A DNA stretch of 64,000 nucleotides from a virus. The notes beneath the pieces are model-generated. The model was not told the DNA's origin and ran no database searches. It worked only from the letters and a program-made list of their open reading frames with translations. This document shows, piece by piece, positions 1 to 64,000 of the stretch. The stretch is taken from positions 1 to 64,000 of IMG/VR virus record IMGVR_UViG_3300020157_000004. One strand, 5' to 3'. Made by a program: the position numbers and the translations under genes. The number at the start of each line of letters is the position of its first letter. The first letter of the stretch is position 1.

Positions 1-3000
1 AAAACCCGCCATCAGCTTGTTTACCTTGTCCCGTTTGGCCTTCTCTTCAGCCGTCTGCCGGTCCTTCAGCATCGAGAACGAAAGGTCGATTTGCTGTAAT
101 ACAGCATTCACCGCGAGGGTGAGTTTTTGCGCGCGCGCGGAGTCGCGCTCGGCCAGCTTGCCCTCCCACGTTTCGGAAGCCAGTTCCGGGAACCTGTCGA
201 AGAGATCGCGCACGGCTGCGATCGGGGCTACGAAGTTGTCCTGAATCTCCGGGATGAGAAGTGCTCGGCGATTCGCCTCGTGGATTGGCCGGTCCTGATT
301 TGCTTCGAGAATTTCCATCCCGCGTTGGCGCACCGTGTCCCCGTCGTTATCAATGGGTCCGTGCTTCTTAAGCCAAAGGCTCAGCGCCGAGGCGTCTAAT
401 GCGTATTTAGTTATCAGCGGCTCGCTTCCGGGCAGCCCCTCAGTCAGGTGGATGAGGTTCCGAAGCATTGCAACCTCTTCGGTTCGGCGGCTGAACCCGA
501 CTGCAAGGCGCTCAAACGCGATGGCCTTCTGCTGTGATTCAACCTGCTCCGGGTCATGCTTGATTCCCAGCTTCCTTAACGCCTCAAGGAACAACTCGCT
601 GGAGGGGGTCGGTATGGCTGATGGGTCGATGTCACCAATGATGGCTGCGTCCCGCGCCGAGGCGTAGAGCTTGTTAAGGTCGGAGACCGACTTCCTGTAA
701 AGGGCGTTGTTGTATTTCTGTGAGCTGATGCCGGAAGCCAGCTTCCCGATTCTGACCAGCTCGCCTTCAGCTATGCGAGGAATCTCGGTGGCGTCAGCCA
801 GCGCATCGTTGCCCATGTCGGCAAGGCTGTATCGAACAGCGGGGCTTCCAATCTCATCGGCCATAGACTTGGCCTTTACGGATCGTTCCGTAACCGGCAA
901 TTCAGGAGCCAACTTGTTAGGGGCGGGCATTGACACTTTCATTCTTCCGCCAACACCGTCGTCTATTTCTCCGCGCATCGCCGAGGCGGCCTCCGAAGTG
1001 GTAAGGTGGCGGATGAGTGGGTCGTAGCAGACCAGCTTTCCATCCTTTCCAACCGCCATGTTCCGGATGTTCACATCCGCGAGCGCCACCACGGAGCCGT
1101 CCTGCAATCGCTTGAAGAAAAGGCTTCGGAACACATCTCCGCCGCCGCCGATAACATTAACCTTATATTGACCATAGCCGTTCTCGGCAGCCCACTTTGT
1201 CAGCATCTCCTCCACCTTGAGCGGGCTGGTGTCAATACCGCGATCCAGCATGGCAGCCTTGTCATTCAAGGCGTCTCCAGCCATAGGCTGCCTAACAATG
1301 AAATCACCCCACGGAAGAATGCCAACCACCTGTTGCGGTGCCACACCTGGAAGCTGCGACATCGTGGTTGAAAGCTTCAGAAGCGGAGGAACACCGCCGC
1401 TGTCATCCTTGTTGTAGAAGTTGTGGTCATCCGAACTGAACCCGATGCCCTTGTTCAGAGGACTCAATGCGTAAGTGCCGCGCGTTTTCTTGTAAACGTA
1501 ATCACCAAGCTTGTAGGCGGTCGCCGTCGAGCCTTGACCGAGATGTTCACCGGCTGCTCGGAACGCTTTCTGGAAGCCGCCGTTGGTCAGGATGGCATCG
1601 GCAATGATGTCCACCATCATCAAGTCTCGGGTGTTCACCAAGTCGTCCGCCCATTTGAGCAACTGCTTGGAATCCCAGTTGGACCCAGGCTCATCCAACG
1701 CCTTGGAAACAAGGGGGTCGGAGATTATATCCTTGATGCGATCAGAGGCCAGCTTGGCGTCAAACTCCGACAGATCGCCTTCGCTTGAAGCTGAATCTGA
1801 GGTCTTGGAAATCCACTGGTCAACCTTGGTTACCACTGGATGCTGCATGATGGATCGAAACTGTTCCTCTGAAACTAAAGGAACCAGCTCTCTCAACCCT
1901 TTCACGGCAGCCTTCAGCTCCGGGTCTGTAATTGAACCAAGAGGCTCTGTGAGAATGTTCCTTACAGCGCCGTCGGCAGCTCCCGATTTTCCTACGTTCG
2001 CGTAGGCCTCAGACCAATCATTGTCCGGTATTCTGGATTCGAGCCTAATGACTCGTTGTATAACCTCTCTTGCTCGGCTTTCCGCCGATCTATTGCGCGA
2101 AACAACTTCCGACGAGGAGCCTCGTCCTTTGCCCATTTGGCTACGTGCTCCGCCGCCCGCATTGTCTCCGGTAACGATGACGGCTCCAGTGAGCGGGTCG
2201 CTGCCTTGGTGGGTGTATGGTTCTTGTTTTGCATAAATATCGGTGAGTGTTTTTCCGCTGCGTTTGTCGCCGTATTTCGAGAGCAGTTCCACCAATCGGT
2301 CCTGCAACTGTTCATAGTCTTGGACACGATCACGGAGCGACGGACCAGACTGGCGCAAGTAGTTGACGATCTTGTTGAGCACGTCCATTGCAAACTTCGC
2401 CAGCTTTGCAAAAACAGTTGGGTTCTTCTTGGCCAGCTTCTCAAGCAAGGCCGGGTCTTCAAACGCCTCGCCCAGCAAATCCCCAACAACCTCCCCTGTG
2501 AGTTCTCCCTCCGAGATTGGAACTTTATTTGAGGCGTGGCGTCTCTTTACAGCATCAGTTAGTTTGCCCAGTTCGCCCTCATTCAGTGCGTCCAGCAGCA
2601 ATTTGCTGATAGCCTTAAATGTCTGTGGGTCGTGAACCTCAATCTCGTGGCCAAGTTCATGGCCAATGAAACGCATCGCTGCGCTACCTTTGTGGTCAGA
2701 AACAAAGATGTATCCGGGTAGCTGAACCGCATTAAACAAAATGCTCCTCGGTTGGTTCACTAGCGCAATTCGCAAACCGAATGCCGACTGCAAGGCGTCC
2801 TTCAACTCGGGCGTAAAACCTCCAAGGTGAGCCTGAACCAATGGGTCACTCAAGTTTGCCTTGGACGGGAACACCTCCCTGCCTGATTCGAGCAGTGAGT
2901 TGAGTCTGGAAATAGCTTCAAGGTCCTCCGTCGTGATCGAAGAAAGCGGATCGCCAAATCGGACTGGATTCTTCGGCTTGTAAACCTCCGGCTTGCCCAT

Positions 3001-6000
3001 GTCGGCAAGGCTGAAACGGATTTCACCCGAACGCATGTTGCCGGTTATACTGTTTGGCAGCTTGCCTTCGATGTCTGGCTGTCTCGGGGCGACCGGGGCG
3101 ATAGTTTCAGGAGACGGTAAATTGTTTATCTTTCCGAATACATGCTCGTCACGAACACGGATCGGCTTATCCGCATCTTTCGGGTTAATCTCCTTCAGAA
3201 CCGGGTCGTAACACTCAACCTTGCCCTGATCGTTCACGCCCAAGTTTCGGGCGTTTACATCAATGGCCAGAACGATGTTGCCGTTGGGCAGACGATTCAA
3301 ATAAACACTCTGGAAAACATCGCCACCGCCAGGAACCATCTTGGTTGTCTCAAGCCTTGTCCATCCGTTCGGCTTGGCCCATTCCTCCCATACTCTTTGC
3401 TGGGACGATTCCTCCGTCATCGGTTTGCCGCCAACCGACCACGCCTCTGTGGCCTGCTTGCCGGAACTTGGTTGCCGCACGATGTATTTACCGTCCTCTG
3501 TAATTCCAACAAGCTGGGTCGGGGTCATTCCCGGAAGCTGGTTCATCAGCTTGATCCTCTGAAGGATCGGCATCACCGAACCACCTTCACCCGTATAGAA
3601 CGCATCGCGAAGGCTATCATTAAACGTAAGAAGCTTGTAATGATCCTGAAGGGCAATCGGCTGATGGGTCAGCTTATACACAAGCCCGTCGGCTAACACG
3701 GCCACCGATTCCGACCCTCTTCCAAGCAGCTTATTCTTGGGCGCGTAATCCGGACTGTTGCTCATCCAATCCCGAAACGGCTGGCTAAACGTAAAAAGAA
3801 TTTGGGCTGCTGCGGAATTGTTACCAAACACCTCCTCCATCTCCGGAGACTTACCGTTGTATTTGCCGTCATCAATATCCAGATACGCTTGACGGGCTTT
3901 GTTTATAGCCTTGGTTATCTCCGATCTCAGATTCAGACCGGACAAGCTGTAATCTATTTTATTGCGGTCAAGGAATCCAGCCACATCTTCAAGGCTGCCA
4001 ACCAATTCTACAACGTGTTCTATGAGATCATCTTTTGTGTCTTCTTTCCAAAGGCTCGGCCATGCGGCATCCGAAACTGCCCATAACAATTCGCCACCCT
4101 CCTTAATTATCGGTGAATCAACCGAATGAAGGAACAAGTCCTTAACCTTATTGTCCGGAATCAGCGGTATGTATTTCCTTAACTCAGCAATTCCAGACCT
4201 GATCTCCGGGTCGGATATGTGGTCAAGCGGGCTTGAGATATACCGTGCAATGTAGGCATCGGCCAGTATGGCTCTTGCGTCTTCCTCCGAGTATCTTCCC
4301 CATACGCCACCTTTTACAAGCTTGGCAAGCTTGCTGGTGTAATCCTCTCCAGGAGCGGATGTGCGAGACAAATTGTTTACAATGCGAGTAAACGCTTCCT
4401 CTGCAATTGCAATCGCTCGTTCATTTGCTTTTCCAAGATTTCTCTTTGCGATGGTTTGGGCGCGTCCGGTGATTCCGGCCCCGGCATCCATGACCACGGC
4501 TGCCCCGGTTTGCCGGTCGATTCCGTTGTCTGTTGTTTTGATGGCTTCAGTTTCATAAGTCTTTGTCCTGATTTTACCGGTTCCACTTCTGCGGTCAGCA
4601 TACTCCGCAATCAAAGCGGCCACCTGCGATTTCAGTTTCTCGTAGTCCTTGGCTTTGCCTTCAAGAGTTCCTCCGACCACGTTCCGGAACGCATTGATGA
4701 TCTTGGTGAGAATGCCCATCGCAATATCAGCAAGCTGCTTGAACAGTTCGGGTGACTTCTTGGCCAGCTTCGACCAAAAGCCCGGATCACGCCCAAGCTT
4801 GCGAAGCAATTCCGCAGCGGCTTCCGTTCTCACGTTAATATTATCCGCTGTCGGTTCTACACCGCCTTCAAACTTAAACAGGATGCTCGCCTGCTTGGCC
4901 AATTCCGCATCCCAAACCCCCTCCTTTAGCCCCTCCTTCAGAACCTTGAACAGCTTCAGCAGCAGATCGGGGTGGTGGATTGCCATTTCGTGAGCAACCT
5001 CGTGCAGGAACAACGGAAGCGTGTCCTGATTTACAGGCGTGTGGTCCGATATGAAGACGTATCCGGGAATGGAGTGAATACCCTCAAACAGGATTCTTCC
5101 CTTTTGGTTCACGAAGACGATCCGAACACCCAAAGCCTTCTCTATCGCATCCTTTATTTCAGGCGTAATCCCCAAGCGCTCCTGCTCGGCGGGGTCATGC
5201 AAATTCACCTCGGACGGATCGACCCTGTATCCCTTTAAGTTCTCCGATCCACTTCCGGTGAGAGTGGTCAGATGATCCTTTAGTTTGTAGTCGAGATCAA
5301 CGACAGCACCGAAGTCCTCTTCCGTAATCAACGAAAGGGAATCTCCGACCGGGACTGGATTCTTCGGCGTGTAAACCTCTGGCTTGCCGGAAGCCAGCGA
5401 GAACTTTACAGCCCCTTTGGTCGGCGAAGATTCACCCTTACCTGCGGTTGTTTGAACGGTCGGTTGGACGGCTCCGGAATTACCGGGGCGACCGGGGTTT
5501 GGCGTGCCGGGCGACCCAGCAGCCTGCCCTCGAACTGGGTCAACCGCTGACCTATTCCCGACGCTATCCGATCCGATAACGCCCGATTCTCGGCTTGTGT
5601 TCTCATTGTTGTATTCCTGAATTGTTTCTTTGACGAAGTCCACCATCTGCCCAGCAAACACTTTGGCTTCACGCATGGCTTGCGCGTGGCTCAGGGCCAG
5701 CTTCCCCTTGGCTGCTACATGCGCCATGAATTCCATCGCCATCGGCATGATTCGTTCCTGATGGAATGACAGCCAGTCAGCCGCATCGAGTTCCACTCCG
5801 CTTGCGGACTCGGCTTCCAGCCATTTCAAGACCTGATCCCTGATGCTGTGCTGTTCAAGGAATTCTTGGGCGGTCTGTGAAATGTAAACCCCTTGGTCAA
5901 CTTCAGCTCCGCCTCCAGAAGTCAGCTTGCTCTGTGGTGCCTCTGAGTTCGGAACTTCGGCCAGCACGTTGTCACCCTCGCTGGCAACCTTGCTGTCGGC

Positions 6001-9000
6001 TGCTTCATTAAGCCCCTCCGATTTACTACCGGCCCGATCCTCACGCGCGGATGCGTCGTCAACAATTGTGTCAACGTCATCCTGAGACAGCTTGCCTCCC
6101 TGTTCGGGAAGGAGTTGCTTGCTGCCTTTGTTCGTGCGGAGGACATACTCCGGAGTCCAATTGCTATTGGTCAGCAATACAGACAACGGGATCGGATTGC
6201 TGCCAGGAATCTGAGTCCACGCCGTCCGGCCAGCACCCTTGGCCGGGGTTTTGGCAACCGGCTTCTTGTCGGGAAACGGTATGACTCCGGTGGGCTTCTC
6301 TTTTGCGCCCTTAACACTGGCGGTGGAACCGTAAACCGGGACCACGATGAACTGTTTCTCACCACCCACAACCCGGCTAAGGATCAAATGCTTTCGGGTT
6401 GAGCGACCCATCACCCCGGTCTCGTTGGTGGCTCCAAGCAAAAGCTTCTTGGCCAACTCTGCGTTGGAAATATCCCACTCACCCCATGCAGGCTCATCTT
6501 GGCCATCGCCAACTTCACCCGCAACCTCCGCCACCCTTTGAACAGCTTTGGCTTTGACGTAGGTGGCCTGCTCTTTGGTGGCCTTCTCGGCTTTCAGCCC
6601 GGCGATCATGGCCTGAACGGACTTGATGTATCCAGCCTGCCCCTTTACAGCGGCCATCTCGGTCCTGTTATTGGCAATCAGACGCTTCTGGTGGGGGCTT
6701 AGGTCGTGCCCGGCAAATGCCAAAGCCAAAGCCTGTTCCACTTTCTTTGGTCCGGGGCGATCTCCGATTAACTGTTCGAGCTGGCTGATCCGATCGACAA
6801 GCGACCTCGCTTCAGCCTGATTCTCACCGTGATCGAGCAGGCTAATTACAGTGTCCGCTGAAGAATTAACCACCGCACCCGGCGTTCCGGTAGGTTCCTG
6901 TGGCTTTCGTCCGGTAATAGAAGCCGCAGGCGCGGACCCTACAGAATTCGCTGGAGCCTCCGGGGCTGAACCTGATGCGGTGGAAACTGGTTTGGATTGG
7001 GCTGGCTTCCTCTTCGCCCCTGTCTCGATGGCGGCGGGGGTGGGTTTGGATGGATTCGTCTTTATCGGCTGAACCCTGTCACGGTAAGCCACTGCTTCGA
7101 CTCTTGTCGAAAAGTAAGGGGCAAATCCAATCACCCTGAAATACGGTTTCCCAGTTGACTCTTCCTTGTATTCTCTAATGGGATGGTGTTCATCACGGAT
7201 AGATTTTAATGTCTCCTCGGTTTTCGCTTCGGCAGCATCCGCTTCCTCGTTACGTCGCCGCTCGTCTTGCTCTCGCTCTGCCGCGTGTTTAGCTGCCAGT
7301 GCATCTGCCCGCTTTGCCTCGATAGCAAGCATCGCGTCGATGTCGGCCTTGTCAGCACCGTTCTTGGCAAGCCAGTCAATCATTTGCCTTCCGCTTCGAT
7401 ACAACTGAGGGCTGATGCCGGACAAATCGTTGATCTTCGATCCTCCAACCGAGGCAAACCAAACTGCAACATTGTGCTTGGGAATCTCCACACCCTTAGC
7501 AATTAGAATCTTGTGAAACTTATCTAGTAATTCAGAATTAGCCGCGAATTCGGCAGGAGTCAGCGATGCTGCCCCTGTCTCGGCGGTGGGGGGCTTGGCT
7601 GGAGCTGGAGCTGACGGAGCAGCCCTGCGAAGCACTGGAGCCTTTACCGAAGTTGTTTCTCCTGGGCGATTCCCGATTTTTTCACGGGACGGTGTTGATC
7701 CAGTCCCCGGAACCGTCGTCGCGGTGGTTTTATTTTCCGGAGAAATTACAGCGGGCTGGCTGCTCGCGGTGGGGGCCGATCGTTCGCCTGGATTCTGCTG
7801 ACTGTTTAGCCACACCTCGGGGTGGATGAGTTCATCCAACTCTTGAGCCGTTGCCGCCGCCTTGTCGTGCGTTTGCTTGGCCAGCCTCATCTTGTTGGCA
7901 AGCTCGGAGACATCAGCTTTGGAAGCTTTAGCCGCCTTGGCGGAAACCGGCTGAGCTGCCACCGGCAAATCTCCTTTCAGACCACCAAAGTCCAAATCCC
8001 GGTTGGAGGCGTGGAGTTCGGCCACCGCTTTGGGATTGCTGATCTTGGCGTTGTTGGCGGCGTCCAGCGATTCCCTCTCGGACAATCCGCTTTTACCGTA
8101 AACAGCGGGGTCTTCCGGAAATTGCTTTGCCTCGTAACCGAACTTCCCGCCGATCCGTTTGAACTCGCTCAGGATGTGCGCCCGAAGTTGTTCACCGATG
8201 GAAACGCCAGCGGGAAGAACAGAGTCCAGTTGCTCTGCAAACCGGGCGGCTGTTAGATCATCAACCCCCTGCGTGGTCAGTATCTTTGAGATGCCCCTGG
8301 CTCTTCCGGGAAGGCTTTCCGCCGCTGTAAATGGCGTCGTGGTGGGCGGAGGCGTGTCTGACCCCGGCTTGTTCTTGAAGTCGAAACTTGGACCCTTCCA
8401 GTCGGACGGCTTGGTGATCGGCTTGGTGTTGGAGAACAATCCCGGTATCGAGAAACCAAGATTGGAACCAGCAATCTCAACCAACCGTCGCTTGAACTCG
8501 CGAGGGTCTTCCTGTGAAAGCCTGTAAAGTTCCGGCGATTCAGCAACCGCCATCGTCGTGTCAAGCACAGCTTGATTGACCCCGAAGTGGATCGCCTTCT
8601 GGGCCGACGAACTTTCAAGCTGCGTCACGCCCTCTTCGAGACCGGCTTTAATCAGCTTGGTGGAGAGCACATGCGACAGCTCACCCACCTTCGGGATGAT
8701 AGCGCCAACCGCTGCCCCCTTTGGATTGAAGTTGCCATCTTCATCCGCTCCGAAAGTAAGCCCTGTTCCCAAAGCCTCCGCAACCCTTCCGGGTCCGATC
8801 GCTGCGCCCATGCGTTTCGCGACCAGAATCTTTGCAACCGCATCCGCCGCCCCAAGAGACATCTTGGCCAGCGTGCTTTTCCAGCCAAAATCCCCGTCCT
8901 GTTTCTCCTCTTCGGCTGCGCTTTCAATGGCAGCATCAACCGGCATCTTTTCCGTGCCGTGCGCCGACCGCATGTTCCCGCCACCCTCCGGGTAATCAAT

Positions 9001-9639
9001 CGCGGCAGCCGCAGTGTCAGCCAAAACCGCCTTAGCCCATCGACCGGCTTCATTACCAACTCTACCGGGGATGGCCAGAGCTTTGGGAACCCACTCCAGC
9101 GGCGTGTCATTCAGCCCGCCTTTTATGGCATGATCCACCCGCTTGTTCTCGGTGTCCTGCGCCAGTATCTCAAGGCCCACCGGCAACTTCTTGTCCGCAA
9201 AGTATGCCGTTGATCCGTCTCCGGTTTCGTTGGGCCTGGCATTTACAGGAACATCACCCTGGCCGAAGTATTCGTCAGGGAACTGAATCTTTCTGATCTG
9301 CTTCTCCGTGTAAGGCAGCGTGTAATTTGGAGTGATGTCACCAGTGTCATACTGCCGAGCCTCTGATGGTGATAATCCTCCGGGATCACCAGCGCCAAGC
9401 GCGTCCGAAATGAAAGCTCTGGTTGCTGAAGGATGGAGGCTGCTGTCGCTTTCCAGTCGCCGGGCCATCTCGCCCTGAAGCTCACGGCGCTTTGGAAGAT
9501 TCTCGAAGTCATAGGAAAAGTCCGGGTCTTGCAGGAACTCCGGATAATTTTCCCCGATGTGTTGCGTCAGGTCGTTCTGACTCATCGAGGAGAACTGATC
9601 GCCCTGTCCCCGGAAGTAATCTAAGACCCCGTTCGCCAT
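1..9639 (-). CDS. Giant polyvalent ejection protein with two metallopeptidase-kinase modules (partial, runs off left edge)
   Basis: An open frame of 3,213 codons starts at ATG 9639 and is still open at base 1, so the C-terminus is missing. Visible domains: an N-terminal region of unknown fold (residues 1-1400), rich in Ala/Pro/Lys linkers; an HExxH motif (HEVAH, about residue 1546); a kinase-like domain with a glycine loop (GRGSESV, about 1973), VYK lysine (about 1989), a DVNARN catalytic-loop equivalent (about 2127) and YDP (about 2145). A second copy follows: HELGH (about 2327), glycine loop GQGSTATAYK (about 2701), DVNIRN (about 2855) and CYD (about 2873). The kinase segment fits the Kinase-PolyVal family of phage and plasmid polyvalent proteins. 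Location after tail nozzle and internal virion proteins suggests an injected, T7 gp16-like ejection protein. Linkers reading [RK][FY]SLA precede each module. Family assignment is from motifs only. Confidence 0.8.
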   Translation of the reverse strand, partial: MANGVLDYFRGQGDQFSSMSQNDLTQHIGENYPEFLQDPDFSYDFENLPKRRELQGEMARRLESDSSLHPSATRAFISDALGAGDPGGLSPSEARQYDTGDITPNYTLPYTEKQIRKIQFPDEYFGQGDVPVNARPNETGDGSTAYFADKKLPVGLEILAQDTENKRVDHAIKGGLNDTPLEWVPKALAIPGRVGNEAGRWAKAVLADTAAAAIDYPEGGGNMRSAHGTEKMPVDAAIESAAEEEKQDGDFGWKSTLAKMSLGAADAVAKILVAKRMGAAIGPGRVAEALGTGLTFGADEDGNFNPKGAAVGAIIPKVGELSHVLSTKLIKAGLEEGVTQLESSSAQKAIHFGVNQAVLDTTMAVAESPELYRLSQEDPREFKRRLVEIAGSNLGFSIPGLFSNTKPITKPSDWKGPSFDFKNKPGSDTPPPTTTPFTAAESLPGRARGISKILTTQGVDDLTAARFAEQLDSVLPAGVSIGEQLRAHILSEFKRIGGKFGYEAKQFPEDPAVYGKSGLSERESLDAANNAKISNPKAVAELHASNRDLDFGGLKGDLPVAAQPVSAKAAKASKADVSELANKMRLAKQTHDKAAATAQELDELIHPEVWLNSQQNPGERSAPTASSQPAVISPENKTTATTVPGTGSTPSREKIGNRPGETTSVKAPVLRRAAPSAPAPAKPPTAETGAASLTPAEFAANSELLDKFHKILIAKGVEIPKHNVAVWFASVGGSKINDLSGISPQLYRSGRQMIDWLAKNGADKADIDAMLAIEAKRADALAAKHAAEREQDERRRNEEADAAEAKTEETLKSIRDEHHPIREYKEESTGKPYFRVIGFAPYFSTRVEAVAYRDRVQPIKTNPSKPTPAAIETGAKRKPAQSKPVSTASGSAPEAPANSVGSAPAASITGRKPQEPTGTPGAVVNSSADTVISLLDHGENQAEARSLVDRISQLEQLIGDRPGPKKVEQALALAFAGHDLSPHQKRLIANNRTEMAAVKGQAGYIKSVQAMIAGLKAEKATKEQATYVKAKAVQRVAEVAGEVGDGQDEPAWGEWDISNAELAKKLLLGATNETGVMGRSTRKHLILSRVVGGEKQFIVVPVYGSTASVKGAKEKPTGVIPFPDKKPVAKTPAKGAGRTAWTQIPGSNPIPLSVLLTNSNWTPEYVLRTNKGSKQLLPEQGGKLSQDDVDTIVDDASAREDRAGSKSEGLNEAADSKVASEGDNVLAEVPNSEAPQSKLTSGGGAEVDQGVYISQTAQEFLEQHSIRDQVLKWLEAESASGVELDAADWLSFHQERIMPMAMEFMAHVAAKGKLALSHAQAMREAKVFAGQMVDFVKETIQEYNNENTSRESGVIGSDSVGNRSAVDPVRGQAAGSPGTPNPGRPGNSGAVQPTVQTTAGKGESSPTKGAVKFSLASGKPEVYTPKNPVPVGDSLSLITEEDFGAVVDLDYKLKDHLTTLTGSGSENLKGYRVDPSEVNLHDPAEQERLGITPEIKDAIEKALGVRIVFVNQKGRILFEGIHSIPGYVFISDHTPVNQDTLPLFLHEVAHEMAIHHPDLLLKLFKVLKEGLKEGVWDAELAKQASILFKFEGGVEPTADNINVRTEAAAELLRKLGRDPGFWSKLAKKSPELFKQLADIAMGILTKIINAFRNVVGGTLEGKAKDYEKLKSQVAALIAEYADRRSGTGKIRTKTYETEAIKTTDNGIDRQTGAAVVMDAGAGITGRAQTIAKRNLGKANERAIAIAEEAFTRIVNNLSRTSAPGEDYTSKLAKLVKGGVWGRYSEEDARAILADAYIARYISSPLDHISDPEIRSGIAELRKYIPLIPDNKVKDLFLHSVDSPIIKEGGELLWAVSDAAWPSLWKEDTKDDLIEHVVELVGSLEDVAGFLDRNKIDYSLSGLNLRSEITKAINKARQAYLDIDDGKYNGKSPEMEEVFGNNSAAAQILFTFSQPFRDWMSNSPDYAPKNKLLGRGSESVAVLADGLVYKLTHQPIALQDHYKLLTFNDSLRDAFYTGEGGSVMPILQRIKLMNQLPGMTPTQLVGITEDGKYIVRQPSSGKQATEAWSVGGKPMTEESSQQRVWEEWAKPNGWTRLETTKMVPGGGDVFQSVYLNRLPNGNIVLAIDVNARNLGVNDQGKVECYDPVLKEINPKDADKPIRVRDEHVFGKINNLPSPETIAPVAPRQPDIEGKLPNSITGNMRSGEIRFSLADMGKPEVYKPKNPVRFGDPLSSITTEDLEAISRLNSLLESGREVFPSKANLSDPLVQAHLGGFTPELKDALQSAFGLRIALVNQPRSILFNAVQLPGYIFVSDHKGSAAMRFIGHELGHEIEVHDPQTFKAISKLLLDALNEGELGKLTDAVKRRHASNKVPISEGELTGEVVGDLLGEAFEDPALLEKLAKKNPTVFAKLAKFAMDVLNKIVNYLRQSGPSLRDRVQDYEQLQDRLVELLSKYGDKRSGKTLTDIYAKQEPYTHQGSDPLTGAVIVTGDNAGGGARSQMGKGRGSSSEVVSRNRSAESRAREVIQRVIRLESRIPDNDWSEAYANVGKSGAADGAVRNILTEPLGSITDPELKAAVKGLRELVPLVSEEQFRSIMQHPVVTKVDQWISKTSDSASSEGDLSEFDAKLASDRIKDIISDPLVSKALDEPGSNWDSKQLLKWADDLVNTRDLMMVDIIADAILTNGGFQKAFRAAGEHLGQGSTATAYKLGDYVYKKTRGTYALSPLNKGIGFSSDDHNFYNKDDSGGVPPLLKLSTTMSQLPGVAPQQVVGILPWGDFIVRQPMAGDALNDKAAMLDRGIDTSPLKVEEMLTKWAAENGYGQYKVNVIGGGGDVFRSLFFKRLQDGSVVALADVNIRNMAVGKDGKLVCYDPLIRHLTTSEAASAMRGEIDDGVGGRMKVSMPAPNKLAPELPVTERSVKAKSMADEIGSPAVRYSLADMGNDALADATEIPRIAEGELVRIGKLASGISSQKYNNALYRKSVSDLNKLYASARDAAIIGDIDPSAIPTPSSELFLEALRKLGIKHDPEQVESQQKAIAFERLAVGFSRRTEEVAMLRNLIHLTEGLPGSEPLITKYALDASALSLWLKKHGPIDNDGDTVRQRGMEILEANQDRPIHEANRRALLIPEIQDNFVAPIAAVRDLFDRFPELASETWEGKLAERDSARAQKLTLAVNAVLQQIDLSFSMLKDRQTAEEKAKRDKVNKLMAGF
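1000..3018 (-). other. Module B of the giant protein: second HExxH plus kinase-like copy
   Basis: The second copy starts at the RFSLADMG linker (3018-2995). HELGH lies at 2661-2647, the glycine loop LGQGSTATAYK around 1542-1510, and DVNIRN with CYD between 1077 and 1021. A third RYSLADMG linker (834-811) ends the module and introduces a further region that continues past the left edge. The metallopeptidase and kinase signature residues are retained in both copies, which argues that both are active or binding-competent rather than decayed. Confidence 0.72.
3159..5406 (-). other. Module A of the giant protein: HExxH domain plus kinase-like domain
   Basis: The first internal copy begins after the KFSLA linker (5406-5392) with the phrase KPEVYTPKNPV. 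It contains HEVAH at 5004-4990, LGRGSESVAV around 3726-3697 and the kinase-like loop DVNARN at 3261-3244. Parallel phrases in module B (KPEVYKPKNPV, then HELGH, LGQGS, DVNIRN) show an internal tandem duplication that has diverged strongly at amino-acid level. Confidence 0.75.
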
Positions 9640-9648
9640 AATTGGTGT

Positions 9649-10668
9649 TCAGTTGTTTTTCTCACTCCAGTTAAGATAGCCGTCGAAGCTTGGCGGTCTC
9701 GGTCCCGCTCCATTTGGGGCGACATTTCGGTTGGCGGCGCGTTCTTGGGCAAGGATTGATTGGATCGGAACTCCCGAGTCTTGGCTGCCCGTGTTGGACA
9801 CGCCAAACCGTCTTCCATACTTATAGATCGACCCATCGGGACCGTGATGGAATCCAGACTTGCCGAAGCTCTTTACCATATCAGCCTCTTCATCAATGGC
9901 CGCCTGTAACTGCCGTGAAAGCTGATTGGATTTATGGGTCGTCGCGTAGATGTCGTCATTGTAACGCCTAGCCGCCAAGGCGTTCTCCCGGTTTGCGGTG
10001 TCTGCGGGACTGCCTTCAAGCGCGAGCTTGTCCTTGATCGGCACATACCCATCAAGCGAATTGGTTTTGTCGTCCCACTTCACAGCCCCGTTCGAGTCAG
10101 CCTTGGCGTGGATCGAATGAACAAGAGCCGCATGGTCATCAAGGCTGGCTTGCAGTTGCTCTTTGCGAGCTTTCAGGGCTTGCAGTTGTTGACTGAAAGA
10201 ATCAGCAATTTCCTGGTCTCCGGAACCATCGTCATACTTGGATGCAGCCCTTTGGTTTTGCCCGGACTGACGAAGCTGCTCCTGTGATAATCGGCCATCG
10301 GAATTGATGCCCGCAACATTTTCGCGCCCCTCAAGCTTCCTCTTCTCGTTGTCAATGAAGTCCTGCTGCTTCCGGTCAGCCAGGTCAGACTGATAGTCGA
10401 AATTGCGTGAGGCCAGATCGTCAGATCTTAGGTTATGGGCGTTGTCATTGTTTATCTTCGCCGCATAGTTGCGGGCGTTTGCCTCCGCAGCAAGCCGATC
10501 GTTATACATCTTGATCGCGTTCTGCTCTGCTCCCTCCGCGCCACCGTAGTCGTTGCCGTAAAACGGAAGGAATACAGTGCTGCCATCATTATTGGATTGC
10601 GGCCTGCTCCCGTAGTAATCGGTAAGCACTGGATTCCATCGGGCCGATTCCTGCGCTTGCGGTGTCAT
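9649..10668 (-). CDS. Internal virion protein, coiled-coil, unknown
   Basis: This 339-residue protein is rich in Gln, Asn, Ala and charged residues, with long predicted helical or coiled-coil stretches in the middle (about residues 55-250). It has no signal peptide or membrane segment. It lies 9 bp upstream of the giant polyvalent gene and downstream of another Ala/Gln-rich protein, the position T7-like phages use for internal virion (ejection) proteins. No enzymatic motif is visible. The role as a core or ejection protein is inferred from context. Confidence 0.6.
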   Translation of the reverse strand: MTPQAQESARWNPVLTDYYGSRPQSNNDGSTVFLPFYGNDYGGAEGAEQNAIKMYNDRLAAEANARNYAAKINNDNAHNLRSDDLASRNFDYQSDLADRKQQDFIDNEKRKLEGRENVAGINSDGRLSQEQLRQSGQNQRAASKYDDGSGDQEIADSFSQQLQALKARKEQLQASLDDHAALVHSIHAKADSNGAVKWDDKTNSLDGYVPIKDKLALEGSPADTANRENALAARRYNDDIYATTHKSNQLSRQLQAAIDEEADMVKSFGKSGFHHGPDGSIYKYGRRFGVSNTGSQDSGVPIQSILAQERAANRNVAPNGAGPRPPSFDGYLNWSEKNN

Positions 10669-10686
10669 AAGGTTTGGGTTGCTGTG

Positions 10687-11595
10687 TTAGTTGGAGCCAC
10701 CCATGTAATTGGATTGAGTGGTGGCGGATGCCTGATTGTTTTGAACGGTTTGAGTCGGGTCGATGCCGGGGTGTTTTGCGATCCCGTAGAAGGTGTTGGT
10801 GAGATTCTGGCTGCCCAGTTGACCCAGCGATGACGACAATCCGGCCAGCATTTTCTGCCGCTCCGTTACCCCAAGCAGGTTCGCCTGTGATGGAATGAGG
10901 GCTAGGTTCTGCCGCTGACCAACCGATCCGAGTTTCGATTGGGTGATGAAGTTCTGGTCGGCCCGCTCCTGCTCAGCGTCATCCATAGCCGCCTTGGCGT
11001 TGATGTCAGCCGCCTTGCTCAAGGCAAGACCCTGCATGTAGGAACCAGTTCCAAGCGCACGACCACCACCACCCATTGTAAGCTGGTTGGATGAGAGCAT
11101 ACGCTTTGAGTCCCCCAGCGATCGTTGAACCACTTGACCAAGCGCCTGCGCCCGGTGATTGCGAATCGTGGCAAGCATGTCGCTTAACCCGTTGCCGGAT
11201 ACAAAATCAATGTTTCCAGTATCCGATCCCGTGGCACGGTTAATCGCTGGCGTGGCCTCATCCACTGCACCTGAATACTTCGCCAGTGAATCTTGGTTGG
11301 CCTTCCCAAGTTCGTCGAAGCTCTTAAAGAGTCCTCCCAGCCGGTCGTCAACCGCCTTTGATTTTACGTTGGAGATCGTCCCGAAAGGGTTGTTTGGTCC
11401 GCTGGCCCCTCCGACTGCGGATACCGCATACGGGTCTTCAACTGGTGCCACCGCCTTTTTCTCCCCCCACGGATGCAGTAATCCGCCAGAGTAGTTACCA
11501 GCGAGAGCATCTGATTGTGAAACATGCTCACCCTTTGCGTTTCGATACACCCCAGTATTGGTGTCCCATGTCAGGTAAGGAGGGGTTTTTGGCAT
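10687..11595 (-). CDS. Internal virion protein, unknown
   Basis: This 302-residue protein has a short N-terminal segment mentioning PYLTWDTNTGVY, a flexible Gly/Ser linker, then an Ala/Leu/Gln-rich helical part (about residues 130-280) containing SQANLLGVTERQKMLAGLSS. It is leftward, 18 bp from the next gene. Composition and place between the nozzle protein and the giant ejection protein suggest a T7 gp14-like internal protein, but I see no diagnostic motif. Confidence 0.58.
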   Translation of the reverse strand: MPKTPPYLTWDTNTGVYRNAKGEHVSQSDALAGNYSGGLLHPWGEKKAVAPVEDPYAVSAVGGASGPNNPFGTISNVKSKAVDDRLGGLFKSFDELGKANQDSLAKYSGAVDEATPAINRATGSDTGNIDFVSGNGLSDMLATIRNHRAQALGQVVQRSLGDSKRMLSSNQLTMGGGGRALGTGSYMQGLALSKAADINAKAAMDDAEQERADQNFITQSKLGSVGQRQNLALIPSQANLLGVTERQKMLAGLSSSLGQLGSQNLTNTFYGIAKHPGIDPTQTVQNNQASATTQSNYMGGSN

Positions 11596-11670
11596 ATTAT
11601 CTTAGGTTCGTTTGGGCTAGGCTGTAACGATGTAAAATGGGAGCACCACCATGCCCGTAATGTCAATGGA

Positions 11671-11925
11671 TTAGGTTGCTGTTCTTGTGGAAGCGTTGGT
11701 CACAGCGCCGAGCCGCAGCGAGTTCAGGGTTGATCCAAGGTTGTTCTGAACCTGCACCCGCCACTGCTCCATCTGCTTGTCGTGCCACTCCCCGTAAGCT
11801 GTCAGTGATGGGTAGTTGCTTCTGAACCACTCAGCCGAGCTTGGCATCTGCGGGAGAACCAGCGTGGTTGAGGAGTTTACAGTTACGGCTAGCCGGTTGA
11901 TTGCCTCCAAGCTGTCTCTTGCCAT
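11671..11925 (-). CDS. Small virion-module protein, unknown
   Basis: An 84-residue protein beginning MARDSLEAINRLAVTV, ending in a Thr-rich tail. It starts 3 bp from the stop of the nozzle gene and is clearly in the same leftward unit. It could be a small tail or assembly factor; no family recognised. Confidence 0.55.
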   Translation of the reverse strand: MARDSLEAINRLAVTVNSSTTLVLPQMPSSAEWFRSNYPSLTAYGEWHDKQMEQWRVQVQNNLGSTLNSLRLGAVTNASTRTAT

Positions 11926-11928
11926 AGG

Positions 11929-13947
11929 TTACACCTCCGGGCATTTAGCCCTTCCGCCGATTTGTAAATGAATTGCCGAGAAGGCGGCTCCGCCACCAGT
12001 CCCGTTTACACGAAGCTCGAAGTAAAGATTTCTGGCCTGGAACCACATCGGCCAATTTACAGTGCTGGCCGGGGTTGTCCCAGCGATTCCAGTCAAAGGA
12101 CAGGCGAGAGACTTGGGGTTCATGTTCCGCCAAACCACTCCGCACCCGGCTCCCCCACTATTGGAGTCAGCCGCCGTTGCGGAAACCCCGATCCGAAGGT
12201 TCAGGTCATTTGGCGTGGTCTGTGTTTCTGCGTAGAATTCCACGTCGAGCTGCTTGATCTCTTTTATGTCGGAGGGAGCGCGGAAGGCTATCGGGCCGCT
12301 CCGCATTATGCTGCTGTATCCATCTCGACGATAGGCTCCGCACGCTGTAAATGCTGTGCAGAACTCCCTGTAATAAACTCCGCCATCCTGCTTCAGGCAG
12401 TAATCGGAAGCTGAAGCGAAGACGAGCAATGCGTCCACCGAGCACTCGCGGCATTCCGCCTCCAGATCAAGCGAGTTCAGGTAGGCGCACAGTTCCCCGT
12501 CAGGCGAGGTGTCCCAGTAGTTTTCAATCTCCTGACCACCGCTACCCTCCATCCGCTCCGTAGTGAAACTGCTGGTCGTGTTTGTGGTGCATCCGGAGGC
12601 GGCGGGTGAAACGCAGGGGGTTCCTTCCTTGATTGATGGCGATATAAAATCCGCAAGCAACGCCAGATCAGCTTCCGTGCAGAAGCACTTGCCAAGCACC
12701 TCAACGTCAATGTCCGGCCTTAGATCAGGCGCGTGGTTCAAGGCCGCCGTAAAGCCGAAGTCGATGATGTCTGCGTGCTGGTATTCAAGGTTGAAGGCAA
12801 TGGTCCGCTGAGGAAGCGCGGATGAGGTCTCCACCCACGAGACCCGGTATTCCTTGGACGGCTGATGGTAGCAGGCAGTGTGTCCAAGGCAGGTTGTGAA
12901 GCTGATGGTGTTGAATATCTCCGAGCTTCCAAGGTGCATCCACGCAACCCGCTCCGGCTTGGGAAGGAACAGGTTGAAATTGTAAACCCCGTCACGGCCC
13001 AGGAAGTAATGATCCTGACCGCTGGAGGCAAGTGTGTTTGGAAAAGCGAGGCAAGCCTCACCAGACTCGGGCTGCGAGTATGCCTGACGGAAGTTGAATA
13101 CTGATGCCCCTCCAATTACAGATACCTGCCAGATCGACTTGTTGGTGTAGATAAGCAGGTAGTCACCCATCTCCATCATCTTGATGATCCGCTCCCCATA
13201 TCCAAGGTCTTGGAAGCCTGCGATTGAATCATTGGCTGGGGTAAAACTGGTTGGCGCATTCAGGTCGGACCACACCACCCGATGTGGGATGGACTGGCCA
13301 TCCATGATTACGTCTCCGAGAAGAATGATCCCCTTCCATGAGTAGATCGTGGAAGCCCGCGTCAAACCGATTTCAGAAAGGGAGTCGATGTCCGAAATAT
13401 CAACCGTGGCGCAACCGGTGTTCGGTTGATCCGGCTGGTCAATCAGCCACTTCTTTGGGGCGTCGTGGTTGTTGGTGAGAATTACAGCGTCATTGACTTG
13501 AGCGCACTCCCATCTTCGCTCCGGGAGACCGGACTGGGCATCACCGCCAAACGAATCGGAGATGAGCTTCCAGTTACCCTTTGTGAATCGTGAGCAATAA
13601 ACCCGGTTCTGGGTGGCCGCCAGCAATCGCCGGACTCCGGTTGTTGATACAACCTCGAAGAGGGTTGTGATGGGTTGCCGGACACCGCTGCCGACGTTCA
13701 CCGACCCAGTGCAACCTTCGGTTGGGCTGACGATGAGCTGGTCGTGTAAATCCTGATTGTTGTAAATGGCTGCCGACGGGATCAGTTTTTGAAACCCCTT
13801 TCTTCGGCTGGCCTTGCCAGAACTGAGCGCGTCCACGTTCTGACGCCAGCGCCAGCTACCAAATGAAACCTCCGATGGAAGCGATCTGGTATCGAGTGGC
13901 CCTGTCAGCGGGGCCAGTGTGATTGTTTTGACGCATTCGGATGGCAT
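11929..13947 (-). CDS. Tail nozzle / beta-propeller-like tail protein
   Basis: This 672-residue protein is beta-rich. It contains HRVVWSDLNAPTSFTPAND (about residues 220-240), GYGERIIKMMEMGDYLLIYTNKSIWQV (about 250-275) and HYFLGRDGVYNF (about 315), phrases typical of short-tail nozzle or stabilisation proteins of the T7 gp12 / P22 gp10 type, where a beta-propeller forms the tail tip. It carries unusually many cysteines in the C-terminal third. It lies between the adhesin and internal virion proteins. Function is inferred from these phrases plus context. Confidence 0.65.
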   Translation of the reverse strand: MPSECVKTITLAPLTGPLDTRSLPSEVSFGSWRWRQNVDALSSGKASRRKGFQKLIPSAAIYNNQDLHDQLIVSPTEGCTGSVNVGSGVRQPITTLFEVVSTTGVRRLLAATQNRVYCSRFTKGNWKLISDSFGGDAQSGLPERRWECAQVNDAVILTNNHDAPKKWLIDQPDQPNTGCATVDISDIDSLSEIGLTRASTIYSWKGIILLGDVIMDGQSIPHRVVWSDLNAPTSFTPANDSIAGFQDLGYGERIIKMMEMGDYLLIYTNKSIWQVSVIGGASVFNFRQAYSQPESGEACLAFPNTLASSGQDHYFLGRDGVYNFNLFLPKPERVAWMHLGSSEIFNTISFTTCLGHTACYHQPSKEYRVSWVETSSALPQRTIAFNLEYQHADIIDFGFTAALNHAPDLRPDIDVEVLGKCFCTEADLALLADFISPSIKEGTPCVSPAASGCTTNTTSSFTTERMEGSGGQEIENYWDTSPDGELCAYLNSLDLEAECRECSVDALLVFASASDYCLKQDGGVYYREFCTAFTACGAYRRDGYSSIMRSGPIAFRAPSDIKEIKQLDVEFYAETQTTPNDLNLRIGVSATAADSNSGGAGCGVVWRNMNPKSLACPLTGIAGTTPASTVNWPMWFQARNLYFELRVNGTGGGAAFSAIHLQIGGRAKCPEV

Positions 13948-13953
13948 ACGGGA

Positions 13954-15036
13954 TTACCAGTTGATTACAACCTTTCCGCCAAGACCGGCAACACCATTAG
14001 TTTTGTCCAGCCAAAACGGACTTGAGCCGCTGTTAGCGCTTCCATGACCACCAGCGCCTCCGGTTCCATAGCCAGATTCAACCGGGGTTGTAGCTCCACC
14101 AGCACCACCATTATATCCAGAGTGGGCAGAGCCAGCAGAGCCAGCGGTAAATACAGCCCCAACTGTTCCGGCAGCATAAGAGCCTCCGGTTCCACCAGCC
14201 CCGCCACCTCCACCAGCCGAGCCTTGTTGGCCATCAGAACCGGCCAGAACCCATAGCAAAGGAGTTGTCCCTCTAAGGATTGAGCATGATGCTGCTGTGA
14301 TCTGGACGGTCAGTGTCTCGCCTGGAGTTACAGTGATGTATTGTCCAGCCAATGTGCATACCACATATTGACCTCCACCACCACCACCACCCGCTGTAGC
14401 GACTGCAATTGAGGGTATTGCCCACGGAGAGGACGAACCAGGGTTTCCGCCCGTGCCTCCCGGTGCCCACATTTTTATCCCGATCTTATTGGATGCTAGA
14501 GGATTCGGAACCACAAAGCTTCCACTTGCCGCAAATGATTGGCTAGTTGCGCCTCCTCCACCGGTTTGCGAATAACCTGAATCGGTCGCGGAAAACCCTG
14601 TGGTTGCCGTGGCGTTCAACGCCTTCACCGCGTAGAAGTAAACCTGAGCCAGCGTTGCCGTGGTGTCACTGTAAGTAGTGGTGGTTGCAGTTCCAATCTG
14701 CGTCATGGTTGACGTGTCATTTGTGAGACCTCTCCAGATCGAATAACTCAACGCCGTCCCAACGCTTCCCCATGTCACCGTAACCTCAGTGGCAGAGTTT
14801 CCATCACTTGCAGAAACTCCAATCGGGGCAGTAAGCCCAGTGGTAGTGAGGCTTAGCCACGCCTTCAGATTGTCCGATGCCGTGAGGTCGGTGTTGATGG
14901 CCCACGCAATCATCTTCGCCACCATGAACGTCATCCGGCCCGGCAAACCAAGAAGCTTGTCGCACCAGCTAGAGCTGGCGGTAGGTTGCAAAGCGTTGAA
15001 ATCGTCCGGCCCGTAAGGAGGTAGTGCGTCAGCCAT
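13954..15036 (-). CDS. Tail adhesin: fibronectin-III-like domain plus glycine-rich receptor-binding tip
   Basis: This 360-residue protein has an N-terminal helical part (1-75), a fibronectin type III-like domain (about 80-165; APIGVSASDG...VTWGSVGTALSYSIWR...TYSDTTA), and a C-terminal glycine-rich region (170-360) with runs such as GGGGGGGQYVV and GSAGGGGGAGGTGG. Glycine-rich tips of this kind occur in phage receptor-binding adhesins such as T-even gp38, where they fold as polyglycine sandwiches. It is likely at the tail or fibre end and would bind cell-surface glycans. Confidence 0.62.
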   Translation of the reverse strand: MADALPPYGPDDFNALQPTASSSWCDKLLGLPGRMTFMVAKMIAWAINTDLTASDNLKAWLSLTTTGLTAPIGVSASDGNSATEVTVTWGSVGTALSYSIWRGLTNDTSTMTQIGTATTTTYSDTTATLAQVYFYAVKALNATATTGFSATDSGYSQTGGGGATSQSFAASGSFVVPNPLASNKIGIKMWAPGGTGGNPGSSSPWAIPSIAVATAGGGGGGGQYVVCTLAGQYITVTPGETLTVQITAASCSILRGTTPLLWVLAGSDGQQGSAGGGGGAGGTGGSYAAGTVGAVFTAGSAGSAHSGYNGGAGGATTPVESGYGTGGAGGHGSANSGSSPFWLDKTNGVAGLGGKVVINW

Positions 15037-15117
15037 AGGTTTTGCAGTTGTGCCGCTGTGTATCGTTACGAGTTTTGGGCGACTTGCAAGTTAGTTGTGC
15101 CACCACAGCGATGGAGT

Positions 15118-16425
15118 TTACTGGAACATCGGGTTGCAGTATTGAAACTTCACCGGCCTGCTTCCCATCTTCTCGCGGATCAAAGCTTCGGTCCTTTCAA
15201 TCGTGTAACCCATTCGCTCAAGAAGGTTGTTCTGGTGAAGCTCCGCCCCGATGCACCCGACGCGATCCCAGCCCGTAAATCCAGCCAGAATTGAGTGCTC
15301 AGCACCTTCAGTGTCGATCTTTAAGAAGTCGCATTTTCCGCCGTGGCCATTAAGGGCGTCATCCAGCGTTATGCAATCAACCTCAACGGTGGGAATCTTG
15401 CCGTCAATCACAGCCTGAACCCAGCCAGTTGCTCCACCAGTGTTGGATTCGTGCATGGTCATCTCCAACTTTGAGGCAGAGCCGTCGATAGCCTTCTCGA
15501 TTGGTATTACATTAAGGCAGGAGTTGCGTTTAAGATTGCCACACAAGCTCGTGTAGTTTTCGGGGTGGGGTTCGTAGGCAATAATTCGAGCTGTTGGAAA
15601 CAGACGGGACAGCACCATGCTTGTGATTCCAACATTGGCCCCAACATCGAATATCAATTCCGGGTTCGGGTTGATGTTTTTGAATCCATAGCAGTCGTTC
15701 TCAAGCTCGGCCTTTACGGCTGTCCGGAGAATGGAATCTCCGAAGTCTTCAACTGCAAGTGGGAATCCGCACACAGTCATCTGCTCAACGGTTCTCCTGT
15801 TGGTTTTTGTAGTCCCAAGAACGAACGTGCGGCTTTTGTCATTGGAATCCCTGTCTGTAATATGCTGGACGAGATTCGGGTTCGCTGCAAAAAGCATGAC
15901 CCCGGTTTGCTCAAGGAACCTGGATACCATTGAATCAACATTCGACCAGCCTCCGAAATCCAACTGGTGCTGGATGAATTCAGCCATGCTGATCCTGACC
16001 TTCTCCGTAAGATAGATCGCCTTGCAGCCATCGAAACTCGCCGGGTTCATCTGCTCCAGAGGGTAATCCTTGTGCAGTTTGCAGGAGTAAAGTGTAAGCG
16101 CGTAATCACGCACCGGAACTCTCTCAACACAGGCAAGCAGCTTGTTCTTGAAGTCCGCTGTCAATAGCAGGTCATCCTCAAGAATGAGTGACGGTCCCGT
16201 TCCATATCGAAGGGCGGCCACATAGTTTCTCGCGCACGAAAGCCAGTGGAAATCCGCAGTGTTCACCCGGTTCAGAAACAAGCTTCCAGAAAGGTGGGAA
16301 TCATCACCGCAGCAGAACACGGTTGCAGACCGCCAGTCGGGCAGCTTTTCAATCAGCTCGATCTCGGTAAGGTGGAAAAGGTTTCGTTCCGGGAATCGGT
16401 TCTTTGTGACAATGTGAATGTTCAT
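15118..16425 (-). CDS. Bifunctional glycosyltransferase-like / FkbM-family methyltransferase
   Basis: From ATG 16425 (its ATGA overlaps the upstream stop) this encodes 435 residues. The N-terminal half has ILEDDLLL (about residue 85), the EDD-type metal/nucleotide-sugar motif of GT-A glycosyltransferases such as GT25. The C-terminal half is an FkbM-type SAM-dependent methyltransferase: FDVGANVGITSMVL (SAM-binding loop, about 255), IIAYEPHP, and DFLKIDTEGAE (about 360). FkbM enzymes O-methylate sugars. The fusion and its gene neighbours suggest synthesis of a modified, methylated glycan on virion or host surface. An upstream in-frame start at 16461 is less likely because it overlaps the previous gene by 40 bp. 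Confidence 0.75.
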   Translation of the reverse strand: MNIHIVTKNRFPERNLFHLTEIELIEKLPDWRSATVFCCGDDSHLSGSLFLNRVNTADFHWLSCARNYVAALRYGTGPSLILEDDLLLTADFKNKLLACVERVPVRDYALTLYSCKLHKDYPLEQMNPASFDGCKAIYLTEKVRISMAEFIQHQLDFGGWSNVDSMVSRFLEQTGVMLFAANPNLVQHITDRDSNDKSRTFVLGTTKTNRRTVEQMTVCGFPLAVEDFGDSILRTAVKAELENDCYGFKNINPNPELIFDVGANVGITSMVLSRLFPTARIIAYEPHPENYTSLCGNLKRNSCLNVIPIEKAIDGSASKLEMTMHESNTGGATGWVQAVIDGKIPTVEVDCITLDDALNGHGGKCDFLKIDTEGAEHSILAGFTGWDRVGCIGAELHQNNLLERMGYTIERTEALIREKMGSRPVKFQYCNPMFQ

Positions 16426-17117
16426 AAGCCTGGCATGAATACGGTCCCGCCACCGCTGCAATGATAGTTCTTCCGGTTAAGGATGCAGTTGGGCGTCTCC
16501 TGTGAAATCTCGCAGACGATCTCTTTTCCAAGCCCGGAGGCTATCGCTAATGGCGACGACTGGTTCCCGATGAAAAGGTCAGCCCCGTTTATTACCGCAG
16601 CCAGCTTCGCGTAATCCTCTGTAGGGTAATACCGGATAGGCCCGTAGCAGCTCTCGAATTGCGCGTGCTCGGCTGGTGATCCCACGAACACGGCGGCTTT
16701 CCCATACTTCCGATAGATTTGAATCCACGGGAAGAATCGGTTCCGGTAACGCGGAGTAAGGTTTATGACAACCCGCTCAACCTTGGTCTTGTCAGCTGTC
16801 AACCAAGGCGTTTCAAGCAGTTCAGTGTCCAACCCAAATGCCTTCAGGTGCAGTTTCCCGAGATGTTCAAAAAGAGAGAACTGCTTCCGGAACAGATCAA
16901 GGTTGTATAATACATCCCGTCCGTCATGGACGCATACCCGCTTAACGTAAGGCTGCATCTCAACAAGCGGAGCCACGTTTCTGTAATGCTTTTCCGTGAA
17001 CGGAACCCTGACACCGGCATTGTTGGCCAGATGAACCACCCCGCCACCAAGAGCTTTTACGGTGCAGAGAGAATATACTACATCCCCGGCGTCTCCTGAA
17101 TGCTTGAAAGAACTCAT
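16422..17117 (-). CDS. Glycosyltransferase family 9-like (heptosyltransferase-like)
   Basis: This 231-residue protein begins MSSFKHSGDAGDVVYSLCTV, matching the GDxxxxxP-type N-terminal loop of ADP-heptose transferases, and contains FIGNQSSPLAIASGLGK (about 185-200), the donor-binding G-x-x-S-S/G-x-x-x-A signature of the GT9 C-terminal domain. It is shorter than typical cellular GT9 enzymes (about 330-350 residues). It is translationally coupled (ATGA) to the FkbM fusion gene. Confidence 0.65.
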   Translation of the reverse strand: MSSFKHSGDAGDVVYSLCTVKALGGGVVHLANNAGVRVPFTEKHYRNVAPLVEMQPYVKRVCVHDGRDVLYNLDLFRKQFSLFEHLGKLHLKAFGLDTELLETPWLTADKTKVERVVINLTPRYRNRFFPWIQIYRKYGKAAVFVGSPAEHAQFESCYGPIRYYPTEDYAKLAAVINGADLFIGNQSSPLAIASGLGKEIVCEISQETPNCILNRKNYHCSGGGTVFMPGL

Positions 17118-17126
17118 GAGCGCTTT

Positions 17127-18818
17127 CTATTCATAGTGGTATTTGTCGTTGACCCTGGTTGATTTGCTGTTGCCGGTGTGCGTTGCAAGTGATGGCGAGC
17201 AGACCATGAATTTGACACCGGCATCTCCAAGTGACAGCGCCCACGTCCGGTCCTGAAGTTCATTGGGTGGCGGAAGAGCTGCATCAGGCAGAACCCCAAT
17301 CAGGTCTCGATCCAGCGCAATGCACTGCGTCCCCCAGAATACATCCGGGTCAACATGGCCGCCATTTTCCACTCCGTTCCAGTTCAGGAATGTGGCAGCC
17401 TTGGGCCATCCATGATCGGAAAGCCATCGCGTCGCCTTCTCAATGAAGCCGTCACAGACAATCACATCATCTTCGATGAGGATGACATATCTGGAGGCTA
17501 TGTTTCCAGCAGCCCTTATTGACCTCAAGGCGTCGGCATACATGCCGCATGATGGGCTGCGTATAACGGTTGCGATCTTGGATACCTCGTCGATGGTCGC
17601 CTCCCTTTCAGTGGAAATAACCGGAAGGTCGGATTCGGATACCGTCAGCAAGCTTCTGTCAATCTGACCCGACAGAACCGACAGTGAGTCCAACAGATCG
17701 TCTTTAACCGGGCTTGAGAAACCCTTGCTCTTTCTGACCTCACTTCTGTTTATGGAAGGGATGACCACATTGACTGTCGGCAATGCTGACTTCAGTGCTT
17801 CCTCCACATAATCAACCGTTCTGTCCCAAGTGAATTCAGCGGCTCTGGCCGCCGACAGCTCCCCTTTGATTCGGACTTCATTCCGGTCATAGTAGCAGCG
17901 GCGCATCTGCTCGATCAAAGAAGCCTCGTCCATTACCACTTCATGCCCATGATGCCCGCTCCTAGCCGGGCTTAGCTTTGAGTAAGCGATGTAGCTGCAT
18001 TCAGGCGTAAGAAACTCCGCGAGGCCACCAAACATGGAACCTATTACAGGAACCCCAACCGCCATAGCCTGATGCGGCATCAAGCCCCAGCCCTCGCCAC
18101 GGGACGCCATCACGAACACATCAAGGCTGCGATACCAATCCACAAGCTTGTGGGTCGGCATATACTCGTTGCTGAACTCGATTCTCGGATCAGAGCAGTG
18201 CGGTATTGCCTCTTCAGCGAACAGCTTGACCTTCAGCTTCACGTTGGCTTCAAACGGAAAGGCCGCAGAAAAGCACTTAATCGCCACTTCAACACCCTTC
18301 CGAATTCCGGACTGGGCGAAAAAACCGCAGCAACCAAATGTAAGAGGACCGTTTGATCTTGGAGCTTTCAACGAACTGTAAATCTCGGGATCAATACCAA
18401 GAGGGGTTTTCTTTATCGGGACGGTTACTCCGGCAACCTCGAACGCTTCCACGTTCATTTGACAGGGGGTGAGTATGGAATTGTATCCAGCCATTGACGC
18501 GGCCACCACGCTGGAGATGCGGGTGTATTCCCACATCGTAAAAAGCACGCTTCGCTTGGTGAGTGGTAGCTGCATCCAGTCCATCGGGGCAACGACAAGC
18601 TCAGCGTCGCATTTCGGGGAACCCCTCTCCGACTCTTCAAGGAAAGCTCTCTTGATTACGTCTGGAACACGATGTCTTGTGTTGCCGTAGAACTCGGAGA
18701 AAAGGATTGGGTTTACGCGAACATCGTGACCACGGGAACGGAGCCGCGCGAACACCTCCATGAACAACTGCCCGTAACTGGTGTATGTGTTTACGACAGC
18801 ACTTATGACGATCTTCAT
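17127..18818 (-). CDS. Two-domain glycosyltransferase (GT4-like plus GT-A-like)
   Basis: This 563-residue protein has an N-terminal GT-B domain (about 1-340): ..VNTYTSYGQLFMEVF.., HKLVDWYRSLDVFVMASRGEGWGLMPHQAMAVGVPV (about 225-260), which holds the E-x7-E-type donor site of GT4. The C-terminal part (about 350-563) starts VNVVIPSINRSE and contains YVILIEDDVIVCDGF (about 465), an EDD metal site of GT-A enzymes, and FLNWNGVENGG. It would transfer two sugars in sequence. It is the first gene of the three-gene glycan cluster inside the tail operon. Confidence 0.75.
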   Translation of the reverse strand: MKIVISAVVNTYTSYGQLFMEVFARLRSRGHDVRVNPILFSEFYGNTRHRVPDVIKRAFLEESERGSPKCDAELVVAPMDWMQLPLTKRSVLFTMWEYTRISSVVAASMAGYNSILTPCQMNVEAFEVAGVTVPIKKTPLGIDPEIYSSLKAPRSNGPLTFGCCGFFAQSGIRKGVEVAIKCFSAAFPFEANVKLKVKLFAEEAIPHCSDPRIEFSNEYMPTHKLVDWYRSLDVFVMASRGEGWGLMPHQAMAVGVPVIGSMFGGLAEFLTPECSYIAYSKLSPARSGHHGHEVVMDEASLIEQMRRCYYDRNEVRIKGELSAARAAEFTWDRTVDYVEEALKSALPTVNVVIPSINRSEVRKSKGFSSPVKDDLLDSLSVLSGQIDRSLLTVSESDLPVISTEREATIDEVSKIATVIRSPSCGMYADALRSIRAAGNIASRYVILIEDDVIVCDGFIEKATRWLSDHGWPKAATFLNWNGVENGGHVDPDVFWGTQCIALDRDLIGVLPDAALPPPNELQDRTWALSLGDAGVKFMVCSPSLATHTGNSKSTRVNDKYHYE

Positions 18819-18842
18819 TGAGTTGATCCGATCAACCCGGCT

Positions 18843-20096
18843 TCAGGTCGGGTAGTAGAAGCAGGCTGCACCGTCTTCGATCTGACCGCAAATCATTCGA
18901 CGGATAATCTGGAGCAATCCAAGGATGTCATAGTTGTAGCCCTCCACGTAGTAGGGAGGGTTTACGGTGTCATACGGCGTGGAGTAGTAGAGCTGGCACG
19001 TAGCGATGTCGGAAAAGAACTCGCCAATAGTTGTGGTCAGAGTGTAGGTGCATTGACCTTGCGCCCCGCCATCTCCGAATACGGTTGAGGTTCCTGGGTT
19101 CCAAGGATAAAGCAGGAACACAATTACAATGAACCCCTCAAGCCGCATCTGCTCCGCCAGAACCCGTGGGTCCGGTGAGCAAACCTGATCCGCTCCGCTC
19201 GCAAAGATGACGACCACCTTCTTGTTTCCGGTTCGGTGACGGATGCTGTTCAGCTCGTCGTAGGAATCGGTCAGCCCCTTGCCGATGGCGTGAGCGCAGC
19301 ACCACCGCTTTGATCCGGGAATCGCGTTGTCCGGATAATCAGGATCATTCGCGTCAGTGCAGTGGGCGTAATCCACAGTCACCGAATTCAGGGCGCTGAC
19401 CAGTCCGGAGTAGTTGCTCGAAAGGGTGGAGTAGATTGTGTCGTGGCCGGAAGGGATCGAAGTGCGATGGTAGCATCCACGGCAGCCAATGATTGCAGCT
19501 TGGTCGATGTCGTATTTCAGGCTGTCCAAAAACACCTGTGCGTAATACTTGAGCCACTGTAATACAGTCCAACCGGTGTGTGCCCCAATGGAAGTTGCAA
19601 GCGATTGGGACCGGCTGCCTTCGTCGATCAGGATGGAGAAGTCGATTCCGTCCCCATTGCAGGTGTCGATCGCCGCTACCACTGTGATTTGAGCAAACGC
19701 AACCAGAGGAGTGGTAAGCGGATACCCGCTCATCCCGGAGTAGGTTGCTGTAACTGTTGACTGACCGGCCACGAGACCGGTGATAACTCCGGTCGCCACG
19801 CTGATGACACCGGAATTCCCGGCCACCCATACGGACGTGTCGGTAACTTCCTTGTCGGTTCCGTTCGAGAACTGAAGGAATGCCTTGCAGGTAAAGTGAC
19901 CGCCGACCTCGCACAGCCCCCTGTCCGGAATGATTACCAACCGGCTGATGGCCGATCCGTTCGGGCATTCGGCAAGGTTGTTGGCTGCATACTCAAGGTC
20001 CAAGCAATTGGCCGCTGGTGTCACCCCGTCATCACAGGTGTCCGGAGTGTCCAGCCCACTGAGGACGCAAGCTGCCGTTGTTGGGTTCGGGATCAT
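18843..20096 (-). CDS. Virion protein with Big_2 Ig-like and degenerate VWA domain
   Basis: From ATG 20096 (ATGA overlap with the preceding stop) this encodes 417 residues. Residues about 60-145 resemble a bacterial Ig-like Big_2 domain (FLQFSNGTDKEVTDTSVWVAG, ATGVITGLVAGQSTVTATYSG). Residues about 155-350 look like a von Willebrand A fold: DFSILIDEGSRSQS at the MIDAS position (the usual D-x-S-x-S altered to DEGSRS) and KKVVVIFASGADQVC. It is Cys-rich. Likely a surface decoration or adhesion protein. The upstream start at 20165 is disfavoured by overlap. Confidence 0.6.
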   Translation of the reverse strand: MIPNPTTAACVLSGLDTPDTCDDGVTPAANCLDLEYAANNLAECPNGSAISRLVIIPDRGLCEVGGHFTCKAFLQFSNGTDKEVTDTSVWVAGNSGVISVATGVITGLVAGQSTVTATYSGMSGYPLTTPLVAFAQITVVAAIDTCNGDGIDFSILIDEGSRSQSLATSIGAHTGWTVLQWLKYYAQVFLDSLKYDIDQAAIIGCRGCYHRTSIPSGHDTIYSTLSSNYSGLVSALNSVTVDYAHCTDANDPDYPDNAIPGSKRWCCAHAIGKGLTDSYDELNSIRHRTGNKKVVVIFASGADQVCSPDPRVLAEQMRLEGFIVIVFLLYPWNPGTSTVFGDGGAQGQCTYTLTTTIGEFFSDIATCQLYYSTPYDTVNPPYYVEGYNYDILGLLQIIRRMICGQIEDGAACFYYPT

Positions 20097-21742
20097 TTTG
20101 TGAGCGTGACGGTCTTCAGGACGCTTCCCGTGCGCGTGATGAACTCCACTTGGAATGAATCGCACAAGACAGTTACCTTCAGGGCACCGTAGTCAGCAGA
20201 GCTGAAGAAGGTTTCGTCAACATCAACGGTGGCTGATTTCGCCACAAGGCTGTGCCCGCCGTTTCCGCTTATGAAAAGGGCTGGTTTTCCGGCAGGTTGG
20301 ATTGCCTCGAAGGAGTGGGCATGACCGCAGAACACCGCATCAACCGGAAGGTCTTCGACCCACGACAACTCTTTGTGGCCTGGCGCATAGCCACTTCCAG
20401 ATGTCTTGTATGGATGGTGCATCATTACCACCTTCCACCGGCTAGTGCTTTGAGCCACACGTCGGGCGACCTCAAACGCCATCGGGCTGTTCTGGTTATT
20501 CCCCATGAAACCAACCGCTGTCCCGGCTGTGTTGAACCCGCTGTTTAAGGCGAAGAAGTGGACATTTCCGGAGACGAAATCGTAAACGTCCGCATCCATC
20601 GCGGAGATGTAGTCTGTCAGCGGTTTACCCGGCAATGAACTGACCACCGTATCGAGGTCGTGGTTGCCCATGACCGGCCAGAACTGGTTTGTGGTGGCAG
20701 CAGTTTCACCGGAAAGAAGCGGATACGACCCGGTATAGGGGTAGATGAACTTCGCGTAATACTGACCGATGTTCGCGTCAATGGTGGCGGCCTCACCGCT
20801 TGGGTAGTTGTTATCACCCAATGCAAGGACAAGGCTCGGACTCCATGACTTGATGAGCGTGGACACATTGAGTTCCGGGGTTCCCGCTGATCCGAAATCA
20901 CCCACCGCCGCGAACACAAACGGGGTTGCCGACTCATCATCCGGAACTCCGCTGTCAATAATCCTCCACCGCTTAAACCGGACAGAAGCCTCGGACGGGT
21001 GAATCTCCTCTTCCGGCTGCTGTCGAAGTTCTTCGCGGCAATCGAACAGAATGTTGCCGTTTGCGTCAGCGAATGCCGCTGTAAATATCTGTAGCCTTAA
21101 CTGATCGCAGCCAAAGTCTTTGGCATGGGCCATCTGGACGTATGCCTTTACAGCGTCCTCAAACTGAATGTCATCAAGCATCAGATCAGTGTCGGCCCAG
21201 CTCGTCTTCTTGCCCTGCCACTCAACCACCAGCGACTCATCGCTCTGAATCCAAGGCGCAACCACCAGCCTGCTCTGGTCAATCGCCCACAACCCACACA
21301 GGGATCGGCCAAATGCGGAGTCGGTTGATTGGTTGGGGTATCGGTATCCGAGTGGAAGCGACGGAAGCCCGTCTTCGTCAGGTTGGTTCACGTAGTTGGA
21401 CACCAGCCCGTTTGTCCACCCACGAATATCCGCCATCGTTGAAGGGCGAAGCGCGATTGCGAAGCAGTCTGAATCACCGTCCGACCCAGGCCGAAGCGTG
21501 TAAACCCGCTTCACAACACCAACCGGTCGGTCCCCGATAACCGTTGTGCCGCACTTGAAATAAGTCCCGCACTGCTTGTAAACCGTGACGTTTGCCTGCT
21601 TTAGGCAATCGTTGTGCCTGTAAATATCCCCCATCGCCGATTGATACATCTGCGCGATCTGTGCCGTGACGTTCTCCGGGACGCCGTTGGGCCAGATTCT
21701 CTGGTTCAGCTTCGTCTTTAGGGCAAGGAAGGTTTGGCTCAC
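20093..21742 (-). CDS. Tail adaptor fused to calcineurin-like metallophosphoesterase
   Basis: This 549-residue protein has an N-terminal domain (1-250) beginning MSQTFLALKTKLNQRIWPNG and LDDIQFEDAVKAYVQMAHAKDFG, consistent with a T7 gp11-like tail adaptor. The C-terminal domain (about 270-549) carries the full metallophosphoesterase set: GDFG (281), GDNNY (309), GNHD (359), HHP (442) and GHAH (473), closest in style to purple acid phosphatase-like enzymes. It would sit at the portal-tail junction with an enzyme facing outward. It overlaps both neighbouring genes by 4 bp. Enzyme motifs are clear; the adaptor half is inferred from order and length. Confidence 0.75.
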   Translation of the reverse strand: MSQTFLALKTKLNQRIWPNGVPENVTAQIAQMYQSAMGDIYRHNDCLKQANVTVYKQCGTYFKCGTTVIGDRPVGVVKRVYTLRPGSDGDSDCFAIALRPSTMADIRGWTNGLVSNYVNQPDEDGLPSLPLGYRYPNQSTDSAFGRSLCGLWAIDQSRLVVAPWIQSDESLVVEWQGKKTSWADTDLMLDDIQFEDAVKAYVQMAHAKDFGCDQLRLQIFTAAFADANGNILFDCREELRQQPEEEIHPSEASVRFKRWRIIDSGVPDDESATPFVFAAVGDFGSAGTPELNVSTLIKSWSPSLVLALGDNNYPSGEAATIDANIGQYYAKFIYPYTGSYPLLSGETAATTNQFWPVMGNHDLDTVVSSLPGKPLTDYISAMDADVYDFVSGNVHFFALNSGFNTAGTAVGFMGNNQNSPMAFEVARRVAQSTSRWKVVMMHHPYKTSGSGYAPGHKELSWVEDLPVDAVFCGHAHSFEAIQPAGKPALFISGNGGHSLVAKSATVDVDETFFSSADYGALKVTVLCDSFQVEFITRTGSVLKTVTLTK

Positions 21743-22161
21743 GATGTTTTACTGAGGGGTGCCCGGCGACCACGTGTCGGGGTTGAATCCGCTTCCGCCG
21801 CAACTGTAACTTCCGTCTTACTTTCACCGCCTTCCGCCACCACAGGCGCTACACCCTGAAGTTCTTGGACGAGGGGGAGGCGGGGCTGGCCGGCTTGGGT
21901 CAGCGGCACTGTTTCGGAGTTCCGTGAAAACTGCATCAAGGACGGCTTTTTTTTTAACAGTTCGCGGAACTTGGTTTCCGAAACCGAACCCACCCCCATG
22001 ATATGCTGCTCAGCCAAACTGTTCAGCTCTGTGATCGTCACCTCGTCAGAGGTTTCAATCGCCCCCAACCCCTGCCCAATGTCAATGAACGGGACCATTG
22101 ATCCGTCAGGAAGCCAGATCGGGTTGGATGGAAGTTCTTTGACGAAAAACGCGACGCTCAT
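21739..22161 (-). CDS. Small head-tail module protein, unknown
   Basis: A 140-residue protein between major capsid and tail adaptor, beginning MSVAFFVKELPSNPIWLPDG. The C-terminal third is acidic, Ala/Pro/Thr-rich and probably disordered. A run of nine A on the coding strand (21955-21947) encodes KKK and is a possible slippage site. Position suggests a head-completion or fibre-attachment role; no family recognised. Confidence 0.55.
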   Translation of the reverse strand: MSVAFFVKELPSNPIWLPDGSMVPFIDIGQGLGAIETSDEVTITELNSLAEQHIMGVGSVSETKFRELLKKKPSLMQFSRNSETVPLTQAGQPRLPLVQELQGVAPVVAEGGESKTEVTVAAEADSTPTRGRRAPLSKTS

Positions 22162-22198
22162 GGTGGAAGTGACGATACAAAAATGAATTGCAGTGGCA

Positions 22199-22233
22199 AT
22201 AAAAAAGGGTGCCGCCAGTTACGGCGGCACCCC
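22199..22233 (-). terminator. Strong intrinsic terminator after the major capsid gene
   Basis: On the minus strand, a perfect 10-bp stem (GGGTGCCGCC / GGCGGCACCC; arms 22232-22223 and 22216-22207) with a 6-nt loop is followed directly by a run of T (A-run at 22199-22206 on the plus strand). It lies 24 bp past the capsid stop. It likely boosts capsid mRNA stoichiometry relative to the downstream tail genes, which would then need read-through or antitermination. Confidence 0.85.
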
Positions 22234-22256
22234 ATTGAGACTGGTGCCGGTCGGGA

Positions 22257-23984
22257 TTAAGCTCCGATCGAGCTGAAGTTCTCGACAATGATCGAGTTCT
22301 TGGGGCACTCCACAACCGCTGTAACCGTTTGGCTGTTCAGCGTTTTGATCTGCGTCGGATTCTCCATCACGCAGGAGAAGGTGCTGTCAATCCGGGCAAG
22401 CTGATCCAGCTCACCTGTCTTATACACCTTCCGGTTGGTGGACAGAATGGCTGGGTAAATCGAGCCGCCCTTGCCGAGGTCGAGAACCATCAGGTAGCGA
22501 CCACTGGTGGTGTCGGTTCCCGTTGCCAAGTTGACGAACACGTTCCGGAGATCGTCGAACGTCTCCCCGCTGATGATGTTAAGGACAACGCCGCCCGGCT
22601 TGAACAACCGGAAGGAGCGCCAGAGGAATCCAAGCGGGGCCATGTCCGATTTCATGTCCTGCTCGGTGAGTTGCAGGTTCACGTTGTCGATGCCGTATGT
22701 CTTCGCATACGTGATGAACCGCTTCATGAAGTCATTGGCTGTTCCAACGTCCGTGTAAACGTCGATCGACCGGGCAGACGGAGAACCCTGACTCTGACGG
22801 TTCCGGTAGATGTTGTAGATGTAGGTTTCCAAGAAAGTAACCATCGACAGGGCAGCACCCTGAACGTCGATAGTCTGATCGCACGCCTTCAGTTGCTCGT
22901 AAACGCCAATCATTCCGGCGCGATAACTGATGAGCTTGCCGCCAGTGCCGGGATCAATCGAGGCACCCGAAACGGATGTGATCTGCTCCAAAGCACCCCA
23001 GCCAGTCAAGGTCTGGTCGGCGCTGATAGATTTGCCAAACAAGAACTGATTGATGAACTGGCGCTGCTCCTCCATCTCGTCCTGCCGATTCCGCTCCGCA
23101 ATGGGCAGATCAACGAACTGGGAGAAATACTGGTTGTCCGCCAGAAGTTGCTTCTGGACGGCGAGATACTGGTCATCAACACAGCGGGTGCGGCGATAGG
23201 TCTGATACCAGAACGGGACCAGCTTGGCCGGGTTGTAGTTGGCCGGGTTTTTGCACCACTGCTCAACGTCACCCACGTTGTTGATACCAATGACCACAAC
23301 ACCAGTTATGGGTGTGCTATCGTAGGAAGACGGTGAAGCAGCGGTGTTCACTGAACCGGCGTTCTGATCGACCAGCAGGATGTCAACCGACAGTCCGTCA
23401 GTTGAAATCGCACTCTCCTTGATGCGCCATTGACCCTTTTGGGCAGTGCCGCCGCCAGACTTGTTAAGAATGAACAGGGAGTGGCCTCCGCGACCATTGA
23501 GATCACCAAGCAGTTGACCGGCATCAATGTAGGTGCCGTAGCCAGGCGTGACGCGAATCACTCGGTTTCCGCCTGCCACACTGGTAAGCGGGCCGGTGGT
23601 TCCGGGAGTGTAGGCCGCCGTCGCGTAACCATTGGAAATAACGAAGAAGTCCGTGTTGATAACGGACATCTGGCGACCCTTGATGAAGGGTTGAACCAAG
23701 GATGCGCTGCGATCCCGGCGCTCAATGTTAATGAGCTTGCCCATGCCCGGCTTGTTGCTGGTCATGATCCAGTCGTAGAAGCCATTGCGGCGGACGCCGC
23801 ACGCCTTCATCTCGAACTGGTGCTTGAGCAGGCTGTTCAGCTCGTTGTATGTCGAGCCATCAGTGAACAGAGCCTTGATCTGTTCCGGGGTCAGCGTGGA
23901 AATGCTGGCCTTGGTGAGTGAGCCGCAGGTATCGTAAGTGTTCGTTACTGCGACTGAGCATGTATCGGTAAACGGTGTTGCCAT
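22257..23984 (-). CDS. Major capsid protein (putative)
   Basis: The ATG at 23984 gives 575 residues; a GTG at 23999 is also in frame, but GGTGAG upstream fits ATG 23984 better. The protein is beta-rich, lacks signal peptide or membrane segments, and has no enzyme motif. It follows a portal and a scaffold-like gene in transcription order and is followed by a strong terminator, the usual arrangement for the major capsid gene. It is larger than a typical HK97-fold capsid (300-400 residues); an insertion domain of Gly/Ser/Thr-rich segments (about 130-230) may account for this. Confidence 0.65.
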   Translation of the reverse strand: MATPFTDTCSVAVTNTYDTCGSLTKASISTLTPEQIKALFTDGSTYNELNSLLKHQFEMKACGVRRNGFYDWIMTSNKPGMGKLINIERRDRSASLVQPFIKGRQMSVINTDFFVISNGYATAAYTPGTTGPLTSVAGGNRVIRVTPGYGTYIDAGQLLGDLNGRGGHSLFILNKSGGGTAQKGQWRIKESAISTDGLSVDILLVDQNAGSVNTAASPSSYDSTPITGVVVIGINNVGDVEQWCKNPANYNPAKLVPFWYQTYRRTRCVDDQYLAVQKQLLADNQYFSQFVDLPIAERNRQDEMEEQRQFINQFLFGKSISADQTLTGWGALEQITSVSGASIDPGTGGKLISYRAGMIGVYEQLKACDQTIDVQGAALSMVTFLETYIYNIYRNRQSQGSPSARSIDVYTDVGTANDFMKRFITYAKTYGIDNVNLQLTEQDMKSDMAPLGFLWRSFRLFKPGGVVLNIISGETFDDLRNVFVNLATGTDTTSGRYLMVLDLGKGGSIYPAILSTNRKVYKTGELDQLARIDSTFSCVMENPTQIKTLNSQTVTAVVECPKNSIIVENFSSIGA

Positions 23985-24038
23985 ATATGTAATCGGCACT
24001 CACCGCGACGCGCGGATTGTGACGTTGCATATAGGCTA

Positions 24039-25373
24039 TCAGCCGTATAAGGCATCCTGAATCAGTTTTGCGTGATCGCTTGAATCCTTGCTCACTGCAT
24101 TTGATGCAGACACTTTTTCGTCTCCCATGCTTGCCGGGTTGGAGCGAGTCTTGGCCTTTACAGCAGGCGTTTCCGTGGCCTTTACTGTTTTTGAGTTGGG
24201 CACGGCTTCCTTTCTTTGCCATCCCATCCTCTCCGCCGCTTCATCGAATGATTTCTTCCGCATTGATACGGCTTCTTGAAGCTTGTTCTTTCCATCCCTA
24301 ACAAGAAGTGGACGAACAATCTCCGGGTGAAGCCACACGGTATAATGCCCTTCACGATCCTTCTTGGTCATGGAATTCCACTGGTCAAGGGTGGCAAACT
24401 TTCTGGTCACTCCATCGGCCATCTCCCAGTCCATGCTCTCCGATGAACCGCTCATCTCATCCTCGTAACCTTTGACGCGAAGAAGCAGCTCTGCGTGCAT
24501 CGGGTTCTCGTGGTTGCTTCGGAATCTGGTGCGCGGGTCCATCAACTGCTCGGCGGTAGCCATTAGGGCCGCCGTCTCGTTGGCAACCTCAATTACAGTG
24601 TCGGCGGATACCGGGTCTCGCTGCCTGATCTCGTCGATGCTTTTGGCCTTGGGGTCGAACGCCTTCATGATCTCCCTCGCGCCTTCGACGGCGGCCTGGT
24701 TGGCGTTTTTTGAGATTATGGCCTTGTGCTCTTTCTGCATCTGGGCTTCGCGCTCTTTGGCAATGATTCTTGCAGCCCGATCGGACGCAATCATCTCGGT
24801 TTCAGACCGTCGAAACTCCTGACCGTCGATCCATTTCGGTGTGGCTTCGTCGTAGAATTCTTCGTGGTCGGAACTGTCGCCATCGAAGCTTTCGCCGGGG
24901 TTGTCCTTCAGCCATTTCGCGACGTAATCCTGCTCCGCTTTCAGGAACCCCCTGTATTCGGATTCCCGACCGGTTTTACCACCGTCCTGCTCCATGAATC
25001 TGGCCACACGGAGGTTCTGAAGGTCTTCTTCACTGAGGTCTTTGTCGGGGTCCGGCTTCTGTTTAGTGGAGGCGGCGGCTTCTTCCTGAGATTTACGGGC
25101 CGCTTCATCGGAAGACTTATTTTCAAGAAGCTGGCGAGCAACTTCCTTTGAGATTGCGTCAGCTTTGGCTTTGGCCTCCTGCCGAGCCTTCTCCTCTTCC
25201 TTGGGAGGAACAGTCTTAACGACTTCGGTAGGCTCCGTTGTGACTTTAACCGGATTAACCACCTTCTCAACTGGAGCGGGATTTTTAATGGAGTCGCCAT
25301 AGCCAAGTCCATCCATGATGAAGTCGATTGATTCGCTGGCGCTCGGGACAGGGGGTTTAATTTCGTCGGGCAT
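24039..25373 (-). CDS. Capsid scaffolding protein (putative)
   Basis: This 444-residue protein is highly charged and helical, with Lys/Glu/Ala-rich segments (EEEKARQEAKAKADAISKE, about 55-75) and a predicted coiled coil, and a basic C-terminal tail (KETPAVKAKTRSNPASMG). Phage scaffolds are typically acidic, helical proteins encoded between portal and capsid genes, as here. No protease active site is visible. Identity is from composition and order only. Confidence 0.6.
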   Translation of the reverse strand: MPDEIKPPVPSASESIDFIMDGLGYGDSIKNPAPVEKVVNPVKVTTEPTEVVKTVPPKEEEKARQEAKAKADAISKEVARQLLENKSSDEAARKSQEEAAASTKQKPDPDKDLSEEDLQNLRVARFMEQDGGKTGRESEYRGFLKAEQDYVAKWLKDNPGESFDGDSSDHEEFYDEATPKWIDGQEFRRSETEMIASDRAARIIAKEREAQMQKEHKAIISKNANQAAVEGAREIMKAFDPKAKSIDEIRQRDPVSADTVIEVANETAALMATAEQLMDPRTRFRSNHENPMHAELLLRVKGYEDEMSGSSESMDWEMADGVTRKFATLDQWNSMTKKDREGHYTVWLHPEIVRPLLVRDGKNKLQEAVSMRKKSFDEAAERMGWQRKEAVPNSKTVKATETPAVKAKTRSNPASMGDEKVSASNAVSKDSSDHAKLIQDALYG

Positions 25374-25406
25374 ATTACAGTGGATGTTTTGGATCGGTGG
25401 GCTGAA

Positions 25407-25781
25407 CTAAGGTTTGAAGCTTAACTTCTGAAAAAGGAGTTCAGCATCCGTTCCGGTTGCGGAGGAGAAGAACTCGATCATTTTTATCGCGGTCAGGTAT
25501 CGGGCCGCCTCGTAACCCTCATCGAGAGAGTCCGACTCGGCTCTGGATTGCCCTTTGCCGAGGAGCATGATGTCTTCACAGCGAGCAATGCCGCACGCAG
25601 AAGACCTGGCTTGATAATGCGCCGATAGCACACTAAGGAATTCACTCCCTTCAGGCCGGTTTAACCAGTCCTGAATCCGTTTCACTTTCGGGGGGTCAAG
25701 CGGGGAGAGGTTGAGCGATTGCAGCCGGGTCTCCGGCTTGAGGATCGGCTCCGACTGCTGGCTGCTCTGGCTGGTTTCCAT
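25407..25781 (-). CDS. Small portal-adjacent protein, unknown
   Basis: A 124-residue protein starting METSQSSQQSEPILKPETR. Its 5' end overlaps the portal 3' end by 86 bp, unusually long for this genome; a GTG near 25678 is an alternative start. It contains a central helical part (ARSSACGIARCEDIMLLGKG). No recognised family. Confidence 0.5.
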   Translation of the reverse strand: METSQSSQQSEPILKPETRLQSLNLSPLDPPKVKRIQDWLNRPEGSEFLSVLSAHYQARSSACGIARCEDIMLLGKGQSRAESDSLDEGYEAARYLTAIKMIEFFSSATGTDAELLFQKLSFKP

Positions 25782-28029
25782 CTGTGGCCTGAATAATTGC
25801 GATCAGTTTGGCGATGACCTCTTGGTTTTGATGCCCAAGGTCGATTGCCTGCTTAACGCCGTTCACGAGAGGGGCGATCATTTTGTCGCTCACCGTCTTC
25901 ATCAGACCCTCGTTGTTCGCTTCAGTGTTTTTCTCAACGAACTCACGAATCTGCTGAACCAGAGCGGTTAATTCCTGCTGCTTCCCTGCTTCCTGTTCGG
26001 CTTTCTGTTGCTCGGACTGTAATGCCACGGTTCCAGATTTCAAGCGATAGTTGCGCGGAAGACCGGACACCTCTGCCCATTGATTGAACAGGGCTACAAC
26101 CTGATCCGGGCCGACCGCCTGAGAAAGTTCTCCGGCAAGGGGTTGCAGCAAGGTCATCATCTGCTGGGCAATCCCCTGCTGGTTGGCTCGGTTAGCCCCG
26201 TCACGGCTGGCTGCGAAGTATTCGATCGGGATGGTGATCTTGGAGCGCTTGCCATTTACAGCAATGTGCCGGTCAGATGTCTCACCTTCTTCAACTAAAA
26301 GCCCCATCTTTTTAAGCATCTCAGGAGTCACATTTTGATCCGCTGATACATAGCCGTAAACCTCTTCGCTTCCATGCTCCGTAGAGTAATTGTATATCTG
26401 GCGCTTCCACGCCTCGATCGCGCGATCTATTGCCAGCCCGGTGTATTCCAGCCGCGTGCTGGTGCTGGTTGAAATCAAATGCACCTCTTCGGCGCTCTGC
26501 TCATGACTTGCTGCTCCACCAGCTTCCTGAGAAGACATCACGAGGCACCGCTCCATGATGTTCATGGCCGCTGTAATGGCCTGCATCACTGAAGTCGTTT
26601 CCCGCTGCGGCAATTGAACCGTGTGCAGAGCTTCGTCGATCCTCACTTGCTGCGCCCGGTTTCGGCGACCACTCATCGGAACCATGCGAAGTGCATTGAA
26701 CGAGGTGTCATTGATGTCCTTCAGCGACTCGATGATCTTCTCGTCCACCATGTCGGAATCGTAGAAGGTGAGATTCGCGAAGTTCTGCCGGACGGAAACA
26801 ACCATCTGCGTCAGCAGGTTGCTGACCAGGTATTCCCACGGGGCAACCTCCTGGACAAGCGAAGGAGAAATAAGCCGGGAGTCGTCAGGGTCATAACCCC
26901 AGTATGTGATACCGCAGGCGACCAGGGGTTCGCAGTAAATTACAGTCGTGTCGGCGGCGACAAGAAACCTGAACCACACCGGATACTCGTAATCTCCGAT
27001 CCCGTAATCCTTCGGGATTATCTGTTCGTGATGCTCGGTTACAACAACCCCGGCGTCCTCAAATGAGGCGTTGTAGGTGTTGAGGTTGGCCTGCTCGCGA
27101 TCCAAGCTGGTAAACTCGGGCGTGAACTGGGCTGGCATCAACGTGCATGGATATACAGTGTTGAAGAAGACATCATTTGTGGATCGCCAGTCGGAGCCGA
27201 TCGTTATCCGGTCCACATTCCACAGACTCTTGTTCCCAACAATCTGACGATACGGCATGACTCTCCAATACCCGGCAAAAACGCACCCGGAATCCGTATT
27301 GAAGGTTGAGATCGGATGGGACAGGTCGTAGTAGGTTCTCGAAGGATGGGGCAGCCGGTATCGGATTCCCTCTTTTTCCAAATCATCACCCTGATGCTGC
27401 GAAAACCAACTCTCCTGAACGAACTGGAGCTGGTTTGGATACTGACAGCACTTGAGAATAGCCTGCTGTAATGTGTTCCTGTAATCGAACCACACACCAA
27501 CCGTTTCCACGTAATCAGTTATCAGTTCGCACTTGGCGATATTCTGAGGAGTTGTTTTACGGGGTTCATACTTGAACAACGGATACTGCATCCGGTCGTT
27601 CGTAAGCTTGGCCGCCCTTGTTTTCGTGGTGGCTGCGGCCAAAGGGACAACCACATTCAGAAACCGTGGAAGGTTCAGAACCTTTTCAACCTTCCCCGTC
27701 TTCGGGTCTTTCCGGTCGATCAGCAAGTGGCTCATTGCCCACTCTGTAAGTATCTTCTTGTTTCCTTCCTTGGTGAAGTCCCGGCCTTGGAGTGATCGCA
27801 TCAAGGCGGCATCGTGCGATCTAAGCGGCGTCTCCCACAGCAAGTCGATGGCGTGGTAAACCTTATAGTTGTCGAAGTTGAAAGTTCGACCCTGCATTCC
27901 ACGACCAAAGATTCGCCTCTTCAACGACTTCAGCTCATCACTCTGATCCTTCTCGTCGGCAGTAAAAAGAGCCTTTAGTGAATCCTCTGTGATTCCAGCC
28001 TTTTCCAAGTCTTTGAGTTTTACAGGCAT
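25696..28029 (-). CDS. Portal protein
   Basis: This 777-residue protein is the dodecameric DNA-entry portal. Supporting features: the length and layout of podovirus-type portals, with RLPHPSRTYYDLSHPISTFNTD (about 235) and CVFAGYWRVMPYRQIVG (about 255), phrases shared by head-tail connector proteins of this type; a central WEYLVSNLLTQMVVSVRQNF segment; and a Gln/Glu-rich C-terminal coiled region (about 655-760) compatible with a barrel. It is encoded before scaffold and capsid in the same operon. Confidence 0.72.
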   Translation of the reverse strand: MPVKLKDLEKAGITEDSLKALFTADEKDQSDELKSLKRRIFGRGMQGRTFNFDNYKVYHAIDLLWETPLRSHDAALMRSLQGRDFTKEGNKKILTEWAMSHLLIDRKDPKTGKVEKVLNLPRFLNVVVPLAAATTKTRAAKLTNDRMQYPLFKYEPRKTTPQNIAKCELITDYVETVGVWFDYRNTLQQAILKCCQYPNQLQFVQESWFSQHQGDDLEKEGIRYRLPHPSRTYYDLSHPISTFNTDSGCVFAGYWRVMPYRQIVGNKSLWNVDRITIGSDWRSTNDVFFNTVYPCTLMPAQFTPEFTSLDREQANLNTYNASFEDAGVVVTEHHEQIIPKDYGIGDYEYPVWFRFLVAADTTVIYCEPLVACGITYWGYDPDDSRLISPSLVQEVAPWEYLVSNLLTQMVVSVRQNFANLTFYDSDMVDEKIIESLKDINDTSFNALRMVPMSGRRNRAQQVRIDEALHTVQLPQRETTSVMQAITAAMNIMERCLVMSSQEAGGAASHEQSAEEVHLISTSTSTRLEYTGLAIDRAIEAWKRQIYNYSTEHGSEEVYGYVSADQNVTPEMLKKMGLLVEEGETSDRHIAVNGKRSKITIPIEYFAASRDGANRANQQGIAQQMMTLLQPLAGELSQAVGPDQVVALFNQWAEVSGLPRNYRLKSGTVALQSEQQKAEQEAGKQQELTALVQQIREFVEKNTEANNEGLMKTVSDKMIAPLVNGVKQAIDLGHQNQEVIAKLIAIIQATDGNQPEQPAVGADPQAGDPAAIAQPLPA

Positions 28030-28034
28030 CTGCG

Positions 28035-28298
28035 TTATTCCTGACTGGTATCCTTCATCACGTCAACCTTCATGATGAGCGCATTCTCCGCCGCGAGCAG
28101 ATCGCCGATGGTGATGTGTTTCACGTTGCTAAACCCCGCAATAGCATCAGCGATGGCGGGTTCATGCTCCGCGAGACTGTTCAGCGTTACAGAAGCCAAC
28201 CCGGCGTAAGGAATCGGTGCAAGCTGGATCAATGCGCCAACGGTTTTCAGAACGATCTGAAGACCGTTCAGTGGCGGCTTATCGGTGGGTGAGGACAT
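28035..28298 (-). CDS. Small protein with possible membrane helix, unknown
   Basis: An 87-residue protein. Residues 13-40 (GLQIVLKTVGALIQLAPIPYAGLASVTL) are hydrophobic and could form a membrane helix. The gene overlaps the lipoprotein gene upstream by 20 bp and lies 5 bp from the portal. The lipoprotein neighbour suggests a possible lysis cassette, but this is inference. Confidence 0.5.
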   Translation of the reverse strand: MSSPTDKPPLNGLQIVLKTVGALIQLAPIPYAGLASVTLNSLAEHEPAIADAIAGFSNVKHITIGDLLAAENALIMKVDVMKDTSQE

Positions 28299-28659
28299 TT
28301 ATAAGTTCTCCTTTCAAGGCTAACAATTCAGCGACGTTGATTTCCGTGATGCCTGAGTTGACGGCTGCCTCGGCAGCTTTGATGGCGGTTCGATGGGCTG
28401 ACTGGTAGTCCGAGATAAGAACAGCAACCCGATCCCTTTCAGCCAGCAACGCGGGCGAAGAACCTTCGTTGGTGCGCCTCTGCTTCCATCCCGCAAGCCA
28501 CGCTTGATAGGCGGCATTCAAAGCGGCGTCTCCTGTGTTTACGGTTGATAACGCAATGCGGTCAGGAGGCGTCTGGCAGCCGACCGGAAGGAAAGCCAGC
28601 GGGAAGCAGACGAAACACAGTGCAGCGGTGGTGATTAAAAAGCTGTATATCTTTTTCAT
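28279..28659 (-). CDS. Phage lipoprotein, possible outer-membrane spanin
   Basis: From ATG 28659 this encodes 126 residues starting MKKIYSFLITTAALCFVCFP and followed by LAFLPVGCQ, a signal peptide with a lipobox-like Cys at about residue 28. The rest is helical and charged (ALLAERDRVAVLISDYQSAHRT). Phage lipoproteins of this size near membrane proteins are often o-spanins that fuse inner and outer membranes during lysis, or superinfection-exclusion proteins. Which one cannot be settled here. Confidence 0.55.
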   Translation of the reverse strand: MKKIYSFLITTAALCFVCFPLAFLPVGCQTPPDRIALSTVNTGDAALNAAYQAWLAGWKQRRTNEGSSPALLAERDRVAVLISDYQSAHRTAIKAAEAAVNSGITEINVAELLALKGELINVLTHR

Positions 28660-28690
28660 GGTAACTCTTCCAAATGAAATCATTCCACAC

Positions 28691-28705
28691 TGAAAATCAT
28701 TTTCA
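28691..28705. promoter_or_regulatory. 15-bp palindrome, candidate operator
   Basis: TGAAAATCATTTTCA is a perfect palindrome (7+1+7) in the divergent gap between the lipoprotein gene (minus) and the plus-strand island. It sits just upstream of a possible plus-strand promoter (TTGATT at 28715, then TAATTT after 16 nt). It could bind a dimeric repressor controlling either direction. Confidence 0.4.
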
Positions 28706-28829
28706 ATGTTTTTCTTGATTCAAGACGGTTGGTGTGTAATTTTGGAAATAGATATGAACGATAAGCTCAGAGATGGCGCGACAGAGAGGCGTCCATCTTC
28801 ACTCGAAACGTAATCGCGCCATTCTCTGA

Positions 28830-28841
28830 AGCGCATGGTTA
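28830..28841 (+). repeat. Core of the NHALQ-type repeat, third copy
   Basis: AGCGCATGGTTA (12 bp) sits just upstream of the plus-strand island gene at 28851. The minus-strand reading around it is RYNHALQRMARLRF. It is shared with the two 18-bp copies near 45 kb. Confidence 0.5.
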
Positions 28842-28850
28842 TACCGCATC

Positions 28851-29141
28851 ATGAAAGCAATCGAAAATACAACGCCCGAAGAACTGCTCAAAGAAGCAGC
28901 AACGCAACTCATCACCGAACAGAAGCACGCGGCTGTCGCGCAAATCAAAGACACGCTCAAGCGCGTGGCACAACTCAGCAACGACATCAAGACCATGCAG
29001 CAGGCCGTGGAGAAGAAACAGAAGGAACTCGACGGCGCGAATGGGCGGCTGGAAAAGCTGCGCGCCGGTGACTGGTCTGTGCTCCAAGACCTGAAGGCCG
29101 AAAAGACTGACAAACCGCAAGAGGCGTCCGATGCGGTATAA
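28851..29141 (+). CDS. Small coiled-coil protein on plus-strand island
   Basis: A 96-residue protein, predicted coiled coil through most of its length (KHAAVAQIKDTLKRVAQLSNDIKTMQQAVEKKQKELDG, about 25-62). It runs against the surrounding minus-strand structural genes and is preceded by its own promoter-like region. This arrangement is typical of a moron or accessory insertion. No function can be given. Confidence 0.5.
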   Translation: MKAIENTTPEELLKEAATQLITEQKHAAVAQIKDTLKRVAQLSNDIKTMQQAVEKKQKELDGANGRLEKLRAGDWSVLQDLKAEKTDKPQEASDAV

Positions 29142-29246
29142 CGTCCGCATGAGCGAAGGCGCGGACAAGTGACGGTCGAATTTGCGAGAGGCGTGCGACC
29201 TGTGGAATAGACGCGAGCAGCCGAACAATCATTAGGCACACCAAGT

Positions 29247-29630
29247 ATGCAATATCAGGTTGATACTTTCCGGCTGTCAAAAAATAACCTGCTTACGAAA
29301 GCTCAAGTTGAATCAATTCTTGAAACTATCGGAGAAAGGCATCGCGATGTGTTATCAAAGTCTAATCACAAAAAGACTCTGAAAGAAGCATCTAGGAAAA
29401 GCGGGTTGTCAATAAACGCCACTGCTAAAATACTTGGAGCGCATTCATTGAAATTGACCGGCAATAAGATAAGCGTCCAGGGTTTTAGAAGGTCTCAGCT
29501 TTTGCATGATATAGCCGACGGATGCGATTGGGTAAATTTAGAAAGAAAATACGGAGCAAGCATGGTAAGAACTGCTTGCTACGATTTCGTAAGGCGTTTT
29601 TCGCCCAAGGTTATTTCTGACAATTTGTGA
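29247..29630 (+). CDS. Basic helix-turn-helix-like protein, low-GC insert
   Basis: A 127-residue basic protein. Residues about 50-75 (LKEASRKSGLSINATAKILGAHSLKL) read like a helix-turn-helix or resolvase-type DNA-binding helix pair, and residues 95-115 hold a second one (GCDWVNLERKYGASMVRTACYDFVRR). The gene is visibly AT-richer than its neighbours and stands on the opposite strand to the virion operon. It ends one base before the convergent gene. Likely a recently acquired accessory regulator or homing-related protein. Confidence 0.5.
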   Translation: MQYQVDTFRLSKNNLLTKAQVESILETIGERHRDVLSKSNHKKTLKEASRKSGLSINATAKILGAHSLKLTGNKISVQGFRRSQLLHDIADGCDWVNLERKYGASMVRTACYDFVRRFSPKVISDNL

Positions 29631-29852
29631 CTAAGGCTTCGTGATTGTAGCCGTCTGCGCCTTCAGCGTTTCAATCTCGGCCTTGAGTGCGGCGTCGGTG
29701 TTAGTCCCGAACCAGATCGAGTTGATAATCCCTTTCAATCCGCCTCCGTTGCGGACGGAGTGATAGGCGCGCGTGATGTAAGGAGAAGCCGCGAGCAGGA
29801 CCAGCGCAGTCCCGCGATACTTCTCCGGGATGATGTGAATGATGTCGTCCAT
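29631..29852 (-). CDS. Small protein, possible membrane-associated
   Basis: From ATG 29852 (GGGGAAG lies 8 nt upstream) this encodes 73 residues: MDDIIHIIPEKYRGTALVLLAASPYITRAYH. Residues 12-28 are hydrophobic. It adjoins a holin-like gene, so it may belong to the lysis group. The ATG at 29873 is in frame but lacks a ribosome site. Confidence 0.5.
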   Translation of the reverse strand: MDDIIHIIPEKYRGTALVLLAASPYITRAYHSVRNGGGLKGIINSIWFGTNTDAALKAEIETLKAQTATITKP

Positions 29853-29853
29853 G

Positions 29854-30084
29854 TTATTTCTTCCCCAAGTCACGGATTAGTTTGCGAACTATCAAAATCG
29901 CGCCCGCCACAGCGGCGACGGCACCGGCCCCGTGTGCGATGAACAGGAACACTTCGTCAAACCCGTGGACCCATTGGACCAGCATTCCTCCGATTAACAT
30001 TACCGATCCTCCGATTGCGTCGTTGTGTTCTTGCACTTGTTTCAATGTCTTTCTTGGGTTAGGGATTGGCTGCTTCCTGCGCAT
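29854..30084 (-). CDS. Holin-like small membrane protein
   Basis: A 76-residue protein with two hydrophobic stretches: GGSVMLIGGMLVQWVHGF (about 25-42) and VFLFIAHGAGAVAAVAGAILIV (about 45-66), then a basic tail (RKLIRDLGKK). Size, two membrane helices and charged C-terminus fit class II holins. It overlaps the upstream gene by 26 bp. No endolysin is recognisable nearby, so the call rests on topology. Confidence 0.45.
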   Translation of the reverse strand: MRRKQPIPNPRKTLKQVQEHNDAIGGSVMLIGGMLVQWVHGFDEVFLFIAHGAGAVAAVAGAILIVRKLIRDLGKK

Positions 30085-30334
30085 CGGCCTGCGCGTGGGC
30101 GAAGGTGGAGACCAGGGCGTAAAGCTCCGGCGTCACCACCGTCCCAAGTTGCGCGGCATCCACCTTGACCACCGAACTCTGGACATTCGTAACCGTGCCG
30201 TCCGCATAGCGGGTGACGGTCTCGAACACGAACTCACCGGCCAGTTCCCGCGTCAACGGATGGCCCGTGATGTTGATCTGCGTCAACTTGCGTTGCGCGG
30301 ATACGATCTGATTAACTACCAAGTCTTTGGGCAT
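30059..30334 (-). CDS. Small protein downstream of tailspike, unknown
   Basis: A 91-residue protein (MPKDLVVNQIVSAQRKLTQINITGHP) with mixed alpha/beta character and an Ala/Gln-rich C-terminus. It lies 15 bp after the tailspike gene. No family recognised. Confidence 0.5.
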   Translation of the reverse strand: MPKDLVVNQIVSAQRKLTQINITGHPLTRELAGEFVFETVTRYADGTVTNVQSSVVKVDAAQLGTVVTPELYALVSTFAHAQADAQEAANP

Positions 30335-30349
30335 ATTTTGTTCTCCTGA

Positions 30350-33300
30350 TTAACGGACACGGCGAGCGGTGATGGAACCGAAGCCGGTCTCGCCAGTGCC
30401 CGTGAAAGTGGGTTTGACAACCAGATAGATTGTCTGCGTCCCGCTACTGTTGAAGATTTTTCGCGGGAGCGTGATTGAGTTCACAGCGGTCAAGGCGGTC
30501 GTTTGCAGACCGCTGTAAACCTCCGAGCCATCGGTCGGCGTGGCAACCGATGTGGACAATCCGGCGACACACGCGGTTTGCGTGGCTGCTGTGAGATTGA
30601 GGTTGACGTTGCCTTCGACATCCCAATCGCCTGCCGGAAGGCTGATGCTGGTGACGGCGGTGGCCGTGGCGTTCGTAAGGGTCACTGCGCTGGCGGAGGC
30701 GATGGCCGAGGACACGACTCGCCCGACATAGCTCGCCGCCGCCGCACTTCCGTCGATGACGCCATAGGTGTCGGTCGGGACGGACGTGATGATCTTCGAG
30801 CCGTTCAGCACCATTTGCGTGGCCGCACTGACAGCGCCGATGGGCGTGACTGAGATGGTCATGTCCGCTCCGCCCGCGCTGCTGGTGAACCCTTCCCGAG
30901 CCGTCAACTGAATGAAGCCCGAGTTGTAGTTGTAGCCCGCTGAGCTGTTATATCCAGCCCCGGTGAGCAAGAAAATCTTGTCCCCGGTCTGGACGGCGGT
31001 TTGTGCTCCAGAGGAGCCTCGGGTGCGTTGGAACAGGATTCCGGCGCTGTTTCCCGACGTGTCCGAATACGACTGGTTTAGTTGAGCAAATGAAGTCGTG
31101 GTGCCGTTGAGGATCAGCGGGTATCCGGTCCCGCTGGCGTTCGCCGTGATCGCGGTGACGTTGGTCGCCGCCGTGACGGTTTCCGAGGTGGACGTGATAC
31201 CTGCAAATGCCTGCGTTCCGGTGAAGGTCTGCGCCGCGTCGGTGCGCGCAATCGTGGCCGAGGTCGTAGGGAACGTCATCGTGGTCGAATCGGTGCCCGT
31301 CAGTGACAGGGTTTTGCTTGCCGTAAATGTTTTGCCTGCCGCAATCGTCAGCGTGCCCGTGCCGGTCGTGATCGTGTTCCCGTTGACCGTCGCCGCCGTG
31401 AGCGCGCCGGTAACTCCGAGAGTGGTCCCCACCGTTGCGGCCCCAGCCAGCGTGGCGGTGCCGCCTACATACAGCGTCGATGAAATTCCTGTGGTCGTGT
31501 TAGTGACTCCTGCGAGGGTTGAAACCCCGGCGACACCTAAAGTCCCTGATAAACTCAGGTTCCCACCCAACGTCGTTTCCAGACTGGACGACCCGTCGAT
31601 TGTCACCGGAGTCGTAATGATCGAGCCGAACTGGTTTGGATAGAGTTGCAGGCCGGTCGAAGCCACCGCCTGAATTCCCACCGCTCCGACAGCCGTAGAA
31701 TGTCCAGCAGTGATCGAGTTTCCGGTGATGAGATTACTGGACGAGTTTTGCAGATACACCGTCGGAGCCGTAGTCTGGCCGCTCCAGCCGTTGTCGATCA
31801 GCGTGTTTCCAACGACTGAGTTATATCTTCCAGAATTCGGATATGACGCATCCGACATCAACCAGATGGACGAGTTGTAGTTTTGGTCAAACCGGTTTCC
31901 ACTCACCAGATTCAACTGGCCGTTCCAGATGTTTACCGACTCGCTGTGACCGGGAGCGAGATACCATCCGGGACTTCCCGTCGTGGTGATATCAACCCCG
32001 GTGCCTTGCATCGCGCCCGGCGAATTGCCGCTCGTCTGGTCCATCCGGGTGCCCAGCTTGAACGTGTCGGCACTGACCCAAATGACGTAATAGAGCGTGT
32101 CCTTAACTAGCGGAGCCGGGAGCGTGCCCGACCCGGTGAACGCCCAGACCGGCTGAAGGTTATAGAGACCGTGATTGGCAATGGTGAACAGGTCGGTCGC
32201 CGCTACGACTGTGCCGGTGATCGCCGCATTGGTCGCCGACGTGTTGTAGATGAAATTGTTCTGGATTAACCCGCCATTGCCATACCAGAACAGGTTGAGC
32301 GGCGTGCCACCGTAATCGCACTCGGTGATCTGCGAGTCCGACTGGCCATTGGCCACGATGCCGTATTTTGCGTAATGGCTCTTGAGGCGGTGGAACTTGC
32401 CGAAGTTCGAGAACACCGTGTAGGCCATCGGCCCGGTCGAATCGAGCGTGAGGTCGGAGAGGTCCACCGCGTTGGCATAGGCCACATATACAGGTGCGCC
32501 ACCGGGCGAGGCGTAAGTATTGAGCGTCAGATTCTTGACGCCCGCCGCCATATACCAGTTGGTGTAGCTGCTGCCGTCATTGTAGGAGCTGTTGATGAGA
32601 GTCGGAGTCGTGCCCGACAGCTTGCCGTTGATCTCGATCAGGTTGTTGGTCGTGCCCGCAATGGAGACGATGGACGAGCCGCTGCCCGAGATTCCGCTGC
32701 CATATGCCGGAACACCTGAGCCGCCATTGAACGTCACCCCGTATTTGCCTTGAATCGTTCCCGACAAGTAGGTTCCCGGAGGGAAGAATACCTCGCCACC
32801 ACCCTTTGATGATACATAGTCTACCGCCGCCTGAATGGCCGTGGTTGAGTCCACCATGTCGGTCTGAATGCTGCTCGCCAGCGACGCCGCATAGCCCGCC
32901 GTGGAGAACGGAACTGCTGCCTGCCCGGCTGATAGAACCGATGTCCAGTAACGGCTGTCCGTGATCGGTCGGGTGAAGATTTGCGCGGATGAGGTCAGGC
33001 CGAGTTGCAAGTCAACCGCCGAGCCGTAGCCGATGGCGTCCGTCCATGCGGTCGGATTGGTGTCGGAGGCGGCGGTTTGGACCGACCCGTTGAGATAGAC
33101 AACGCGGTTGGTTCCCGACCGCGTGAACACCATGCTGTAAGAGGTGCCCGTGGTGAGGCTGACCGCGTAGAGTGCCAAGCCCGCTCCCGGCTGACCACCC
33201 GAGGTGGAACTGCCCCCGGTTGTGCTCCGTAAGAGGGTGCTGATGTAGGTCTGCCCGCCGCCACGATACAGATAGATTTCGAGGTTGCGGTTGCCGCCCG

Positions 33301-33784
33301 TGGCCGGATGGAGCTTGAAGATGCCCTGCGAGCTCAGAACCGTCATGTCGGGCGCGATGAACTGCGCGGCGAGCGAGAATGTTCCCGAGCCGGGGTTGAT
33401 CGGCTGGTTGGTCGTGCTGTTCTCGTAGGGGTATCCGGTCCATGAACCAGAATAAGCGGTCGCACCGAACATTTGTGGAGTCACCGGCTGTGATGCTAAC
33501 GGAGGTGTAACCTGCGTCCACGCAAACCGGCTCGCCGGACTGGCAATCAGCGTGGTTGTATTAGTGCCAGTCCAACTCGCGCCCATGTTCGTGATCGAGT
33601 AGTTGGCGTTCACGGACTGAACGAAAACTGTGAGGGTGTAGGAACCGTTCGTGCTCAACGCCCCGTAGCTCCTTGGGTCCATTGCAGCCAGCGTAGCCAG
33701 GGAGGTGGTTGAGCGGGAAGTGTTGATCTCAGTCGTAGCCAACAACGTGGACATGAAAAGAAGAGAGGCTAAGAAGTGTTTCAT
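30350..33784 (-). CDS. Large tailspike/fibre with pectate-lyase-like beta-helix
   Basis: This 1144-residue protein has an N-terminal hydrophobic segment resembling a signal peptide (MKHFLASLLFMSTLLATTEI), a laminin-G or lectin-like region (about 110-280), then AIQAAVDYVSSKGGGEVFFP (about 318-337), the hallmark start of a pectate-lyase-3 right-handed beta-helix, continuing to about residue 720. The C-terminal third is Thr/Ala/Gly-rich with repeating TLxGxxTVGTTLGVTGALT units, a fibre stalk, and an ending rich in beta structure. It would bind and perhaps depolymerise host polysaccharide. The signal-like N-terminus is unusual for a virion fibre. Confidence 0.75.
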   Translation of the reverse strand: MKHFLASLLFMSTLLATTEINTSRSTTSLATLAAMDPRSYGALSTNGSYTLTVFVQSVNANYSITNMGASWTGTNTTTLIASPASRFAWTQVTPPLASQPVTPQMFGATAYSGSWTGYPYENSTTNQPINPGSGTFSLAAQFIAPDMTVLSSQGIFKLHPATGGNRNLEIYLYRGGGQTYISTLLRSTTGGSSTSGGQPGAGLALYAVSLTTGTSYSMVFTRSGTNRVVYLNGSVQTAASDTNPTAWTDAIGYGSAVDLQLGLTSSAQIFTRPITDSRYWTSVLSAGQAAVPFSTAGYAASLASSIQTDMVDSTTAIQAAVDYVSSKGGGEVFFPPGTYLSGTIQGKYGVTFNGGSGVPAYGSGISGSGSSIVSIAGTTNNLIEINGKLSGTTPTLINSSYNDGSSYTNWYMAAGVKNLTLNTYASPGGAPVYVAYANAVDLSDLTLDSTGPMAYTVFSNFGKFHRLKSHYAKYGIVANGQSDSQITECDYGGTPLNLFWYGNGGLIQNNFIYNTSATNAAITGTVVAATDLFTIANHGLYNLQPVWAFTGSGTLPAPLVKDTLYYVIWVSADTFKLGTRMDQTSGNSPGAMQGTGVDITTTGSPGWYLAPGHSESVNIWNGQLNLVSGNRFDQNYNSSIWLMSDASYPNSGRYNSVVGNTLIDNGWSGQTTAPTVYLQNSSSNLITGNSITAGHSTAVGAVGIQAVASTGLQLYPNQFGSIITTPVTIDGSSSLETTLGGNLSLSGTLGVAGVSTLAGVTNTTTGISSTLYVGGTATLAGAATVGTTLGVTGALTAATVNGNTITTGTGTLTIAAGKTFTASKTLSLTGTDSTTMTFPTTSATIARTDAAQTFTGTQAFAGITSTSETVTAATNVTAITANASGTGYPLILNGTTTSFAQLNQSYSDTSGNSAGILFQRTRGSSGAQTAVQTGDKIFLLTGAGYNSSAGYNYNSGFIQLTAREGFTSSAGGADMTISVTPIGAVSAATQMVLNGSKIITSVPTDTYGVIDGSAAAASYVGRVVSSAIASASAVTLTNATATAVTSISLPAGDWDVEGNVNLNLTAATQTACVAGLSTSVATPTDGSEVYSGLQTTALTAVNSITLPRKIFNSSGTQTIYLVVKPTFTGTGETGFGSITARRVR

Positions 33785-34357
33785 TTAGAATGTAGAGGTC
33801 AGGATGAAGCGTCCAGTGGACGGATTCGGGTCTGCAACAACTGTTACGCCATTTACAGCAGCAGTTGAACCGCGAGTCCAACGCCATAGTTGGCCAGCAT
33901 TTCCAACATTCTCATTAAAGCACAAATAGTCTGCATAGGCGGGCACAGGTGTAAAGTCCTGCATATTGGAGAATGACCCAATATAGATCACGGCGTCAGC
34001 CGTGGCAGTTTCAAGTGCAGTAACGCGCGCAGTTAGTGCGGCAATCGTTTGGGACAAGTCATAGGCGTAAGGAGCGTTATCGTAGTCGGTTATCGAAACA
34101 ATTTTCCCGCCGCGAACCCATATTCGAGCGAGGTATATTGTGTTGGAGTCACCATACGAATGGATTAGAGCGGCTCCGGTTGGAACCAGCCCAACATACG
34201 TTACAGCAACGTAGTAATCGCTGTTTTCTTCATTCGCATGGACAGTTCCACCGTTGTAGGTAAGAACTCCGGCATGGCTAACTATGCTGAATGGGTGTAT
34301 TTCAACCGTCCTGGTCCCGGACACAACATTGACTCGTGACGTTACATCCTGGGACAT
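33785..34357 (-). CDS. Fibre-associated protein with short coiled coil
   Basis: A 190-residue beta-rich protein with a short coiled coil in the middle (LSQTIAALTARVTALETATAD, about 100-120), followed by a compact domain (AVIYIGSFSNMQDFTPVPAYAD). The layout of beta domain, trimeric coil and tip fits a small trimeric fibre or a fibre-attachment protein. Its stop lies directly against the tailspike start. Confidence 0.55.
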   Translation of the reverse strand: MSQDVTSRVNVVSGTRTVEIHPFSIVSHAGVLTYNGGTVHANEENSDYYVAVTYVGLVPTGAALIHSYGDSNTIYLARIWVRGGKIVSITDYDNAPYAYDLSQTIAALTARVTALETATADAVIYIGSFSNMQDFTPVPAYADYLCFNENVGNAGQLWRWTRGSTAAVNGVTVVADPNPSTGRFILTSTF

Positions 34358-34413
34358 GGGAAATATGGACGGCTGTTTACTAGATAAAAGAACCCGGAAT
34401 CACTGTCTGAATG

Positions 34414-35046
34414 TTACTTGAGCACCTGAATCCGGAAAGTCTGCGATCCCGCATTAACCGGACTGGCTGTAATGTTCATGGCTCGAACAACCACATTGTT
34501 GGACGACAGCACGAAGGCTTGGTAAACCAAGCCCGCCGTCGGCGCTGCTGGCAGTCCTAGGATGACGAAGTCGTTGGTGAGCGCTCCAGTTACAGTGTTT
34601 GTCAGGTCGGCAGATGAAACTGCGTTAATGCTCGGGAAGTCGAGATCAAAGCTCCCGTTCAAAGGCGTTGCTCTACACGCTTGAGCACTCTTGTAAAGCG
34701 GCTTATCCGCCACGATTTTACTCGCCGAAGTCATGTAGTAATCGAGGTAGAACAGCGAGGAGTTGGTCATCGCTGTAACCTTCTCAAGAGTGAAGGCTGA
34801 AGTGGCCCGATTGATCGCCAGAACACCATTGGTTGAGGCGGCAAGGGTTGTGATCCCGCCACCATATTCATACAGCGTTCCGTCAGGGCTGGGCGAGGAG
34901 AACGGAAGCACCTGAACCTTCAGCCCGCCCGCAATAGGGTAGGAAAGACGCGGGAACGGGTCTTCCTGTGCGGAGATTTTGGTGAATGCAAGCAACGCGG
35001 TTGCCGCAGCGAGGATCGTTAAACGAATGAGTCGGTTTGATTTCAT
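34414..35046 (-). CDS. Exported beta-rich protein, unknown
   Basis: A 210-residue protein with a signal peptide: MKSNRLIRLTILAAATALLAF, cleavage likely after KISAQ (about residue 27). The mature part is beta-rich (GGLKVQVLPFSSPSPDGTLYEYGGG) and resembles fibre or surface proteins. Like the tailspike, it has a secretion signal inside a virion operon. Confidence 0.6.
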   Translation of the reverse strand: MKSNRLIRLTILAAATALLAFTKISAQEDPFPRLSYPIAGGLKVQVLPFSSPSPDGTLYEYGGGITTLAASTNGVLAINRATSAFTLEKVTAMTNSSLFYLDYYMTSASKIVADKPLYKSAQACRATPLNGSFDLDFPSINAVSSADLTNTVTGALTNDFVILGLPAAPTAGLVYQAFVLSSNNVVVRAMNITASPVNAGSQTFRIQVLK

Positions 35047-35075
35047 GGACTTTTTGTGGTGCGATGTGGATTTGT

Positions 35076-35336
35076 TTATTCTGCGCTGGAATCAGAGGGC
35101 TTGGCCTTGAACATGGATTTCATGCCTGGAGGCAGTGCGGCGGGCTTCTCGGCTTTCTCCTGCTCTGCGCTTTCGCTGCTCTCATCCTCCATTCGGCAAT
35201 CGGTCACATTGATGCTTTTGGTCCCGTCCTCGGACACAACAACTTTGCCAGTGATCTCAAGCGTCACCTCCTGCCCCTCATCCATGTCGGATACGGCTTC
35301 GGTTACGGATTGATTTGGCGTTTTAGTTGCATCCAT
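35076..35336 (-). CDS. Small acidic protein, unknown
   Basis: An 86-residue acidic protein with a Glu/Ser-rich centre (MEDESSESAEQEKAEKPA) and GMKSMFKAKPSD at the C-terminus. It is the most upstream gene of the leftward virion unit, divergent from terminase. No family recognised. Confidence 0.5.
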   Translation of the reverse strand: MDATKTPNQSVTEAVSDMDEGQEVTLEITGKVVVSEDGTKSINVTDCRMEDESSESAEQEKAEKPAALPPGMKSMFKAKPSDSSAE

Positions 35337-35405
35337 AAATAGATTCCATTTGCGTGTTGCAGTCGTAAAGATACAAAGGAAATTACAGCAATCGCAAGAT
35401 ATTAA
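35337..35405. promoter_or_regulatory. Divergent intergenic region between virion operon and terminase
   Basis: This 69-bp gap separates the first leftward virion gene from the rightward terminase gene, so promoters for both should lie in or near it. It is AT-rich and contains the dispersed ATTACAG motif at 35392-35398, one of few copies in non-coding DNA. No consensus -35/-10 pair is clear. Confidence 0.35.
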
Positions 35406-36974
35406 ATGCCAACCAACGAATCCGGACTATGGGAGCCAAATCTGTCTCCCAAGCAGCTTGAGGTGTTCCGATGCACTGACAGATATGTTTTGGTGACTGG
35501 GCCTCGACTTACAGGCAAGACGGTTCCAACCATGCACCGGATCATCCAGCACGCATGGACTACCCCTGATGCCCGTATTGGTATGTTCACCAAGACGATC
35601 AAGGCGGGGAAAGGTGGCGTGTGGGCAGATTTGACCGGGTTCGCCATGAAGGAGTGGATGGAGGCCGGACTTGAAACACAGGACGGAAAGGAATTTGGAT
35701 ACACCAGAAACAAGTCTGACTCCAAGAACTCGGTGGCCGGTCCACGGATTGATGGAGCCACCCGGATGCACTACCTGACCATGCGGAACTACTGGGGTGG
35801 TGAATCAAGGATCGAGCTGCATTCACTGGACTTTGACGATGACATTGCCGAGAAGCTTTTAAACACCCGCTTCAGCATGATATACTTTGCTGAGCTTCAG
35901 AACTTCCAAAGCCGAAGCGTTTTTGATCTGAGCATCCAGCAGCTCCGAAACTACGGTCTTCCCTATGATTGCCACCAGTGGATCAGCGACACCAATCCAC
36001 CTGAACAAGGCGTTGACCACTTCGCATACGACATCTGGTTTCGTGAACGGATAATGGAATCGTTTCCGGAATACTGCCGAACCGACAACGATCGTGAGCG
36101 TTTCCGCCGAAGACAGCGCGGCCTGAAACTTTTTGAGTTCGACTTTGATGACAACCCGTTTGTCGATCCACAGCAGATCGCAGACCTGAAGGCCACTTAC
36201 TACGGGAAGGTGGATGAGTATGATCGGTTCGTGCTTGGTAAATGGACTAAGACAGGGCGTTCAGGAAGGTGGTTCCCTATGTTCTCCAACCAACACGTAA
36301 TTGGAAACTGTGAAGGAATTGAACAGGCGGAATGGGAATACCTCAACCCGTCGAAGAAATGCACAACCCTGTATTGCGGATTCGACACAGGCCAAGTGAA
36401 CCACGCCGCTGTGATTATGCAGAAGCGGATCGGAAGCGACGGGGAGGTAAACTGGGACATTCTTGACGAGCTGGTAAGCCTGAAGGAGGACATGCTCCTT
36501 TCCGATTTCGCCGAGATATTTGCATCCAAGATGGACGCCATTGAGGCGTTGATCGGAAAGAAGGTTCGCTGGATTAGCTGGGCCGATTCCTCTCTTGATG
36601 CTTTCCGGTCATCATCTCCACAGACTGAGGCTTCTATCGTTGAGAGCTTTGCCGGTGGCCGACTTAGCCTTCAATTCGCTTTTGAGGCCAAGCTTCCCAA
36701 CTCAATGCGTAAGCGTCTTCAGTTGGTTGCCGACATGGTGGCCCGTAACCGAATCCATGTTTCCGCCCAATGCACTTACGCTATCCAGATGTTCCGGGAA
36801 TTGTGTCGTCCTAATAACAGGAACAGCAATCTGCTGATCCCGAAAGGGGATGAGAACAAGCACGTCTGGGACGCGATCAGCTACGTTATCTACTCCGAGA
36901 TGGCGGAGGAATACAGTGGGGGAAATGAACCCAGTGAGGGTCGAAGAGCCTCAATTGTGGACGTGCAGATTTAG
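35406..36974 (+). CDS. terL: Terminase large subunit
   Basis: This 522-residue protein is the DNA-packaging ATPase and nuclease. Walker A is GPRLTGKT (about residue 31), Walker B is MIYFAE (about 158-163), and the RNase H-like nuclease carries GFDTG (about 325), WADSS (about 395) and HVWDAISY (about 486) acidic residues. It is a lone plus-strand gene next to the leftward virion operon and ends 4 bp into a convergent gene. No obvious small terminase subunit precedes it. Confidence 0.88.
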   Translation: MPTNESGLWEPNLSPKQLEVFRCTDRYVLVTGPRLTGKTVPTMHRIIQHAWTTPDARIGMFTKTIKAGKGGVWADLTGFAMKEWMEAGLETQDGKEFGYTRNKSDSKNSVAGPRIDGATRMHYLTMRNYWGGESRIELHSLDFDDDIAEKLLNTRFSMIYFAELQNFQSRSVFDLSIQQLRNYGLPYDCHQWISDTNPPEQGVDHFAYDIWFRERIMESFPEYCRTDNDRERFRRRQRGLKLFEFDFDDNPFVDPQQIADLKATYYGKVDEYDRFVLGKWTKTGRSGRWFPMFSNQHVIGNCEGIEQAEWEYLNPSKKCTTLYCGFDTGQVNHAAVIMQKRIGSDGEVNWDILDELVSLKEDMLLSDFAEIFASKMDAIEALIGKKVRWISWADSSLDAFRSSSPQTEASIVESFAGGRLSLQFAFEAKLPNSMRKRLQLVADMVARNRIHVSAQCTYAIQMFRELCRPNNRNSNLLIPKGDENKHVWDAISYVIYSEMAEEYSGGNEPSEGRRASIVDVQI

Positions 36975-37309
36975 CTTGAGCCGTCTTTCATGGCTTTCGT
37001 TCCAGCGGCAAGCAGGCGATCGAACATCTCCTTGTATGCGGGCGTGTAGCTCCAATGACTCCTGCGCTTGTGCTTCAGGAACCTGACCGCAGCTCGTGGA
37101 TGGATCAAGTCAACCCCGCAGGCTTCAGAGAATCTGAAGGCTACTCCAACCTTAACCCCTTTCCACGTTGCCAGCTTTGAAAGCCGATCAACCATGCGGA
37201 TGGTTAATCCAGCCTTCGATGCTATCTCCTCCCGAGTCATTGGCCGCTTGCGAACATGCGCGAAGGCTCGGCAAAGGAATGGTGGGAACCGGTCGATCGG
37301 AGTTTTCAT
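36971..37309 (-). CDS. Small helix-turn-helix DNA-binding protein
   Basis: A 112-residue basic protein with a clear helix-turn-helix (MTREEIASKAGLTIRMVDRLSKLATW, about 24-49) and a C-terminal basic segment (FLKHKRRSHWSY). It overlaps the neighbouring gene and the terminase end by 4 bp. Candidate transcription regulator or excisionase-like factor near the integrase; a small terminase is less likely. Confidence 0.5.
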   Translation of the reverse strand: MKTPIDRFPPFLCRAFAHVRKRPMTREEIASKAGLTIRMVDRLSKLATWKGVKVGVAFRFSEACGVDLIHPRAAVRFLKHKRRSHWSYTPAYKEMFDRLLAAGTKAMKDGSS

Positions 37310-37818
37310 GGATTATGGCCGCTTACGCGATGAAGCGCCGACGAAATCTCATGAACGGTTGGGGTTTTCCCAGGCAGAATTACAGGGTTTCCCGAAGCCA
37401 TAGAGACTGAAAGCGGGTTGAGGGTTGGAACGAATGAGTTCGCTCTCGACGTAACCTTCTTGGCTCCTCCCATTCCTCTGACATGCTCAATGATTACACT
37501 GCCGAGGGATACCAATTGATCGGAAAGCAGCTTGCGGTGCTCGTCATACTTGATGAGAACTTCCGGCTTTACGTGACACCCGTTATCGGTGATCTCCTTC
37601 ATCCACTTGCTCCACTCCTCGTTTCGGGCTGAGATCAACTCGAACTCGCGAAACCATTTCACAACAATCAACTCCACAATCCCCTGCTCTGCAAGGTGGC
37701 CTACCAAGTCCTTGGCGTCTGTGGCTTGCTCACCCCTTATATCCAAGCCAAGCTTTTTGGCAACCTCGTCAAACGCTTTGTTGGTTACGACTTCCACATT
37801 TAATGCGGCGTTACTCAT
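37306..37818 (-). CDS. Unknown protein, possible small terminase
   Basis: A 170-residue helical protein (VKWFREFELISARNEEWSKW; VLIKYDEHRKLLSDQLVSLG) that loosely resembles P27-type small terminases in the pattern of a helix pair ending in a Leu-Gly step. The C-terminal 40 residues look unstructured. It sits next to terminase but on the opposite strand, coupled by 4-bp overlaps to both neighbours. Confidence 0.4.
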   Translation of the reverse strand: MSNAALNVEVVTNKAFDEVAKKLGLDIRGEQATDAKDLVGHLAEQGIVELIVVKWFREFELISARNEEWSKWMKEITDNGCHVKPEVLIKYDEHRKLLSDQLVSLGSVIIEHVRGMGGAKKVTSRANSFVPTLNPLSVSMASGNPVILPGKTPTVHEISSALHRVSGHNP

Positions 37819-38342
37819 TGAAGTTCCTTTGGCCAGCCTGAATGACCGTTCGTTTTTTCATTCAACCAACACGTCGCCTCCGGAATTGGAACTTTTGCTG
37901 GCATGTAGCAACCGCAACCCGACGGTTCATGGATTCCAAACACGTAGGTTACGGCCCCAAATTGTCCGCAGGTTTTTCGTGCTGAATCGTAGAACGGGCA
38001 CCTTTTGGCGCAGTGGCGAATCCGGGCAATGCCAAGCTTCGTTGACCGGCGCTTGGTCGCCAGCAACCTAAAGGTTGACAGGGCTGCCCGACACAAAACC
38101 AAAAAGCAATTTTCGGTTCCGTAACTGCACTTCGTTATCGCCCCAAGAAACATTGCCCACGATACCATAAATGTCCTCAGAATCAGCTTTCTGATCCTGA
38201 GCCTAACGCGGCTCATCGTCTTGCTTGTGTTCATTTCTGGGCCGTTTGTAGCTTGAGAACTCACCAAAGACAAGGACTCATGCGATCCGAAATGCGCCAC
38301 CGACATGATACGAAACGGGGATTGAATTCCCCTTGTTATCAA
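37815..38342 (-). CDS. Cysteine-rich protein, possible metal binding
   Basis: The frame encodes up to 175 residues; the true start may be later (for example MNTSKT at residue 37 or MSRVRL at 43). The C-terminal 70 residues hold a dense Cys set (HCAKRCPFYDSARKTCGQFG and SGCGCYMPAKV, then ATCW) suggesting a zinc or iron-sulfur site. The middle has one hydrophobic stretch (LRTFMVSWAMFLGAI). Confidence 0.45.
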   Translation of the reverse strand: MITRGIQSPFRIMSVAHFGSHESLSLVSSQATNGPEMNTSKTMSRVRLRIRKLILRTFMVSWAMFLGAITKCSYGTENCFLVLCRAALSTFRLLATKRRSTKLGIARIRHCAKRCPFYDSARKTCGQFGAVTYVFGIHEPSGCGCYMPAKVPIPEATCWLNEKTNGHSGWPKELQ

Positions 38343-38391
38343 TCGTTTATGCCAATGTTAAATACTTTTATTTGCTTCCGATCAACGATTG
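38340..38391. promoter_or_regulatory. Inverted repeat flanking divergent promoter at integrase
   Basis: CAATCGTT (38340-38347) and AACGATTG (38384-38391) form an exact 8-bp inverted repeat, 36 bp apart, enclosing the AT-rich gap between the leftward trio and the integrase. The spacing would suit two operator half-sites or Xis/Int arm sites. It could be part of attP, but no core can be identified from this window alone. Confidence 0.4.
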
Positions 38392-38409
38392 GTGCTACTT
38401 CTTAAAACC

Positions 38410-39600
38410 ATGAATGAAACATTATTGCCGCCAGTAGAGACCGATTTTGCCCACAAGATACCCGTCCTTCTGCGAGGAAGGGAAAGTTTTGTGAAAGTTA
38501 CCGACAGTCGAAAGAGGCCGATCAGGGGTCTTTGGATTCGATCCGACCGTTACTACGCTCAAATGAGCTTGATGGACTATACGACCGGAACAAAAAGGGT
38601 CCGAAAGGTTCCACTGATGGGGGTCAATACTGTCTCCCAAGCCGTAGTCGCAATGAATCAAATGATTGCGGAACGGCGTGATGGCAAGCTGGTGGTCTCA
38701 AAGGTGCAGCCAACATTCCGGGTGGCTGCCGACCACTACCTTGCTCATGAGCGGTCGATGCACGACGGCAAAAGGGTGAGCACTCTTCGCGGTGAAGCCA
38801 AGTGTCTCAGGTCGTTGGCCAAGTCATTCTCGTCAGAGACAATGGACAAAATCAAACCGCTGGATGTTCGCTCCCACATATCCAGACGGCAGAGGATTGA
38901 TCGGGTCTGTGGCCGGACGGTGAACCACGAGCTAGTGGTATTGGCCAACTTGGTGAAACACTGCCGAATCGAATTTGGTATGACCAACAACCCGTTGGAT
39001 GGAGTGGTTGCGCTACCCTACAAATCCGATCGCAGACCCCTTCCAACCACCCTGGAGATACAGACCCTCTGTGACTACGCAGTTGCCAACATGATGAATG
39101 GTCAGCTTCTTTCCGACTTCGTCCGATTCCTGGCCTCCACCGGCGCAAGACGATCGGAGGCGTTGGTTGTAGCTTGGTCTGACGTGGACACGGCCATGCG
39201 GCGGGTTTGCATCGGTGGATACAGGAAGTCAAAGAACGGACTGGAACGATACGTTGATTTTAATCCAGCCCTTGAATCACTGATGGCAGAAATGAAGGCC
39301 CGCAAAGACCCGGACTCGCTTTGGCTTTTCCCCACACCAAGGGGAGGGGACATCCCGTCAAGCGGAATGGAAGCAAGCTTTGCCATTGCCCGCAAAGCCA
39401 CCAAGCCGGAGCGCATCGTCGGCTGGCATTCAATGCGCCATTATTTCGCCAGCCAGTGCGTCATGGCGGGGATTGATTTCATGACCATCGCCGCATGGCT
39501 TGGCCACCGGGACGGAGGGATTCTTCTCGGCAAAGTTTACGGACACCTGAACGACTCCCACCGTCAGAGCATGGCGGCGAAGCTGCTTCTTGCCGCATGA
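38410..39600 (+). CDS. int: Tyrosine recombinase integrase
   Basis: From ATG 38410 this encodes 396 residues. The catalytic set is complete: Arg in GARRSEAL (about 245), Lys in GGYRKSKNGLER (about 275), HSMRH (about 340), His in WLGHRDGG (about 365) and Tyr in VYGHLND (about 376). The N-terminal part (about 100-190) is a SAM-like core-binding domain. It marks a temperate phage that integrates by site-specific recombination. A TTG start at 38389 is also in frame but overlaps the putative operator. Confidence 0.87.
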   Translation: MNETLLPPVETDFAHKIPVLLRGRESFVKVTDSRKRPIRGLWIRSDRYYAQMSLMDYTTGTKRVRKVPLMGVNTVSQAVVAMNQMIAERRDGKLVVSKVQPTFRVAADHYLAHERSMHDGKRVSTLRGEAKCLRSLAKSFSSETMDKIKPLDVRSHISRRQRIDRVCGRTVNHELVVLANLVKHCRIEFGMTNNPLDGVVALPYKSDRRPLPTTLEIQTLCDYAVANMMNGQLLSDFVRFLASTGARRSEALVVAWSDVDTAMRRVCIGGYRKSKNGLERYVDFNPALESLMAEMKARKDPDSLWLFPTPRGGDIPSSGMEASFAIARKATKPERIVGWHSMRHYFASQCVMAGIDFMTIAAWLGHRDGGILLGKVYGHLNDSHRQSMAAKLLLAA

Positions 39601-39612
39601 TTGGGTTAAATC

Positions 39613-39630
39613 TGTTTAACAAAGTAAACA
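39613..39630. promoter_or_regulatory. Short inverted repeat, candidate operator
   Basis: TGTTTA-N6-TAAACA (39613-39630) lies in the AT-rich gap between integrase and the next gene. The dyad is compact and typical of repressor half-sites spaced by one helical turn. No -10/-35 pair is convincing beside it. Confidence 0.35.
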
Positions 39631-39682
39631 ATTTGTTCTGGACAGTCATGTTTATGGCTGTATTCTGACAACCACAACATCA

Positions 39683-39889
39683 ATGTCACCCAAGAAAACC
39701 ACCACCACTGCTCAGAAGAAAAAAACCTTTTGGGGTCTGAAGCCTGAACCGTCCGTTGAAAGATTGGTTCAGAAGGAGATCACATCACGGCGTCTTCGGA
39801 CGGACAGCGGGGAGGCTTGCAGGGGTGCCATCAAGATCGTTCTGGAGGACTGCATAGTGGGACACCTCGGAAGAAAGGCGAAACGATGA
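39683..39889 (+). CDS. Small basic protein, unknown
   Basis: A 68-residue basic protein: Lys/Thr-rich N-terminus (MSPKKTTTTAQKKK), then PSVERLVQKEITSRRLRTDSGEACRGAIKI, which could be a small helical DNA-binding fold. It stands between integrase and the recombination operon. Confidence 0.45.
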   Translation: MSPKKTTTTAQKKKTFWGLKPEPSVERLVQKEITSRRLRTDSGEACRGAIKIVLEDCIVGHLGRKAKR

Positions 39890-40058
39890 AGTCTTATGGA
39901 ATCGCTCGGATATTTTTTCTCACACCATAATGAATGGCTAGCCGTGGGGTCATCAGGGATAGATGCGAGTGGAGTTGTGAGACGCGGTTGGTTTATACAG
40001 GTAGTCCACAATCATTCCGACCACGGCAATAAATTGTAACGGCAAACAAAATAACACC

Positions 40059-41192
40059 ATGTCAACTAACGCAACATCAACAGCAGTCGCAACAACAAAC
40101 GACCCGGCACTTCCACGCAAACGCACACTCAGGGATCACCTTGAGAATCCAAAGTTTTTAGCAGAGATCGCCAAAGCTTTGCCGAAGCACATGAAGGCTG
40201 AGCGGATGGCCCGAGTCGCCATCACGGCAATGACCAAGACTCCCGCACTGGCGGACTGCGAGCCGGAATCATTCTTCAAATGCCTTCTCGATCTTTCCGC
40301 CTTGGGTCTGGAACCGGATGGCCGACGGGCGCACTTGATTCCGTTCAAGGATAACCGTCGCGGGGTCACTGTCTGCACCCTGATCGTCGATTACAAAGGC
40401 ATCGCCGAACTCGCCTACAACAGCGGCGTGGTGTCCTACCTGCACGCTGATGTTGTCCGTGAAGGCGACTTGTTCAAGTATTCAAAGGGTGCGCTCCTTG
40501 AACACATTCCCTGGTTCCTCCGGCGCGACGACGAGAAGCCAGCCGAAGCTGGAATCATTTTCGCGGTGTATGCGATGGCGAAGCTCAAGGACGGAGGCGA
40601 GAAGGTTGACGTGATGAGCGTGAGCGAGATCGAAGACGTGATGAATGGAAGTCAGGGATACAAGGCTGCGGTCAAGTATGGCAAAGACCACCCTTGGCTT
40701 ACCAACTGGAACGAGATGGCGAAGAAAACCGCCTTCCGCCGCATGAGCAAATGGCTGCCGCTAAGCCCGGAAGTTCGCGACCAGATGTCCAAAGAGGACG
40801 AGGAAGAGGAACGGTTCTCCACAGCCAAGAAGGCCAAGGTTGAGCAGGAAGTTCAAGTGCCCGCTATGGCTTTCATCGCCCCTCCACCTGAAGAAATTAT
40901 TACAGCACCCACAGCGCAGGCCGAGCCTGTAATGGCGACTCCAATCACACGAACTGAAACAGCAGCCACCACCACCCTACCGGCGACGGACAACACTCTG
41001 CAAAAGCTGGCCTCGCTGATGGCCCGTGATTCTGTTTCTGAGGATGTGGTAATGGTTTATGTTCAAGCCACCTTCGTTGATTGTGATTCGCTTGGCTCAA
41101 TCGGTGAAGTGAATGACATCAAGCCGTCCGCAATTTCCAGCCTTGTTCGGAATTGGGACAAGAACTTGAAGGCGATTAAGGAAGGAAAGTAA
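40059..41192 (+). CDS. recT: RecT-family ssDNA annealing protein
   Basis: This 377-residue protein anneals single strands in Red/RecET-type recombination. The RecT core spans about residues 25-250: LRDHLENPKFLAEIAKALPKHM, CLLDLSALGLEPDGRRAHLIPF (about 80-100), VDYKGIAELAYNSG (about 115) and a helical end KTAFRRMSKWLPLS. The C-terminal extension (260-377) is Pro/Thr/Ala-rich. Its stop overlaps the start of the exonuclease gene by one base, so the pair is translationally coupled. Confidence 0.85.
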   Translation: MSTNATSTAVATTNDPALPRKRTLRDHLENPKFLAEIAKALPKHMKAERMARVAITAMTKTPALADCEPESFFKCLLDLSALGLEPDGRRAHLIPFKDNRRGVTVCTLIVDYKGIAELAYNSGVVSYLHADVVREGDLFKYSKGALLEHIPWFLRRDDEKPAEAGIIFAVYAMAKLKDGGEKVDVMSVSEIEDVMNGSQGYKAAVKYGKDHPWLTNWNEMAKKTAFRRMSKWLPLSPEVRDQMSKEDEEEERFSTAKKAKVEQEVQVPAMAFIAPPPEEIITAPTAQAEPVMATPITRTETAATTTLPATDNTLQKLASLMARDSVSEDVVMVYVQATFVDCDSLGSIGEVNDIKPSAISSLVRNWDKNLKAIKEGK

Positions 41193-42109
41193 TGACACCC
41201 TTGCTTTTTGAGAGCGGTCAGACCGGAGTGTTTTTCGACCTTCCATCTGCCGCCTATTTCAAGGAAACGGCGCTGAGCCATTCCCTGATGAAGGAACTCC
41301 ATCCCACCCCTGCTCATGGTCTGTCCTATCTGTCAGCGGTTCGGGAGCCGTCGATCGCCATGATTATCGGAACACTGGTGCATCACATGATACTCCAGCC
41401 GGAGGTTCCGCCACTGGAGGTCGCTGTGATTCCAGACACATACCCGGCCATGAAGGGTAATGCGTTGGTAAAGAGCGGCGAGATCAGGGAAGGCGATCCG
41501 ATTCCGTGGAACGGCAACTCATCCTACTGTAAGGCGTGGAGGAAGGGTCAGGAATCGGAAGGCCGGTTTGTGCTTCAACGCACCGGCAAAGACGGCTACG
41601 AGTCGGTCATGGCGATGGTTAAATCAGCAGCCAGCAATCCATCGGTTCGGGAGTTGATAATGGAGGGCGACAGCGAGGTGTCGTTGTTCGCCGAGATAAA
41701 CACGGTTCACGGTCCCATCCGAGGCAAGGCTCGGCTTGATTTCGTCCCGAAGATTCCCTGGCTTATTGATTTCAAGACCACGCAGGATGCCAGCCCTGAT
41801 TCGTTCGCCAAAGATTTGGTCAACTTGAGATACGCCTCTCAGGCGGCATGGTATCTCGAAACATGGAACCGTCTCTGCGATATGGAGAACCGAAAGCAGG
41901 GGTTCATCTTTTTCGCCATCGAGAAGAACCCACCCTACTTGGTTGCGTGCTACAAGCTCGACAAGGAGGCATTACAGTGGGGTTCAGAGAGGTGTCAGGA
42001 AGATGTGGACACTTACGCGCGTTGCTTTCACACCGGGGAATGGCCGGGGTATAGCAACAAGATCATACCATTAAGTCTGCCATCATTTATCAAAAGGAGC
42101 ACACATTGA
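41192..42109 (+). CDS. RecE/exonuclease VIII-like PD-(D/E)XK nuclease
   Basis: This 305-residue protein starts on the last base of recT. It has LRDFVPK-type region GKARLDFVPKIPWLIDFKTTQDASP (about 177-200), where D and D-x-K form the PD-(D/E)XK site, and QAAWYLETW (about 220), the conserved Gln helix of RecB-like nucleases. An early HHMILQPE motif (about 68) is the usual substrate-side His. It would resect 5' ends for RecT annealing. Confidence 0.82.
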   Translation: MTPLLFESGQTGVFFDLPSAAYFKETALSHSLMKELHPTPAHGLSYLSAVREPSIAMIIGTLVHHMILQPEVPPLEVAVIPDTYPAMKGNALVKSGEIREGDPIPWNGNSSYCKAWRKGQESEGRFVLQRTGKDGYESVMAMVKSAASNPSVRELIMEGDSEVSLFAEINTVHGPIRGKARLDFVPKIPWLIDFKTTQDASPDSFAKDLVNLRYASQAAWYLETWNRLCDMENRKQGFIFFAIEKNPPYLVACYKLDKEALQWGSERCQEDVDTYARCFHTGEWPGYSNKIIPLSLPSFIKRSTH

Positions 42110-42537
42110 AAAAAGCACTCTGCATGTTTGTCGGTGTCGTCCATGAGACGGCAAAAATTATCAGCCCGGATTTTGGTGGAAAGCCGTTCGTCGCATTCGC
42201 CCTTACGGGTGATCCGACCAGCTACGGAAACGAGGGCAAACAATTCACTGAACGGGTGAATGTGAAGCTATACCCACGAGACATTGAGGGGGCCGTATCG
42301 GAGATCAAGGCTGGCCGTTTGATCTCAGTTTTCGGAGAGGCTTCTGCTCGCGCAGTAGAATCCAAGCGCGATGGCGGTAAGCCTTTTGCAAACCTTGAGA
42401 TAGTAACCTTCAACTACACCCTTGAGGGGATTGTTCCGACCGAGAAAAAATCCACCCCGCCTCAAGCTGAACTTCCGCGTGCGAAATCTTCCACCGTCAA
42501 AGCTCCGCCACCGGATGAAGATGATGTTCCGTTTTGA
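42106..42537 (+). CDS. ssb: Single-stranded DNA-binding protein (phage SSB)
   Basis: A 143-residue protein with a compact OB-like N-terminal domain (about 1-105) and an acidic C-terminal tip ending PPPDEDDVPF, the protein-recruiting tail of bacterial SSBs. It overlaps the exonuclease gene by 4 bp (ATGA-like coupling) and precedes the resolvase and helicase. The OB domain is divergent; the tail and context carry the call. Confidence 0.72.
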   Translation: MKKALCMFVGVVHETAKIISPDFGGKPFVAFALTGDPTSYGNEGKQFTERVNVKLYPRDIEGAVSEIKAGRLISVFGEASARAVESKRDGGKPFANLEIVTFNYTLEGIVPTEKKSTPPQAELPRAKSSTVKAPPPDEDDVPF

Positions 42538-42543
42538 AAAACC

Positions 42544-42933
42544 ATGAACCCGCTTGTGCCAGCAACTTCCTACAACGAACTGAAGAAAAGGTTTCCCAAT
42601 GCCAGTGATTATTTCCTGCGGAAAAACTCCTATCCGTTATCCCATCCGGCTGGTGGTGTTCCGAAAGATACCCAGCCTGAACCGGCTGTTCGCGATGAAC
42701 CCTTGGGGAAGGCTAAGGGAAAAGAAGCAAACTCAGAGCGCTTTCGCGTCAGCGTTACGAGCTATCGAACACGGCTCATCGACCCCGACAACCTGACGCC
42801 GAAGTATTTCATTGATGCGTGCCGATACGCAGGACTGATCCCGTCGGACGATCCGAAGACCATCGACCTGTTAGTTAAACAGGTTCTCTGTAAATCAAAT
42901 CCAAGAACTGAAATCGTAATCGAAAAAATATGA
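42544..42933 (+). CDS. RusA-like Holliday junction resolvase
   Basis: A 129-residue protein. The C-terminal half reads RLIDPDNLTPKYFIDACRYAGLI followed by SDDPKTIDLLVKQ, matching the DxDNLxKxxxDAL...G(v/i)xxDD pattern of RusA resolvases with its three acidic metal ligands. It would cut junctions or branched DNA during packaging or recombination. It overlaps dnaB by 4 bp. Confidence 0.68.
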   Translation: MNPLVPATSYNELKKRFPNASDYFLRKNSYPLSHPAGGVPKDTQPEPAVRDEPLGKAKGKEANSERFRVSVTSYRTRLIDPDNLTPKYFIDACRYAGLIPSDDPKTIDLLVKQVLCKSNPRTEIVIEKI

Positions 42934-44417
42934 CTGGCTTCAATCATGTTTACCTACCAGTGCCCGATCTGAAAAAGCCGCTGCGGCAAAAGACCGCCTC
43001 TGTTGACCTGTCCAAGCTTGACCGTCTTCCGCCTCATTCCATAGAGGCCGAGCAGGGAGTTCTTGGCTGCATTCTGCTTTCCCCTTCCGAGTGCATTAAC
43101 CTTTGCTTGGAGAAGGTAAAGCCGCATGACGATGTGTTCTACGACTTGCGGCATCAGGAATTGTTTTCCACTCTGGTAAGGATGCAGGAGTCGCGTAAGC
43201 CGATTGACCTAATTACAGTGCAGCAAGAACTGCATAACTGTGGAAAGCTGGAGGGAATTGGTGGTCTTTCTTACCTATCCGGCCTGATGGACGCGGTTCC
43301 AAGCGCGGCAAACCTCGCCTACTACCTCGACATAATCCGGGAGAAACACGTTCTTCGGAGGATGCTTCAGACCTGCACGGGCGTTTTAGGCAGGGTTCAT
43401 GACCATGAAGGTGAGGTTGACGCCCTGATGGAGTCGGTTGAGAAGGAGATAATGGCCATCCGCGATCTCCGGATAACGAACGGCAAGGAGTCCAGAAAGC
43501 AGTCACTTATCCGGGTTACTGATGCCATAATCAACAACTCCAAGAACAAGGGGGCCACGATCGGTCTGGCCACCGGCATACCAAAGCTCGACGGGATGAT
43601 TAACGGATGGCGGCCCGGCAGGCTCTACGTTCTTGCAGCCCTGTCCAAGTGGGGTAAATCGAGCCTGGCCTTGCAGACTGCCGACTACTGCGCGGCAGCC
43701 ACCGACAGCAAGGGGAACCATACCTGCCCGGTTGCCTACTTCTCCCTTGAAATGCCACGAGATGAACTAAATGAGCGGTCACTTGGCAGGGAGTCGGATG
43801 TTCCATCCCACGAGATTCAGAACCCATCCTGCCTCAACCCTGACGACGCCATCAATGAATCTGACAAGCGCCGAAGAACATTGAAGATTCAGCGACTCAG
43901 AGATACCAACGGGGCAATCTCAAAGTGGCCGCTGCTTATCGTCGATGAACCAGGCATCCCCATATCCAAGATGCGGGCCGCCGCTCGCCGAATGGTGGTT
44001 GAGGACGGAGTGAAGCTGATCGTGGTGGACTACCTGCAACTCATGGAGGGAACCACCGAGTCCCGAGGCAAGAACAGTTCCCGCGAGCGGGAGATCAGCT
44101 CGATCAGCAAAGGCTTAAAGGACATGGCGATGGAGTTGAAGGTTCCTGTAATTGCTCTGGCGCAGCTCAACCGGGAGTTTGAGAAGTCAACTGGTCGCAA
44201 GCCAAAGCTGTCCGACCTGCGGGAATCAGGGTCGATCGGTCAGGACGCCGACTGCGTGATCTTCCTCTACGGGAACGAGGATCAGATCGAGCTTCCGATC
44301 GCAGCGACCAAATGCCTTGTCGCGGCCCAACGCGGCGGGGCCACCGGAGAGTTCATGTTGACCTTCAACAAGCCGCTGTTTCGCTTTGAAGCCCACACCC
44401 ACAAGCCGCTTCCGTAA
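42930..44417 (+). CDS. dnaB: DnaB-family replicative helicase
   Basis: This 495-residue protein has a DnaB N-terminal domain (LPPHSIEAEQGVLGCILLS, about 30; YYLDIIREKHVLRRML, about 130) and a RecA-like C-terminal domain with Walker A ALSKWGKSSLA (about 234-244, lacking one usual Gly), Walker B LIVVDYLQLMEG (about 368), and ALAQLNREFE plus LSDLRESGSIGQDAD (about 405-440). It loads on phage replication forks. It ends the coupled recombination-replication unit. Confidence 0.9.
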   Translation: MTGFNHVYLPVPDLKKPLRQKTASVDLSKLDRLPPHSIEAEQGVLGCILLSPSECINLCLEKVKPHDDVFYDLRHQELFSTLVRMQESRKPIDLITVQQELHNCGKLEGIGGLSYLSGLMDAVPSAANLAYYLDIIREKHVLRRMLQTCTGVLGRVHDHEGEVDALMESVEKEIMAIRDLRITNGKESRKQSLIRVTDAIINNSKNKGATIGLATGIPKLDGMINGWRPGRLYVLAALSKWGKSSLALQTADYCAAATDSKGNHTCPVAYFSLEMPRDELNERSLGRESDVPSHEIQNPSCLNPDDAINESDKRRRTLKIQRLRDTNGAISKWPLLIVDEPGIPISKMRAAARRMVVEDGVKLIVVDYLQLMEGTTESRGKNSSREREISSISKGLKDMAMELKVPVIALAQLNREFEKSTGRKPKLSDLRESGSIGQDADCVIFLYGNEDQIELPIAATKCLVAAQRGGATGEFMLTFNKPLFRFEAHTHKPLP

Positions 44418-44434
44418 CTTTCCCATTGACTGTC

Positions 44435-44464
44435 GTAAGTATAAGTGTGAGCGTAAGTGTAAAT
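44435..44464 (+). repeat. Tandem degenerate hexamers GTAAGT, after dnaB
   Basis: Five consecutive 6-bp units read GTAAGT, ATAAGT, GTGAGC, GTAAGT, GTAAAT (44435-44464) in the gap between dnaB and the next gene. Too short for an iteron origin by itself, but an ordered array in a non-coding gap beside the helicase is worth noting. Confidence 0.55.
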
Positions 44465-44473
44465 TAAATCCGG

Positions 44474-44698
44474 ATGAAAAAGCCTTTGAAAATGAACCTT
44501 GAGGTGGGCATTGAACCCCCTCCTGATCGCGGTTGGAAACGCCGGACTCAGGGTTTGGACACCATCAATCCCGGTCAAAGCGTGGTGGTAAACCTGGCCG
44601 AGGCCAACGCCATCGTGCAGATGGGCAGGCGCAAGGGATGGAGGATGGCGCAAGTCAAGACGGGTGCCAACGAAGCCCGAGTATGGAGGCGGGCTTGA
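44474..44698 (+). CDS. Small basic protein, unknown
   Basis: A 74-residue basic protein (MKKPLKMNLEVGIEPPPDRGW ... AIVQMGRRKGWRMAQVKTGANEARVWRR). The C-terminal half looks like a short DNA or RNA binding motif. It follows dnaB by 56 bp and is the first of a run of small genes. Confidence 0.5.
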   Translation: MKKPLKMNLEVGIEPPPDRGWKRRTQGLDTINPGQSVVVNLAEANAIVQMGRRKGWRMAQVKTGANEARVWRRA

Positions 44699-44706
44699 GT
44701 TCTCTT

Positions 44707-44901
44707 ATGCCAAGGGTTCCAGAGCGCGATTACGAGGAGCCGGTCAACGGTGAACCGTGGCCGGAATGCTGCGGAGAGCTGATGCAAGGCAGGCTTAACG
44801 GAAGCTTTATCTGCCTCGAATGCGAGTCGATCTACACCATCCCAAGATACAAGGGCGAAGAGCCTGACATAGAGGACACATTTGAAGATGAAACCAGCTA
44901 A
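44707..44901 (+). CDS. Mini zinc-ribbon protein
   Basis: From ATG 44707 this encodes 64 residues (MPRVPERDYEEPVNGEPWPE) with a Cys pattern CCGELMQGRLNGSFICLEC (about 21-39), consistent with a four-Cys zinc ribbon. The tail is acidic. Longer upstream starts overlap the previous gene in a different frame and are unlikely. Confidence 0.55.
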   Translation: MPRVPERDYEEPVNGEPWPECCGELMQGRLNGSFICLECESIYTIPRYKGEEPDIEDTFEDETS

Positions 44902-45208
44902 GACAATTACCCGCCGTTCGCAGCAGCGCATGGTTAGGCCGAGGACGAACAACCTCGCAGCAACCGTCTTTGTATTTGAAAGCACGCGGAAGCCGTATCA
45001 AACACACGTCGTCTATCTCGACCAAGCAAGCTGCTATGTGGATCACCCAGGATGGAAACACACCGCCACGCTTGAACCCGCAGTGTGGATAGAACACCTG
45101 ATGAACAATCCCGCTGAACGCGAGAAGCATATCGAAAGCATCTGCTATCGGCCTAACAACAAAGCTCTGCCGCAGGGTGGGGCGAAGAAAGGCAACGATG
45201 AACACTGA
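44888..45208 (+). CDS. Small protein, unknown
   Basis: From ATG 44888 this encodes 106 residues, basic at the N-terminus (MKPAKTITRRSQQRMVRPR) and alpha/beta after it. Its 5' part contains one copy of an 18-bp repeat (44920-44937) shared with the next gene, so both may have been built around that repeat. Confidence 0.5.
   Translation: MKPAKTITRRSQQRMVRPRTNNLAATVFVFESTRKPYQTHVVYLDQASCYVDHPGWKHTATLEPAVWIEHLMNNPAEREKHIESICYRPNNKALPQGGAKKGNDEH
44920..44937 (+). repeat. 18-bp direct repeat, copy 1
   Basis: GCAGCAGCGCATGGTTAG occurs here and again at 45232-45249; a 12-bp core (AGCGCATGGTTA) recurs at 28830-28841. On the minus strand the core translates as NHALQR-like, which I recall as a signature of dispersed repeats in Verrucomicrobiota-type genomes. 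That link is from memory. Confidence 0.6.
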
Positions 45209-45497
45209 GACTCAATCGCCCCACCCTGTTGGCAGCAGCGCATGGTTAGACCCATTGCGTGACCAAGTGCGCGCCGAACTTGAACGTGAACGCGCCAGAA
45301 ACATCGACGCACAAGTAAACGGAACGGGCGGTAAGTATCTAGCCGAACTCCGCGCCGAGAACGAGAAGCTTCGCGTAGTAGCTGACAACTTCTGCGCCCT
45401 GATCTTGGTTAGAAGCAGTGATAGCACGCAGTTTGAAAAAGATTTGTTACACATCTACAACCAACTCCCTCACGTCAAGGAAAGGAACAAACAATGA
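45198..45497 (+). CDS. Small coiled-coil protein, unknown
   Basis: From ATG 45198 this encodes 99 residues, overlapping the previous stop. The middle forms a likely coiled coil (VRAELERERARNIDAQ and KYLAELRAENEKLRVVADNF). Its start carries the second copy of the 18-bp repeat at 45232-45249. The downstream gene starts at the ATGA overlap. Confidence 0.5.
   Translation: MNTETQSPHPVGSSAWLDPLRDQVRAELERERARNIDAQVNGTGGKYLAELRAENEKLRVVADNFCALILVRSSDSTQFEKDLLHIYNQLPHVKERNKQ
45232..45249 (+). repeat. 18-bp direct repeat, copy 2
   Basis: Exact second copy of the repeat at 44920-44937, 312 bp away, inside the next small gene but in a different reading frame. Confidence 0.6.
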
Positions 45498-45616
45498 CAC
45501 CTACACTTCTAGGCGAATACATTATCTACGCAGGCGCAGCTCTATGGTGGGTGTTTATGACATTCATCGTCACTCTCTACTTAATGGGCGTGTTTGATAA
45601 GGAGAACAAACAATGA
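45494..45616 (+). CDS. Tiny single-helix membrane protein
   Basis: A 40-residue protein, MTPTLLGEYIIYAGAALWWV followed by FMTFIVTLYLMGVF, then DKENKQ. It has one strong membrane helix. Its start overlaps the upstream stop (ATGA) and its stop overlaps the next start (ATGA), so it is tightly coupled and likely real. Confidence 0.6.
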   Translation: MTPTLLGEYIIYAGAALWWVFMTFIVTLYLMGVFDKENKQ

Positions 45617-45984
45617 CCACCACCGAACACCTCGAAAAGATCAAGGCCAAGTGCCTTGCAAACCTCGCGCTCGCGGAGAATAGGACGCAGGGAACGTGGG
45701 AATGGAAAGCTGGAAAGGAAATTGAATACGATCCGTATATTGATCTCATGTGCGGTTACAAGGTTGTGCTCGGGCCGCGCCATGATGGAAACTTCGGTAG
45801 CCAACTCATCAGCACGCCGTCAGACCGAACCTACATCGCCGCCTGTGCCGGTGCCGCCGAATCGGGATGGAAGTCCACCATCGCGGCGATTGAAACAGCG
45901 CAACTGCTAGAATCTGTGAATAGCGACATCACCAACGCCATTGTGGACGCCATCATCGCCGCTTGGCCGGAGGAACTTCTGTGA
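45613..45984 (+). CDS. Small conserved-looking phage protein, unknown
   Basis: A 123-residue alpha/beta protein (MTTTEHLEKIKAKCLANLAL; HDGNFGSQLISTPSDRTYIA). The pattern of an N-terminal helix, a Trp-containing middle and the motif RTYIAACAGA recalls Ea22-like phage proteins. Start is at the ATGA overlap. Confidence 0.5.
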   Translation: MTTTEHLEKIKAKCLANLALAENRTQGTWEWKAGKEIEYDPYIDLMCGYKVVLGPRHDGNFGSQLISTPSDRTYIAACAGAAESGWKSTIAAIETAQLLESVNSDITNAIVDAIIAAWPEELL

Positions 45985-46109
45985 AACGCCACCGTAACCG
46001 CCGCCGCCGTTGCAGATGGTATAGGTGCATGTTGGCGCAGGAGCGCATTTTCTTTTACGCTCTAGCTTTCGCGCTGGGTGCAACGGTCAAGGAATGGCTC
46101 GCCCGCTAA
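45981..46109 (+). CDS. Arg-rich small membrane protein (GTG start)
   Basis: A 42-residue protein starting at GTG 45981 (overlapping the previous stop): an Arg-rich head (RHRNRRRRCRWYRC) then a hydrophobic segment (RIFFYALAFALGATV). Positive-inside topology fits a small inner-membrane peptide. Confidence 0.45.
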   Translation: MKRHRNRRRRCRWYRCMLAQERIFFYALAFALGATVKEWLAR

Positions 46110-46119
46110 TTTCCCCTCT

Positions 46120-46467
46120 ATGAAAAAACAACATGGCCACCATCCCGTGCGACGACATGGGCAACCTTACCGTGCCGTGGAACTGGACGGGGCAAGCGCA
46201 AAAAAAGTAGCCATGAGGATCGTAATGAAGACCAGATTAAAACAGGCTGTGATGCTGGAGATTGCCCCGCCGAAAGTCCGGGCAGTCCGGGTGTGGAGGA
46301 TGCACGCGATCGACTTGGGGCACAACCCGTGCGTTGGCCCGTCGTATATGGCCCTCTACAAATGTAACTTCTGCGGAACCAGATCAGAATGGAAGACGGC
46401 TTCAACCTACACAGAGATCAGGCGGGGCATACCGTGCCCAAAGTGCAACAACCTGAAAGCGTCTTGA
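46120..46467 (+). CDS. Zinc-ribbon protein
   Basis: From ATG 46120 this encodes 115 residues, ending YKCNFCGTRSEWKTASTYTE ... IPCPKCNNLKAS, two CxxC pairs that form a zinc ribbon. The first 30 residues are His/Arg-rich; an internal start at 46213 is an alternative. Confidence 0.5.
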   Translation: MKKQHGHHPVRRHGQPYRAVELDGASAKKVAMRIVMKTRLKQAVMLEIAPPKVRAVRVWRMHAIDLGHNPCVGPSYMALYKCNFCGTRSEWKTASTYTEIRRGIPCPKCNNLKAS

Positions 46468-46497
46468 CAAAGTTTGACATTTGATTATTGTCAAACA

Positions 46498-46731
46498 ATG
46501 TCAAAACGAAGATGGAAAGTGGTGGAGTCAGGCGAAGCTCCCGGCGAGCTAAAGGACACTGAATATATGTGCTTGGAGTGTATGAATGAGAGTCTTCTCG
46601 GCGTGGTGGGAATCCCCTTGGCCCAGCTTGGCTGCGGGATTGTGTTCAACAATCACAAGCATTGGATGCCCAAAACCATCCGGTGCCCCCACTGCAAGGC
46701 GACGTTGACCATGAAAGGGGGTTCCAAGTGA
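46498..46731 (+). CDS. Two-CxxC zinc-binding protein
   Basis: From ATG 46498 this encodes 77 residues, MSKRRWKVVESGEAPGELKD, with CLECMNE (about 26) and IRCPHCKATLTM (about 63), a split zinc ribbon. Its stop overlaps the GTG start of the next gene. Confidence 0.55.
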   Translation: MSKRRWKVVESGEAPGELKDTEYMCLECMNESLLGVVGIPLAQLGCGIVFNNHKHWMPKTIRCPHCKATLTMKGGSK

Positions 46732-47825
46732 GCTACGGAAAGATTTTCTCAAGCTGTTTTAACGGCTCGATGGTTGGCGCAGGCCCGGATGTGTTTGCGG
46801 TGTGGGCTTACGTGATCGCCAACACGGTGCAAGAACAGGTGGAATTAAACCCGACAATCCTGGCCGCCGTGATCGGTTGCGACAAATCCAGAATGGTGGA
46901 GGCGATTGACCGGCTCTGCCAACCCGATCCTTCGAGTCGAAATAAAGACGAAGATGGTCGAAGACTTGTCAAAGAAGGTCAATTTGCATACCGCGTTGTC
47001 TCTCATTTTATCTATCGAAGCATGAAAGATGAGGACGAAAGAAGGGAATACAACCGTATAAAACAGCGGGAACATCGTGCAAAGCAAGCAGTTACAGAAG
47101 ATGTCAAAACTGGTAAAGATTTGTCAAGACAAGCAGAAGCAGAAGCAGAAGCAGAAAAGAAGAAGAGAGCGACCCTTAAAACTTTTAACTCCGAACCGAA
47201 GAAAAAGGAGGAAACCGTCTCAAAGTTAGAAGTCGTGGTAACGGATAAACCGGATTGGAGTTTCCAAGGCGTAGAACTTCCCGAGTGCTTTCGCACCCAC
47301 AACTGCGTTCAGGCCATCACTCAATGGTTGGAACACAAGCGGGAGATGAAAACTCCCTACACCACCCAAGGATTGAAAAACACCTTCAGTCGATGGTCCA
47401 AGCAGTTTACCGCCGCGAACCTTCCATCAACCATCGAGTATTGCATCAGCAACGGATGGAAGGGGCTTTACAAAGAACGCACCGAGATCATCAGCGCCAC
47501 CAATACGCGGTTGTCGCAAGAACGAAGGATCATTGAAAACCTCAATGATGTCCACGGACCTGCAAAAATCAGCCGCGACACCCTTTCTTTGATGTGTCAG
47601 GACGCAGGACAATATCGCGGAACAATGGAATTCATGCTAAAATGCCAGGTTTGCTACGATAATGGAGCCATCTTTGGAGGTGAAAGGCATGGCTGGATTC
47701 CTGTGGTGCCCAAGGAGCCGCTTCCGGAGGGCTTTGTGCCCGTGGTGGCCGAAGAGGCAATCAAACAGCAGGACGACTACCTGGACGCGCAGGAAGAGGC
47801 CATCCTGAAAAAGAGCAGGAAGTGA
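46728..47825 (+). CDS. Replication-initiator / helicase-loader-like protein
   Basis: From GTG 46728 this encodes 365 residues. The N-terminal 90 residues (SYGKIFSSCFNGSMVGAG; AVWAYVIANTVQEQVELNP; VIGCDKSRMVEAIDRL) resemble the winged-helix domain of phage replisome organisers. A charged linker with an AEAEAEAEK microsatellite (47132-47156) separates it from a C-terminal domain rich in Cys/Trp (about 180-350). It lies near dnaB and could bind the origin and load helicase. Confidence is moderate because no initiator motif is unique. Confidence 0.5.
   Translation: MSYGKIFSSCFNGSMVGAGPDVFAVWAYVIANTVQEQVELNPTILAAVIGCDKSRMVEAIDRLCQPDPSSRNKDEDGRRLVKEGQFAYRVVSHFIYRSMKDEDERREYNRIKQREHRAKQAVTEDVKTGKDLSRQAEAEAEAEKKKRATLKTFNSEPKKKEETVSKLEVVVTDKPDWSFQGVELPECFRTHNCVQAITQWLEHKREMKTPYTTQGLKNTFSRWSKQFTAANLPSTIEYCISNGWKGLYKERTEIISATNTRLSQERRIIENLNDVHGPAKISRDTLSLMCQDAGQYRGTMEFMLKCQVCYDNGAIFGGERHGWIPVVPKEPLPEGFVPVVAEEAIKQQDDYLDAQEEAILKKSRK
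47132..47156 (+). repeat. AGCAGA hexamer microsatellite in the initiator gene
   Basis: Four AGCAGA units in a row encode alternating Ala-Glu in the linker of the replication protein. A length-variable, in-frame repeat that would tolerate slippage by whole hexamers. Confidence 0.7.
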
Positions 47826-47852
47826 ATTTTACGGTCAATCCAATAAAACAAA

Positions 47853-48170
47853 ATGAATCCATCCACCGAAACCCCCACCCGCGAAGAACTGCTGGCCAAT
47901 AACGCCGCCCTCCATTCATCCCTGATGACCGCCTACGGCGTGATCGCCCGTCAAGCGATGCAAGTGATAGCCCCACCCGAAGAACGCAAGGTGTTCATCA
48001 CTGAAGCCGACATGAACTACACGTTCATGGTCATGGATTCGTGGCTGGAGAACGAAAAGCTCAAGGGCAACAACCCAATGGATCAGGCTCAAAACCTCGA
48101 TGATCTCATGGCTAAAGCCTTAAAATACGAGGAGGAGATGAAAGCGAAAGAAGCGAAACATGAAAATTAA
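47853..48170 (+). CDS. Small acidic protein, unknown
   Basis: A 105-residue helical protein (MNPSTETPTREELLANNAAL; VFITEADMNYTFMVMDSWLE) with a charged C-terminus. The following gene starts 10 bp inside it. No family recognised. Confidence 0.5.
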   Translation: MNPSTETPTREELLANNAALHSSLMTAYGVIARQAMQVIAPPEERKVFITEADMNYTFMVMDSWLENEKLKGNNPMDQAQNLDDLMAKALKYEEEMKAKEAKHEN

Positions 48171-48417
48171 ACCCCTCGCTGAAAAAGCACTTCAACTTGT
48201 AAACGCTGTAATTCAATTGACCGCCACTGTAATTGCTTTGTTGGCCAGTATTTGCGTTATCGTTAATCTCATCGACATATCCCTGGCCATAGTCGAAGGC
48301 TCAAAGTCGTCCCATTCCATGATCTCAAAGTTCATCGTAGTAGCCCAATGGTATGCGGTGGCCCTAATCGCCAAAGCCGTTAAAAATCAACCCCACCCCA
48401 GTCAAACCCTCAAATGA
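48160..48417 (+). CDS. Two-helix membrane protein, unknown
   Basis: An 85-residue protein with membrane helices at about 16-40 (AVIQLTATVIALLASICVIV) and 58-74 (FIVVAQWYAVALIAKAV). Topology would fit a holin or superinfection factor. It overlaps both neighbours by a few bases. Confidence 0.5.
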   Translation: MKIKPLAEKALQLVNAVIQLTATVIALLASICVIVNLIDISLAIVEGSKSSHSMISKFIVVAQWYAVALIAKAVKNQPHPSQTLK

Positions 48418-48815
48418 TTAAAGACCTAACCCACGCTAAACTCGTCGCCGCCCTCTCCAAAAACGGAGCCACCATCAAAGACGAGATGACCGGAACCCAA
48501 GCCCACATCCTTCACATGGCCGTAGGCATCTCAGGTGAAGCCGGTGAACTCCTCGACGCCATCAAAAAACACGTCATCTACCAAAAACCCATCGACCTCG
48601 AAAATGTCGTCGAAGAACTCGGTGATCTCGAATTCTACATCGAAGGTCTCAGGCAATCCCTCGCCATCACCCGTCAGGAAACCATCGACCACAACATCGC
48701 CAAACTCTCCGTCCGCTACTCCAAAGGCTCCTACTCCGATCAACAGGCCCATCAACGCGCCGACAAAACCATTGACCCAACCGCTGATGGTCTGAAGATG
48801 TATAAAAAGGGGTAA
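48414..48815 (+). CDS. MazG-like nucleotide pyrophosphohydrolase
   Basis: A 133-residue protein with the MazG core: GISGEAGELLDAIKKHV (about 41-57) and VVEELGDLEFYIEGLRQSL (about 66-84), giving the E-x-x-E...E-x-x-D metal-binding set. Phage MazG proteins hydrolyse NTPs or modulate host (p)ppGpp signalling. It is the last gene of the plus-strand replication block. Confidence 0.7.
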   Translation: MIKDLTHAKLVAALSKNGATIKDEMTGTQAHILHMAVGISGEAGELLDAIKKHVIYQKPIDLENVVEELGDLEFYIEGLRQSLAITRQETIDHNIAKLSVRYSKGSYSDQQAHQRADKTIDPTADGLKMYKKG

Positions 48816-48896
48816 GGGGCAGGGGGCTTGAGTCGCGCAGAGGGGCATACCTATTGATACGAGCGCACCCGCGCCCACCCCCGCGCCCCCCGCGTC

Positions 48897-49313
48897 TTAA
48901 ACGCCCGGACAGGCAGGCGATCTAACGCGCTTCACGCTCGCGCATTTTTTTGCGGTCAGGTCCGTGCCGCAAGCAGGACACCTGCACAGTGTGAGTTCCA
49001 GAGGGGATACCCTATCCCCTATTGCACGCTTTGATATGCCCGTAAACATTGGCGTTTCATCATGTTTGCTCGCGTCCGAGTAAGAAATGGGCGCGTTACC
49101 GAGTGCGTTTCCAAGCGGGTCAATCCACCCCTTCTCTAAGGCTAGGAAGTAAAGCCTCAAACGTGGACTCCCGTTTCGCGCGTGTCGCTCTGCTAAGCGA
49201 ATCGAGCTTGGGTGGACGCCTACGACGCCAGCTAAAGCTTCACACGTTAAACCAAGCTTCAGGCGCGCGGTTCTGAAGTCGAAGTGAACGTCGGAAAGGA
49301 AACACCGAGCCAT
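48897..49313 (-). CDS. HTH regulator with C-terminal zinc ribbon, candidate lysogeny repressor
   Basis: This 138-residue protein reads opposite to its neighbours. Residues about 18-60 form an XRE-type helix-turn-helix (LGLTCEALAGVVGVHPSSIR), and the C-terminal 30 residues carry Cys pairs (LCRCPACGTDLTAKKC). It lies between the replication block and a non-coding hairpin-rich region. Opposite orientation at a boundary of two rightward units suits a repressor controlling early transcription. Start is ATG 49313. Confidence 0.55.
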   Translation of the reverse strand: MARCFLSDVHFDFRTARLKLGLTCEALAGVVGVHPSSIRLAERHARNGSPRLRLYFLALEKGWIDPLGNALGNAPISYSDASKHDETPMFTGISKRAIGDRVSPLELTLCRCPACGTDLTAKKCASVKRVRSPACPGV

Positions 49314-49340
49314 TTACAGTAAGTTAACGCTAAACATTGG

Positions 49341-49415
49341 CCTTTTCTCCCTCTTTCCCCTTCCCTTTTCAAGTCTTTTTTCCCTCTTTCTTTCCCTCTC
49401 CCCTTCATTGAGGGG
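49341..49415 (+). other. Polypyrimidine tract and hairpin upstream of the non-coding region
   Basis: Bases 49341-49406 are almost pure C/T (one AAG break at 49371-49373), followed by a 5-bp CCCCT/AGGGG hairpin (49400-49415). It lies between the divergent repressor and the candidate structured RNA and could be a transcription start, pause or leader element. Confidence 0.35.
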
Positions 49416-49419
49416 AAGA

Positions 49420-50165
49420 ACGGGCGCGTCATAGCGCGCGGCGACTACGTCGCCAAAAAGTCCGCCGTGACAGATTTCAAAACAGGGTGCCGGTCGATGA
49501 AAATTGAATCGGTGGTCGCCGCCAGTCGGTCGGCCCGCTCTTCGCAAGTTTATCGGATAGCACTGCTCGGATCACAGTTGCGGCCCTCATGGCTAACGCT
49601 AAAACATCCGGCTAGGCTGACAGCCAACCCACCTTATGGGTCGCTTGGAAACGTCGGGGCAAAATGACCACGGAAAACGACTATGGGTCGGATACGTGGT
49701 GAGAAAGGTCAGACGTTCAAATGTCAGCGGAGGCCGGTCACTGAATAATCAGCGTGACGCAAAACTGCACCGTTCAGGAAGGCGAAAGGAATCGCTTGTG
49801 GCTATCACGAATCTAGGGAATCACCTCCACGGACAATAGGAATCCCGTGGTTAAATAAAGGAGCTTGGCTTATGGCCCGCAAGGGTCACAAGTGCGCCGA
49901 CTTACAACCGGGCAACAGGCAGGCGTTGGCTAAAGCGCATCGTTGGGGCAATTTGCTTCTAAGGTGCTAGTCCTTCCAACGTCCGAAAGTGGCTCATCCT
50001 ACCTAACTAGACAGCACGGAAAGACGTGCGCCGCGCAACGACGCGAGGCGAGGGGACGGGTTTGCCTGTCCGTTTGCTCACTCCACCGTCCTCACGAAGG
50101 GCGACTGGTTTAGGAAGTTTTCCGCCCCCTAGCGGGTTCGCCTGCTGGGGGGTTCCCTCTCAAGA
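49420..50165 (+). ncRNA. Candidate large structured RNA (0.75 kb, unknown class)
   Basis: About 750 bp without a supported gene, holding a series of hairpins on the plus strand: ACCACG/CGTGGT (49667-49700), GTCACTGA with TCA...GTGAC (49737-49758), CCACGG/CCGTGG (49827-49850), a long closing pair GTGCT/AGCAC (49964-50017), GGACGGG/CCTGTCC with a 4-nt loop (50054-50071) and a 12-bp stem with UUCG loop (50125-50152). GAAA-type loops and unpaired purine-rich patches occur between. Size and phage context resemble ornate phage RNAs such as GOLLD or ROOL, but I recognise no consensus of either. Boundaries are estimates. Confidence 0.42.
50125..50152 (+). terminator. 12-bp hairpin with UUCG tetraloop at the 3' end of the RNA region
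   Basis: Arms 50125-50136 and 50141-50152 pair in all 12 positions (two G-U) around a UUCG loop. No T-run follows; it may stabilise the 3' end of the RNA or act as a terminator in combination with a factor. Confidence 0.55.
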
Positions 50166-50264
50166 AAAACGCGCCTCATCGTGGCGAGAGGGTGAACATG
50201 GGTTTCCGTGGCATTTCATGCAACGGTTGTCCGTGGCCAAGCGTAGTCGTCGGTAAGTTTCCCC

Positions 50265-50714
50265 ATGAATACCTGCACCTCCGTGTCCATCTTCGGCTCC
50301 ACGTTCACCGGCGTCGCAACGGTCTCCGCCAGCGGCAATCAGAAGGTCTCCATCCCCACTCGCAAGCAGTGGAAAGAGGCCACGGGCTGCACCTTGGCTT
50401 ACGCCAAACAGCACTATGGTGCCTTCCATCGGGAACAGTCGGGCAAACTCGCCGGTCCGACCGCCGCCATTCTGGCCAACGGCACCATGCTTGTCAGATC
50501 GGTGAGTTGCTCTCCTAGCGGGACCGTCACCTGTGTCCTCATCCCCTCGAACAGCAAGACTCTCGCTGTGACACTGCCCAAGCCGAAGGCGGCTCCTGCG
50601 GTTGACTACACGAAGTTGTCCACCACGGAGTTGATGGCCTTGCTCGCCGCCCGTCAGGCGGCGGAAGCGGCGAAGGATGAGGCTGCCATCGCCACGGCTC
50701 TCAGCGGTATCTGA
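50265..50714 (+). CDS. Small Ala/Thr-rich protein, unknown
   Basis: A 149-residue protein: MNTCTSVSIFGSTFTGVATV, a beta-rich middle (AAILANGTMLVRSVSCSPSG) and an Ala-rich helical tail (ELMALLAARQAAEAAKDEAA). It starts about 110 bp after the structured region and is followed by a strong hairpin. Possibly membrane-exposed, but no signal peptide is certain. Confidence 0.5.
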   Translation: MNTCTSVSIFGSTFTGVATVSASGNQKVSIPTRKQWKEATGCTLAYAKQHYGAFHREQSGKLAGPTAAILANGTMLVRSVSCSPSGTVTCVLIPSNSKTLAVTLPKPKAAPAVDYTKLSTTELMALLAARQAAEAAKDEAAIATALSGI

Positions 50715-50727
50715 GCGTCGGTAGGTC

Positions 50728-50767
50728 GGCCACATGGGGTCGGGAAGGTTCCCGGTCTCGTGTGGCC
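50728..50767 (+). terminator. Nested hairpin terminator
   Basis: GGCCACA (50728-50734) pairs with TGTGGCC (50761-50767), enclosing a second 6-bp stem CGGGAA/TTCCCG. It lies between two small genes. No T-run, but the stem is very stable. Confidence 0.5.
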
Positions 50768-50807
50768 ACACCTGCTTGCGGTCAACGTCCAACAGAAAGG
50801 AATCACA

Positions 50808-51251
50808 GTGAAAGTCGAAGTGAATCAGAAGGTGTTGAAGCTCACAACGGGTGAGAAAGTTCGGTATTTCGTCATGTCTGGTGCAATTCGGGAGTGCCGC
50901 GTGTTGAATCTGACGCATGATGGCCTCTCGGTTTACACCGACTCCGGGGTTTTTCTCCCGGTGGCCGAGTTCGGAGACACGTGGTGGCTCGCCGACGGCA
51001 AGTCCGACTACGCCGCCAAGCTGGCAGCCGATGACTTCGATGCGGAGGAGTCGTTCGATAAGAACGTGATGACCACCACCAAGCACACGATGTTCGCCGC
51101 CTTGGCGAATGGGTCTGGATTGGTAGCGGCCCGCCTTCGGCAGGTCAACGGGGTCGAGCGCGAGGATGGGTCGGGACGGTGCTGGCTCGTAGTCGGGGTC
51201 TGTTCGCAGAGCGACAACATCGTGACCCGGTTCGTGAAGACCACGGACTAG
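50808..51251 (+). CDS. Small protein, unknown (GTG start)
   Basis: The GTG at 50808, with AAAGGA 7 nt upstream, gives 147 residues (MKVEVNQKVLKLTTGEKVRY). It is beta-rich with Asp/Glu patches (LAADDFDAEESF). A longer form from 50760 lacks a ribosome site. No family recognised. Confidence 0.5.
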   Translation: MKVEVNQKVLKLTTGEKVRYFVMSGAIRECRVLNLTHDGLSVYTDSGVFLPVAEFGDTWWLADGKSDYAAKLAADDFDAEESFDKNVMTTTKHTMFAALANGSGLVAARLRQVNGVEREDGSGRCWLVVGVCSQSDNIVTRFVKTTD

Positions 51252-51265
51252 TCGCGCAACGGCCC

Positions 51266-51322
51266 GGCGCAAGCCTCATTGCGCCCTCTGGACATAGGGC
51301 ATGGGTGAAAGACTCCCGTGCC
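51266..51322 (+). terminator. Tandem hairpins between small genes
   Basis: GGCGCAA/TTGCGCC (51266-51285) and GGCATGGG/CCCGTGCC (51298-51322) follow each other just after a stop codon and before the next gene. They punctuate the orphan-gene cluster. Confidence 0.45.
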
Positions 51323-51349
51323 TTATGCAACAGGGTTGAAAGGAACAGG

Positions 51350-51754
51350 ATGAAAACAAAAAAAGCACATTCAAAAACAGGGATTCGGGTTGGCAAATTG
51401 AAAATCGGCGGCAAGTGTCTGTCCGTTTTTGTTTACCAGTTCCACACCCCGGAAGACAGGGAAACCTTCCCGGCGGAGATTCACGCAAACCAAGCCGTTC
51501 AAGTCATGGACTTCATCCGCTCAGGAAGAGCGGGTAACATTGTTACCACTCAGGAAATCCATGTGCTTAGGCTTCTAAGACTGATACGCGAAGAGGTTGA
51601 CGGATTGCGCCTAAGCACGGCGAGCGTCCGATTTTACTTCGATGTCCCCGGCAAGCCGGGTGAACTCATGAAAATTGACCCTACAGAAGACGGAGACTTG
51701 TCTGCAAGGGTTCCGGGCGGATTCTTTACCGCGCGATCAGTTGAGCTTTTTTAA
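51350..51754 (+). CDS. Small protein, unknown
   Basis: From ATG 51350 (AGGAACAGG upstream) this encodes 134 residues: basic N-terminus (MKTKKAHSKTGIRVGKLKIG), alpha/beta middle with VQVMDFIRSGRAGNI. The upstream in-frame ATGs are in hairpin-forming DNA and unlikely. Confidence 0.5.
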   Translation: MKTKKAHSKTGIRVGKLKIGGKCLSVFVYQFHTPEDRETFPAEIHANQAVQVMDFIRSGRAGNIVTTQEIHVLRLLRLIREEVDGLRLSTASVRFYFDVPGKPGELMKIDPTEDGDLSARVPGGFFTARSVELF

Positions 51755-51803
51755 TTCCCCGTCCTGCCACCTCGGGAAACATGCCAACTGAAAGGATACA
51801 ATT

Positions 51804-51965
51804 ATGACTGACAGTTACAGAAAAAAGCTGGGGCGGGCCATCGACCGGCTCGCCTCGCAGATACACAGGAGCAAGAGCACAGGCCGCCTGACGGGCCGAC
51901 GACTGGCGAAGCAGCAGGCAAAGTTGGAAGCGATGGCCGACCGCATGGCGGCCACAACGCAGTAG
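51804..51965 (+). CDS. Small basic helical protein
   Basis: A 53-residue protein, MTDSYRKKLGRAIDRLASQI, Arg/Lys/Ala-rich and fully helical. It is preceded by AAAGGATACAATT, a spacing that fits a ribosome site. No family. Confidence 0.45.
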   Translation: MTDSYRKKLGRAIDRLASQIHRSKSTGRLTGRRLAKQQAKLEAMADRMAATTQ

Positions 51966-52057
51966 CAGAGCGTCTGTAAATCGAGGGGGTGGGGGAAAGC
52001 CTCCGCCCCTTCGGACTTGCTGACGGTCAACCTCAACGAAGAAAGGACAGCGGATAT

Positions 52058-52381
52058 ATGGGTTACTACCTGGAGACAGACAACACCCGCCTCAAGGCGG
52101 ACTGGTTGATTAAGACTGCGGGTGCAGTCGAAGTGAAGACGCAGCCCTTGTGGACTGACATCCCAAAGGGCAAGACGCTGATTGCGGTGGTGGACAACGG
52201 CCACTTCGAGGCGGCAATGATCGCCTCGCCGGAGGATCAGTTCGACCGCATCAAACGGGCCGAGCAGATGGGCGACCGGCGTCCGAAGCGGTTCCTCCTG
52301 ATGGACACCGACACCGTGAAGGCGATGTGCCCGAACTGGTGGGGCGACACTCAGGAACGAATGCGGGGGTCAACAGCATGA
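52058..52381 (+). CDS. Small protein, unknown
   Basis: From ATG 52058 (GAAAGGA upstream) this encodes 107 residues: MGYYLETDNTRLKADWLIKT, ending near an ATGA overlap with the next gene. Asp/Lys-rich, alpha/beta. Repeats the pattern of short genes with good ribosome sites in this cluster. Confidence 0.5.
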   Translation: MGYYLETDNTRLKADWLIKTAGAVEVKTQPLWTDIPKGKTLIAVVDNGHFEAAMIASPEDQFDRIKRAEQMGDRRPKRFLLMDTDTVKAMCPNWWGDTQERMRGSTA

Positions 52382-52566
52382 GTGCCCACACCTCAACAAA
52401 GGTGCGGAAGCGGGCCAAGTTCGTTGACCCCCTCAGCAGGGCAGCGGTCAGTGAAATGCGGCGAATCGCCAAGGCTCATGTGGTAAAAGGGGAGCCGGTC
52501 AAGCTGACGCAGCGTCAGGCCCACCACGTAGCGGTTCGCAAGACCAAGACGGGAGGTGGAAAGTGA
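52378..52566 (+). CDS. Small basic protein, unknown
   Basis: A 62-residue protein from ATG 52378 (MSAHTSTKVRKRAKFVDPLS), coupled to both neighbours by 4-bp overlaps. The C-terminus (RKTKTGGGK) is basic. Confidence 0.5.
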   Translation: MSAHTSTKVRKRAKFVDPLSRAAVSEMRRIAKAHVVKGEPVKLTQRQAHHVAVRKTKTGGGK

Positions 52567-52766
52567 TTCACAAAAGCGTGCCCCACTACTACCGATTCCT
52601 AATCCTTCGGAAGGCGGGACTGCCAATGAGTGTGGCCCACCGGCAGGCTACGTTCTGGAAGGACAGCCGTGTAATGGCCCTGCTCAAGGCCCACGGTTCC
52701 ATGTTCTTCAGAAGCAGGAAGACCAACCGGGAAGCGCAGGGGAAAATGGTCCGGGCAAACGAGTGA
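52563..52766 (+). CDS. Small helical protein (GTG start)
   Basis: A 67-residue protein beginning at GTG 52563: MIHKSVPHYYRFLILRKAGL. Basic and helical, ends 9 bp before a terminator hairpin. Confidence 0.5.
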   Translation: MIHKSVPHYYRFLILRKAGLPMSVAHRQATFWKDSRVMALLKAHGSMFFRSRKTNREAQGKMVRANE

Positions 52767-52774
52767 CTAAGCAC

Positions 52775-52806
52775 GGCACTGTAATTGCGGGTTGAATTAC
52801 AGTGCC
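52775..52806 (+). terminator. 12-bp palindromic terminator built from the 7-mer
   Basis: GGCACTGTAATT (52775-52786) and AATTACAGTGCC (52795-52806) pair perfectly around an 8-nt loop and contain the motif CTGTAAT/ATTACAG in both arms. It ends an orphan-gene run; CTCTTTGTTCC follows. Either a terminator or a strong binding site for the factor that recognises the 7-mer. Confidence 0.7.
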
Positions 52807-52897
52807 CTCTTTGTTCCTTGTTGGAATGAACCGCAGTTGTTTACGCCCTATAAACAAATGGCGGTCGGTTAATCAGGGCATGTTAGAAGGCTACACA

Positions 52898-53128
52898 GTG
52901 AATCCTACTACTACGTCTCCCTCACCGGCAACCGCAACCCCGTCCACTGGCAAGGTGGCGTCGCTCGTCCTCGTCTTTCAGAAGGACAAGGAGACTCCCG
53001 GCACCACCCGGTTCAAGGAGTTCGTGCCGTCCGGCAACGACAAAGATGCGGTCGTCGGGACGCTCTACATCAAGAAGAGCAACCCCCTCCACGCTCAGCC
53101 GGTGCTGACCATCACCATCGGCACCTAA
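52898..53128 (+). CDS. Small Thr/Pro-rich protein, unknown
   Basis: The GTG at 52898 (AGAAGG, 7 nt upstream) gives 76 residues: disordered Thr/Ser/Pro N-terminus (NPTTTSPSPATATPSTG), then beta-rich KVASLVLVFQKDKETPG. Upstream starts at 52802 and 52880 are less likely. Confidence 0.45.
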   Translation: MNPTTTSPSPATATPSTGKVASLVLVFQKDKETPGTTRFKEFVPSGNDKDAVVGTLYIKKSNPLHAQPVLTITIGT

Positions 53129-53149
53129 GCGCAGGGTTGAAACGAAACC

Positions 53150-53178
53150 GGGGCGGCTCAGCAATGGGCCGCCCCTTT
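53150..53178 (+). terminator. Intrinsic-terminator-like hairpin
   Basis: GGGGCGGC (53150-53157) pairs with GCCGCCCC (53168-53175) followed by TTTCTG. Separates two small genes. Confidence 0.6.
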
Positions 53179-53194
53179 CTGACGATACAATTAT

Positions 53195-53494
53195 ATGATT
53201 GATGAACCTGAGAAACCCGTCTGGAACCCCGAAGGCGGAGAAGATTGCAACGGGTTGAAAAACAAGGAGCGCGCCGAGAATGGCGAGCTGCTGCTCCGTC
53301 AAAGCCGGAGCATGAACGTGAGTCCTGATATTGGGATGCCCAACTCCGGCGACTTCGAGCTGGCCATGATCGACGTGCTTCACTACTTCAACCGTGAAGG
53401 ATACGACATGGGACCAGGCAGCGAGGACATTGTTGACAACCTGATGAATGCACACGCCGAGTTCCTTGAGCAGTCGGGCTGTCCACCAGTATGA
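53195..53494 (+). CDS. Small acidic protein, unknown
   Basis: A 99-residue acidic protein (MIDEPEKPVWNPEGGEDCNG; SGDFELAMIDVLHYFNREGY). It starts 17 bp after the hairpin and overlaps the next gene by ATGA. Confidence 0.5.
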   Translation: MIDEPEKPVWNPEGGEDCNGLKNKERAENGELLLRQSRSMNVSPDIGMPNSGDFELAMIDVLHYFNREGYDMGPGSEDIVDNLMNAHAEFLEQSGCPPV

Positions 53495-53670
53495 AAAGCC
53501 ACCGCATCACACTCGGTCTGGGCGTGCGGCTCTTCCAGTTAGGCTGGTCGATTGGCAAGGGTGCCTTCAACCGGGAGTATATCATCAGCCCCAAGGGTTC
53601 AATCTGGACGCTGGTTAAAATCGGACGCGCCTTCTGGGCCGAACCGTTCACAGTGCATGACCGTTACTAA
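53491..53670 (+). CDS. Small basic protein, unknown
   Basis: A 59-residue protein, MKSHRITLGLGVRLFQLGWS, Gly/Arg-rich, likely beta hairpin plus helix. Its start overlaps the upstream stop. Confidence 0.5.
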   Translation: MKSHRITLGLGVRLFQLGWSIGKGAFNREYIISPKGSIWTLVKIGRAFWAEPFTVHDRY

Positions 53671-53675
53671 CAACT

Positions 53676-53843
53676 ATGAAAGATCGCATTGACCGCATTG
53701 AGTATCTGAAGCTCAACGCCAAGAAGAACAACGCAGACTACACCACGATCGCGATAGTGGCGGTCGTGTTCGTCATCGCCCTTGTGTTCACATTCCTGCT
53801 GGGCTTTGTGTCCGGCATGGAGCATCTGCAAGGACTGCCGTGA
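53676..53843 (+). CDS. Single-pass membrane protein
   Basis: A 55-residue protein: charged head MKDRIDRIEYLKLNAKKNNA, then one strong membrane helix (TTIAIVAVVFVIALVFTFLL), then GFVSGMEHLQ. Topology suits a small holin or an anchoring peptide. Confidence 0.55.
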   Translation: MKDRIDRIEYLKLNAKKNNADYTTIAIVAVVFVIALVFTFLLGFVSGMEHLQGLP

Positions 53844-54025
53844 GCACCACCAACCGGCACATCCGACGGTTCAAGCCAAGCTCCAAAGGCAATGGAGTTC
53901 TGGTCATGTCGGTGAAACCGGGCAACCCAAAACCGAAAGGAAAGGATGGAGACAATGAGAACCAAGGCGAGATCAACCGAGGTGGTGGACTGGCTGACAA
54001 AGCATGGCATTGCACACAAGGTTGA
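53840..54025 (+). CDS. Small Gly/Asn-rich protein (GTG start)
   Basis: A 61-residue protein from GTG 53840, overlapping the previous gene by 4 bp. Basic head (TTNRHIRRFKPSSKGNG), then Gly/Asn/Lys-rich and probably disordered. Confidence 0.4.
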   Translation: MSTTNRHIRRFKPSSKGNGVLVMSVKPGNPKPKGKDGDNENQGEINRGGGLADKAWHCTQG

Positions 54026-54320
54026 AGGGACTTGGGTTTGGTTGCTCTGGACAGACCTGAGAAATGATAAGATGCTGAGGGATGCTGGCTTCCGGTTTGC
54101 CAAGAGTCGTAACAGTTACTTCCATGTGTCAGACCGGTTCCTGCCGGGGCAGTTTGCTTCATGGCTGCACACCGAACCGGTTCCCTACCCTCCCGGAAAG
54201 TCCTACAACAAACCGGGGCGCAAGCCGGGCAGCAAACCCAAGGCAGCCGTCGTGGCATCGGCGGTCAGCGACCGTGAGTATGAGGTTGTGAATGATATGC
54301 CACCACCACCGCCTCCTTGA
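53955..54320 (+). CDS. Small protein with proline-rich tail, unknown
   Basis: From ATG 53955 this encodes 121 residues: a compact folded part (TEVVDWLTKHGIAHKVEGTW; LLWTDLRNDKMLRDAGFRFAK) and a disordered tail ending in a run of prolines. No family recognised, though the head recalls small phage RNA/DNA-modifier domains. Confidence 0.5.
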   Translation: MRTKARSTEVVDWLTKHGIAHKVEGTWVWLLWTDLRNDKMLRDAGFRFAKSRNSYFHVSDRFLPGQFASWLHTEPVPYPPGKSYNKPGRKPGSKPKAAVVASAVSDREYEVVNDMPPPPPP

Positions 54321-54338
54321 AAGGTAGGGGGACAACAC

Positions 54339-54372
54339 GAAGGGCGGGCTGATTAACACCGGCCCGCCCTTC
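54339..54372 (+). terminator. 11-bp GC-rich hairpin before the MoxR operon
   Basis: GAAGGGCGGGC (54339-54349) and GCCCGCCCTTC (54362-54372) pair perfectly around a 12-nt loop. It ends the orphan-gene cluster and separates it from the MoxR-VWA operon. Confidence 0.6.
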
Positions 54373-54495
54373 ACTTCAATGCGGCATCGGATTCGGCAGC
54401 GGACAGGTTGGTTTTAGCGGTGCGCTTGCACTGCCCAGCCTGCGCCGCTGCCGAACTACGAATCCCGTAGTGCAGAAACACAAAGGAACATCACT

Positions 54496-55965
54496 ATGAG
54501 TTCAATCACCGCAGCACCGTCTCCCCTCCAGTCGTGGATCGAAGCTATCTGCTCCGATTTCTCCACCAAACTTCCCGCCACCGGGGAAGTCTTTCAGGCC
54601 ATCGAGGCATTCCTTGGCTTCCCCATCGCTGATTATCCCACGGTATCCGTGCCGACCTCCGAGAAGCGCGACAAGCTGGTGAAGGCAGCGGACGCCGTGA
54701 AGAAGCGCGACCTCACATTGATCGGCTGGAAGGTTGGGGCACCGGCACCGGTGCCCACCCGCCGCACGGTGGTTGTCGCCACACTACCACCGGCTGAACT
54801 GCCGGTCTCCACGGGCGACCCGTTGATGGACGCACTGCTGGCCAGGCGGCGGGAGGAAGCGTCGGCTCCGAAGGGGCTGACTGAAGAGCAGGTCCGAAAG
54901 ATCGTCAACGAAGTCGTCGGTAAGCTGCCGAAGGCGGTCAACCGGAAGGAGGTGGACGACATTGTATCGTCTGTAATTGGTTCGATCACTCCGCCCAAGG
55001 CACGCATCGACAAGGAGGATGCGGATGAAGTCATCACCGCCTTGCTCGGTGCGAAGTTTGGTGATGTGTTCAGCGGGTTCGCCATCGGTCGGTCGAAGTC
55101 GGACGCAACAACGGTGGAGGCACCCGCCTTGGTGGCAGCCTACACCCCGAAGGTGGACAAGACCTTCGTGATCGACACCGACAGCAAGGCGGTGATGAAC
55201 ATGGTGGTGGCCAACGCCAAGAAAAAGGGTGCGGAGAACATCATGCTCACCGGTCCTGCCGGGTGTGGCAAGTCGGAGTGGGTGGCACAGATGGCGGCTC
55301 ACGCCGGGCTGCCAATGCTAAAGCTGGATTGCCCCAACATCCGTGAGTCCTCGCAGTGGTTTGGAAGCCGGGGCGCAAGCAACGGTTCAACCCACTGGAC
55401 CCGCAGTCAGTTTGAGCTGGCCGTGAGTGGCGGCAACATCGTCATCCTGCTGGATGAGTTCAATCGTGTCAGCGACTACGTTCGCAACCCGCTCATGACC
55501 TTGCTGGACAACCACCGCTGCACGTTGGTTCAAGAGCTTGGCGCTGTGATTCGGGTCGGCCACAACACGATCTTCGCATCGACGATGAACAAAGGTGGCG
55601 CCTACACAGGCGTCCACAACGTGGACAAGGCGATGGATGATCGCTTCCCCATATTGCAAGAGCTAACATACCTTCCTGAAGCGGAGGAGGCCGCACTGCT
55701 GGTTGCCCGAACCGGGGTGGCTCTGGCTGACGCCAAGCGGTTGGCGGCTCTGGCCAACGCCATCCGGGCCAAGGCTTCAAGTCTTGCCGGTGGTATCAGC
55801 ACCGGCATCGGAACACGGCAGTTGCTCGCCGCGACGGAGGCGTTCCAAGCCATCGGCAAGAACGGCTTGCTCATCACCATCGCCAATCATTACACCGCAG
55901 AGGGCGGCACCGATTCGGAGCGGGCACAGGTGCGCCTCATGATCGAGGGCAAGTTCCCCCGCTGA
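54496..55965 (+). CDS. MoxR/CobS-like AAA+ ATPase
   Basis: This 489-residue protein has an N-terminal non-ATPase part (1-200) with helices and Lys/Asp-rich segments, then an AAA+ core: Walker A LTGPAGCGKSEW (about 251-262), LDCPNIRESSQWFGSRGAS (sensor/arginine region), Walker B IVILLDEFNR (about 315-324) and FASTMNKGG (about 358). It matches the MoxR/CbbQ/CobS branch of AAA+ ATPases that remodel partner proteins, often with a VWA protein. It heads the operon whose second gene is the CobT-like VWA protein. Confidence 0.82.
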   Translation: MSSITAAPSPLQSWIEAICSDFSTKLPATGEVFQAIEAFLGFPIADYPTVSVPTSEKRDKLVKAADAVKKRDLTLIGWKVGAPAPVPTRRTVVVATLPPAELPVSTGDPLMDALLARRREEASAPKGLTEEQVRKIVNEVVGKLPKAVNRKEVDDIVSSVIGSITPPKARIDKEDADEVITALLGAKFGDVFSGFAIGRSKSDATTVEAPALVAAYTPKVDKTFVIDTDSKAVMNMVVANAKKKGAENIMLTGPAGCGKSEWVAQMAAHAGLPMLKLDCPNIRESSQWFGSRGASNGSTHWTRSQFELAVSGGNIVILLDEFNRVSDYVRNPLMTLLDNHRCTLVQELGAVIRVGHNTIFASTMNKGGAYTGVHNVDKAMDDRFPILQELTYLPEAEEAALLVARTGVALADAKRLAALANAIRAKASSLAGGISTGIGTRQLLAATEAFQAIGKNGLLITIANHYTAEGGTDSERAQVRLMIEGKFPR

Positions 55966-56004
55966 ACCAACCCACATCAACGAAACAGCAAACGCAATCG
56001 CATT

Positions 56005-58188
56005 ATGCCATACGAACATAACTACAACCCAACTCGCCAGAGCGACTTCAGCATGGACGTGCAAGACACGGACTACACACCATACCACATCACGCCCGAC
56101 CGTGAAGGTCAGCGCACAATGAAGTGGTGGGAGTATGAACAGGAGGAAGTCAACCAAGGCCGACGCCGCCAACCCATGTCGGAACGCTGGGGCGGTCAGG
56201 GCTTCGGCCTCAACACGAGCTGGTGGAAGGAGAGCGGGGTTGCCTCCGGACAGGCTCTTGAGACTCGCCGTCTTGAGAAGGCGGGGGCACTGGTGGTCCG
56301 ACTCAGCAACACGGTGCTCAACGCCCAAGATGGCGGCTCCGAGAAGAAGGAGAACCATCTGAAATTCAACTGGGCGAAGCCCGGCGTGGAGATCAACACC
56401 GGGCCGCACACGAAATACATTGTCTGCGACCCCAAGTGGATACTCGACGGCAAGGTGGCGGACGATGCTGCTGCCTCTGACGCGGTGGGCGGGCTGGTCC
56501 TGATGCAGTCCACCCTCAAGCGGACCATGAGCAAGGCGCAGTTCTTTAAGGCGAAGAAGGCCGACGAGGTTGAAGCGGAAGCGGAAGCCAAGAATATTGC
56601 AGCGCTGCCGCCAACCCATCCGCTGCGAGTGAACCAAGAAAGGATGAAGCGGAACCTTGAGGAAACCAAATGCTATGTGGAAGCATTGGTTGAATACAGC
56701 AAGCGACCGGGGGCGGCGGGGTCGGTGAGGAAAGGGCTTCCACCTGCGGAGCCGGTAATGGAGGTGATGGAGGTGATACCGCCCGGCTCCAACCCACTGC
56801 CGGTGCCCTTGTCGAAGTTCTCAATCCCGCTTTGGGAGTCGGTGGAAATCACAGCAGCCCGTGAGGACTTGCTGGAAACGTGGCCGGGGTTTGCCGGTTA
56901 CATGATCGCTTACTCGGACAAGACCAGTGCGAGCAAGAAGGAGGTTCAGGAGTTCATCGACAAGTGCTTGGAAGACACCTCGAAAACCGGAAGCCTTTAC
57001 AGTGCCGCGATGGCGGCGGCCCGGTGGTCGGTGGCCAACCCGCACAACCCGGTCACGATCAGCGACTCCGATGTGCAACGTGAGGCTGCCATCATCGCAA
57101 AGGCGATGCGGAAATCAATCGCCACTCCGAATGAACGCTTCGATGTGGCGCAACAGGAAGCCGACCGTCTGGCCACCGTGTTCTCCCGCCCCGAAGGGGA
57201 CGGTGATACCGGACCCTCCGATAAAGGCGGGGTTGGTCTTGACGCAATCAAGACGGACAAGGATCACAAGCTGGAGCAGTCTGACATCAACGGGAAAGAC
57301 CCGGAGACAAGGCCGGACATTCCGGATGGCGTTGGGTCCAGCCCGAAATGCCGTGTCATTAAGGTGAAGGAGTCATCGGCCTGCCCGGCTTCTTACAGCA
57401 AGCAGGCCAACATCGTGAGGCAGTTGACCGAGGCGGTGAAGAAGGCGCTCCGCTTCCGCATGGACAGTGCGGAGACCGACTTGGTTGGCCTCAAGTCGGG
57501 AGAGCTGGACGAGGTGGCCCTTTCAGACCTCGTCATGAGGGAGGCGCAGCCCAGGATATTCCTCCGCAAGGAGGTCGAGACCCGGCCTGACGTGGCCATC
57601 TACATCCTGCTGGACCAGTCGGGTTCAATGGGGTCTTGCGGTTATAACGCAACCGGCCCCACACAACCGAGAGTGGTGAGCGCGAGGCAGGTTTGCATCG
57701 CCCTGTATGAAGCCATCAAGGACATCAAGGGTATCTCAATCGGTATATTCGGACACACTTCACACAGTGGTGATGACTGCGCCATCTACGAATACATCTC
57801 CAAGGCCCACCCCGGACAGCATCGGTCGGTGGCAGAGGCCGAGGCGCACAGCTCGAATCTGGACGGGTTCGCCATTGAGTATGTGGTGAAGCGCATCGCT
57901 GATGAGAACCCGGAGACGAAGCAGAAGTTCGTCTTCGTCCTCTCGGACGGACAGCCAGCCGGAGACGGCTACGGCGGAGCATCAGCGTTCAAACACATGC
58001 TCAATGTATGTGAATGGGCCAAGAAAACGAAGGGCGTCAGGGTGTATGGACTCGGCATGGACGGCAGCCCTTCCGATGCCGATGGAAAGAAGATGTATGG
58101 AGAAGGTAAGTTCGCCTGTCTCCCGAATGTGACTGGTGCCGTGCCTGTCATATCGTCGTTCCTGTCACGGACACTCGGTTCTATATAA
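56005..58188 (+). CDS. CobT-like VWA protein with degenerate metallopeptidase domain
   Basis: This 727-residue protein has three parts: an N-terminal domain (about 100-230) aligned with the HEaaH-type peptidase domain of VWA partners but reading GLVLMQSTLKRTM (about 163-175) where HExxH is expected; a charged helical linker (about 240-420) with Asp/Glu stretches; and a C-terminal VWA domain with MIDAS DQSGSMG (537-543), IGIFGHTSHSG (about 575) and FVLSDGQPAG (about 645), close to the CobT_C pattern. Metal-dependent binding of a partner is expected. With the upstream MoxR-like ATPase it forms a CobS/CobT-like pair. Confidence 0.78.
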   Translation: MPYEHNYNPTRQSDFSMDVQDTDYTPYHITPDREGQRTMKWWEYEQEEVNQGRRRQPMSERWGGQGFGLNTSWWKESGVASGQALETRRLEKAGALVVRLSNTVLNAQDGGSEKKENHLKFNWAKPGVEINTGPHTKYIVCDPKWILDGKVADDAAASDAVGGLVLMQSTLKRTMSKAQFFKAKKADEVEAEAEAKNIAALPPTHPLRVNQERMKRNLEETKCYVEALVEYSKRPGAAGSVRKGLPPAEPVMEVMEVIPPGSNPLPVPLSKFSIPLWESVEITAAREDLLETWPGFAGYMIAYSDKTSASKKEVQEFIDKCLEDTSKTGSLYSAAMAAARWSVANPHNPVTISDSDVQREAAIIAKAMRKSIATPNERFDVAQQEADRLATVFSRPEGDGDTGPSDKGGVGLDAIKTDKDHKLEQSDINGKDPETRPDIPDGVGSSPKCRVIKVKESSACPASYSKQANIVRQLTEAVKKALRFRMDSAETDLVGLKSGELDEVALSDLVMREAQPRIFLRKEVETRPDVAIYILLDQSGSMGSCGYNATGPTQPRVVSARQVCIALYEAIKDIKGISIGIFGHTSHSGDDCAIYEYISKAHPGQHRSVAEAEAHSSNLDGFAIEYVVKRIADENPETKQKFVFVLSDGQPAGDGYGGASAFKHMLNVCEWAKKTKGVRVYGLGMDGSPSDADGKKMYGEGKFACLPNVTGAVPVISSFLSRTLGSI

Positions 58189-58195
58189 GGAAATT

Positions 58196-58900
58196 ATGAA
58201 ATACAAATTGGTAAACCTAACACTTGGGCAGTTCATCGCCCCGGAAATGTTCGGATCGGAGCCGGTCCCGCAGGCGTTCACCGCCGCCATGCTGATGCTG
58301 ATTGGCAACAGCAAGGAGCGCGGGGCTGACGTTGGTATAGATGGAAGCTGGGCGGGGTGCCGCATCGTGATGGCCAGCGATGAAGCCCTGTGCAATTCAG
58401 CAGGCGAGCCGAACATCCGGATGCCGGATGCAACGTATGTGAACCTCTACAACCGGTGCGTGCATGAGCATGGCCCCATGATTGAGGAGTCCGATCTGCC
58501 AACGGGAATTCGGATCACCGACATCGGCGTGAAGGTTATCACAGCGATGCGAGGCGGGGCGCTGAGCGGAATGCTGGACGGTATCGGCGGCATCGCGAGA
58601 ACATACACTGACGCGGCGGACTGGATGATCGAACAGATGAGCGTGCCGCTCACTGAAGAACCCCCGCCTGAACCGGAAGAACCCAATGTGGAATTGATTG
58701 AGGCCGACCCGATGGCGTTGCCCGTCCTGCCTCCACCACCACCCGAGGAAGCCGACTTGGAACTGCCGCCACCGCCCGTCATGGAAGTGGAGGATGCGCC
58801 GCCTGAAGCCGGGCTGCTCGAACTGCCGCCGCCACCAGATGAGGAACCCGCCCCGAAAAAGAAACGGGCAGGGCGGGCTGTAAGTTCTGTAACCGTATGA
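58196..58900 (+). CDS. Proline/glutamate-rich protein, unknown
   Basis: From ATG 58196 (AAGG upstream) this encodes 234 residues: a folded N-terminal part (about 1-150: MKYKLVNLTLGQFIAPEMFG; GVKVITAMRGGALSGMLDGI) and a disordered C-terminal 80 residues with repeating ELPPPP units and a basic end (KKKRAGRAV). It lies 7 bp after the CobT-like gene, so is probably part of the same complex. Confidence 0.5.
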   Translation: MKYKLVNLTLGQFIAPEMFGSEPVPQAFTAAMLMLIGNSKERGADVGIDGSWAGCRIVMASDEALCNSAGEPNIRMPDATYVNLYNRCVHEHGPMIEESDLPTGIRITDIGVKVITAMRGGALSGMLDGIGGIARTYTDAADWMIEQMSVPLTEEPPPEPEEPNVELIEADPMALPVLPPPPPEEADLELPPPPVMEVEDAPPEAGLLELPPPPDEEPAPKKKRAGRAVSSVTV

Positions 58901-58937
58901 GTATTAAGCAACATAACTGCAACTGAATAACACAAAT

Positions 58938-59384
58938 ATGAAACCAATTGATACGCAGATAATGCAGACGGATAAACGGATTGTAATGTCGGTTGACCCC
59001 ACTCTGGGGCATGATCGTCTCCGGGATATTCTTCGGGTGCTTCCCGAGAATGCGGTCACAGTCCTCGGATTTATGTTGACGCACAACACCAGGATTCAGA
59101 TTGCCCTCAATCATGGGGTGACGGCGCAGGACATATTCAAAATATGCCAAGCACCAGAAGGTGAAATCACCAAAGGGGAGTTTGATAAGAAGGTCTCCCT
59201 TATGATGGAGGCGATGGAATACATGGACTCGTGCCTCCTGATTACAAACCTGATCCTTGGCGCTGTGATTAAATCGTGTGCAGAACCGGACAAGGACGCC
59301 GGGCTGGAGGCGGCGAAGCGGTTCATGGAATCAATAGTGGGGGGGGAAGACCCGGACAGTAAGGAGGGGCAAAGTGAGCAATGA
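58938..59384 (+). CDS. Small helical protein, unknown
   Basis: A 148-residue protein: MKPIDTQIMQTDKRIVMSVD, mixed alpha/beta, then LMMEAMEYMDSCLLITNLIL, a Met/Leu-rich helix pair. Its end overlaps the next gene by 11 bp. No family recognised. Confidence 0.5.
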   Translation: MKPIDTQIMQTDKRIVMSVDPTLGHDRLRDILRVLPENAVTVLGFMLTHNTRIQIALNHGVTAQDIFKICQAPEGEITKGEFDKKVSLMMEAMEYMDSCLLITNLILGAVIKSCAEPDKDAGLEAAKRFMESIVGGEDPDSKEGQSEQ

Positions 59385-59808
59385 ACTTCCCACGGAAAAC
59401 GTGGTGTATAGTTACACCCGCAAGCAGGCCATTGAGGACGGTGTTCTCATTGAGCTTAGGGACGACCACGAGTTCAACAAGATGCTGATCTACCTTGGCC
59501 TGTCACTCCCATCGGTGGTGGTGACAGCGGGTGTGTATGCCGCCGCCGTCGAGCCTTCAGGCAGACCCCTGCCACCGGAGGTGACACGGGACAAACGGAT
59601 GCGAGACCTGCTGGTGACAATGCGGGTCCGGATCAACCTCAAGATCGAGGAGTGCAAAAAGAACGGCGAGGAACCACCCAGCATGGTGGACTTCTCTGTA
59701 ATGGTGGACGAGGGCACCGACACAAGGAAGGTGGATATGTGGGTGATGGTGGGTCCGGGCGATGACGCCTCACCTGTAATGACCATCATGCTGAAAGGGG
59801 AGGACTGA
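59374..59808 (+). CDS. DUF6573-like protein
   Basis: A 144-residue protein with YSYTRKQAIEDGVLIEL near the N-terminus (about 12-28), a phrase typical of the DUF6573 proteins seen in phages and plasmids. The rest is alpha/beta with an acidic patch. Function of the family is unknown to me; the GTG start at 59374 overlaps the previous gene. Confidence 0.55.
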   Translation: MSNELPTENVVYSYTRKQAIEDGVLIELRDDHEFNKMLIYLGLSLPSVVVTAGVYAAAVEPSGRPLPPEVTRDKRMRDLLVTMRVRINLKIEECKKNGEEPPSMVDFSVMVDEGTDTRKVDMWVMVGPGDDASPVMTIMLKGED

Positions 59809-59811
59809 GCC

Positions 59812-60249
59812 ATGAGTGAACACAAGACCTGTTCAACCTGCCCGTTCAACCGTTCGGTTGAGCGCGGAGCGTTGGGCGGAGGAAACGTAATGCAATTCAT
59901 TGGCCAGGCCAACGGCCCCTTCTACCTGCCCTGTCATGACGTTCCCGGCTACACACCGGAAAACGGAAGGCGCGGGGACATGAGGGGCAAGCAGTGCGTC
60001 GGGGCTGCAAAGTTCCGGGCCAACCTCGACAAGCAGCAGGACACGGCTGGCATCATGCGGCTGCCCAAAGATACCGAGACTGTGTTCGGAACCTTTGCGG
60101 AGTTCCTGTCCCATCACGAGAGCGTCGAACTGGAGAAGTGCGAGGCGTTCATGAACAATGTCAAGCCAGACATGATGACACAGGTTGAGATGTATCGGGC
60201 CGGACGAGGCGGCAGCATCGTGGCAGTCCCGCGAAAGGAGTCGCCATGA
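59812..60249 (+). CDS. Cys-rich small protein, unknown
   Basis: A 145-residue protein with HKTCSTCPFNRS (about 5-16), PCHDVPGY (about 43) and GKQCVGAAK (about 63), a spaced Cys/His set compatible with a zinc or Fe-S site; similar small proteins occur in many phages. It couples to the next gene by ATGA. Confidence 0.5.
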   Translation: MSEHKTCSTCPFNRSVERGALGGGNVMQFIGQANGPFYLPCHDVPGYTPENGRRGDMRGKQCVGAAKFRANLDKQQDTAGIMRLPKDTETVFGTFAEFLSHHESVELEKCEAFMNNVKPDMMTQVEMYRAGRGGSIVAVPRKESP

Positions 60250-60494
60250 CACCCGAGCAGAACGACGCCTTGGTTAAGAGGGCGGCGGAGGATGCGGAGA
60301 AGCTGATGGAGTCCGTGCAATCAACCATCACCAAGTCAGGGGACAGCCTGCCGCTGCTTGAATCACAGATGAAGATAGTCACCCGGTCTTACGCCGGTCT
60401 GTTCGAGGGCATGTATGGGTGCCGGTCTGAATGGGAGATCGTGCAACCACAACCGCAGGAACCACCCTCTGACGAGGAACCACCGGAAAGGTAA
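60246..60494 (+). CDS. Small acidic protein, unknown
   Basis: An 82-residue protein: helical part (NDALVKRAAEDAEKLMESVQ) and an acidic, Pro/Glu-rich tail (VQPQPQEPPSDEEPPER). Start by ATGA overlap with the previous gene. Confidence 0.45.
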   Translation: MTPEQNDALVKRAAEDAEKLMESVQSTITKSGDSLPLLESQMKIVTRSYAGLFEGMYGCRSEWEIVQPQPQEPPSDEEPPER

Positions 60495-60498
60495 ACGC

Positions 60499-60672
60499 AT
60501 GGCCAACTCATCACGAACCCCATCCACAAAATCAATGTCGTGCCCGGTCTGCCGGACGCGCACATCACTGACACTGGACACCCGGCCATACCCGTCCTGC
60601 ATTGTCAGACGCAAGAAGTGTGGCAACGGCCACCGCTTCACCACCAGAGAACTAATCACCTCCTTCAAATAG
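60499..60672 (+). CDS. Mini zinc ribbon resembling NrdR
   Basis: From ATG 60499 this encodes 57 residues: MSCPVCRTRTSLTLDTRPYP, then RRKKCGNGHRFTTRELI. The CPxC...RRKKC..GHRFTTRE layout mirrors the zinc ribbon of NrdR repressors, but the ATP-cone is absent, so this is at most a free zinc-ribbon fragment. It follows the previous gene closely in the same operon. Confidence 0.5.
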   Translation: MANSSRTPSTKSMSCPVCRTRTSLTLDTRPYPSCIVRRKKCGNGHRFTTRELITSFK

Positions 60673-60694
60673 GAGGGCAACCACGACTGTAATT

Positions 60695-60982
60695 ATGGAC
60701 AGCGAAATTCCAATCATGACCTGCATACCAAGGGTGTTCATCAACCTTGGCAATGATGGCTACTGTTTTCGGGACGAGAACGGAGTTCCTGAATACTTCA
60801 TTGATAAGGGGGAAGCCATCAGGGAGGCGTTCAACTGGTGGGATGAGTGGTATGAAGCAGAACATCATGAAGGAGAAGACAGCAGGGAACTAGACGAAAC
60901 ATACGAGGGCGAGTTGCAGCCGGACGGCTCAATCGTGCTGCTCGACGGAACGGTTATCGCAGTGGACAAAGACCCTCTGTGA
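60695..60982 (+). CDS. Small acidic protein, unknown
   Basis: A 95-residue acidic protein (IPRVFINLGNDGYCFRDENG; FNWWDEWYEAEHHEGEDSRE). Ends directly before the next gene. Possibly binds cations or a nucleic acid partner; no family recognised. Confidence 0.5.
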   Translation: MDSEIPIMTCIPRVFINLGNDGYCFRDENGVPEYFIDKGEAIREAFNWWDEWYEAEHHEGEDSRELDETYEGELQPDGSIVLLDGTVIAVDKDPL

Positions 60983-61015
60983 TTGGCAAACAACAAAACA
61001 AACATCACTGTAAAT

Positions 61016-61243
61016 ATGAACGAACAACCAGAATCCGGTGCGGGTGCCGCAAGCAATCCAACCGAAGTTAAACCAGTCAATGAATGTATGTGCCGACATT
61101 GCATTGCACACAGGCCGAAGGTGCTTGTCGGGATGATCGTGTGTGAAACCTGCGGAAACAAGCGGTGCCCACACGCCACCCACCACCGGCACAAATGCAC
61201 CAACAGCAATGAAACCGGACAACCCGGAAGCATATACGTATAA
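61016..61243 (+). CDS. Cys/His-rich zinc-binding protein
   Basis: From ATG 61016 this encodes 75 residues with MCRHCIAHRPK (about 25) and CETCGNKRCPHATHHRHKC (about 45-63), a dense zinc-binding set. A TTG start at 60983 is in frame but weaker. Very similar Cys/His blocks appear in small phage proteins. Confidence 0.55.
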   Translation: MNEQPESGAGAASNPTEVKPVNECMCRHCIAHRPKVLVGMIVCETCGNKRCPHATHHRHKCTNSNETGQPGSIYV

Positions 61244-61256
61244 GGCGAACAACATT

Positions 61257-61538
61257 ATGAAATGCAACTGTGAAACCTGCAAAGGAAACGGAAACATCCC
61301 GTGCCCGGATTGCAACGGACAGGGAGAATATGATGGAAACATAGAGAGGATAGTCCTTGTTAAAACTATGAAGAATTACAGTGAACTGCTGGAGCTTCAA
61401 CAGGACGCCATCAGGGTTAGAGTCCAAGCCGAGCGGCTGATGGAATTAAACCCATCACGAAAGGACTCCTACTCAGAGCAACTGGATGGCTGTCTGTCGG
61501 TCATCAACAAACAGGCTGACAAGGTGGCCAAGCGTTGA
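61257..61538 (+). CDS. DnaJ-type zinc-finger protein
   Basis: From ATG 61257 this encodes 93 residues: MKCNCETCKGNGNIPCPDCN, a CxxCxGxG...CxxCxGxG pair as in the Cys-rich domain of DnaJ, followed by GQGEYDGNIERI and a helical C-terminus. It lacks the J domain, so is a free zinc finger that may bind unfolded protein. Last gene of the rightward operon. Confidence 0.55.
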   Translation: MKCNCETCKGNGNIPCPDCNGQGEYDGNIERIVLVKTMKNYSELLELQQDAIRVRVQAERLMELNPSRKDSYSEQLDGCLSVINKQADKVAKR

Positions 61539-61572
61539 CGAATGGCTTCATCCCGTCGCAGCCAAGCTGAAG

Positions 61573-64000
61573 TCAGCGGCGGCTGCGACGGCTGCGGCTG
61601 CGTGATCTGGAGCTTCCGCGACGCACGCTGACTCTTGGGGTGGTGGAACCACCAGTCCGGCGTCTCGAACTACCGGCCCGGCGTCGCAACCTGCTGACCC
61701 GACCGGAACCCGTGTCGGCCAGTTGTTCCACGTCACTGCTTTCAGAGACACCGTCAGGGGACTGAACCTGATTGCGGCTGCGGCCACCACCGCTCCCTCT
61801 TGAGCGAAGCTTCACTCCACCTGTTTGGGTGGAGGACTCTGAATCTAATTCCTCGCCAGCGTCGCGGGTGCGCGCGCGCGTAGTTCTGGAAGATGATCCA
61901 CCACCCTCACTCCTTGGCGTCCGGCTTGGTGATGTGTTAATTACAGAGCCGGACGAGTCGGAGAAAAAGGACTCACCCATCTGCCATCCACCCAAAGTCT
62001 TGCCCCATGCCACCCGCTGTGAAGGGGACAACGCGGCAAGGCGCTGCTCATACTCGGAGTCGGTCAGCGTCTTGCCTCCGTTAGACCTCGTGGCCGGATT
62101 CATTGCCGAGTAGTCGCGACGAACTGCGGCCTCCGCCTTCTTCTCGTCCATCCCACGGTCATGGATGTAGTAGTCGGTCAACCGCTGCATCTGACGCTTG
62201 GCTTCCCTCATGTGCTCCGCTGCCCCGGCGCTGTCGCCCGCAAGCATGGACTCGTGGGCCTGGTAGAGTGCGTCAGCCCACTTGGTCTTGATGCCGGTGG
62301 TGGGTCCGACTGCATACGGGATTGCCTTGGAGGCGTTGCTCTTTGGGTCAACAATCTTTCCCGCCTCCGTCATGGCCGACTGTCCAGATACTCTTGACTT
62401 ATACCCAAGCATCGACCTCAAGTCAGACGCAAGCGGGGCGAACCTGTCCGCGAGACCTTTTATCACAATGTCCCAATCCTCGGGCGGAAGGACAAAGAAT
62501 GCGGTCATTGATTTTACAGCATCCGTTATGAGCGTGAGAGGAAGAAGTTTGGACCCAATGTCGAACCCCTTTCCGCCCTGCTGAATGTTCAGTGCTGTGA
62601 GCACGACATCCCCAACCTGACCAAGGTTTGACAACATTGCCGACGCACTGCGAAGCGTGAGTCCGTTACCGTTCCAGAAGGAGGCATCGCTGGGGATTAT
62701 CTTTCCGAACTGGTGAAGAACCTTCCGGTCATATTGACCGGGCACTTCAAGGCTCGCGATTCCAAACAGGAAGGCGGCCAGCCCAAGCATCATTGCAGTG
62801 GATAGCGCGTGCGTGAAACGGGATGGATTCGACCGGCCCGCCACAGACCGGAACTCACCGAACAGCTTGCCGGTGTAGTCAAAGATGTAGCCCCTCAATG
62901 AGACGGCAGCCGACAGCATACGGTCGGACTTGATTGCCTGCGCGCGGTTGATTCCGTTCGGTGAATTGATAAGCCCGATAATCAATCGCTTGAGGCTGTC
63001 CATCTGCGCGTCCGTAAACAACGGAACATCGGCGGTCCCGCCGCCGCTTCTCTGATGGTAGTCAAGCAGGACGTGCTCCAGCGGTATGCCTGCCATCTGA
63101 AGCATTTCCCGGATGTCGGCAGTGTGCTGTAATTTGTCACTGCTAAGGAACCTGCGGGACATATCTTCCGAATTTACAAGCGTGTCCCTGGTTACTCCCG
63201 GACGAGCGCCGTGCAGCAGTGCGGCCCGCTTCAACACCTTGACCAGATTATCAACGATGCCTTTGACCTGTGTGTTGAGAACGAGGTCCGAATTAGTAAG
63301 CCCGAACTTTGACTCTATGCCTTTGGTGGTTCCGGAGAACGCCGCCCCGGCCACCCGCAATGCTTTTCGAGTCTTCGGGAACGGTGAAAGGAATGAGCGG
63401 GAGAGGTCTTGGTCGTCTTGGAACTCGGCAGCTTCACGCAAAGCCTGCCTCACGGTTTCCATAAACGAACCCTTGCGACCAAAGCCAAGGCCGCGCACAT
63501 CCTCGATGCCGTCCTGAATGTATTTGCGATAGAGCGATTCAGCCCACTGAAACACGCTGGCATAGGTTGCCGGATGCTTGCTCTTCAGATAGCGAAGCGA
63601 GCTTTGCAGGCCGGGAACCGAGGCTGCAATTCTGGTGGCATACTTTGAAATCACAGCAGCGGAACCCGCCAGTGATTTGATGAGGGCAACCGTGCGCCCG
63701 AACTCGTTGAGCTTCGAGCTGACCAGATACACCGCTGTCATGCCCTGCGTAATGTTTCGGAGGGCAACCTTCGGACTCATCAATAGCGATCTCACAGCAA
63801 GTCCGATACCGCCACGAATGACTTTGCCCAGCGGTGAAGGCGTGGTGTCCCGGCGCAGCAACACTTCATTCAGCCTGCGGACAGCGAAGTGCAACAGCTC
63901 CAGTTGAGATAGGCTCCATCCGGTCGGCAGACCAATCGGATTGCCGGGCCTTGTTCCCGGTTCAACCACTGTGATTCTTGATTGTAGTTCGTGCTCGGCC
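61573..64000 (-). CDS. Large virion/ejection protein, C-terminal part (open at right edge)
   Basis: An open frame enters from the right edge and ends at 61573, covering about 809 codons here; the true start lies outside. The visible part is helical (VRRLNEVLLRRDTTPSPLGK; KVALRNITQGMTAVYLVSSK), contains a hydrophobic segment (LSTAMMLGLAAFLFGIASLE, about residue 410 of the GTG-started form), and ends in an Arg/Ser-rich tail (SRSRSRSRRSRR). This is the style of the C-terminal region of large polyvalent or ejection proteins, such as LPD38-type regions, with a DNA-binding tail. It may be the continuation of the giant gene at the left edge. Confidence 0.6.
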   Translation of the reverse strand, partial: AEHELQSRITVVEPGTRPGNPIGLPTGWSLSQLELLHFAVRRLNEVLLRRDTTPSPLGKVIRGGIGLAVRSLLMSPKVALRNITQGMTAVYLVSSKLNEFGRTVALIKSLAGSAAVISKYATRIAASVPGLQSSLRYLKSKHPATYASVFQWAESLYRKYIQDGIEDVRGLGFGRKGSFMETVRQALREAAEFQDDQDLSRSFLSPFPKTRKALRVAGAAFSGTTKGIESKFGLTNSDLVLNTQVKGIVDNLVKVLKRAALLHGARPGVTRDTLVNSEDMSRRFLSSDKLQHTADIREMLQMAGIPLEHVLLDYHQRSGGGTADVPLFTDAQMDSLKRLIIGLINSPNGINRAQAIKSDRMLSAAVSLRGYIFDYTGKLFGEFRSVAGRSNPSRFTHALSTAMMLGLAAFLFGIASLEVPGQYDRKVLHQFGKIIPSDASFWNGNGLTLRSASAMLSNLGQVGDVVLTALNIQQGGKGFDIGSKLLPLTLITDAVKSMTAFFVLPPEDWDIVIKGLADRFAPLASDLRSMLGYKSRVSGQSAMTEAGKIVDPKSNASKAIPYAVGPTTGIKTKWADALYQAHESMLAGDSAGAAEHMREAKRQMQRLTDYYIHDRGMDEKKAEAAVRRDYSAMNPATRSNGGKTLTDSEYEQRLAALSPSQRVAWGKTLGGWQMGESFFSDSSGSVINTSPSRTPRSEGGGSSSRTTRARTRDAGEELDSESSTQTGGVKLRSRGSGGGRSRNQVQSPDGVSESSDVEQLADTGSGRVSRLRRRAGSSRRRTGGSTTPRVSVRRGSSRSRSRSRRSRR

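Follow-up and report, generated by a model that had tools for sequence, protein, structure and literature searches.

Giant proteins encoded behind the virion genes have been described in Bcep22-like phages. The DarB-like protein of the Burkholderia phage JC1 is 4,515 aa long, takes up 22.1% of the genome, and was detected in purified virions by 51 unique peptides (PMC9144972). The Erwinia phage PEp14 shows a layout similar to the one reported here, in which virion genes are followed by a 4,914-residue protein. A wider class is that of the polyvalent proteins (Iyer et al. 2017, PMC5512222), which combine several disparate enzymatic domains. In that account, single domains can be repeated within one such protein, with up to 12 copies of the ART domain (WP_023121221.1) and up to five of the peptidase, the latter being present more than once in about 8% of the peptidase-bearing members. 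Four ART-PolyVal stretches were also observed in one polypeptide of the Dolichospermum phage Dfl-JY45 (L026, positions 13509-20669).

The giant protein analyzed here is encoded by an uncultivated virus that infects bacteria (IMG/VR record IMGVR_UViG_3300020157_000004); the first 64,000 nucleotides of the record are referred to as the window. It shares with the DarB giants of Bcep22-like phages (JC1 gp69 and PEp14 gp27) a length in the range of 4,500-4,900 aa, a share of at least one fifth of a 60-66-kb genome, and a gene position after the virion genes in a temperate podophage with RecT and integrase genes. However, the domains carried by those giants that were considered (methylase, helicase, ParB or ART) are unlike its own, and no homology to them was detected in its N- and C-terminal (non-effector) parts. 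With the polyvalent proteins (PMC5512222) it has in common the very long multidomain form, the zincin-like metallopeptidase, the kinase-like domain and the likely delivery with DNA, but it carries no recognized Pfam polyvalent domain, and its whole peptidase-spacer-kinase unit is repeated, an arrangement not described in the consulted part of that account. The assignment to the polyvalent type made in the preliminary description holds, as disparate enzyme-like domains are present in a long phage polypeptide, the peptidase being recognized by homology and the kinase by motifs and weak fold matches. The multi-ART proteins likewise carry effector copies in one polypeptide, but as repeats of a single domain and not of a two-enzyme module. 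The duplication had also been called unusual; this stands for the combined module, but not for peptidases or ARTs alone, for which multiple copies are published in the same account. What is new is thus the repetition of a module that joins two enzymes, with one position being the core and the other variable.

The giant gene and its surroundings

The minus-strand frame from position 9639 to 1 was open for 3,213 codons up to the window edge and is broken by nothing other than the contig ends, in agreement with the single frame of at least this length described earlier. Positions 3-122 of the window are an exact copy of positions 66156-66275 in the 66,278-bp record, and this 120-bp terminal overlap indicates a circular or circularly permuted genome of about 66,153 bp. 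When the ends were joined at the overlap, the frame was kept and a total of 4,739 residues was obtained with the end at 61573; hence the ORF listed at 61573-63999/64000 is the C-terminus of the giant protein. The gene occupies 14.2 kb (21.5%) of the 66.15-kb genome. The contig ends disagree in their last two or three bases, with an effect on residue 3213 only. The join was independently supported by a giant homologue of 3,826 residues in the nearest relative, hereafter G001 (IMGVR_UViG_3300017777_003723; terminase 78% identical), which aligned without a break over residues 2205-4630 of the giant protein with 45.6% identity. The three related records G001 to G003 look like one virus, so a single distinct relative is known. 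The positions of the features are given in Table 1.

Table 1. Features of the giant gene, its modules and its neighbors (window positions unless another locus is named)
Feature	Position	Strand	Basis
Giant gene, residues 1-3213, running on past the contig ends to 61573	1..9639	-	Frame and terminal overlap
Giant gene, C-terminal part, about residues 3932-4739	61573..64000	-	In-frame join; G001 homologue unbroken there
N-terminus (residues 1-255), conserved; identity to G001 and G002 about 40%	8875..9639	-
Middle region (residues 935-1412); identity to G001 about 30%	5404..6837	-
Module M1, residues 1413-2208, missing from G001	3016..5403	-	BLASTP, MAFFT, G001 comparison
M1 zincin-like peptidase, 1482-1690; HEVAH 1546-1550 (window 4990-5004), third ligand E1606	4570..5196	-
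M1 kinase-like domain, 1965-2160; G-loop 1973, K1989, Q2056, D2127-N2132, D2145	3160..3747	-
Module M2, residues 2209-2936, orthologous to the only G001 module (42%)	832..3015	-	Alignment and tree
M2 zincin-like peptidase, 2266-2470; HELGH 2327-2331 (window 2647-2661), third ligand E2383	2230..2844	-
M2 kinase-like domain, 2693-2888; G-loop 2701, K2717, Q2784, D2855-N2860, D2873	976..1563	-
FSLA, opens M1	5392..5403	-
FSLADM, opens M2	2998..3015	-
YSLADM, closes M2	814..831	-
19-nt exact direct repeat, copy 1, M1/M2 border, encodes SLADMG	2995..3013	+
19-nt exact direct repeat, copy 2, far end of M2	811..829	+
Sole strongly hydrophobic segment, residues 4330-4348, also in G001	62749..62805	-
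Arg-rich tail, last 60 residues, net +13 (G001: +20)	61576..61755	-
Small gene adjoining the giant gene, retained in G001 and G002	9649..10668	-
Small gene between the nozzle-like gene and the preceding entry, retained in G001 (49%)	10687..11595	-
Nozzle-like virion structural protein gene, upstream of the giant gene	11929..13947	-
G001 orphan segment, 171 residues (1111-1281), at the place of M1	L011 9031-9543		

The gene set is that of a phage (integrase, RecT, exonuclease, DnaB-type), and the giant gene lies among the virion genes. Within the protein, a Pro/Ser/Gly-rich linker (about residues 1345-1412) ends the middle region, and the module-free C-terminus is the part best conserved in G001 (49%).

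The repeated module and its two enzyme-like parts

The comparison of M1 with M2 by BLASTP gave 278 bits with 29% identity over 746 columns, end to end, and a three-way MAFFT alignment with the G001 module gave 33%. Just two HExxH motifs are present in the full-length protein (residues 1546 and 2327), against 0.07 expected from shuffled sequences. Each copy has KPEVYxPKNPV near its start (residues 1419 and 2216), followed towards its end by DVNARN at residue 2127 in M1 or DVNIRN at residue 2855 in M2, and by CYDP, which ends at residues 2146 and 2874, respectively. The motif series and the end-to-end alignment together indicate a true repeat and not a chance resemblance. Both the two motif series noticed in the preliminary description (HExxH, glycine loop, DVN(A/I)RN and (C)YD, each opened by KPEVYxPKNPV) and the common ancestry of the two modules were thereby confirmed. 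The unit is a module of about 800 residues with a peptidase and a kinase-like part, present in two diverged and probably old copies. No third copy of either domain was found within the giant protein, and pattern searches of viral and genome collections yielded no module copies beyond G001; three DVNxRN matches outside G001 were judged to be chance.

Because the giant gene runs over the contig ends, an assembly or frame artefact behind the gene or its repeat was considered, and it was dismissed as hardly credible. The identity of 33% between the copies rules out an assembly duplicate, both modules lie entirely within the contig, and the join is spanned by the intact homologue in G001.

The HExxH motif and a Glu 54-60 residues later were retained in M1, M2 and the G001 module. 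The kinase series (G-loop, VYK, RQP, DVNxRN and CYDP) was also spaced identically in all three, with 16 residues from the G-loop to Lys, 67 from Lys to the Gln of RQP, 20 from GGD to the catalytic Asp, 5 from this Asp to Asn, and 13 from Asn to the Asp of YDP. In protein kinases, the spacings from the catalytic-loop Asp to Asn and from this Asn to the Asp of DFG are the same 5 and 13. The retention of catalytic residues despite an overall identity of 32-42% argues that both copies are functional.

A plasmid search with both modules gave one match, which lies in Massilia violaceinigra and is a protein of 5,555 residues with InPase, LPD37 and ART-PolyVal domains. This protein sits on an 87-kb 'plasmid' (L019, positions 3223-19890) that is listed as non-mobilizable and is possibly a phage-plasmid. 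A profile built from the M1, M2 and G001 peptidases matched the Massilia protein with an E-value of 1e-13, and about nine giant frames (E 2e-9 to 2e-5) in 80 viral loci that had been fetched with an ART alignment containing nothing of M1 or M2. H1546, H1550 and E1606 of M1 and H2327, H2331 and E2383 of M2 were aligned with the corresponding residues of seven independent giants and of the Massilia protein. The HExxH helix and the Glu of a second helix, which characterize the polyvalent zincin-like metallopeptidases, were both found, and the M2 model shows the helices. The peptidase assumed earlier is therefore best described as a zincin-like peptidase that, on the basis of these profiles, is homologous to the metallopeptidases of ART-bearing polyvalent proteins; this sequence homology is the firmest link of the giant protein to the polyvalent class. 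The His of SDH at the end of strand 2, which marks a widespread phage clade of polyvalent metallopeptidases, is present in M1, M2 and G001, but the Asp that the same clade carries three residues past HExxH is absent, with A, E or K at its place. One further frame with an ART domain and a metallopeptidase related to those of M1 and M2 is an IMG/VR frame of 5,492 residues with an open start (L072, positions 2-16477).

The second domain was not matched in single-sequence scans against Pfam, PHROG and NCBIfam or in a PDB profile search. The HMM comparison with Kinase-PolyVal (PF18762) proposed earlier gave no match at E 10; the control search likewise gave no match over the cut-off, and 50 virus records contained no Kinase-PolyVal members for profile comparison. 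A profile search with the kinase-like domain yielded G001 only. The AlphaFold models had a mean pLDDT of 55.5 for the whole M2 module and 64 for the M1 kinase-like domain, and no Foldseek fold match reached E 0.001. All of the 20 best-ranked PDB matches of the whole-module M2 model were kinase domains of EGFR, the best at E 0.23 with a probability of 0.75. With the model of the kinase-like part by itself, the leading match in the viral library was a ChoK-like Ser/Thr kinase (E 0.06, probability 0.72), and the PDB match list was mixed. Of the kinase proposed in the preliminary description, the motif series with its shared spacing thus stands, but a significant fold match was not obtained (pLDDT 55-64), and the domain is termed kinase-like, with low-confidence models that point to a protein-kinase fold.

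In the published polyvalent kinases (PMC5512222) the C-lobe is gone, strand 2 is preceded by a Glu, the final N-lobe strand holds a Gln, and extra residues separate the His from the catalytic Asp. In the present modules, the Gln lies in IVRQP (Q2056 in M1, Q2784 in M2 and Q1859 in G001), the insert may correspond to the 20 residues from an invariant GGD to the catalytic Asp, and the module ends about 65 residues past CYDP, where the low-confidence models show no helical lobe. The Glu before strand 2 is present in M1 and G001 and is Thr in M2; the catalytic-loop His is missing in all three modules, with an Asp where it would stand. The domain resembles Kinase-PolyVal in the Gln and in the retained catalytic Asp, Asn and Asp, and perhaps in the insert and an apparently missing C-lobe, but differs from it in the replaced Glu of M2, the Asp for His and the lack of a Pfam match. 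If the assignment is right, it represents a kinase-like family outside the coverage of current family models.

Age and origin of the two modules

G001 carries one module only, which is 42% identical to M2 and 32% identical to M1; the bootstrap interval for the excess of the M2-G001 identity over that of M1-M2 is 6 to 14 points. Rooting the tree on the peptidases of other giants placed M2 and G001 as sisters (96/92), with M1 just outside. Constraining M1 and M2 as sisters cost 4.9 log units with an AU p of 0.06, so that a recent duplication is disfavored yet not formally rejected, and the branching order of M2 and G001 is supported but not beyond doubt. The position of M1 implies either that the copies are old and G001 then lost M1, or that M1 was imported. 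As far as the sequences tell, one of these two histories, a duplication older than the phage split with loss of M1 in G001 or an import of M1, is most likely.

The first 120 alignment columns are an exception, with identities of 56% for M1-M2, 44% for M2-G001 and 38% for M1-G001, as would be expected if border sequences were exchanged. FSL(A/G) stands at the start of each module, and the 19-nt repeat flanks M2 on both ends (0.02 matches are expected by chance). M1 may tentatively be regarded as an import by recombination from the giant gene of a related phage, with borders later homogenized with M2, and this would be compatible with any functional reading of the modules. The placement of M1 outside M2 and G001, the anomalous first 120 columns and the repeats beside M2 speak for such an import, but an older duplication with loss of M1 in G001 explains the same tree, and pattern hunts in viral and genome collections found no donor.

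At the place of M1, the G001 homologue has an unrelated segment that opens with FSL and follows a Pro/Ser/Gly-rich linker; it matched nothing in Pfam above the cut-off. It is conceivable, though doubtful, that FSL-bounded segments are exchangeable cassettes of an injected virion protein (a core module and a variable position, occupied by M1 in one phage and by the unrelated segment in the other) that would be swapped by recombination at the border repeats and released by the peptidases at FSL. The idea that polyvalent proteins in general share an [FY]S[RL] border motif was considered and rejected: a first set of 11 polyvalent proteins had 32 occurrences versus 13.8 expected, but once the ART region had been removed from 80 ART-bearing frames, FSR occurred 31 times versus 20.8 expected and FSL 20 times versus 24.2. 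The border is thus a local feature.

Proposed role of the giant protein

On balance, we lean towards a packaged and injected phage-type polyvalent protein with two competent, anciently diverged peptidase-kinase modules. The gene position, the size and the Bcep22-like precedents suggest such a protein. The virion location assumed earlier agrees with the gene order after the nozzle-like gene and with the JC1 precedent, both of which bear on it indirectly. By this analogy, the giant protein would be taken up into the virions of a temperate podophage, perhaps aided by the Arg-rich tail, and would enter the host together with the DNA. Each module would combine a zincin-like metallopeptidase with a truncated protein-kinase-like domain, the two being separated by a helical spacer. 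The peptidases would most likely either process the giant protein itself, with the modules freed at the linkers after ejection, or cleave host proteins, and the kinases, if active, would phosphorylate host proteins early in infection. For polyvalent kinases, phosphorylation of host proteins has been suggested from their analogy to the T7 kinase (PMC5512222).

A mainly structural protein, serving as ejection conduit or internal virion structure with enzyme-like regions of minor importance in the host, would suit the gene position after the nozzle-like gene, the conserved hydrophobic segment, the basic tail and the conservation of the module-free C-terminus. It is improbable, since all three modules keep the catalytic residues of both enzymes while the surroundings of these residues diverge.

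It is also unlikely that the peptidases cut nothing but the giant protein, that the kinases have one target, and that two modules merely double the dose, a reading which assumes that the effector is present in few copies per virion. Self-processing would agree with the FSL(A/G) border at each module start and with the published view of polyvalent metallopeptidases as processing enzymes and the processing of P1 DdrB before packaging (PMC5512222). However, a copy kept purely for dosage should have stayed similar; beyond the first 120 columns the identity between M1 and M2 is only 29%, which does not exceed that between M1 and the module of the other phage (31%), and M1 carries insertions of its own.

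Under the favored reading of an injected protein with two diverged modules, M2 would be the core copy common to the relative, and M1, at the variable position, would probably provide a second specificity. A second specificity fits better than an extra dose because the modules are diverged and one of them is dispensable between relatives; distinct targets for M1 and M2 are plausible. If this is right, two versions of a peptidase-kinase pair would be delivered in one polypeptide, which would offer a natural setting for the question of how host targets are gained, and the pair of a one-module and a two-module phage gives a means of testing what the extra copy does.

Elsewhere among the virion genes of the window, glycosyltransferase-like and methyltransferase-like genes are located at 17127-18818 and 15118-16461, respectively, and the gene at 20093-21742 encodes 549 aa that include a calcineurin-like phosphoesterase domain (E 1.5e-10). 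Neighboring genes for CobS-like (AAA+ ATPase) and CobT-like cobaltochelatase proteins were observed at 54496-58188 and are also present in G001 (43% and 40%).
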